Made by a program: the position numbers and the translations under genes
Notes under the pieces: generated by a model
The model's input: the letters and a program-made list of their open reading frames with translations, nothing else
What the model was told of the DNA's origin: nothing
Database searches by the model: none
In this document: positions 1 to 27,655 of the stretch, piece after piece
Layout of the letters: every line of letters starts with the position of its first letter
How positions within the stretch are numbered: position 1 is the stretch's first letter
DNA from: a virus
Virus record (IMG/VR): IMGVR_UViG_3300024348_001958
Location: 1-27,655 of that record
Length of the DNA stretch: 27,655 bases
Direction: 5' to 3' (one strand)

Positions 1-811
1 TATAACCGGTGCCTGCTGAACCTTCGTTAGCCCAAGTGTTGACTGCATTACCGTTGCTGTAGTTGTCACTTAGGTATTCATTTTTATAGTGTAGATACGG
101 AGTAGGAAGACTATCAACTGGATCTGGAGGAGTTACAGGGTCTAAACTAGTGTCTAATAGAGTAACGGCTACTGTTTGACTGTTAACAGTTAGTGTGAAT
201 GTAAGTGTTTCGTCGCCTTCAGTAGAATTATCAAGAGTAGATTGAACCGTCAATATGCCTATGTTGTTAGTAATAGTAATGTTGCCTGTTAAACTTGCAC
301 CGTTAATATCAGCAGTTGCTATTCCTGTTATTGTATATGCTAATGATGTAGCATCAGCTACGCCAGTTGTTCTTACAATAAAGTTAACTTGGTTACCTTC
401 GTTAATAGATGTTTGATCAGCAGTTACATTATAAGTAACTGGAATAGTGTAGCTAGTGCCTGCTGGTATATTAGAAGTAGATGCTTGTACTTCTGAACCC
501 CAAATAGCACAGCTCATGCCACCTACATCTGATCTTACAATTATAAACTGCCCAGGTCCAACAAATATACCAGTTCGTTCGAATACGCCGTTTGGCTCTA
601 GTTGCATATTTTTTTCTAATATAAATGCTTCGTCGCCTAGTGTGCCGGTATCACATACCCCTAGAGTAAAGTCTGCTGTATCAGTTGCGCTTCTATTTAC
701 TAGGTTTACTGTGACCGTTGCGGTATTAGCTGCGTCACCGTCATCTGTTTTGTAAACAATTTGTTCTGTGAGTGCTGCAATATCGACTGCTTGTAATCTT
801 CCATTGGCCAT
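1..811 (-). CDS. Virion structural protein with Calx-beta-like repeat, partial (C-terminus outside window)
   Basis: The reading frame opens with ATG at 811 (MANGRLQAV) and stays open to the window edge, giving about 270 residues. The first 130 residues are beta-rich, with a GIFVGPGQFIIVRSD stretch and MSCAIWGSE, a pattern I associate with tail or neck appendage proteins of marine T4-like phages. Residues from about 135 to 225 (TYNVTADQTSINEGNQVNF, then STEGDETLTFTLTVN) look like a Calx-beta or similar immunoglobulin-like domain. After that comes a proline-rich linker and the start of another domain (LPTPYLHYKNEYLSDNYSNG), possibly a concanavalin-type domain. The ribosome site is GAGGTAGGA just upstream, and a T4-type late promoter lies 29 bases before the ATG, which fits a late virion gene. 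The exact structure it belongs to (fibre, whisker, capsid decoration) cannot be told. Confidence 0.72.
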   Translation of the reverse strand, partial: MANGRLQAVDIAALTEQIVYKTDDGDAANTATVTVNLVNRSATDTADFTLGVCDTGTLGDEAFILEKNMQLEPNGVFERTGIFVGPGQFIIVRSDVGGMSCAIWGSEVQASTSNIPAGTSYTIPVTYNVTADQTSINEGNQVNFIVRTTGVADATSLAYTITGIATADINGASLTGNITITNNIGILTVQSTLDNSTEGDETLTFTLTVNSQTVAVTLLDTSLDPVTPPDPVDSLPTPYLHYKNEYLSDNYSNGNAVNTWANEGSAGTGY

Positions 812-839
812 TATAAATTCCTACCTCGTTACTTTAGTA

Positions 840-847
840 TATTTATC
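840..847 (-). promoter_or_regulatory. T4-type late promoter for the partial virion gene
   Basis: The minus strand reads GATAAATA here, one base off the T4 late consensus TATAAATA and matching the NATAAATA form reported for marine T4-like phages. It lies in the 55-base gap between the small membrane protein gene and the virion gene. It leaves room for a short leader carrying the GAGGTAGGA ribosome site. Confidence 0.65.
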
Positions 848-866
848 TCTTAGTACTTTATAACAA

Positions 867-1190
867 TTATTTATTCTTTCTACGTGTTTGAAACTTTTTT
901 ATTTTTCCAGTATACCACATGACTTTCCATAGAGTAGTCTTACTCATTTTAGGTAATGTATATTCCCACTCTTCTCCAGTTGGACTTACCCACGTACAAT
1001 GATACCCATACCATATTGCACTCTTGTACCAATTAACACTGCCGCCTTGAGTAATTAGTTTTTCTAGTGTCCAAAAGTAGCAATTGTTTTTTGATGTAAA
1101 CAATCTATAAGGCCACATCCAAAAAAAGATTACAAATATCCAAAAGGCACAAAACTTACGTCCTAGATCTTTAGTTGTCGATTTACTCAT
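867..1190 (-). CDS. Small hydrophobic protein of unknown function
   Basis: 107 residues. I do not recognise a named family. Residues 13 to 30 (FCAFWIFVIFFWMWPY and neighbours) form one strongly hydrophobic segment, probably a membrane anchor. The remainder is rich in Trp, Tyr and Lys (WYKSAIWYGYHCTWVSP) and the C-terminus is very basic. The ATG overlaps the end of the helicase gene by 8 bases (ATGAGTAA), so it is probably translated by coupling to gp41; AGG lies just before the ATG. It is the last gene of the primase-helicase transcription unit before the late virion gene. Confidence 0.6.
   Translation of the reverse strand: MSKSTTKDLGRKFCAFWIFVIFFWMWPYRLFTSKNNCYFWTLEKLITQGGSVNWYKSAIWYGYHCTWVSPTGEEWEYTLPKMSKTTLWKVMWYTGKIKKFQTRRKNK
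868..875 (-). promoter_or_regulatory. Possible second late promoter octamer
   Basis: The minus strand reads AATAAATA. It overlaps the last codons and stop of the small membrane protein gene (AGAAAGAATAAATAA), so the match may be a by-product of lysine/asparagine codons before a TAA. It is in the right place and orientation to act with the GATAAATA octamer 28 bases downstream. Confidence 0.25.
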
Positions 1191-2610
1191 CGCCTAAATT
1201 ATTAAGAAACTGTCTAAGTTTAGTTGAGTCTGTTTGTGCTCTTATTTTACCTACTGTGTTGCCATCACTAGGATCCTCATTGATAGCATCGTTGTTAACT
1301 GGTGTGCCGGCCCCGCGTTTTATTTGATCAAACACTGTAGAACTTTTTTGTGAACTATAACTATCTTGTTCGTCTTCGCCTAAGTCTCTAATGCGCAAAC
1401 TGTCTACATCAAACTCTAGATCTATCTTTTGTCCAACGCCACTTGAGCTACGTGTCTTCATTAACTGTATCTGATAGCGTCCACGCTCACGCATTGCTCT
1501 ACTTGTAAAGATACCAATCAAGTTGTCTGCTGTATTGATCTTACTTATACCACCCGAGATATGCGAGTGATCAAACTCAATCTCTTCTACACTGCTTCTG
1601 TTTAACTGCGATGCTGTAACAAAGATAGTTTGTAGTTCCATTGCTAAGTTACGCAGTTCCTCTGATACGTACTTGTCTTTTACAAACAAGTTCTCAGCAC
1701 TAATCTTAGCCGCAATAGGATGCATAAGATCTAGATAGTCCACAAGCAATACGTCTACCTTCTTGCCTGTTTTAATTTCGTATTCTTTTAGATAACTTCT
1801 AATATCATTTGCGTTTTTACCTGTGGGCATATACTTAACTTGGAATGCACCGCTCTTCTTGCCAATTATCTTAACCTTCATTTCAACATCGTCAATATTT
1901 TTAAAAATGTCTCTACTTGGAATATCTGTAGTCATACTGTCAACACGCATACTAACTAATGCTTCACTAAGCTCAAATGTTAAGTAGACTACATTAAGAC
2001 CTTGCAACGCCCAGTTCACACCCATGTTTGCTAAGAACAAACTCTTACCTGACCCACTGCCGCCAGCAAAGATATTCAGTTCACCCCTGTTGAACCCGCC
2101 AAACAATTTCTTATCTAATGCTGGCCAGCCTGTACTAATCTGTCCATTCTTGTCTTTGATGCCTTCTAATCTGCTTCTTGGATCTGCGAAGTAGTCTGTA
2201 CCTAAATCTTTTTGTAAGCCTATTTGTACAGCTTTCTTTACTAAGTCTTCACATGCACCATACTCACCTGTTTCTAGTAAGTCAGCACTTTTAAGAATTG
2301 CTGCTTCTAATGCTTTGTGCTTAGAGAACGTTTCGAATTCTTGCAACAACCAATCATAATGATTCTCCATTAGATCGCCCGGATGTTTTAAGTTTCCGTC
2401 TGTAGCCGCATTAATCATATCAAACGTAGGCAATGCGTTATGCTCTGTTACATAATCATTTAAAAAGTTTGCTTGTGTTTGTAGTCGTCTGTCAAAGCTA
2501 CCTGGATCAAATACTGCCTGACATCTAACAAACGACTCAGCATCTGTCATCATCATTTCTAGATATACTTTTTGTATATCATATCCATAGTCTGTATTTT
2601 GTCTAGTCAT
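1183..2610 (-). CDS. 41: Replicative DNA helicase (T4 gp41, DnaB family)
   Basis: 475 residues, the usual length for T4 gp41. It unwinds the phage replication fork 5' to 3' as a hexameric ring on the lagging strand and binds the gp61 primase. The N-terminal third is helical, as in DnaB. The RecA-like motor follows: Walker A GGSGSGKS at residues 183-190, Walker B LLVDYLDL at about 288-295, and the DnaB H3 motif VTASQLNRSS at 331-340, followed by an SGGISK / FTSRAMRERGRYQ region typical of the family. The start is ATG at 2610 with an AAAGG ribosome site; it overlaps the carbamoyltransferase stop by 8 bases. A sigma70-like promoter lies about 33 bases upstream inside that gene, so the helicase can also be transcribed separately. 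Confidence 0.95.
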   Translation of the reverse strand: MTRQNTDYGYDIQKVYLEMMMTDAESFVRCQAVFDPGSFDRRLQTQANFLNDYVTEHNALPTFDMINAATDGNLKHPGDLMENHYDWLLQEFETFSKHKALEAAILKSADLLETGEYGACEDLVKKAVQIGLQKDLGTDYFADPRSRLEGIKDKNGQISTGWPALDKKLFGGFNRGELNIFAGGSGSGKSLFLANMGVNWALQGLNVVYLTFELSEALVSMRVDSMTTDIPSRDIFKNIDDVEMKVKIIGKKSGAFQVKYMPTGKNANDIRSYLKEYEIKTGKKVDVLLVDYLDLMHPIAAKISAENLFVKDKYVSEELRNLAMELQTIFVTASQLNRSSVEEIEFDHSHISGGISKINTADNLIGIFTSRAMRERGRYQIQLMKTRSSSGVGQKIDLEFDVDSLRIRDLGEDEQDSYSSQKSSTVFDQIKRGAGTPVNNDAINEDPSDGNTVGKIRAQTDSTKLRQFLNNLGDE

Positions 2611-4108
2611 TACTTGCCTTTGTGAATACTTTTACATTATACATTGTAGCAAACTCTTGAGCATCTGTCAAGTTATTTACTATAGGTTTACCTTTAATAT
2701 TTAAACTTGTATTAACAAGCATTGGGCAACCTGTTTCTTTGTGCCATGCTTCTAACAGTCTTCGTATACCGCTGCCATCAGGTCCAACAGTTTGTACTCT
2801 GCTTGTTCCATCCACGTGGGTGATGGCAGGATACATATCTCTATGGGTGCAGTTTGCGGTATATTGCATAAAGTTGTTATAGTATCCGTCGAAATTTTCA
2901 CTTGCATACTCTTGGAGCACCACTGGGGCAAATGGTCTAAATTGTTGTCTTCTTTTGATTTCGTTAACTCTATCTTTAATATGTGTGCCTCTTGGGTCTG
3001 CGAGTAGACTCCTGTTGCCAAAAGCACGAGGACCAAACTCGGCACGGCCATTAGCAACGCCACATATGCCAGTAGTTTTAAGTTCTTTAATAACTTCTTC
3101 AACTGGGTAATCTCCTGTAATATTATAGCCTAAGAATGCATGATCCATGTTCATGTGTTCTTTTCTATGTTGCAATACGCATCCTATTGCAGAACCTGCA
3201 TCGCCGGGATTAGGCATGATCCATACGTCATTCCAATCTGACTTTATGGTGCCATTTGCACTACAGTTTAGAGCACACCCTCCCATAAGTATTAAGTTAC
3301 CCGATGGCGATTTCCATCTAGCCCAGTTGCTTATATACTTGAGTATGTACTGATACACTGCTTGGGTACCTGCTGCAATATCAAACATATCTTGTTCAGT
3401 AGTGAGATCTGGCCTCCACCACTTACACCCCCTATGAAGATTGTGTTTTAATTTTACTCTAGGCTTATCATTAAATATTGTGAGCCATCCGTCATGGTTT
3501 ATAGGGTAGAAAAAATCTTGTAAAATATCATCAAACAGTCTTAGGGGGTCGCCATATGCAGCCATGCCCATAAGAATATATTCATCCTCTTGTGGTTTTA
3601 GTCCTACTCTTTGCGTGAGCGCCGAGTACCATAGTCCGATTGAATGAGGATATTGTTGAGAATATATTTTTCGTAATCCTTTGTTTTTGTCTGCGTTCCA
3701 GATTGTGAAGGTGTCGAACTCTCCAATGCTGTCAAGACAAATAATAGTAGCTTCGCTAAAAGGACTAGTATAATACCCGGCAGCAGCATGGGAAAGATGA
3801 TGATCAATATAACGAACAGGAACATGTATCCCATAAGATCTAAGATAGCGTTTAATATTATTTTCGTGTAACCTAATTCCTTGTCCTGCTCTAAACTGTC
3901 TAAGAGACTTGACAAGGGGTCTTTCGTACCAAATAACTTCATCTGGTTCTCCCCATTTCTTTGCATAGTCCACTAGCTCTTTATTTAGGTGTGGATCATT
4001 CTTTACACCGCTAAAGCGTTCACTGTGACTAGCAAATTCTAATCCTTCGTCTGAAAATACTGCCAAAGCAGCATCGTGACTATTCGCACTTATTCCCCAA
4101 GTAATCAT
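2603..4108 (-). CDS. Carbamoyltransferase of the NodU/CmcH/TobZ family
   Basis: 501 residues, slightly shorter than the 550-600 usual for the family. These enzymes make carbamoyl-adenylate from carbamoyl phosphate and ATP and pass the carbamoyl group to a hydroxyl of a sugar or antibiotic. The N-terminal Kae1/ASKHA-type domain is clear: GISANSHDAALAV at 5-17 and the metal-binding HHLSHAAAGYYTSPF at 103-117, then MGGCALNCSANG and the family signature GRAEFGPRAFGNRSLLADPR. The C-terminal domain ends with ETGCPMLVNTSLNIKGKPIV. Its stop-to-start junctions with neighbours (ATGA with the 44-residue gene, 8-base overlap with gp41) place it inside the primase-helicase operon. The acceptor is unknown; a sugar of the phage-directed glycan or a modified DNA base are both possible. 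Confidence 0.9.
   Translation of the reverse strand: MITWGISANSHDAALAVFSDEGLEFASHSERFSGVKNDPHLNKELVDYAKKWGEPDEVIWYERPLVKSLRQFRAGQGIRLHENNIKRYLRSYGIHVPVRYIDHHLSHAAAGYYTSPFSEATIICLDSIGEFDTFTIWNADKNKGLRKIYSQQYPHSIGLWYSALTQRVGLKPQEDEYILMGMAAYGDPLRLFDDILQDFFYPINHDGWLTIFNDKPRVKLKHNLHRGCKWWRPDLTTEQDMFDIAAGTQAVYQYILKYISNWARWKSPSGNLILMGGCALNCSANGTIKSDWNDVWIMPNPGDAGSAIGCVLQHRKEHMNMDHAFLGYNITGDYPVEEVIKELKTTGICGVANGRAEFGPRAFGNRSLLADPRGTHIKDRVNEIKRRQQFRPFAPVVLQEYASENFDGYYNNFMQYTANCTHRDMYPAITHVDGTSRVQTVGPDGSGIRRLLEAWHKETGCPMLVNTSLNIKGKPIVNNLTDAQEFATMYNVKVFTKASND
2643..2671 (-). promoter_or_regulatory. Sigma70-type promoter for the gp41 helicase gene
   Basis: On the minus strand, TTGACA (2671-2666) is followed after exactly 17 bases by TACAAT (2648-2643): 11 of 12 consensus positions. 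The predicted start near 2636 gives a leader of about 26 bases containing the AAAGG ribosome site of the helicase. The promoter lies inside the 3' end of the carbamoyltransferase gene, so part of the match could be imposed by coding (Leu-Thr). Confidence 0.6.
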
Positions 4109-4239
4109 TTGTAAATAAAAGGATCCTTTTCTCTAAGCTTTTTTATTTTCTTACGAAACTCTATTTCTTCTTTTATTCTATAATAAGGCCATGTAATTAT
4201 GTCCCATATCTTTTTCAAAATTCTTTTAAGTAAAACCAT
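4105..4239 (-). CDS. 44-residue basic protein between primase and carbamoyltransferase
   Basis: A short frame not easily called by length. It begins ATG at 4239 (MVLLKRILKKIWDII), overlaps the last 25 bases of the primase gene, and its stop shares ATGA with the carbamoyltransferase start. The sequence has an amphipathic N-terminal helix, a central TWPYYRIKEE and a basic helix ending in LREKDPFIYK. Without it there would be a gap of about 100 bases in a region where genes otherwise abut. From memory, similar very short proteins ending in DPFIYK occur in marine T4-like phages, but I cannot verify this here. Function unknown; a primase-helicase accessory peptide is a guess from context only. Confidence 0.7.
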   Translation of the reverse strand: MVLLKRILKKIWDIITWPYYRIKEEIEFRKKIKKLREKDPFIYK

Positions 4240-5219
4240 TTTTTTGCTCTCAGTTTAATTTTTAAAGGCGACTCTTCCGCTGCTGCTACGATGCTATGCA
4301 GTGTGTATAGTCTACCATACCTAGCAACTGCATCGTCAATATCTTTACAATCTTTACTCCAGTCCGGCAAACTTACTTGCCATTCTAAATCTAATGCTCT
4401 ATACATTAGCTCTCTTCCTGCTTGGTCTCTGTCAGGAACAACGATTAAAGGCTTTTGCAGAGTATTTAACATCATCGCTTGCTGTTTAGATATTTTATTT
4501 CCATTTAGTCCACAGCCGTCAATATGGATTGCATCAATTATACCTTCGCATACAACTGTAAATGCTTTAGTACGTTGTGCATCCATATTAAAAACATATC
4601 CAGGTTGTGCATCAACAAGATACTTAGGACGTACTTTTTGATTGATAATTCTACTAATATATCCTACTTGCTTTCCGTGATGAGCAAAAGGAATAATAAA
4701 TTTATCTGCCCATCTTTTTTCTGACGACCAATAATAATCTAAATCATCTAAGTTTAAATTTCGTTTAGCCATATAGTAAAGTACATCTAACAATTCTTTA
4801 CTAGGATTATTGTTTATGATACTACTAATCTTTACAGAACCTTCAGGCAAAGGTCGCCAATCAAATTCAGGAAGTTGTAATTTAAATTTAGTATTTTCGC
4901 TGTCAACGCCTTCATTTTCGCGCATAATTGCAAATGCAATTTTTGTTATATCGTCGTTGCCAACATTTAGATATTGCAAAAATTCTCGCATCTTATGAGA
5001 CATATTCCTGCCAGGTTGCCAACTTGTTTTAAAGCCACAATTAAAACAATGATAGGATACACCATTTTCGGCAAACATTAGTCCGCCGCGCATTCTTTCA
5101 TCATGAGCATGTCCTTTATGATGACAGCAGGGAGCATTAAAAGACGTCCAACCACTTGGAGTCTTCTTAGTTCTTCGGCCACCTATAGTAGACTGAATCA
5201 TATCGATTAATTGGCTCAT
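4215..5219 (-). CDS. 61: DNA primase (T4 gp61)
   Basis: 334 residues, close to T4 gp61 (342). It makes the short RNA primers for lagging-strand synthesis, working with the gp41 helicase encoded just downstream. The N-terminal zinc-binding module is visible: CCHH at 31-34 and CFNC at 58-61. The central and C-terminal part carries the TOPRIM catalytic core: the invariant Glu in VVCEGIIDA (E225) and the DxD of VVPDRDQAGRE (D263, D265). ATG at 5219 is the start; it has no Shine-Dalgarno sequence because the -10 box of a consensus promoter ends only six bases before it, which predicts a leaderless message. The gene heads a unit containing the 44-residue protein, the carbamoyltransferase and gp41. 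Confidence 0.95.
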   Translation of the reverse strand: MSQLIDMIQSTIGGRRTKKTPSGWTSFNAPCCHHKGHAHDERMRGGLMFAENGVSYHCFNCGFKTSWQPGRNMSHKMREFLQYLNVGNDDITKIAFAIMRENEGVDSENTKFKLQLPEFDWRPLPEGSVKISSIINNNPSKELLDVLYYMAKRNLNLDDLDYYWSSEKRWADKFIIPFAHHGKQVGYISRIINQKVRPKYLVDAQPGYVFNMDAQRTKAFTVVCEGIIDAIHIDGCGLNGNKISKQQAMMLNTLQKPLIVVPDRDQAGRELMYRALDLEWQVSLPDWSKDCKDIDDAVARYGRLYTLHSIVAAAEESPLKIKLRAKKWFYLKEF

Positions 5220-5225
5220 ATTATT

Positions 5226-5254
5226 ATTATAATATAAGATTCAATGATTGTCAA
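5226..5254 (-). promoter_or_regulatory. Perfect-consensus sigma70 promoter for the primase operon
   Basis: The minus strand has TTGACA (5254-5249), a 17-base spacer and TATAAT (5231-5226), that is 12 of 12 consensus bases at optimal spacing. Only AATAAT separates the -10 box from the primase ATG, so the standard +1 position falls on the A of the ATG. The site occupies the whole 35-base gap after the stop of the upstream virion gene. The -35 box is embedded in a 13-base palindrome (5245-5257). Confidence 0.88.
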
Positions 5255-5257
5255 TCA
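5245..5257. promoter_or_regulatory. Palindrome over the -35 box of the primase promoter (possible operator)
   Basis: TGATTG-A-CAATCA is a perfect inverted repeat with six-base arms and a one-base centre, covering the -35 hexamer and the stop codon of the upstream gene. A repressor or phage activator site is possible. The consensus TTGACA itself supplies part of the symmetry (TTG/CAA), so chance is a real alternative. Confidence 0.3.
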
Positions 5258-6040
5258 GTTTCTAACTAAAATTTTGTTTATTTTATCTGCTGGATTAGCT
5301 GTTGCTTTGAAACGTAAATAATTAAAAACGCCATAAAAATTTACTGGCTCTGGTTGCGTTTCTGAACCAGTAAACGATAATGTTGCTATGTCTGCCCAGT
5401 TAGTTGTACCTGTGATTTGATTATCGAGAGTAATTTGAACTGTAATATCGCCATCATACGCACTAGAATATACTGCCGCTGTATGTAAGGCATCGTTGCC
5501 ATTCAATGCAGGTTGTGCGTCAACAGTTTCACTATACCAAATATCTACACCTACTGCTTCTTGCTGAAACGTAGATATAGAATATGTTGGTAATGGTCCT
5601 GGAAAAGTTCTTGCATTTACAAATATTGTAGCATCGTTGTCAAAGTTTGTATCAGAGTAAGTAAGTGTTTTATCATTAGCAGAATCAACAAGATAAATGT
5701 TGTACGATAGATATTGTTGTTTAACATTTAGTAAGTTGTTTTCTGTTACATTGACTTTAAATGTTCCTCTTGTTGTTGTTGAGCCGTCATCTAAAACTGT
5801 ACCTTCTTTCTCAATAATCATATTATTGTTTTCGTCAAACGCAACAAACTTAGGTGTATAGTTTACAATATCTAAAGGTTTTTGATCTGCATTAACTACT
5901 TTAAATTGTAAGACATTGTCGATGCCTTTATATACTTGTAATTGTCTATTATACACTGGTCTATACTCCGTTATGAATCCTGCCACATCTGCAACAATGT
6001 GTGTCCTGTTCGAGACTAAATATCTAGGTACTAATTGCAT
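5255..6040 (-). CDS. Virion-type structural protein, beta-rich
   Basis: 261 residues from ATG at 6040 (MQLVPRYLVSNRTHIVADV); a longer frame would need a TTG at 6061. The sequence is beta-rich and low in charged clusters. Residues about 30-110 (QLQVYKGIDNVLQFKVVN ... FKVNVTENN) resemble the immunoglobulin-like N-terminal domains of phage tail or baseplate proteins. The C-terminal part (DGDITVQITLDNQITGTTNW ... YGVFNYLRFKATA) looks like a jelly-roll-like domain of the kind seen in phage appendages. A late promoter octamer five bases before the ATG supports late expression and hence a virion role. No membrane segment or enzyme motif is visible. The exact virion part is unknown. It sits between early genes on both sides, which is unusual for a structural gene. 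Confidence 0.7.
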   Translation of the reverse strand: MQLVPRYLVSNRTHIVADVAGFITEYRPVYNRQLQVYKGIDNVLQFKVVNADQKPLDIVNYTPKFVAFDENNNMIIEKEGTVLDDGSTTTRGTFKVNVTENNLLNVKQQYLSYNIYLVDSANDKTLTYSDTNFDNDATIFVNARTFPGPLPTYSISTFQQEAVGVDIWYSETVDAQPALNGNDALHTAAVYSSAYDGDITVQITLDNQITGTTNWADIATLSFTGSETQPEPVNFYGVFNYLRFKATANPADKINKILVRN

Positions 6041-6045
6041 ATTAT

Positions 6046-6053
6046 TATTTATC
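6046..6053 (-). promoter_or_regulatory. T4-type late promoter directly at the start of the virion gene
   Basis: The minus strand reads GATAAATA, identical to the octamer before the other virion gene at 840-847. Only five bases (ATAAT) separate it from the ATG at 6040, so a start at the usual distance would be at or next to the A of the ATG. There is no Shine-Dalgarno sequence, consistent with a leaderless late transcript. Confidence 0.6.
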
Positions 6054-6061
6054 GGAATCAA

Positions 6062-6433
6062 ATGCTAACGAAAGAAATACAAGAAAATTTTCCCTTCCTG
6101 AGCGTAGTAACCTATGGTGGGAATGAATACATTGGTGTCATAATTAATCAAGATGCAACAGTGACTTCTATGTATGTTTATACAGAACTACGTACTAAAA
6201 CCGAGCAAGCTTCATTTTTAGAATTAGGTGAAGTATGGTGGTGGGAGTCTAATAGATTAATACCTATTAATATATTTTTAAAGAATGAAATGGACTCTTA
6301 CAAGTATTGTATTATTACAATGAACTCAAAGGACGTAAGAGTTATGATAGGGCCATGTGTTAATATTAGTAATATGTCTGTTAAACGAATTAAAAGAAAA
6401 AGTGTACAGCTTGTACGTAAGCCACCTAAGTAG
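6062..6433 (+). CDS. Conserved-looking phage protein of unknown function, sole plus-strand gene
   Basis: 123 residues from ATG at 6062; a TTG at 6035 would overlap the divergent gene and is less likely. The N-terminal half (FLSVVTYGGNEYIGVIINQD) reads as a small beta-barrel, perhaps SH3- or Sm-like. A WWWESNRLIPINIFL stretch lies in the middle, then VTMNSKDV-like strands (ITMNSKDVRVMIGPCV) and a basic tail (KRIKRKSVQLVRKPPK) that could bind nucleic acid. I recall similar proteins in marine T4-like phages but no function. It is divergent from the virion gene with 21 bases between the two ATGs, and convergent with the DnaE-like gene, overlapping its stop by 8 bases. I find no convincing promoter; a TATTAT at 6040-6045 lacks a -35 partner. 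Confidence 0.72.
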   Translation: MLTKEIQENFPFLSVVTYGGNEYIGVIINQDATVTSMYVYTELRTKTEQASFLELGEVWWWESNRLIPINIFLKNEMDSYKYCIITMNSKDVRVMIGPCVNISNMSVKRIKRKSVQLVRKPPK

Positions 6434-6989
6434 TTTGCAGATCTTCACACAATAAATTCATATGTACAACACAAGCAATTGCGTAAGAAATAGCATGTGC
6501 TTTCTTAAAGTAGTATGAACTATCTGTAGGTTTAATCCATACTTCCTTCATTATTGTTTCCCAACTTTCTTTCAATAGGTACCTCTTGGCCGGTCTGATG
6601 ATAGCTAGGACTGCTGCTAGTTGTTGTATGTTTGTTGGACGTAAAGTTCTGAGTACGTCTCCGTGATTGTTGAGATGAAACACGCTGTCGCTGAAATCGT
6701 TGTGAAGCAAAAGTTCCCATAATGGTTCCTTATTCATTAGTTGGGTAAGATGTTTTTCATCTTTTACTGTTTTATAGATACTTACATTTAAGAAATCTAA
6801 TTTAAAATAACCACGTTCTTCTGCAGTCTTATGTTCGATTGTGCTTATATTGTCTACAGGATTATGCGGTACTTCAGTTGCATATACTCCTGTGTTATGT
6901 TTTTTTCCGCTATCTAATTTAGCCACACGATGTTTTAGTTTACCTAATATAATATCTCTGTCAGCAAAGTCTATATCAATATCAGGCAT
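6426..6989 (-). CDS. Miniature DNA polymerase III alpha (DnaE/PolC)-like protein
   Basis: 187 residues from ATG at 6989; a TTG at 7001 is the alternative. Several landmarks of the bacterial replicative polymerase family C appear in the right order but with very short spacing: PDIDIDFADRD at 2-12, matching the catalytic PD(F/I)DVDF motif; RGYFKLDFLNV at about 60-70, matching the third catalytic Asp region (KFDFLGL in bacteria); FHLNNHGDVLRTLRPTNIQQ followed by LAAVLAIIRPA, matching the L-KLKPT...ALYRPG region; and FKKAHAISYAIACVV near the end, matching FNKSHAAAYAL. The bacterial enzyme needs about 1,000 residues, so this cannot be a normal polymerase. PHP, thumb and tau-binding parts are absent. 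It overlaps the peptide deformylase stop by 8 bases. Function unknown; a decoy, a fork factor or a minimal polymerase are all open. Confidence 0.8.
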   Translation of the reverse strand: MPDIDIDFADRDIILGKLKHRVAKLDSGKKHNTGVYATEVPHNPVDNISTIEHKTAEERGYFKLDFLNVSIYKTVKDEKHLTQLMNKEPLWELLLHNDFSDSVFHLNNHGDVLRTLRPTNIQQLAAVLAIIRPAKRYLLKESWETIMKEVWIKPTDSSYYFKKAHAISYAIACVVHMNLLCEDLQTT

Positions 6990-7479
6990 GTAATTTTCCA
7001 ACCTTTATTGCTTTCTTTTTTGCCATGTCCCATTTTACTTTGCTTACTCGATCTTTAAATGTAATACCTTGTAAATGATCGTATTCGTGCAAATAACATT
7101 TTGCACTATAGCCTTCTATCTTTACAACTTGCTCTTGTAAATTTTCATTGTAAAATTTTGCTAGTATTTCTTTAGGACGAGTTACTTTTATAAACATATC
7201 AGGAAAACTTAAACATCCTTCTATGTCTAAAATAGTTTCTTTAGTGTATTGTACTATTGTAGGATTGATACATATTGTACTATTTTTTGCACTGTCGCCC
7301 ATAACAAATACTTGTGCATCAAGACCAATTTGATTAGCACTTAGACCAATGCCATTACTTGCAAGCATTAATTCGACCATTTGATCTTTTAATTCAATAG
7401 GATCAAATTCTGGATCTTCTATGTTAACATCTTTTACTTTTTTATTTAAAAAAGGATCTGGATAATATATTAGTTTCAT
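6982..7479 (-). CDS. def: Peptide deformylase
   Basis: 165 residues, the usual size for the enzyme. It removes the formyl group from the N-terminal methionine of new proteins. All three signature motifs are intact: GIGLSANQ at 43-50, EGCLS at 87-91 with the metal-binding Cys89, and HEYDHLQG at 131-138 with metal ligands His131 and His135 and catalytic Glu132. There is no N-terminal extension, as in other phage versions, and the C-terminus is short (KKKAIKVGKLHA). The start overlaps the zinc-finger gene stop as ATGA. Marine phages commonly carry this gene, probably to keep up with phage protein synthesis during infection. Confidence 0.96.
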   Translation of the reverse strand: MKLIYYPDPFLNKKVKDVNIEDPEFDPIELKDQMVELMLASNGIGLSANQIGLDAQVFVMGDSAKNSTICINPTIVQYTKETILDIEGCLSFPDMFIKVTRPKEILAKFYNENLQEQVVKIEGYSAKCYLHEYDHLQGITFKDRVSKVKWDMAKKKAIKVGKLHA

Positions 7480-8174
7480 AGCTGACTCTCTTTTGCAACA
7501 TCTTTTACTAGTTGTACATCTGAAGACATACGTTTAAAACGTATTGCCCAATGTTCTGGATTAATTACATGATACACTAATGCAAGTTGTTCGTCATTAA
7601 ACTTACTTAGCATTTCTTTTCCTGTAGGACAATTTAGTATTAACCAAGGACTAATCTTGCCATCCCTAATATCCCAAACTGCTTTATTCAAACTTACGTG
7701 ATAAAAATAATGGTTCCATGGCGCACTTTTATCTTCAGCCCATTCCATCATTGTTTTTACACTACGTTCTAATGCTGTTGTTACATCCTCTTTAAGTATA
7801 AATTCTAGTACATATTTTTCATACATTTCATCTCTACACCAGTGGTCTAATTTTACGCCACTAGTAACAACATAGTCAATATACTTGTCAGGGTAAAGCG
7901 GTCGAACGTTAGATATAAAACTGCCAAATTTAACGAACGCATTGTAATAAGGACTTGCACAAAAATCTTCATATGTTTTTTCTTTTTTTGTTCCTGCACT
8001 TAACTTGTAAAAACGACCAAATGCATAAAAGCCGTGGCGCACACGTTTTTCATCTTTTTGCAAAGCTCTGCGTTTTTTCTCGCACATATGAGCAGCTAGC
8101 GTCTTTTCCTTTACAAAAGAATTTCCGCAGTATTCGCACTTGTATGCTTTTTCAGAGTTTGATTGTAATTTCAT
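7476..8174 (-). CDS. Zinc-finger protein of unknown function
   Basis: 232 residues from ATG at 8174, which has AGAAG six bases upstream; the longer frame would start at TTG 8222. The N-terminus carries a C2HC-type finger: C13-x2-C16-x12-H29-x-C31 (YKCEYCGNSFVKEKTLAAHM). A very basic stretch (EKKRRALQKDEKRVRHGF) follows, then a mostly helical body (TYEDFCASPYYNAFVKFGS ... WCRDEMYEKYV). I recall this architecture as conserved in marine T4-like phages but not any tested role. Finger plus basic patch suggests nucleic-acid binding. It overlaps the upstream gene by 23 bases and the downstream deformylase by four, so it is translated as part of that operon. Confidence 0.75.
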   Translation of the reverse strand: MKLQSNSEKAYKCEYCGNSFVKEKTLAAHMCEKKRRALQKDEKRVRHGFYAFGRFYKLSAGTKKEKTYEDFCASPYYNAFVKFGSFISNVRPLYPDKYIDYVVTSGVKLDHWCRDEMYEKYVLEFILKEDVTTALERSVKTMMEWAEDKSAPWNHYFYHVSLNKAVWDIRDGKISPWLILNCPTGKEMLSKFNDEQLALVYHVINPEHWAIRFKRMSSDVQLVKDVAKESQL

Positions 8175-8607
8175 GATCTTCTGCAAGTTGTTTGAGTTCT
8201 TTTTTTGTAGATAATCTAGCAAGTAATTCTACCTCATCTTGTTTCATATTTGGATTTATTTGCTGTAATAATTTTATAGCATTATTATTGCCTTGCTTTT
8301 TCTTAAAGCCAATCCATGCATGTCGTCTTATGTCACTATTTGCGTTATGTAGAGAACATAGTAATTGCCACTGTAGCTTAGGATGTCGTACTCCTAACTC
8401 ATTCCAGTTTTTATTATAGATTTGATTAGTCATAACAACAGCAAGTTCTTGTGCCTCTCTACTGCCTGTTACTGAACTTGCATACCTATTCAACAGCCAA
8501 AAGTTTACACCTTTTTTCTGTTCGTCTGTAAGTTCGTCCCAAACACCTTTGGCGTTGCTGTCTAAACATGCTAGTACATCTTTTACTGGAAATGCTTGCT
8601 GTGCCAT
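8152..8607 (-). CDS. Helical protein of unknown function
   Basis: 151 residues. The start at 8607 is well marked by GGAGGA about ten bases upstream, lying within the end of kdsB. The protein is largely helical (VKDVLACLDSNAKGVWDEL, EQKKGVNFWLLNRYASSV, LQWQLLCSLHNANSDIRRHA) and ends with a charged region (KKELKQLAEDHEITIKL). No enzyme motif, membrane segment or metal site is visible. It overlaps both kdsB and the zinc-finger gene, marking where the Kdo cassette runs into a block of conserved phage genes. I cannot name its function. Confidence 0.7.
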   Translation of the reverse strand: MAQQAFPVKDVLACLDSNAKGVWDELTDEQKKGVNFWLLNRYASSVTGSREAQELAVVMTNQIYNKNWNELGVRHPKLQWQLLCSLHNANSDIRRHAWIGFKKKQGNNNAIKLLQQINPNMKQDEVELLARLSTKKELKQLAEDHEITIKL

Positions 8608-9278
8608 TCTTCTACATCCTCCGGAGAATTTATCTCTACTCCATTATATTGTACACTCAAAACTCCTATTTGCCAACCGTTTTTTAACCATCGGAGTTGT
8701 TCTAATTTTTCTACTTCTTCTTCTTGGCTAATTTCTAATCCACTATACATTTCTAACGAATTGCGCTTGTATCCATATATTCCTAAATGCCAATCACCGT
8801 ATCCGGTCATGCCTCTACCAAACCATAAAGCCTGATCTCCTGCACGTACCATCTTAACTGAATTAGGATCTTGTTGTTTTTCAACTGGCATATCTGTAAA
8901 CACTGTTGTTACGGAATAGTGTTTTAGGTGCCAAAGTACTTGATCAATCATTGCAATGCTTACATCGGGCATGTCTCCCTGAACATTAATAAACTGATTA
9001 TATTGATTTAACTTATCCCAGTTTGCAACAGCGCCGGCAACTCTTTCAGTGCCGTTTGCATATGATGCAACACTTTCTTCTTCAATCCAACACTTGCCCG
9101 GACCAAACATATTATATATCCGCATATCATCAGTAAGTACATACGTTGGTATCTTAGACGCTATACAAGCGTCATACACACGTTTTATCATAGGAACACT
9201 ATCCAACATACATAACGGCTTACCTTCAAAGCGTGTGCTACCGTAACGTGCAGGTATTAGTATCGCAGTATCATTCAT
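8583..9278 (-). CDS. kdsB: 3-deoxy-manno-octulosonate cytidylyltransferase (CMP-Kdo synthetase)
   Basis: 231 residues, slightly shorter than the usual 245-250. The enzyme activates Kdo with CTP to CMP-Kdo, the donor for Kdo transferases that build LPS inner core or capsule linkers. The N-terminal signature ILIPARYGSTRFEGKPL (6-22) is the family's nucleotide-binding loop; YVLTDD, NGTERVAGA (75-83) and FINVQGDMPDV (96-106) follow in the expected order, with the usual GDEP changed to GDMP. The ending (INSPEDVEEW) matches the TPEDLE of bacterial KdsB. ATG at 9278 is preceded by AAAGGAAATAAC and shares ATGA with the upstream radical SAM fragment. With kdsA close by, this makes a phage Kdo cassette. 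A CMP-nonulosonic acid synthetase of other specificity cannot be excluded. Confidence 0.92.
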   Translation of the reverse strand: MNDTAILIPARYGSTRFEGKPLCMLDSVPMIKRVYDACIASKIPTYVLTDDMRIYNMFGPGKCWIEEESVASYANGTERVAGAVANWDKLNQYNQFINVQGDMPDVSIAMIDQVLWHLKHYSVTTVFTDMPVEKQQDPNSVKMVRAGDQALWFGRGMTGYGDWHLGIYGYKRNSLEMYSGLEISQEEEVEKLEQLRWLKNGWQIGVLSVQYNGVEINSPEDVEEWHSKHFQ

Positions 9279-9556
9279 GTTATTTCCTTTACATTTTTAC
9301 CACTACAGTATATGTTACATATATCGCAACCTATACCTTTAGACAAATTATCGTAAAAGTGTACCCATTCAGAAGATTGGGTTACTTCTTCTACATTTGT
9401 TATTTCACTTAACTTAAACTTTTCTTGTACTAGATCTTTCATATCACTTTCAAACAAGTCAGGTTTATCTGCCCAGCAACAAGGCAAAATGTAACCTCTA
9501 GCAGTATGACCTAATTCATGGTCCGAGTTAAGGCATTTTGGGAATATGGGTTTCAT
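9275..9556 (-). CDS. Radical SAM auxiliary cysteine-rich (SPASM-like) C-terminal part
   Basis: 93 residues with six cysteines arranged as in the C-terminal auxiliary cluster region of SPASM radical SAM enzymes: C8 (PKCLN), C26 and C27 (ARGYILPCCWAD), and C77-x2-C80-x3-C84 (GCDICNIYC). Such regions bind extra iron-sulfur clusters. It begins with ATG at 9556 inside the last 29 bases of the radical SAM core gene, in the +1 frame relative to it, with AAGAGAT upstream as a possible ribosome site. It is therefore either a separately translated subunit or the displaced C-terminus of a gene broken by a frameshift. Its stop shares ATGA with the kdsB start. Confidence 0.8.
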   Translation of the reverse strand: MKPIFPKCLNSDHELGHTARGYILPCCWADKPDLFESDMKDLVQEKFKLSEITNVEEVTQSSEWVHFYDNLSKGIGCDICNIYCSGKNVKEIT

Positions 9557-10157
9557 AATCTCTTGCTATAAAATTGTTAGTTGGTTTATATCTATCGTCT
9601 TTCATAAATCTACTTGATATTACTTGTTCAAAAATTATACCAAGTGATTCTGCTATTTCTTTACAATCGTTAACGTGTTCCTCATTATATTTAAAAGTAA
9701 TCATTCTCCAGGTAGTGTTTAATCCCATTTGAACACATAACTTCATTGCTTCAAATAATTCATTACCTTTTTGATTAACTCTATATATGTGACTTTCTTC
9801 AGGATACCCATCTAAGCCAAATATCCAACGTGCATTAGGATTTGAGTTGAACGCTTTTTTGTACCATGTTATTTTTTTACCAGTTGCCGCATTATGTACT
9901 TCACATGGTATATTTCTTTCATAATTAATTTTTAAGAAGTCTATAAACCATTTATTCATAACAGGATCTGATATATTACCACAAAAGTTTATATAGTCAA
10001 AATAAGATATAATTTTTTTATATTCTGATATAGTCATGTCATGCCCGGGCACACGATAACCATTGTGGGTGTACCACTTGCGTGTACACCTTGGACAAGC
10101 CAATGTGCATTTATTACTAATGTCTAAATTAATTGCCGGAATAATGAAGCCCCACAA
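9528..10157 (-). CDS. Radical SAM enzyme, core domain
   Basis: 209 residues. The N-terminus has the radical SAM cluster motif CTLACPRC (C17-x3-C21-x2-C24), which binds a 4Fe-4S cluster and S-adenosylmethionine to generate a 5'-deoxyadenosyl radical. Further TIM-barrel strands follow: YINFCGNISDP, IPCEVHNAATG, ARWIFGLDG and TTWRMITFKYNEEH. An in-frame TAG lies just upstream (positions 10169-10167), so the only usual initiation codon is TTG at 10157, with GAG before it; it lies within the last 29 bases of kdsA. The frame ends at a TAA shortly after the SPASM-like part begins in another frame. Position between kdsA and kdsB suggests it modifies a sugar or glycan, but the substrate is unknown. 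Confidence 0.85.
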   Translation of the reverse strand: MWGFIIPAINLDISNKCTLACPRCTRKWYTHNGYRVPGHDMTISEYKKIISYFDYINFCGNISDPVMNKWFIDFLKINYERNIPCEVHNAATGKKITWYKKAFNSNPNARWIFGLDGYPEESHIYRVNQKGNELFEAMKLCVQMGLNTTWRMITFKYNEEHVNDCKEIAESLGIIFEQVISSRFMKDDRYKPTNNFIARDYETHIPKMP

Positions 10158-10905
10158 TATCTCGAACTACAGTTTCAAAGTCTTCTAGCTTTAACATATT
10201 GGGACCATCACTAGGTGCATTGTCAGGATCAGCATGAACTTCTATAAAGAAATTCCTAATCCCCAAAGCACTAGCTGCCCTACATAAACCAGGAACGTAA
10301 TTCCTATTGCCGCCGCTACTGCCTCCAAGAGCACCTGGTTTCTGTACTGCGTGTGTGGCATCAAGTACCACAGGGGTATTATAATTACTAAGCATGTAAT
10401 CCAAGCCAGTAAAGTCAACAACAAGGGTATTGTATCCAAAACTTGTTCCTCTCTCCGTTATCCAAACTTCTTTGGCACCTTCTGTCTTTGACAGTATACC
10501 CTTCATGTCCCAGGGTGCAAGGAACTGGCCTTTCTTAATATTTACTATTTTATCTGTAGCACATACTGCTTTTAGTAGATCAGTTTGTCTACACAAGAAT
10601 GCAGGAATCTGATAGACATCAACTGCATACTTAAATTCTCTTTCAATACGTGCAACCTGCACATGATCATGCACATCAGTTAGTGTCTTTACACCTAACG
10701 TATCCTTTAGTGCTAAGAAGTCGTTGAGTGTTGCATTCATTCCAACACCGCGCTCTCCTTGTAAACTACTACGATTAGCTTTGTCATAACTTGCTTTAAA
10801 GTAATAGTCAATGCCATACTTGTCGCACACACGTTTACACTCTTTAGCAATTTTTGAGCTCTGTGCTAGTCCTTCATGTTGACATGGTCCTGCTATAATT
10901 CTCAA
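10129..10905 (-). CDS. kdsA: 3-deoxy-8-phosphooctulonate synthase (Kdo-8-phosphate synthase)
   Basis: 258 residues from a TTG start at 10905. This start is chosen because GGAGG lies nine bases upstream and the codon forms a TTGA overlap with the cupin stop; an ATG at 10932 would add nine basic residues. The enzyme condenses phosphoenolpyruvate and arabinose-5-phosphate to Kdo-8-phosphate. Family motifs in order: IIAGPCQHEG (3-12), FKASYDKANRSS, TLTDVHD, IPAFLCRQTDLL, NIKKGQFLAPWDM, ERGTSFGYNTLVVDF, LDATHAVQKPG and EVHADPDNAPSDGPNML. The Cys in AGPC, with the His, Glu and Asp of the later motifs, fits the metal-dependent class of the enzyme. The isomerase and phosphatase of the pathway (KdsD, KdsC) are not in the window and would have to come from the host. 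Confidence 0.95.
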   Translation of the reverse strand: MRIIAGPCQHEGLAQSSKIAKECKRVCDKYGIDYYFKASYDKANRSSLQGERGVGMNATLNDFLALKDTLGVKTLTDVHDHVQVARIEREFKYAVDVYQIPAFLCRQTDLLKAVCATDKIVNIKKGQFLAPWDMKGILSKTEGAKEVWITERGTSFGYNTLVVDFTGLDYMLSNYNTPVVLDATHAVQKPGALGGSSGGNRNYVPGLCRAASALGIRNFFIEVHADPDNAPSDGPNMLKLEDFETVVRDIVGLHYSGN

Positions 10906-11228
10906 TGGTTTCTTCCTCCGTCGAATACACATACAAAGTATGCGCCGTGTGGTCCTGCATGTACACGATGGAATACTCCATCTTCAATTAAAACTACATC
11001 GCCTTCTACAAATGAAATAGAGCTTTTATCTAATTCCATTTTGCCGCTACCTTTAATAAAATAATAAACTTCTTCTTGTCCGGCATGCGAATGGCCGCTT
11101 GTACTCATAGATGGTTTTAAATCTGTACTACTTACAATAAGATTTTTTAATGCTGTATTATCTTTGACAATATATCTTTCATCTTCTTTTACAATATTGC
11201 CGCCAATGTCACTGTTATTATACTTCAT
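10902..11228 (-). CDS. Cupin-domain protein
   Basis: 108 residues, one cupin barrel. Motif 1 appears as SGHSHAGQEEVYYFIKGSG (44-62) with ligands His46, His48 and Glu52 or Glu53; motif 2 as GDVVLIEDGVFHRVHAG (76-92) with His87. These residues bind a divalent metal. Small single-domain cupins of this type act as sugar isomerases, epimerases or dioxygenases, or only bind sugars. Start ATG at 11228 has a strong AAGGAG site. The stop overlaps the TTG start of kdsA as TTGA, so it is translationally coupled to Kdo synthesis and may act on a sugar of the same pathway, for example supplying a pentose or hexose phosphate. That last point is inference. Confidence 0.85.
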   Translation of the reverse strand: MKYNNSDIGGNIVKEDERYIVKDNTALKNLIVSSTDLKPSMSTSGHSHAGQEEVYYFIKGSGKMELDKSSISFVEGDVVLIEDGVFHRVHAGPHGAYFVCVFDGGRNH

Positions 11229-11487
11229 AGCTCTCCTTAATTAAAAAATATGTTGTTACCAATTTATCCATTTGTAACTTTAGTGCAGGATTTGCGTCTG
11301 CAATTTTACATAAGTCTTTCCATTCACCGTAGTCTAATAGATCACCTTGCTCTCTAGCTAGTGCTCCTGGGTCACCTCCAATAGGCCAACGTGGTATGTT
11401 GTTATAGGGTGCATCTCTATATCTAGCATAAACTACTCCGTTTGCTCTTTCATATATTAATGCTTGTTCAGGAATCATCTTATCCAT
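11218..11487 (-). CDS. Small protein of unknown function
   Basis: 89 residues with ATG at 11487 and a good AGAGGAAAT ribosome site. The middle has ARYRDAPYNNIPRWPIGGDP, followed by a helical second half (EQGDLLDYGEWKDLCKIAD, NPALKLQMDKLVTTYFLIK). There is no enzyme motif or membrane segment. The frame sits tightly between the DNA methyltransferase (2 bases) and the cupin (11-base overlap), which supports it as a real gene. I remember similar short proteins in marine T4-like phages without function. Confidence 0.65.
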   Translation of the reverse strand: MDKMIPEQALIYERANGVVYARYRDAPYNNIPRWPIGGDPGALAREQGDLLDYGEWKDLCKIADANPALKLQMDKLVTTYFLIKESYEV

Positions 11488-11489
11488 AC

Positions 11490-12614
11490 TTATTTCCTCT
11501 TTGTAAAAATATAAATACCTTCAAATTTTTCGAAACCATCTTGTTTGCCGTTGCCCACTCCAGGCCTAGTGTTTAACATCATTTTCACTGTTTGTGTATG
11601 CTTAAATCCTAATTTCTCTGCTGTTTCAATCCATCGGTCAACAACTTTAAATTCTTCTTTGGGTGTCTTATAGTCTGCAATGTTTGTTGCAAATATACCA
11701 TCATCATTTAACCCTTTGTGTATGTTCTGCATAGTAGGTACCACATAGCCCTCAAACCAGTTATCTAAACTATCAAATTGATTCATACACTGTGTAGGCT
11801 CATCTGAATACTTCTCTAAGTTAAAGTAAGGTGGGCTACTAAATGCACAATCAATGTCCTCAGGCACAAACTCTTCGCTTACACTTTGATGTATTTCTCC
11901 TTGTCTGCCGCCTGCTTGTTCAATAAATTTATTCAGCAGTTTTAAATTTTCAACTGTTTCTGTATTAGGATCAACACCAACATAATTAAGTTGAAGGTTG
12001 CTGCTTGTAACACCAAGTAGTCGCCCTCCGTATCCACAACTATAATCATAAACACGCCCCCATAACACAGGACAACAATGCTCAACAATTGCACGAGCAT
12101 TTTGAGCTTTAAAGTTTTGAATATTTTCACCTGTAACTAATTCAAGTGCTCGTCTAATGGCAGTAGGGTAAACAAGATTATTGCCGTCTCTAAATTCAAA
12201 GCAAATACGAATTGCTCTACGAAGTTTTGCATCATCATAAAATCTATCTTTAAGACTATTTGAACCTCTTCCTTTAGGTTCTGCTGTCATCATGTTAGGG
12301 AATAAAAATCTATTAATTGTTTGGCCTTTGTTATTGCCCAACCCTATCTTGCCGTCTTGCACACTATTATAAGAGCTATTACGAAAAGACTTTATAGCCT
12401 TAATTATACCTTGTTCAGTATAATAGATAATTGGAACTAAATTGATACTACGATATAAATTAAATACTGCATCAATAGTTCCTTGAGGATCATTCTTATA
12501 TGTTTCGTTTGTAAAATTATCAAACTCACTGTATAACGGTTCATATCCTGTAAACTCGTTACTGTATATATTGTCTGATTTTATATTCCAAAACGAATAT
12601 ATTTTATCTAACAT
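11490..12614 (-). CDS. SAM-dependent DNA methyltransferase (adenine-N6 or cytosine-N4 type)
   Basis: 374 residues. Motif I is VYDYSCGYGGRLLGV (188-202), followed by NYVGVDPNTETV for the SAM-binding acidic position (motif II). The catalytic motif IV is FSSPPYFNLEKYSD at 258-271, the SPPY form of amino-methyltransferases. Then come EGYVVPTMQNIHKGLNDDGIF and FATNIADY-like strands. The N-terminal 185 residues lack known motifs and may serve recognition. No restriction partner is nearby, so it is probably an orphan enzyme that protects phage DNA or alters expression. The order I then IV argues against the beta-class adenine enzymes. Overlaps the upstream 64-residue gene by 11 bases, with AGAGG before its ATG. 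An RNA substrate is a less likely alternative. Confidence 0.8.
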   Translation of the reverse strand: MLDKIYSFWNIKSDNIYSNEFTGYEPLYSEFDNFTNETYKNDPQGTIDAVFNLYRSINLVPIIYYTEQGIIKAIKSFRNSSYNSVQDGKIGLGNNKGQTINRFLFPNMMTAEPKGRGSNSLKDRFYDDAKLRRAIRICFEFRDGNNLVYPTAIRRALELVTGENIQNFKAQNARAIVEHCCPVLWGRVYDYSCGYGGRLLGVTSSNLQLNYVGVDPNTETVENLKLLNKFIEQAGGRQGEIHQSVSEEFVPEDIDCAFSSPPYFNLEKYSDEPTQCMNQFDSLDNWFEGYVVPTMQNIHKGLNDDGIFATNIADYKTPKEEFKVVDRWIETAEKLGFKHTQTVKMMLNTRPGVGNGKQDGFEKFEGIYIFTKRK

Positions 12615-12798
12615 CTAACCTCTTTTCAAAAGCGTCAAGTAATGGTAGTAAGTCTTGTTTATGTGATGTAATTATTTTGTTATCAAATATACTGTTTACC
12701 ACTAACGATAGTTCGTTATCCTTGTCAATTAATTCAGTTTCTACACGAAACTTACTTTTTATTAAATTTAATGCCTTTTCTTCTAATGCTGCAAACAT
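12604..12798 (-). CDS. Small protein of unknown function
   Basis: 64 residues, charged and probably alpha/beta: a helix (MFAALEEKALNLIKSKF), two strands (ETELIDKDNELSLVVNS) and a final helix (KQDLLPLLDAFEKRLDV). It starts in a TAATG overlap with the 2OG-oxygenase-like gene and runs 11 bases into the methyltransferase gene, with GGAG and AGAAG upstream. The tight packing supports it as real; nothing indicates its role. Confidence 0.6.
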   Translation of the reverse strand: MFAALEEKALNLIKSKFRVETELIDKDNELSLVVNSIFDNKIITSHKQDLLPLLDAFEKRLDVR

Positions 12799-13373
12799 TA
12801 TACTTCTACTCCGCTTGTCCTTTCTTTTGCACTGAAAACAATATGCACACGATTTTTGTTACGAGACAACATTAATGCAGAATGTTTTTTTGTTGCATCA
12901 AGAACATATAAACTACCTAGTTCTTCCATCTGATGCATAGAACGATCTTCAGTCATAAACCAACTATCTTCGTTTGTGATAACTGGCACATGTAATCTTA
13001 TACTATTGTCATTATGAAAAGTTAATGCCCTATTGTTAGCATCCATATTCATAAATCTTCCTCTACCTACAATCCAGTCTTTTTGAAGACATTCATATAA
13101 CTTTTCCATAGCTGTGTCTTTGTATATAAAGTGTAGATGATTCCATTCCCATTCTAAATTTACAATTCTATTAACTGTTTCAGTATCACCTGCTTTATAT
13201 TTTGTAACGTCTTCTTGTGTTAGGTAAGAACGCAAGTCTCCTACACCTTCTTTCAAGTCGTTAGACCCTCTAGATGTAATCATTATTTGATGACTAGTGT
13301 CATTGAGAGATTTGTAAACTTCTAATAGTGCTTGTGAATCAAACGTTTTATCTGTCTTGTAAATTTGGGGCAT
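12798..13373 (-). CDS. Aspartyl/asparaginyl beta-hydroxylase-like 2OG-Fe(II) oxygenase
   Basis: 191 residues. The C-terminal half matches the pattern of the Asp/Asn beta-hydroxylase family: LTFHNDNSIRLHVPVITNED (117-136) with His120 and Asp122 as candidate iron ligands, GSLYVLDATKKHSALMLS (153-170) with His164 as the distal ligand, and NRVHIVFSA with Arg175 to bind 2-oxoglutarate. The N-terminal part is helical and unassigned. Substrate unknown; these enzymes hydroxylate proteins, amino acids or small molecules. It lies three bases from the upstream cupin gene. Its last residues (RTSGVEV) resemble those of that cupin (RTSGTEV). Confidence 0.72.
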   Translation of the reverse strand: MPQIYKTDKTFDSQALLEVYKSLNDTSHQIMITSRGSNDLKEGVGDLRSYLTQEDVTKYKAGDTETVNRIVNLEWEWNHLHFIYKDTAMEKLYECLQKDWIVGRGRFMNMDANNRALTFHNDNSIRLHVPVITNEDSWFMTEDRSMHQMEELGSLYVLDATKKHSALMLSRNKNRVHIVFSAKERTSGVEV

Positions 13374-13376
13374 GCA

Positions 13377-13721
13377 TTATACTTCTGTACCGCTAGTACG
13401 TCTTACAATATCATTATGATTAAATTCTGCCCAATATAATTCAAAAGCAACACCATCTTCAAGTCCTTCAAATTGATGTACTTTGCCCGGTTTAACTTGT
13501 GTAAAATCGCCTGCTTCTAAAATAGTTTCATCAAGCAGTCCTTGATCGTCTTGCCAAACACGAACAATCATCTTACCCGATTCAACAAAAAATCCATTCC
13601 ATTTATATTGGTGCTCATGCTCAGAACATTTATATCCCGCTTTAAATTCAATACGATGAAACTCTAATACACCGTTTGCGTGAATCAATTCTGTCTGACC
13701 CCAAATTTTTCCTGCCTTCAT
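13377..13721 (-). CDS. Cupin-domain protein
   Basis: 114 residues forming a single cupin barrel: YKCSEHEHQYKWNGFFVESG (30-49) supplies His35 and His37 as metal ligands, and GDFTQVKPGKVHQFEGLEDG provides the second motif with its His. Such proteins bind or isomerise sugars or small acids. ATG at 13721 has a strong AAGGAGTAA ribosome site. The C-terminus ends in VRRTSGTEV. I cannot assign a substrate; the gene lies in a run of small metabolic genes between uvsW and the Kdo cassette. Confidence 0.82.
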   Translation of the reverse strand: MKAGKIWGQTELIHANGVLEFHRIEFKAGYKCSEHEHQYKWNGFFVESGKMIVRVWQDDQGLLDETILEAGDFTQVKPGKVHQFEGLEDGVAFELYWAEFNHNDIVRRTSGTEV

Positions 13722-13733
13722 TTTATTACTCCT

Positions 13734-13955
13734 TTATAACTTAAATGCAAGGACTGCAAGTATTGCAATTAAAAGTACATTAGTAAAAGCTATTTCAATT
13801 GCTAAAATTGTGTGATACCATATCCATCTGGTCTTGTATGCATTTTCAATTGTAAGTTCATTAGGATCTACATCATCCTTCATCATGTCAATTACAATTG
13901 TTTCTTGTTTTACTTCTGCTTCTTTTTTTAATTTAAATATGCTTAACCAGTCCAT
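13734..13955 (-). CDS. Single-pass membrane protein of unknown function
   Basis: 73 residues. A cytoplasmic-looking charged N-terminus (KKEAEVKQE, DMMKDDVDPNEL) is followed by one clear transmembrane helix over about residues 46-72 (WYHTILAIEIAFTNVLLIAI). The ribosome site AGGAAGGAAA before the ATG at 13955 is strong. Genes on both sides are separated by 8 to 12 bases. The function is unknown; small inner-membrane proteins of phages often affect superinfection or lysis, but nothing here shows that. Confidence 0.7.
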   Translation of the reverse strand: MDWLSIFKLKKEAEVKQETIVIDMMKDDVDPNELTIENAYKTRWIWYHTILAIEIAFTNVLLIAILAVLAFKL

Positions 13956-13963
13956 TTTCCTTC

Positions 13964-14569
13964 CTATTCAATGTAGTCTTTAAAATATTCCTGTGCTTCG
14001 TCCCAATATATACATCCATGACCGTTAGGTATACCGGGCACAAAACATAACGTCCATCTGCCTTGATCTGTAGGATTAAATGTACTATGCAGTAATCCTA
14101 CATTAACTAGACTAGGCCGATTAGTATTTTTCTCATAAACTAATGTACAGTCTTTCTCTTCTGCAAGTACATTGGTATGTTGTCTTTCAGAGAATTGATC
14201 TGCATCAGCCGAGTCTACTCCTTTGTAGTTTGCCTTTACATCTTCAATATCAGTATAAGCTTCTGTTACATCAGATGTCCACCATCGCATAACGCCTTCA
14301 GGTGGTCCCCATGTAACATTAATTTTTACATGGTCTGTAAATGTTTCATCGTCGCAATGTATTGGCAATGCGCCGTTGTTTGGCGGAGTGTAAAACACTT
14401 CTGTATGTCTTACTTCTAAACCTAAACTACTTAACCATTTGTCTATATTTTTATCACGATATTCGTTAATATCAAAATGTTTCATTTGATTAGGAAATTC
14501 GCCAAACATATCATGCTTGGCTATTTCAAATGGTAAGTTTAAGTATCTATGGAATCTATTTTCTATCAT
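13964..14569 (-). CDS. 2OG-Fe(II) oxygenase-like protein
   Basis: 201 residues. The double-stranded beta-helix signature can be read: an HxD pair in ALPIHCDDETFTDHVKIN (His71, Asp73), a distal His in NVGLLHSTFNP (His161) and an Arg in GRWTLCFVPGI (Arg171) at the normal ten-residue spacing for 2-oxoglutarate binding. VTWGPPEGVMRWW lies between. The ending contains a cysteine and aromatic-rich HGCIYWDEAQEYF. Marine T4-like phages carry many such oxygenases with unknown substrates. ATG at 14569 lies one base after the upstream gene, with no clear ribosome site, so it probably depends on coupling. Confidence 0.7.
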   Translation of the reverse strand: MIENRFHRYLNLPFEIAKHDMFGEFPNQMKHFDINEYRDKNIDKWLSSLGLEVRHTEVFYTPPNNGALPIHCDDETFTDHVKINVTWGPPEGVMRWWTSDVTEAYTDIEDVKANYKGVDSADADQFSERQHTNVLAEEKDCTLVYEKNTNRPSLVNVGLLHSTFNPTDQGRWTLCFVPGIPNGHGCIYWDEAQEYFKDYIE

Positions 14570-14570
14570 T

Positions 14571-15077
14571 TTAAAACAACAGCGAATAATCTATAATTTC
14601 ACATTGTCTGCTAATATCCTTAACAAAAAATGCACACAATGGGTTATCTCCTTGTGTTATTGGTACACTTAATAATTGTCCGTTTTTCATTTTAGGAAAA
14701 TACCATTTTACATCTGTATAAAAATTAGTTATTTTAATATCTCCATATTCTAATTTAAAACTACTTAACGGGTTAAAAAGAAACGCTTCAAATCCTCTAT
14801 CATTAATACTAGTCAATGGCAGTATTTCTAAGTCGGCTCCTACTGACGAATCACCTACAGCAATATGCCAATCTACCGGCATAGTAATTTCTTGTCCTGC
14901 AATTTCTAATACCATAGCTGGCGAGCTAAATGATTCTAGGAAAATTAAAGGCACAAAGAAAAAATCTGGTTCTTTTGGATCTGAGTTATCTAAAACTGCA
15001 AATCTTACATCGTCGTCTATTTGTTCTGGTAAGTCTTCTAAACTAAAGGACTTATCTTCTAAAGTTAATATTCTCAT
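14571..15077 (-). CDS. Conserved-looking protein of unknown function downstream of uvsW
   Basis: 168 residues from ATG at 15077, which shares TAATG with the uvsW stop; the longer frame would begin at TTG 15086. The protein is rich in beta-strand patterns and hydrophobic (FFFVPLIFLESFSSPAMVLE, EITMPVDWHIAVGD, FEAFLFNPLSSFKLEYGDI). A PVDWHIAVGDSSVGADLEIL segment is the most distinctive. No enzyme motif is recognised. Coupling to uvsW suggests co-expression with the recombination genes, but the hydrophobic, strand-rich sequence does not look like a DNA-processing protein. Confidence 0.7.
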   Translation of the reverse strand: MRILTLEDKSFSLEDLPEQIDDDVRFAVLDNSDPKEPDFFFVPLIFLESFSSPAMVLEIAGQEITMPVDWHIAVGDSSVGADLEILPLTSINDRGFEAFLFNPLSSFKLEYGDIKITNFYTDVKWYFPKMKNGQLLSVPITQGDNPLCAFFVKDISRQCEIIDYSLLF

Positions 15078-16543
15078 TAATTCCAATCCACCTTTTCGAT
15101 AGTAAAGGGATACTCTGCTTCTTTGTAAAATTTCTTACGCTGAGTTAGATGTCGCTTCGCATACTTACACGTTGATGTAAGATCCCATATTTGCACGAAG
15201 TCTTTGTCTTTTGCCTTTCTTACGCCTCTACCAATTGATTGAATAACACGAACAAAAGATTTGCCCGGTTCAATAAGAACAAGATTAAAAATACGGGGAA
15301 TGTTAAGACCCACAGCAGCAACTCCGTAAGTTGCAATAATAACTTCATTATCGCCATCACGTATTGTGTCATATGTTTCTTTTCGGTCCTTAACTTTAAC
15401 ACTCCCGCTTACAAATGTACTTCCTGGTATTAGTTCTGCAAGCATTTCTCCTGCACTAATCCTGTCCACAAGTATAAGTGTGTTACCCGAATCTTTAATT
15501 GTTGTTAGTAACTTGCCTATGTATTCTAATCTTGATTGATTAGATGTTAAATATTTTAATTCTTCTTGGTAACTACTGTGCGCCACTGTGTCAATTAATT
15601 GTACTACGTTAACATGACATTGCGATAACACACCTTTATCTTGTAATTCTTTTGCACTAATTTGTCCTATAACTGGTCCAAGACTAGCGTGAATACTTTC
15701 GAATTCAAACTTCTCTCTAGGCACTGTGCCAGTTAGGCCCCAGCGAATTGGGGCATTACGTAGGTTGCGAGTAAGCAGATTTTTAAGAACTTCTGCTTTC
15801 GCCATGTGTACTTCGTCGACAATAATAGTGCTCACGCCTTCTAAGAATTCAGCGAGCGAAAGTACCGCCGCGCCGTCTTTGTGCTTCTTGTCAAGTATAT
15901 TTAAACTTTGCCAAGTGCAAATAGTATGAGTCTTACCTAATTGCTTTCTGTCGCCGAAGTACACACCTACGTCTAATCCACAATTAACATAGTCTTCTTC
16001 AGTCTGCTCAACCAAGGACTTATTAGGCACAATTACAATGCTACGCCCGTAAGGTTCACTGAGATGTGATAACGTAGCTGTTGTAATTGTTTTGCCTGCG
16101 CCTGTAGCAATTTGCTGAAGACTTTGTGGATTAGCAATAAAGTTGTTGATTGCTTCAACTTGGTAATCTCGCAGAATAATTTCTTCACCTTCTGCAGGGT
16201 GTCCTTCCGGCCACGCAACGCCTTGGTCTGCCCAATAGCGTTCTGTAACTGGGTTGAATTCTAATTTAATTGGATGTCGTTTATCTTCAATGTCTACTAT
16301 TTGAACATTATTTTTTTGTAAAACTTGACTAACAATGTCAAGATGATTAACATAACCAGTGCCGCCAATGCCAAAAAAAGCAACCTTTCCATCCCAACGA
16401 CCAAGTTTATATTGTGGCATGTATCTTGCGTAAGGCACTTCAAACTTGAGAGCGTTCGCAAGCTTCCTTCGTACGTCAACCTCTAATCCTTCCAATTTTA
16501 TATTAACTTCATCTTCAATAATGAGTCTGCAACTACCTGCCAT
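15077..16543 (-). CDS. uvsW: RNA-DNA and DNA helicase (T4 UvsW)
   Basis: 488 residues (T4 UvsW 503). It unwinds branched DNA and R-loops, switching origin-dependent to recombination-dependent replication. The N-terminal DNA-binding domain (RYMPQYKLGRWDGKVAFFG, 40-58) is typical of UvsW. SF2 motifs: Q-like RDYQVEAI (125-132), Walker A ATGAGKT (146-152), DEVH (243-246), motif III GLTGTVPR (269-276), and motif VI QSIGRGVRKA near residue 450. ATG at 16543 overlaps the upstream gene by 11 bases, with GAGG before it. The unit is probably driven from the promoter at 17715-17743, with a possible internal promoter nearer by. Confidence 0.95.
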   Translation of the reverse strand: MAGSCRLIIEDEVNIKLEGLEVDVRRKLANALKFEVPYARYMPQYKLGRWDGKVAFFGIGGTGYVNHLDIVSQVLQKNNVQIVDIEDKRHPIKLEFNPVTERYWADQGVAWPEGHPAEGEEIILRDYQVEAINNFIANPQSLQQIATGAGKTITTATLSHLSEPYGRSIVIVPNKSLVEQTEEDYVNCGLDVGVYFGDRKQLGKTHTICTWQSLNILDKKHKDGAAVLSLAEFLEGVSTIIVDEVHMAKAEVLKNLLTRNLRNAPIRWGLTGTVPREKFEFESIHASLGPVIGQISAKELQDKGVLSQCHVNVVQLIDTVAHSSYQEELKYLTSNQSRLEYIGKLLTTIKDSGNTLILVDRISAGEMLAELIPGSTFVSGSVKVKDRKETYDTIRDGDNEVIIATYGVAAVGLNIPRIFNLVLIEPGKSFVRVIQSIGRGVRKAKDKDFVQIWDLTSTCKYAKRHLTQRKKFYKEAEYPFTIEKVDWN

Positions 16544-17708
16544 ACGAATAACCTCTTAGTCTAAATGGACTAATTATCTCTTCATGAAATACAACAAGAT
16601 CTGTAAAATGTTCAATATAAGTGTTTACTTCTTTTGACAACGTACTAGTAAAACTAAATGAAGCTACAGGATTCCATTCATTATGGGAAATTAAAATTTT
16701 AGGAACTTTCATTGTACTAATATACACTATTTTTGTGTCTTTGTCAACCCAATTGTTTAATTTCTTTTCTTTTATATAACTATTAAAATCAGTAGTTCCG
16801 TCTTGCCTAAACAATACAGACTGTAAATTAGTAGGCACTATATCTCTTAATACAGTTTGAATTTGATATAGTTGATCTAAAGCATTAGTATCGTCAAGTG
16901 GAATAATTAATGGAAATTTATCAAGTTCATATAAACTTAGTAAAATATTAACTAACAAATTATCTTTTGGAGAGCTGTGAAACATTGTTTTTGATCTAAA
17001 CGCTATATTATCTGTTAGCGTAATAGGTTGCGGCAAATTCATAAAATAGCTATGCCGTAATCTTCTATCAGCAACTTTTGAAAAGTTGTCAGCAGATATT
17101 TCTCCTATCTCATTTTTTAAATTTGTTATCATTTTCTCCGAACAGTTATGCAAATTATATCCGTCAAAATATGGCAAATAAGAAAATTTGTTTTTCTTAA
17201 TTGTTTGTATTTCTTTATATCTAGATATTAAATTTTCATCTATATCAAAGTCTTTATCAATAAATTGATCAAGAACAAGATCTATATTGCGGTCGTTAAA
17301 AGTAAAATAGTGTGAATGAGATCCTTTATCATGTCTGTAAAACGTAGCATGATTTGATATTGCATTGACACAAATAATTAAAGATTTCTTAAATGGGAAA
17401 CGTACTTTTATTTCGTCATCAATTACTTTTATATACTTGCTTCTATCAATTTGACGCAATGGCTGTCTAAGTTGAGTAATGATAAATTCAAAATCACAAT
17501 CTAAATTTTCAAATTGGTCTTTGTACTTTGTTAGTTTTTCTTGCATTAAAGCAAATTGTTTATCAGTAAGTGCAGTACCTTTGAACACTTGTCTAGCGAT
17601 GCTATGCATGATAGTCTTGTCACTATTATCTATAGTAACAAGGTTAGTGTGATGAAGGCCGGCGGCAGCTTCAAGACAATCTTCTATGTTCAATAAAGTT
17701 CTAATCAT
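16533..17708 (-). CDS. Conserved-looking phage protein of unknown function upstream of uvsW
   Basis: 391 residues. I do not recognise an enzyme motif. The N-terminal 100 residues are helical (IEDCLEAAAGLHHTNLV, LTDKQFALMQEKLTKYKDQF), then IKVRFPFKKSLIICV, a possible metal-binding HSHYF with HDKGSH, and a C-terminal Rossmann-like half with strands VLFRQDGTTDF, TKIVYISTMKVPKIL and DLVVFHEEI. From memory, proteins starting similarly and containing RSKYI and IKVRFPF occur in marine T4-like phages near replication genes. A consensus-like sigma70 promoter ends six bases before the ATG, and there is no Shine-Dalgarno site, so it is probably the leaderless first gene of the uvsW unit. A role in replication or recombination is inferred from context only. 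Confidence 0.75.
   Translation of the reverse strand: MIRTLLNIEDCLEAAAGLHHTNLVTIDNSDKTIMHSIARQVFKGTALTDKQFALMQEKLTKYKDQFENLDCDFEFIITQLRQPLRQIDRSKYIKVIDDEIKVRFPFKKSLIICVNAISNHATFYRHDKGSHSHYFTFNDRNIDLVLDQFIDKDFDIDENLISRYKEIQTIKKNKFSYLPYFDGYNLHNCSEKMITNLKNEIGEISADNFSKVADRRLRHSYFMNLPQPITLTDNIAFRSKTMFHSSPKDNLLVNILLSLYELDKFPLIIPLDDTNALDQLYQIQTVLRDIVPTNLQSVLFRQDGTTDFNSYIKEKKLNNWVDKDTKIVYISTMKVPKILISHNEWNPVASFSFTSTLSKEVNTYIEHFTDLVVFHEEIISPFRLRGYSYGR
16719..16747 (-). promoter_or_regulatory. Possible internal sigma70-type promoter upstream of uvsW
   Basis: The minus strand has TTGACA (16747-16742), 17 bases, then TATATT (16724-16719): 11 of 12 consensus bases. It lies inside the preceding gene, about 175 bases before the uvsW start. 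Because it is within coding sequence of an AT-rich genome, chance is possible. Confidence 0.35.
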
Positions 17709-17714
17709 ACACTA

Positions 17715-17743
17715 AGTATAACTTAGAATAACTCAGATGTCAA
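17715..17743 (-). promoter_or_regulatory. Near-consensus sigma70 promoter for the uvsW unit
   Basis: The minus strand has TTGACA (17743-17738), exactly 17 bases, then TATACT (17720-17715): 11 of 12 consensus bases. Six bases (TAGTGT) separate the -10 box from the ATG at 17708, the same geometry as the primase promoter, so +1 again falls on the A of the ATG. The promoter overlaps the end of the last glycan-island gene, separating that island from the recombination unit. Confidence 0.78.
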
Positions 17744-18565
17744 GTTTTTTAATGGTAACCCTTGTGATATTTCTTCGATAGTATATTCTGTATGTGCATA
17801 GTCATTAAGCCATTGTTGTCTATCTGGCATCAAAGGAGATTCGATATCGTGTAAGAAGTCTATATCGTTGGCCACATCATAAGCAAGACTGTGAGTGCTA
17901 ACAAAAGCAGGAACGCCTTGGATGACACTATGTACCCCAGGATTACTACTGTAACTGATAGTACAATATACATCATCAAACCCCATATCAAAAGAATCAT
18001 AAGTGCCGTTAACATGTTGAGGCTCTTGTCTTGTTACGTGCCTAAGTCCACGTTCGATATGTTCTAGTCTACAACGTGGATGTGGACGAAATATAATAGG
18101 ACGTTCTGTATGTTTGCGTATTTCGTCGTATGTGTTTAAAAACCAATTACTCATTCGTGGCATGTGTTGCCACTGTAGGCTTTTATCGTGTTGACCGCAT
18201 ATTAGTATGTATTGGCCATCAGTGCGCCACGGTTTTAGAAATAGCCCAAGATCATTGCTGCGAGTATTACAAAAATCACCGGAATTAAAATAACCATCAC
18301 GATTGATTCCATTGAGCCCTACTTTCCATGTTACACCTCTATTTATTCCTCCGACTTCAAGGACTATAGTAGGCTTTTTGTTTTCCCAGACAGCTTTGTT
18401 TCTAGCCATGCGGCCGTAGAAAAGAACACTCCAAATAACATTAATGTCGGAATCGTTACTGTTATAAACAACAGTATGGCCAGCGTCCAACAGACCAGTT
18501 GCAAAAGCATCAAACACCGGTCCACTATTAAGTGCGCCATAATCTTTCCATAAACTAAATTTCAT
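17723..18565 (-). CDS. GT-B type glycosyltransferase-like protein (capsule/Kdo-transferase-like)
   Basis: 280 residues, the first of three related proteins in this island. The C-terminal half shows the shared pattern: GQYILICGQHDKSLQW (117-132), RPIIFRPHPRCRLEHI (155-170) with the His-Pro pair at 162-163, and CTISYSSNPGVHSVIQGVP (201-219), which matches the Ser/Asn-rich nucleotide-sugar loop of capsule synthesis enzymes of the KpsC/KpsS sort and other GT-B enzymes. The N-terminal half (YGALNSGPVFDAFATGLLD) fits the acceptor domain. No signal peptide or membrane segment. It overlaps the neighbouring GT-A gene by 11 bases. Donor and acceptor are unknown; CMP-Kdo is a reasonable candidate given kdsA and kdsB. 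Confidence 0.7.
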   Translation of the reverse strand: MKFSLWKDYGALNSGPVFDAFATGLLDAGHTVVYNSNDSDINVIWSVLFYGRMARNKAVWENKKPTIVLEVGGINRGVTWKVGLNGINRDGYFNSGDFCNTRSNDLGLFLKPWRTDGQYILICGQHDKSLQWQHMPRMSNWFLNTYDEIRKHTERPIIFRPHPRCRLEHIERGLRHVTRQEPQHVNGTYDSFDMGFDDVYCTISYSSNPGVHSVIQGVPAFVSTHSLAYDVANDIDFLHDIESPLMPDRQQWLNDYAHTEYTIEEISQGLPLKNLTSELF

Positions 18566-19406
18566 TCCAATATGCTTCTGTTCTATTAACCATAATGTCT
18601 TTCTTAAGACTTTTCCCTGTGTCTTTGCGTCCGCCTTTCATATGATCAATCCATTGTCCTAATGGACCGTTAATTAACGGATGTCCTCCGCCACCAGTTT
18701 TAGCAGTTTGCACATAGATATTTTCACTATAGTCATGCGCTGTTGGAAAGTCTGCTTTCATATTGTTAAGAATGTGGCCAAACACAAAACTGTCATGCCA
18801 TTCGTCTAACAAAAACATTCCGTTTTCTGCATCTTCGTACATACGTTCAAACTCTTTAAGGAACTCGTGACACACAGGATGATTTAAATTTAATCCGTAG
18901 AAGCCACACTCTGGCCATGTCTGTGATCCTTTGCCTCTGCCAACGTATGTGATCCAAGCATTACTTGGTAGCAACTCTATAAACTGCTCATATGTCCAGT
19001 CACTGTGTACATATGTGTCTGCATCCATCCACACACACCAGCTCTTAGAGCGTTGTACAGCGTCATACACAGCATAAGTTTTGTTAGCAAATCTAACTGC
19101 ATCCCATTTAAATTTCTTATGCCAGTCTCTTGGTCTACGTGCTTTAATATTGTCTGGTGGTATACCATTTGCCTTAGGTACATTGCTCCAACGTTCTTTA
19201 AATGCTACAAGTTTAGGTAGTGCTTCTTTTGCATTTAGAATTGTAATTTGTTCTGGATTAGGATTAATAGGTGTACAGTCTTCTGCGTATACTAACAATT
19301 TAATTCTATTGTCAACACGTTCTGCAAAACTATCTAAAAAACGCTGTCCGTATGTTTCTAATCCTGGTTGATGAAACGTAGTTAGTACTGTTACTTGATT
19401 GCCCAT
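18555..19406 (-). CDS. GT-A type glycosyltransferase
   Basis: 283 residues from ATG at 19406, chosen over ATG 19424 because GGAGG lies eleven bases upstream of the former. The fold is GT-A: N-terminal strand NQVTVLTTFHQPG, RIKLLVYAED, then the DxD motif in WCVWMDADTYVHSDW (123-137) that binds the metal and nucleotide sugar. ECGFYGLNLNHPVCHEFLKE and LLDEWHDSFVFGHIL follow, supplying acceptor and catalytic acidic residues. The C-terminal GGGGHPLINGPLG is glycine-rich. It lies between two GT-B genes of the island and probably adds one sugar of the same glycan. Sugar specificity cannot be read from the sequence. Confidence 0.82.
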   Translation of the reverse strand: MGNQVTVLTTFHQPGLETYGQRFLDSFAERVDNRIKLLVYAEDCTPINPNPEQITILNAKEALPKLVAFKERWSNVPKANGIPPDNIKARRPRDWHKKFKWDAVRFANKTYAVYDAVQRSKSWCVWMDADTYVHSDWTYEQFIELLPSNAWITYVGRGKGSQTWPECGFYGLNLNHPVCHEFLKEFERMYEDAENGMFLLDEWHDSFVFGHILNNMKADFPTAHDYSENIYVQTAKTGGGGHPLINGPLGQWIDHMKGGRKDTGKSLKKDIMVNRTEAYWNEI

Positions 19407-20326
19407 TTGCGTAAATGCCTCCATGCTGTTCCATCTTTTAATTCATCTAACGACCAATGCATCTGCGCCATACGTTGTATCCAAAGTTCTCTATCAAGTT
19501 CTTTAGGGTCTTCTATTTCTGCAAGAGTTTTTTGAGATACCATTGCTGCTTGACTACGCTCAGGATCAGTTACAAATAACGGTACACCTTCTATTGCAGC
19601 AACAACTCCCGGACTACTGTTATGGCTTATAACAGCATACGCTTGTTGCATATCTTGTAGTAAGTTTTCTGATGTGCTAGGTGTTACTCCGGGTAGTCTA
19701 TATCGTTGTAAAGCTCTTATATGCTGTAATTTATCTTTATCGCCTGGATGAAAGCGTACCATTATTTGTCTATCAGTATATTTTCTAAGTAACTGAATAT
19801 TTTTTACAAGCCAGGGCATAATATGTTTTCCATCCATGCTCCAGCCACCGTTACGCTGACAACATATTAAAATGTATTTGCCTGCACCTTTTTTATGTTG
19901 TTTTAAAGTAAACCCTATGTCTCTACTAATTTTTTCCCAACGTGTAGGATCCGGATTATTATTACAATATTCACCTGTAGTAGGAAACACGCCATCATAA
20001 CTGTACCTTAAATATTTTTTTGAATTGTTGTTATCGTATGCTAGGAATAAGTTTGCATCAACAATCATGCTACGTTTATGTTCTCTATTTTGTTTTTCAA
20101 ATACAGATTTGCGTAAAGTTAAATGTTTTGCTATTTTACTACCCGGATGAACAAAACCTTGTACAACAGCTACATCACATTCTACAGGATTATAATCACA
20201 GACAATTTCTCCTTTGTCTCCAGCTGCCCATACCCCTTCGATAAAATTTACAATAATTTGAGGCTTCTCTGGGTTTGTATTTCCAGGAGGTATGCCCATT
20301 AAATACGAAGCTACTTTTATAGTCAT
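19391..20326 (-). CDS. GT-B type glycosyltransferase-like protein, paralogue 2
   Basis: 311 residues. It shares with the protein at 17723-18565 the block GKYILICCQRNGGWSMDGK (149-167), a downstream helix ending in RQIMVRFHPGDKDKL (His-Pro at 193-194), and YAVISHNSSPGVVAAIEGVP (230-249). These are the nucleotide-sugar site features of the GT-B/capsule-synthesis type. The N-terminal half contains GIPPGNTNPEKPQII and NANLFLAYD-like segments. Start ATG at 20326 has AGGAAGGTAAACA upstream and shares ATGA with paralogue 3. It is the best preserved of the three in the HP and SSPG motifs. Confidence 0.7.
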   Translation of the reverse strand: MTIKVASYLMGIPPGNTNPEKPQIIVNFIEGVWAAGDKGEIVCDYNPVECDVAVVQGFVHPGSKIAKHLTLRKSVFEKQNREHKRSMIVDANLFLAYDNNNSKKYLRYSYDGVFPTTGEYCNNNPDPTRWEKISRDIGFTLKQHKKGAGKYILICCQRNGGWSMDGKHIMPWLVKNIQLLRKYTDRQIMVRFHPGDKDKLQHIRALQRYRLPGVTPSTSENLLQDMQQAYAVISHNSSPGVVAAIEGVPLFVTDPERSQAAMVSQKTLAEIEDPKELDRELWIQRMAQMHWSLDELKDGTAWRHLRKWAIK

Positions 20327-21153
20327 TGTTTACCTTCCTGTAGTATTTTCCAAGCTGTACCATCTTCCATTTCAAATTGTGTAAATTGTGCATATGATAA
20401 ATGTGTAAGGAAGCTTCTCATTTCTTCTTTGGTTGGTATCTTAGGATTCTCTATATTATCTAAATCAGTTTCGCATATAAGTTGCGCAGCGTTTGGTCCT
20501 AGCGTAATAGCAGGTTTGCCGCACATTAATGCTTCTGTAGCAGCAATACTGTTGTATGTTACTAAACAATGTACATCATCTTGAAGTGCATCTTCTATAC
20601 TCTTTGTACTAATACGTTCGCTACGTATTGGCTTCATACGTATTTCAATTGGTCGATCGGTTTTAGTTTTTAATTGTTCAACTAATTTTTCTGTCCATTC
20701 TTTTGCTGTACCTTGATTAAACATATTCATTACTTTGTCACTAGGCGGGCAAACAAGTATTTTTCTACCAGAAGTAAACGGCGTCCATAATTCTTTCCAT
20801 GTTTTTTGCAACTGTAATTCTAATCTAGCACCATCACGCGGAATAATTGTTTCCATGTTTTGTAATGCATTGTATGTTATACGGTGCCAAGTTTTATGCT
20901 TTCCATTTCCAAAGTAACCAGTATCAATTGCATAGAATGGTCTGCCTTCATTCCAACATCTTTTAATAGCTTTTTGACTTCCGCCGCCAAGCCCTCTAAT
21001 AATTAAAGTACTGTCTGTTTGTTCTTCAGTTTCCCAATTAGATTCTTCGCCACCTACACCAATCATAAAACTACGTAAGTAAGGGTCGTAATCATGCCCT
21101 TTTTTTGCGTAGTTGTTGCCGCCTGAGCTATCAATTGATGCTACTTTAGCCAT
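20323..21153 (-). CDS. GT-B type glycosyltransferase-like protein, paralogue 3, divergent
   Basis: 276 residues. It aligns with the two neighbouring GT-B proteins at GRKILVCPPSDKV, RPIEIRMKPIRSERIS and CLVTYNSIAATEALMCGKP, but the His-Pro pair of the others is replaced by Lys-Pro and the SSPG loop by NSIA. The YNSIAATEAL...GKPAITLG segment is even closer to classic capsule-export/KpsC-like or UDP-sugar GT-B loops. The N-terminus begins MAKVASIDSSGGNNYAKKGH and has a GLGGGSQKAI loop. ATG at 21153 with GAGG upstream, within the last bases of the GT-A gene region. It may have a different donor from its paralogues or have lost activity. Confidence 0.65.
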   Translation of the reverse strand: MAKVASIDSSGGNNYAKKGHDYDPYLRSFMIGVGGEESNWETEEQTDSTLIIRGLGGGSQKAIKRCWNEGRPFYAIDTGYFGNGKHKTWHRITYNALQNMETIIPRDGARLELQLQKTWKELWTPFTSGRKILVCPPSDKVMNMFNQGTAKEWTEKLVEQLKTKTDRPIEIRMKPIRSERISTKSIEDALQDDVHCLVTYNSIAATEALMCGKPAITLGPNAAQLICETDLDNIENPKIPTKEEMRSFLTHLSYAQFTQFEMEDGTAWKILQEGKQ

Positions 21154-21158
21154 ATACG

Positions 21159-21839
21159 TTATACCTCATTTTCCATCATATCAAATAATTCTGTTTTCCA
21201 TTCTGCATGAAACTCACAGTCTCTATAATTTTCAAACCACGGTCCGCCTTCTGTAAAGTGTATTAACTTTGGTTTTTTAATGTCGTCATACACACCTACT
21301 AAGTAGTTCCATGTATGATCCAGTTTACCAACTTCTTCATCTTTTAACCAACTAAATCTATGGAAGTATGCTCCATTAAGTTCTGTATCATTTACCATGT
21401 CCTGTGTAAGTCTAGCATTACTAGGGTGCGCACAATTGAACAGTACAACACTTGACCAGTTCTTACGTGGGTAGATAGTTTGCTTTTGTCCATCCATCTT
21501 CATGCCTTCTTTAGGTGTGTAATCATGTTGCACACACATAACAGCGTAGTTGTCATCTGCCTGATCAAATAGTTCTTTAATGTCTGTAGTAAGGATCATG
21601 TCACAGTCCATAAACACTGCCCAGCCTTTAAAGTTAGCAAGTTCGGGTACTAAGAAACGTGTAAAGGTAAATTCAGTGCTTGCAAGTTTGTCTGTGGGTC
21701 TAGTATACCAACCTGCATCTCGTAGCTCTTGTTGCTTTAGAGGCTGCACTTCTGCGTCTTTGCACCTAGCAATAATACTGTGCTTGCAAACTTGGTAAGC
21801 AATATCTTCTCTTGTGTCATAACCTACAAATACTTTCAT
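21159..21839 (-). CDS. GT8-like glycosyltransferase
   Basis: 226 residues from ATG at 21839, which shares TGATG with the upstream stop. Layout of a GT-A/GT8-type enzyme: KVFVGYDTREDIAYQVCKHS (2-21), FTFTRFLVPELANFKGWAV (57-75), the DxD in VFMDCDMIL (75-83), NWSSVVLFNCAHP, HTWNYLVGVYDD, and a C-terminal IHFTEGGPWFENYRDCE that matches the HxxG-type metal-ligand region. Retaining GT8 enzymes transfer glucose, galactose or related sugars to LPS. Similar stand-alone proteins occur in marine T4-like phages. The sugar is not determined. Confidence 0.85.
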   Translation of the reverse strand: MKVFVGYDTREDIAYQVCKHSIIARCKDAEVQPLKQQELRDAGWYTRPTDKLASTEFTFTRFLVPELANFKGWAVFMDCDMILTTDIKELFDQADDNYAVMCVQHDYTPKEGMKMDGQKQTIYPRKNWSSVVLFNCAHPSNARLTQDMVNDTELNGAYFHRFSWLKDEEVGKLDHTWNYLVGVYDDIKKPKLIHFTEGGPWFENYRDCEFHAEWKTELFDMMENEV

Positions 21840-22609
21840 CAATCTCTTCTTTCTATATCATCTTCGACACATTCTTCACCCCATTGTATTTCGAGTATAT
21901 GTGCGTTTACTGTTCCAAAATTACTTGGCTTGTGCCAAACTTCTTTATTAATTTCATATGGTAATCGGTGAGGCTCTAACTGTACTGAGGTAGTGTTGCC
22001 ATGCCATTCTGTTGTCATGTCTACAGTTCCTTCTAGTACAATCCATTGTTCTGATCGTTTAAAGTGTTTTTGATCACTTAATGACTTGCCTGGATAAATT
22101 ACAAGTTCTTTAACTTTATAACCTTGTTCGGGTTTATGATCTAACACACGCCAGTAACCCCACTGACGTTCTGTTTTTTGTGTTTTCCATTCATCCAATA
22201 TCCAACTACTACTATTTGCTTTATTCTCTCCGCCTACTCCAAATACAAATTCTACATCAGAGTGATCACCATATATTTTATATTCGGGCGTAGTAGTATC
22301 TGTTCTATCTCCGCCATTAGCAAATATTATTTTACCAATATTTGTTGCCATTGTTTTATATATGGCTCCGCATGCACTATTATCGCTATCGTCAAAACAA
22401 ATAACATTGTCTACACACTTTAATTCTTTTATAAGTGCAATACGCTCGTTTAGTGGCATAAACGGTCTGCCTTTTTTTCTAGTTAGCCATTCGTCTGAAT
22501 TAACACCAACAACTAACTTATTTCCTAATTTTTTTGCTGCCTTAAAATAGGCAATGTGTCCGCTATGAAGTGGATCAAATCCACCAGTGACTAGTACAAC
22601 CTTTTCCAT
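21839..22609 (-). CDS. Fusion of HIGH-type cytidylyltransferase and type II phosphomannose isomerase (cupin) domains
   Basis: 256 residues with two domains. Residues 1-145 are a nucleotidyltransferase of the RfaE2/TagD type: VLVTGGFDPLHSGHIAYF (5-22) with the HxGH motif (15-18), VVGVNSDEWLTRKKGRPF (33-50), and GGENKANSSSWIL in place of the usual ...TSSSI loop. Residues 148-256 are like the C-terminal cupin of type II mannose-6-phosphate isomerases: WGYWRVLDH, KHFKRSEQWIVLEGTV (metal-binding His182), and the closing GEECVEDDIERRD. The pairing suggests that a sugar or alditol phosphate is activated with CTP or ATP and a linked step is done by the cupin. Substrate could be a heptose, glycerol or ribitol phosphate. 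A 31-base gap precedes it, with no clear promoter. Confidence 0.85.
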   Translation of the reverse strand: MEKVVLVTGGFDPLHSGHIAYFKAAKKLGNKLVVGVNSDEWLTRKKGRPFMPLNERIALIKELKCVDNVICFDDSDNSACGAIYKTMATNIGKIIFANGGDRTDTTTPEYKIYGDHSDVEFVFGVGGENKANSSSWILDEWKTQKTERQWGYWRVLDHKPEQGYKVKELVIYPGKSLSDQKHFKRSEQWIVLEGTVDMTTEWHGNTTSVQLEPHRLPYEINKEVWHKPSNFGTVNAHILEIQWGEECVEDDIERRD

Positions 22610-22640
22610 AAAAATACTTATCTAGTAGTATGTTACAAAT

Positions 22641-23330
22641 TTAAAAACGTGGTTCGGCAGCGGATAGTCTTTCTTCTAAACTGTAAGACTTAGGAACTTT
22701 CGTTACAGTTCTTTTAGGCCACATGTAACGTAATTTAGATTTGTAATGCGTAATTTTTGCATTTTTTTGTGGCTGTTTAAAATAAAAATTATTATAGATT
22801 GTACATGGAAAAATTTTAACAGTCATATTATGTAATTTTCTTTTACGCAAATAATCAACATTATTTAAAGCAAAAAGTTTATTCAACTCTTTTTGATCAC
22901 TAATGCCTGTGCTTACATTATTAATCCAAGTATTCATAAAGTTAATACTTGCAGGTGTCTTTTTAACAAATACTATTCCTGCATTAATTGGGTCATCTCT
23001 TTCATTTGACTTAGGTTTACGCATAGTTACACCAAAGTCCCAATTATCTTCTAATATTTCGTCTATACGACTCCACATTATTGCATCAGCATCAATCCAT
23101 ACAATTACATCGTTATCGTTAGCATTATTTAATGCATCTAATATCATTGCAGGCTTACAGGGTATTTTAGCACCTATACTATCGCTAACCTTGCCTTGAA
23201 ACGGTGTTCCGTAACCCAATCCACCTAAGTCGTAAACAGTAGTTTCGTACCCTAATGTTTTTGCAGAACGATATGCTACATCTACCATATCTTTAAAATT
23301 CTTATCAGCTGCTGTAATTACTTTAATCAT
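22641..23330 (-). CDS. GT-A type glycosyltransferase (nucleotide-diphospho-sugar transferase family)
   Basis: 229 residues. N-terminal strand MIKVITAADKNFKDMVDVAY, a substrate loop, then the DxD motif in VIVWIDADAIMWSRI (75-89). DPINAGIVFVKKTPASINFM and DQKELNKLF follow, which are typical of the family of nucleotide-diphospho-sugar transferases that includes many small virus and plant enzymes. The C-terminus KITHYKSKLR gives a late His. The start shares ATGA with the asparagine-synthetase-like gene. It likely adds one sugar of the island's glycan; specificity unknown. Confidence 0.82.
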   Translation of the reverse strand: MIKVITAADKNFKDMVDVAYRSAKTLGYETTVYDLGGLGYGTPFQGKVSDSIGAKIPCKPAMILDALNNANDNDVIVWIDADAIMWSRIDEILEDNWDFGVTMRKPKSNERDDPINAGIVFVKKTPASINFMNTWINNVSTGISDQKELNKLFALNNVDYLRKRKLHNMTVKIFPCTIYNNFYFKQPQKNAKITHYKSKLRYMWPKRTVTKVPKSYSLEERLSAAEPRF

Positions 23331-24655
23331 AATACTTGTTTTACTTTTTTACCTTTAACAACAACATTGAATCCTCGTTTCTCTTCTTCAAAAGGAAAAT
23401 TATTACGTGTTAGATATTCTGCAAGACAACTTTTGTATTTGCTGTTTTTTAACTCAGGAGTTAACCATAAAAATTCTTGCACTAACTGTCTATCTAAAAA
23501 AGGATAACGTGTTTCAATTCCATAGTGTCCTGCAATATATTCTTCTTTATTAAGATATTGTATCTGTGTACCATCCCAAAAACTATGCCATGGCCAAAAA
23601 CCCTCTAATGTATCAGGAAATTTACCACCAAACTGACTGTGTTTGTATATACGTTTTCCGTTAAATCCATAGTCACTAATAATTTCATCAGCACCTTGAC
23701 CGCTAAAATATATTCTTTGATTATTTGTGTTAGCTCTGTTGCATATAGTTGCTAAACCTTGTACTGCTTGGTCGCCCTTTATGTTGTAATTTCTATGTCC
23801 ATCATCATATATGAAATCTTCACATTGGACAAGTTCTGCTTTGCGTTTATTAAAATCTGTAACACTTAGTGTTATACTTTCTGTGCTTGGTAGTATGTCA
23901 AAACGTGCTTTCATTATGTCCGGATTTTCATTGTTAACAATACTGTAGCCCGTAGCTACAACACCTTGCTTGTGTAATTCGCAAGCAATGGCGCCGCTAT
24001 CAAATCCGCTACTAAGTCCTAAGAACATTCCGTGTGTAGTATTTTGTGTGCGCTTCTTTATACTGTTACTAAATGCTTCACACCAATTATCAAAACTATT
24101 ATTTTTTTGTGCAATATCAAATTTAAAATTATTGTATTGTCTTAATATTTCTAATGTGTCAAAGTTATATACTTGCGTTTTGTTTGCATATAATTTTTTA
24201 CCGTTTGTAAATCCCAATCCTTGTAGTTGACTATTATAAGATGCTACACAAAACTTATCTCCCTTAAATTCATACCAAAGAGGTTTGCATGCAAAAGTGT
24301 CTGTACTAATAATTAATTTACGTAGTTTATAGTCTATTAAAAAGATTGCATATTCGCCATCTAACATATGACAAAATTTTTCTCCATATGTATTATATAA
24401 ATCTACAATACATTCGCCGTCGCTTGAATAGTTTCCAAATTCTTTGTAGTTATATATTTCGCCGTTAAAGACAGCAACAACATTATGTTTCTTAATAGGT
24501 TGAGGAGTCACTTCACCTGTAATATGCAACAAGTTGTGCAGATACCAAACACCTTCTTCGCACTGTTCTACTGTGGTTAGATCAGGGCCGCGGTGCTGGC
24601 ACTTTTCATTTGATATTTTTGGGTTAATATAATTAGTAGCTGCAAATCCACACAT
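23327..24655 (-). CDS. Asparagine synthetase-like amidotransferase (glutamine-hydrolysing)
   Basis: 442 residues, about 100 fewer than bacterial AsnB. It begins MCGFAATN, so that after Met removal the catalytic N-terminal Cys of class II glutamine amidotransferases is exposed; HRGPD (21-25) and NGEIYNY (64-70) bind glutamine. The C-terminal synthetase domain has a PP-loop LSSGFDSG at 214-221 (usually LSGGLDSS), IYFSGQGADEI and the YPFLDRQLVQEFLWL region. In glycan loci such enzymes amidate sugar acids (WbpS-type) as well as making asparagine. The altered PP-loop and the setting favour a sugar-acid amidation or related reaction, but asparagine synthesis is not excluded. Encoded one base after the methyltransferase, with no ribosome site of its own. 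Confidence 0.88.
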   Translation of the reverse strand: MCGFAATNYINPKISNEKCQHRGPDLTTVEQCEEGVWYLHNLLHITGEVTPQPIKKHNVVAVFNGEIYNYKEFGNYSSDGECIVDLYNTYGEKFCHMLDGEYAIFLIDYKLRKLIISTDTFACKPLWYEFKGDKFCVASYNSQLQGLGFTNGKKLYANKTQVYNFDTLEILRQYNNFKFDIAQKNNSFDNWCEAFSNSIKKRTQNTTHGMFLGLSSGFDSGAIACELHKQGVVATGYSIVNNENPDIMKARFDILPSTESITLSVTDFNKRKAELVQCEDFIYDDGHRNYNIKGDQAVQGLATICNRANTNNQRIYFSGQGADEIISDYGFNGKRIYKHSQFGGKFPDTLEGFWPWHSFWDGTQIQYLNKEEYIAGHYGIETRYPFLDRQLVQEFLWLTPELKNSKYKSCLAEYLTRNNFPFEEEKRGFNVVVKGKKVKQVL

Positions 24656-24656
24656 G

Positions 24657-25295
24657 CTATTTTTTCAATCTGTTTTTATCTTTTTTATGTTTACCGTCAA
24701 TATACATTCCGCCAATAGGTCCTGGTAAAACATGTATCTTAGAATGTAATTTATCTGCATCTATAAAGCCATTGCCTATCTTTCTTACAGCGTATAAACG
24801 CCAACGAGAGAGTTCTATAGTTCCTAAAAATTCGTAATCTGAATTCTCTGTAATGTTGTGCCAGAAAGGTAAATCATAATAATATTGACAATGGCCGCGT
24901 TTTGTAAATTCAACATCTGGACCGATATGTATTGCTACACCGCCAATTTTCAAACTGTTGTGTACATTTAAAAATGCAGTGTGTTGTGCTTCATATGGTT
25001 CTACATGTTCTATAGTTCCTGCATTAGTTATTACATCAAAATATTCTTTGTATTCAGTAAAGTCTTCTAGCTTCGATAGATCCTTTACTAATGCTCCGTC
25101 TAAGCCGTTTAAGTCAACAGAAGTATGTTCGTATCCTAATCTTGTAAAATATGTCTTTCCTGTAGTTTCGGGTATTTGCTTGTCTGGACGTATAACTTGA
25201 TTCCCAAGTTCTAACATCTTTAATCCATTTACTGATTTATATACCTGGCCTATATGATCGTTCATCCAGCGTAAGTACGAAGTTCTGTAACCCAT
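24657..25295 (-). CDS. SAM-dependent methyltransferase-like protein
   Basis: 212 residues. A degenerate Rossmann pattern is visible: LKMLELGNQVIRP (motif I with the glycines partly lost), YEHTSVDLNGLDGALVKDL (acidic residue after the second strand), FDVITNAGTIEHVEP (motif IV region) and LKIGGVAIHIGPDV (motif VI). The C-terminus is basic (KHKKDKNRLKK). These features fit class I methyltransferases acting on small molecules or sugars. It lies four bases downstream of another methyltransferase and just upstream of the asparagine-synthetase-like gene. The substrate is probably a glycan sugar by context. Confidence 0.75.
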   Translation of the reverse strand: MGYRTSYLRWMNDHIGQVYKSVNGLKMLELGNQVIRPDKQIPETTGKTYFTRLGYEHTSVDLNGLDGALVKDLSKLEDFTEYKEYFDVITNAGTIEHVEPYEAQHTAFLNVHNSLKIGGVAIHIGPDVEFTKRGHCQYYYDLPFWHNITENSDYEFLGTIELSRWRLYAVRKIGNGFIDADKLHSKIHVLPGPIGGMYIDGKHKKDKNRLKK

Positions 25296-25299
25296 CCTG

Positions 25300-25884
25300 C
25301 TATTCCTTTCTTATAAAAAATAAACCACTTTCATTAATATGCTTACCATTTTCATTGTTCTTTTTTGTGCCAGTACATAATTTTCTTATTTCTGTTGAAT
25401 CTTCTTCCATCCACGTAAAGCCACGATCTGCTAAATGGGTAATCCAATATTCTTGCCACTGACAGTTTACATGATGATGACCGCGTTGTCCAGGAACGCC
25501 GTGCGTCATAAAGATATATTTGCCACAAGTTAATGTTTCTAATAAGTTATTAATATACTCTTCACTTACATGCTCTACTACCTCAATGCAATTTACCATA
25601 TCTATTTCTATAGTATAACTACTTTCTGTAAGGTCAACTTTAGTCGTTGGATATACTGCATTGTCTACATTCTTTTGTAGGCCTTCAATAGCAACAGAAG
25701 TTAATCCTTGCTCAGCGAACCATTTTGAGTGATGACCGTATCCACTGCCTACATCTAGTACAGAGCTAATGTTATATTTTTTTATTATATATGTCCACGC
25801 TTCAGGAGCAAACGTGTGTCTGTTTAATTCTACATTATTACCACCTAAATGTGGTTTAGTATCATCTAGTACTACTTCTGCCAT
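25300..25884 (-). CDS. SAM-dependent methyltransferase
   Basis: 194 residues. A clear class I fold: motif I SSVLDVGSGYGHHSKWF (40-56), SVAIEGLQKNV, the acidic strand IEIDMVNCIEVVEHVSEEYI (like UbiG/methyltransferase type 11), and KYIFMTHGVPGQRGHHHVNC with a His-rich loop, which may contribute to substrate binding. The C-terminus ends with HINESGLFFIRKE. AGGAG precedes the ATG at 25884. A 25-base gap with repeat elements separates it from the GT29-like gene, so a promoter may lie there. Sugar O-methylation is the inferred role. Confidence 0.85.
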   Translation of the reverse strand: MAEVVLDDTKPHLGGNNVELNRHTFAPEAWTYIIKKYNISSVLDVGSGYGHHSKWFAEQGLTSVAIEGLQKNVDNAVYPTTKVDLTESSYTIEIDMVNCIEVVEHVSEEYINNLLETLTCGKYIFMTHGVPGQRGHHHVNCQWQEYWITHLADRGFTWMEEDSTEIRKLCTGTKKNNENGKHINESGLFFIRKE

Positions 25885-25906
25885 ATAACTTGCTCCTATA
25901 TAATAG

Positions 25907-25922
25907 TTATCACGATTGATAA
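25907..25922. repeat. Inverted repeat flanked by direct repeats between GT29-like and methyltransferase genes
   Basis: TTATCA-CGAT-TGATAA (plus strand) is a perfect inverted repeat with six-base arms and a four-base loop. It is flanked by two copies of TAATAGTTA (25901-25909 and 25920-25928). It covers the GT29-like stop codon. No T-run follows on the minus strand, so it does not look like a terminator; an operator or a chance AT-rich symmetry are the options. Confidence 0.35.
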
Positions 25923-26521
25923 TAGTTAAAATTATTTCTTAATGGAAGTATTTGTTCTAAGAAAAACTTTTTTTCTTTATCCCAATTATGTCCTTTTTTG
26001 CGTTCGTCTTTTTTACGTTTTCTAGCATAATTGTAAAATGTGTGGGTTTGTTTAAAATCAAAGCCAAATATATTTACTTGTTTTGGTTTAACATATGTAA
26101 GAAACCATATAAATGCAAGACCTATTGAAGGATTTGCATTTTTTTCAAATTTACCTAAATCAAATAATCTTTGTAAAACAAAATTAGGAATAGTATATAC
26201 AGATTGATCGACAGTACTGTGTTCATTTAAATAAATCTGCATCCAATTTACATTTTCTTTGTAGGCAAATAAATCTACAGAATTTGCCCAGTGATCATTA
26301 TTATATACTACCCAATCAGTTTTTGACCCATGTGTAATAGTATTTTTATGATCTACGCCTAAGTTAAATCTTATAACAATATCATTTGTATCTATAAGAT
26401 TACCGTAGCCTCCTGGAGAATTAGTGCTGTTATATAATGAACGTGCATTACCTATAACAGCAATTTTTTTATTATAGAATAGTCGAAATAATTTTTTATG
26501 ATGTATGTCTATATATGACAT
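25910..26521 (-). CDS. GT29 (sialyltransferase)-like glycosyltransferase
   Basis: 203 residues. Three parts match the sialyl motifs of family GT29: a motif-L-like block at 19-54 (KIAVIGNARSLYN, then GNLIDTNDIVIRFNLG), in which GN and the IRFN end are diagnostic; a motif-S-like block at 130-155 (NPSIGLAFIWF ... KQVNIFGFD); and an H-x4-E motif VS at His178-Glu183 (HNWDKE). GT29 enzymes transfer sialic acid from CMP-sialic acid. This version is much shorter than animal ones and has no signal anchor, so it is cytoplasmic. Since the phage carries kdsA and kdsB, CMP-Kdo is a plausible donor. It starts in a TAATG overlap with the uvsY-like gene. Confidence 0.78.
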   Translation of the reverse strand: MSYIDIHHKKLFRLFYNKKIAVIGNARSLYNSTNSPGGYGNLIDTNDIVIRFNLGVDHKNTITHGSKTDWVVYNNDHWANSVDLFAYKENVNWMQIYLNEHSTVDQSVYTIPNFVLQRLFDLGKFEKNANPSIGLAFIWFLTYVKPKQVNIFGFDFKQTHTFYNYARKRKKDERKKGHNWDKEKKFFLEQILPLRNNFNYYQS

Positions 26522-26976
26522 TATAACGTAGCATCTTCCATGCCCGCTACTCTAAGTTTTACAACATTAGTAATTTGCCATTGCTTTTGATCAAGTGCTT
26601 TGAGTACACCTAACCACTTGTTACGCATTAATGCAAACTCGTTTATAATTTTTTCGTAATCAACAACATCTGCTTCGCCGTCTACATATTTTTCTACGTC
26701 GCGACTAGATAATGCTCGCTGGTAATTTTCAAGATATTTTTTAAAAAATGAGCTACGCAACCTACGTAGCTCAATATTTAAGTAATTTAGAATTGCTTCT
26801 AATTCTTGAAGTTGATTAAAACGCTGTTCAACAATTCCTGGCATCATTGCAGCCGACTTTTCAACATTACCTACAAGCTTGCATTCCGCTTTTGCTTGCA
26901 CAAGCTCTGTTTCAAAGTATGCTACTGCATCTGGAATTTTTGAAATATCACGTGATATTTCTGAATACCAACCCAT
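26521..26976 (-). CDS. uvsY: Recombination mediator protein UvsY-like
   Basis: 151 residues (T4 UvsY 137). It is almost wholly helical, with charged coiled-coil-like stretches (QRFNQLQELEAILNYLNIEL, RRLRSSFFKKYLENYQRAL) and a conserved-looking C-terminus (LKALDQKQWQITNVVKLRVA, then GMEDA). UvsY loads the UvsX recombinase onto gp32-covered single strands. Direct residue identity with T4 UvsY is low by eye; the assignment rests on size, helical nature, the ending that I associate with UvsY-like proteins of marine phages, and position two genes after uvsX. ATG at 26976, with only a weak GGATG ahead. An unrelated helical phage protein remains possible. Confidence 0.6.
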   Translation of the reverse strand: MGWYSEISRDISKIPDAVAYFETELVQAKAECKLVGNVEKSAAMMPGIVEQRFNQLQELEAILNYLNIELRRLRSSFFKKYLENYQRALSSRDVEKYVDGEADVVDYEKIINEFALMRNKWLGVLKALDQKQWQITNVVKLRVAGMEDATL

Positions 26977-26979
26977 TAA

Positions 26980-27207
26980 TTATTCATCCCAATCATCAAA
27001 GTCTTCTTCCTCGTCACTATCATCAAAATAGTAACCAACTGCTTCGTCTAGTGCGTAGTCGTGTCCTATACATTCTTTCAATGTTTCATCTGGTATACCA
27101 TAATCAGCAAGCAGATCAACAAATCTTTCTGCAACTACTTCTATTTGTTTTTTGTCGGTATACTCTTTGAACATTGTCCAAATATCACATATTTGTTCTG
27201 TATCCAT
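26980..27207 (-). CDS. Small acidic protein between uvsX and the uvsY-like gene
   Basis: 75 residues. A helical N-terminal part (ICDIWTMFKEYTDKKQIEVV, ERFVDLLADYGIPDETLKEC) is followed by a highly acidic tail (DDSDEEEDFDDWDE). ATG at 27207 has AAGG and GAGGA upstream. I recall similar short acidic proteins next to recombination genes in marine T4-like phages. The acidic tail could mimic DNA or contact a basic partner such as the recombination proteins; this is inference. It starts 6 bases after the uvsX stop and ends 3 bases before uvsY-like. Confidence 0.7.
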   Translation of the reverse strand: MDTEQICDIWTMFKEYTDKKQIEVVAERFVDLLADYGIPDETLKECIGHDYALDEAVGYYFDDSDEEEDFDDWDE

Positions 27208-27213
27208 TAAACC

Positions 27214-27655
27214 TTAGTCCTCAATTGGTTGTAAGTCAAGTGCCTCTTCTTCATCCACGGCTGTCGTGTCGTTATTTACCAATTGAGTCTCTTTAGTTAA
27301 GTATTCTGACATAAGAAGATCAAGTTTAGGACCGAGCCACTGCTTACGGTAATCAAGATGTTCATTGCCGTCCAAATCAACATATTTAAGTCTGTTGCCT
27401 TGCTTAACTAATAAGTCTTTTGCTTCAAACAATTCAACTAGACCACTATAAGGATTCATACCAGTTTCGTATGGAATCTTTACTTGTACACCTTCAAACG
27501 GTTTTGCATAACGAGTTTTCATAACTTTACAGCCAGCACGGATTCCCATAACTTGACTGATCTTGTTACCATCTTCGTCTTCTTTTAGTTTTAGTTTCTT
27601 CATTGCAACAACAATACTTGATGCATAAATGAAGCCTTGTCCACCACTGATCTTG
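27214..27655 (-). CDS. uvsX: Recombinase UvsX, C-terminal part (N-terminus outside window)
   Basis: The frame is open from the window edge, so an internal Met at 27603 is not the start. The visible 146 residues begin ISGGQGFIYASSIVVAMKKL, which corresponds to the RecA-core L2-side glycine-rich stretch after the DNA-binding loop in UvsX. Then come IRAGCKVMKTRYAKPFEGVQ and VKIPYETGMNPYSGLVELFE, matching the KSR-FV...P..v.fd.GI...SGL region of T4 UvsX. The C-terminus is acidic (DEEEALDLQPIED), as in RecA-like proteins, where it regulates DNA and partner binding. UvsX forms the strand-exchange filament. Walker motifs lie outside the window. Confidence 0.88.
   Translation of the reverse strand, partial: KISGGQGFIYASSIVVAMKKLKLKEDEDGNKISQVMGIRAGCKVMKTRYAKPFEGVQVKIPYETGMNPYSGLVELFEAKDLLVKQGNRLKYVDLDGNEHLDYRKQWLGPKLDLLMSEYLTKETQLVNNDTTAVDEEEALDLQPIED

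Follow-up and report, generated by a model that had tools for sequence, protein, structure and literature searches.

Characterised animal enzymes of glycosyltransferase family GT29 use CMP-sialic acid, and for plant GALT29A transfer of galactose from UDP-Gal has been reported, so membership of the family alone does not fix the donor. GALT29A is listed as GT29 (PMC11288761). The first-pass annotation had noted that plant GT29 members are proposed to act on Kdo-type sugars in pectin; a precedent is Arabidopsis RCKT1/MGP2, a GT29 protein needed for Kdo on RG-II and proposed, from mutant wall analysis, to be the RG-II CMP-Kdo transferase (PMC11288761). Bacterial GT29-like proteins of marine bacteria have the sialylmotifs L, S, III and VS of the family and are reported to carry no transmembrane segment and no motif cysteines (PMC5811610). 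Kdo is transferred with retention of configuration by KpsC (GT107), WbbB (GT99) and KrkA (GT140), which use a CMP-beta-Kdo donor and define a QxxxD motif (PMC9587256, PMC12887879). Viruses are known to carry kdsA and kdsB as auxiliary metabolic genes (PMC10653327, PMC5332604), and a coral virome paper contains a single GT29 count for viruses (PMC11656804). GT29 proteins of uncultured Caudovirales phages are already present in public tables, so phage members of the family are no novelty in themselves; one of them, A0A6J5NLG3, shares its family name, fold and tailed-phage origin with the protein described here but is 492 residues long. A search of open-licence papers found no account of phage GT29 function.

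The window is the whole 27,655-nucleotide stretch of DNA that was analysed, and it comes from a marine T4-like phage. It carries a GT29 gene directly after a uvsY-like gene, with which it shares a 1-base overlap, at the start of a block of glycan genes that extends to a uvsW-like helicase (Table 1). The helicase was given its name from its position and length. A compact 203-residue GT29 protein with L-, S- and VS-like blocks had been proposed at this site. The reading frame and motifs were confirmed, and Pfam and profile searches agree with comparison of an AlphaFold2 model to GT29 structures. The Pfam profile PF00777 covers residues 20-187 with 40.2 bits (cut-off 23) and is matched by 51 of 52 phage relatives at E <=0.01. 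A PDB search with the single sequence returned no match even at E 10; the 52-row phage profile was needed and returned eight matches, all GT29 sialyltransferases, with pig ST3Gal1 as the best (4.8e-10). No NCBIfam model matched the protein. By its profile matches and predicted fold, the product is a genuine GT29 family member, and it is compact and probably soluble.

Table 1. Features of the glycan island and the Kdo-synthesis genes in the window
Feature	Coordinates	Strand	Evidence and remarks
kdsB-like CMP-Kdo synthetase	8583..9278	-	PF02348 E 1.8e-22
kdsA, Kdo-8-phosphate synthase	10129..10932	-	NF003543 335.9 bits (cut-off 242); TIGR01362 320 bits (cut-off 314)
Cupin, 114 aa	13377..13721	-	PF07883
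UvsW-like helicase, downstream island flank	15077..16543	-	phrog_16 DNA helicase E 2.7e-77
Paralogue of 19391-20326, keeps HP motif and QxxxD-type Gln	17723..18565	-	tblastn and alignment A3
Conserved island protein, no Pfam match	18555..19424	-	homologues with GT29 and with kdsB; DADT motif by eye
GT-B protein, fold of retaining Kdo transferases	19391..20326	-	AF2 pLDDT 95.1
Paralogue of 19391-20326, KP replaces HP, no motif Gln	20323..21153	-	tblastn and alignment
GT8-family glycosyltransferase	21159..21842	-	PF01501 E 7.6e-7; adjoins GT29 in G031-like phages also
HldE/TagD-like nucleotidyltransferase fused to mannose-6-phosphate-isomerase-type cupin	21839..22609	-	PF01467 and PF01050
Nucleotide-diphospho-sugar transferase	22641..23330	-	PF03407 E 7.8e-8
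Asparagine-synthase-like amidotransferase	23327..24655	-	PF13537, PF00733
Methyltransferase-like protein	24657..25295	-	PF08241 weak, 0.0079
Methyltransferase-like protein directly after GT29	25300..25884	-	PF13489 E 3.1e-5
GT29 (sialyltransferase-family) glycosyltransferase	25910..26521	-	203 aa, ATG start; PF00777 E 3.4e-10
uvsY-like recombination mediator, upstream flank of glycan island	26521..26976	-	phrog_231 (PHROG 231) E 2.6e-16

The core of sialylmotif L is IAVIGNARSL...GNLIDTNDIVIRFNLG, in which G24 (52/52), N25 (49/52), R51 (52/52) and N53 (46/52) recur across the relatives. Motif S reads NPSIGLAF...VNIFGFDF (family pattern PSTG...YGF), with P131 in 46 of the 52 sequences and S/T132, G134, G153 and F154 in every one; position 133 is Ile in the window protein and Thr in most relatives. 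The VS-type HxxxxE consists of the catalytic His (H178) and E183. Motif III is without the usual His and reads TFYN/TFYE, and position 161 within it aligns as T or S in 52/52 sequences. This motif is short and variable, and family membership therefore rests on the profile and the fold. Eleven columns are invariant in the 52-member alignment A2 (G24, I43, D44, R51, G65, G134, G153-D155, H178 and E183). The residues that we take to line the CMP site of ST3Gal1 are kept as N25, N53, S132, G134, G153 and H178, a correspondence drawn from sequence rather than superposition. The comparison revealed no residue that distinguishes Kdo from sialic acid.

The AlphaFold2 model of the GT29 protein (pLDDT 90.3, pTM 0.89) aligns with ST3Gal1 (2wnf) in VIA-align with a Z of 15.1, an rmsd of 3.0 and 176 of 203 residues matched, spanning residues 2-203. 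Other GT29 structures score Z 12-14 and the GT42 enzyme CstII scores 12.9. Rows 1-23 of a Foldseek search are all GT29, followed by bacterial sialyltransferases that include GT42 CstII. HPPK and SteA also appeared as fold matches and were set aside because they are weaker than every GT29 and GT42 row. The model thus predicts a GT-A-like GT29 fold. Pig ST3Gal1 and human ST6GalNAc2, ST8SiaIII and ST6Gal1 have in common with the phage protein the profile match, the fold of the whole chain, the L and S cores and HxxxxE; the phage protein differs from these animal sialyltransferases in its missing motif III His and is 15-21% identical to them in structural alignments. The loss of this His, and a chain of 203 residues compared to about 270-300 for the solved GT29 catalytic domains, would suit a decayed or regulatory GT29-fold protein without transferase activity. 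Such a protein is very improbable, because H178 and E183 are present in 52/52 relatives that span 22-90% identity, the frames are open throughout, and individual phages retain two or three copies.

In IMG/VR, a scan with the GT29 protein returned 22 relatives, of which one is identical to it and three share 90% identity, and an alignment-based scan found at least 89 viral contigs with GT29 relatives, 80 of which were kept. Four distant phages (G031, G043, G048 and G061), with a gp41 helicase only 25-30% identical to that of the window, have two to three GT29 copies each, two of them side by side and adjoining GT8, and also encode homologues of the island proteins of the window. In the G031-like loci L137, L135, L121 and L127, the tandem GT29 pair follows GT8 and a third GT29 lies several kb away. 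A tblastn search of phage GenBank with GT29 gave no match, so named isolates provide no host. The closest cellular matches are from Ruegeria, Methylobrevis, Pseudovibrio and Mesorhizobium and are about 30% identical. GT29 neighbourhoods inspected by eye in Ruegeria, Ensifer and Mesorhizobium gave no donor clue. The Ensifer sesbaniae gene (L398, around 8000) adjoins endolysin-like genes, as judged by eye, and thus probably sits in a prophage.

The order of the island is kept in four other contigs (G004, G023, G084 and G025). In G025 the place of kdsAB is taken by sugar-nucleotide dehydrogenase-like and epimerase-like genes (by eye), with GT29 still present. The conserved protein at 18555-19424 is probably a GT-A transferase. 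Outside the island, a NodU/TobZ-type carbamoyltransferase (2603-4108) lies between the gp41-like helicase and primase genes and recurs in 26 of 80 phage kdsB loci, and a peptide-deformylase-like gene (6982-7479, by eye) lies in the replication region.

The Kdo-synthesis genes lie beyond the uvsW-like helicase, about 15-16.6 kb from GT29, close to the 15 kb first estimated. Both kdsA and kdsB had been named at the outset. The kdsA gene exceeds the cut-offs of two NCBIfam equivalog models. The kdsB call is less firm: the best NCBIfam models for this gene are KdsB (E 8e-48), but it falls under every KdsB cut-off; the pseudaminate model PseF reaches only 0.004. A cupin of 114 residues (13377-13721) accompanies these genes: 67 of the 80 kdsB loci from phages have it, as do 38 of the 39 loci of >=14 kb. 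Its median identity of 90% across the kdsB loci makes it more conserved than KdsA or KdsB, and it adjoins kdsA in G031, G043, G048 and G061. As an idea only, this cupin might fill a gap in Kdo synthesis, for example as the arabinose-5-phosphate isomerase. A radical-SAM-like protein is encoded between kdsA and kdsB (9275-10157) and has homologues in only 3 of 80 kdsB loci.

Co-occurrence of GT29 with Kdo synthesis was examined in contigs that are nearly all fragments from uncultured phages, where a gene missing from the contig is not necessarily missing from the phage. Of 50 GT29 contigs (2.1 Mb in all), seven carry kdsA and four a PF02348 cytidylyltransferase, all among the longer contigs; four (G023, G031, G048 and G051, all >=46 kb) have both kdsA and kdsB, and three more have kdsA. 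In the opposite direction, PF00777 detects GT29 in at least one of 50 kdsB contigs, a lower bound because G123 was picked up by the A2 profile and not by the six-frame search. In this direction the proposed association is weak. A control set of 44 contigs was picked by their helicase; these contigs are related to one another, which makes the p values descriptive. Within it, kdsA is present in 5/8 GT29-positive and 11/36 GT29-negative contigs (p 0.12). In the G031-like clade the values are 5/8 and 0/10 (p 0.007), evidence that is not independent given the relatedness of the contigs. In the phage clade of the window itself, 11 of 26 control contigs have kdsA and none of the 26 has a convincing GT29. 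Four long contigs that are not known to be complete genomes, G034 (110 kb), G044 (137 kb), G055 (160 kb) and G123 (195 kb), have GT29 and no kdsA. G119 (201 kb, circular, with a 123-bp terminal repeat) is probably a complete genome and encodes three GT29 proteins as well as KdsA and the cupin linked to kdsA (L195/L405/L407); it contains no kdsB or PF02348 gene, so kdsB would have to be supplied by the host. The link between GT29 and kdsAB across phages is weak.

These distributions bear on a donor that is independent of phage kdsA and kdsB, namely a host-made CMP-nonulosonate of the sialic, pseudaminic or legionaminic type. This donor is unlikely but has several observations in its favor: some phages have GT29 but no kdsA/kdsB, one of them (L017) with GT29 as a lone gene close to replication genes, near the DNA polymerase, GT29 genes are also present in alphaproteobacterial contigs, and the characterised animal enzymes take CMP-sialic acid. 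Gram-negative hosts that require Kdo already make CMP-Kdo, however, and the lone GT29 cases therefore favor sialic acid no more than Kdo. The first-pass annotation saw no sialic acid synthesis gene, and the window ORFs scanned indeed include no neuB-like gene. NeuB over cut-off is likewise found in 0/50 GT29 contigs, which counts against a sialic-type donor, and GT29 phages that lack kdsB and carry a neuA/neuB pair were not seen among them. A single NeuB fragment in G029 (1.9e-5, under cut-off) was considered as a sign of phage-made sialic acid and set aside.

Three paralogues at 17723-21153, which cross-match in tblastn at about 25-34%, have no Pfam match. The predicted structure of the middle protein (19391-20326) has Kdo transferases (KpsC, WbbB and KrkA) as its fold ranks 1-15, with Z 14.5-12.3, compared to 10.9 for the next fold. 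Its family profile gave no sequence match in the PDB, solved Kdo transferases included. In the family alignment, the Kdo-carboxylate-binding Gln of the QxxxD motif is present in 40/53 sequences and the HP CMP-binding motif is conserved at H193 (41/53) and P194 (44/53). The nucleophile Asp at +4 of QxxxD aligns in only 4/53, a count from sequence alignment rather than superposition. The phage proteins thus have in common with KpsC, WbbB and KrkA the fold over most of the chain, and differ in mostly lacking the QxxxD Asp and in having no detectable sequence similarity. Because the nucleophile is absent from most members, the family is not filed as GT99, GT107 or GT140. We consider the 17723-21153 paralogues a new, widespread, unannotated phage glycosyltransferase family.

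The 19391-20326 family is present in 16/16 kdsA-positive control contigs and in 10/28 others; put the other way, kdsA is found in 16 of 26 control contigs with the family and in none of 18 without it (p 1.5e-5, related contigs). Among the 39 kdsB loci of >=14 kb, 25 have this family and none has GT29. The family tracks kdsA much better than GT29 does, and its three members in the window are probably likelier main users of phage CMP-Kdo than GT29. Taken further, CMP-Kdo would be used by these proteins only and GT29 would be a passenger of the island with an unrelated donor, in the way that UDP-Gal is reported as the donor of plant GALT29A. The fold scores to KpsC, WbbB and KrkA, the three retaining Kdo transferases of known structure, and the presence of the family in every kdsA-positive control, most of which have no GT29, are consistent with this arrangement. 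It is nevertheless improbable, given the rarity of the QxxxD Asp in the neighbours, their lack of sequence matches to the solved enzymes, and the CMP-site residues that GT29 presumably keeps from ST3Gal1.

The preferred explanation is that GT29 is an inverting glycosyltransferase that works within a phage-encoded glycan-building island, with CMP-Kdo as its most likely donor; taken as a whole, this explanation has about an even chance of being correct. GT29 would cap a short sugar chain, started by GT8, the 18555-19424 protein and the PF03407 protein, with an ulosonic acid that it takes from a CMP donor. Its CMP-Kdo would be made by KdsA and KdsB of the phage or drawn from the pool in the host, and host CMP-sialic-type donors are possible. 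The three neighbours with the KpsC/WbbB/KrkA fold would probably spend the bulk of the CMP-Kdo, and the GT29 reaction would be an optional addition. Its product would probably be a modified host surface glycan that masks the phage receptor, or a virion glycan, as suggested by the gene company of GT29. RCKT1/MGP2 is a parallel, a GT29 protein that likewise operates where Kdo is produced and no synthesis of sialic acid is apparent; it is a plant enzyme and is likened to the phage protein by family and setting. The proposal of one pathway that includes GT29 and kdsA/kdsB thus holds in part. The whole cassette most likely serves to make and use CMP-Kdo, and the most likely role of GT29 is to add an ulosonic acid; that GT29 itself belongs to the kdsAB pathway is no more than plausible, given their weak link. 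For the identity of its donor, CMP-Kdo is the best single guess, right in about half of the outcomes we envisage. A Kdo route specific to marine phages is a tentative proposal: it would consist of synthesis by KdsA/KdsB, a deeply divergent family of Kdo transferases in which the CMP-binding parts remain but the retaining nucleophile is lost, so that its members may be inverting, and a GT29 with CMP-Kdo as donor.

A Kdo donor for GT29 would be a first among phage members of the family. If either GT29 or its neighbours use CMP-Kdo, the range of the GT29 family would cover both sialic acid and Kdo donors, in viruses and not in plants alone. If true, the explanation would also provide small enzymes for Kdo chemistry. 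Use of CMP-Kdo by GT29 or its neighbours would also explain why marine phages commonly carry kdsA and kdsB: the genes would feed phage transferases and not boost host LPS generally. A KpsC/WbbB/KrkA-like family that lacks the QxxxD Asp offers a way to test how the retaining mechanism arose.
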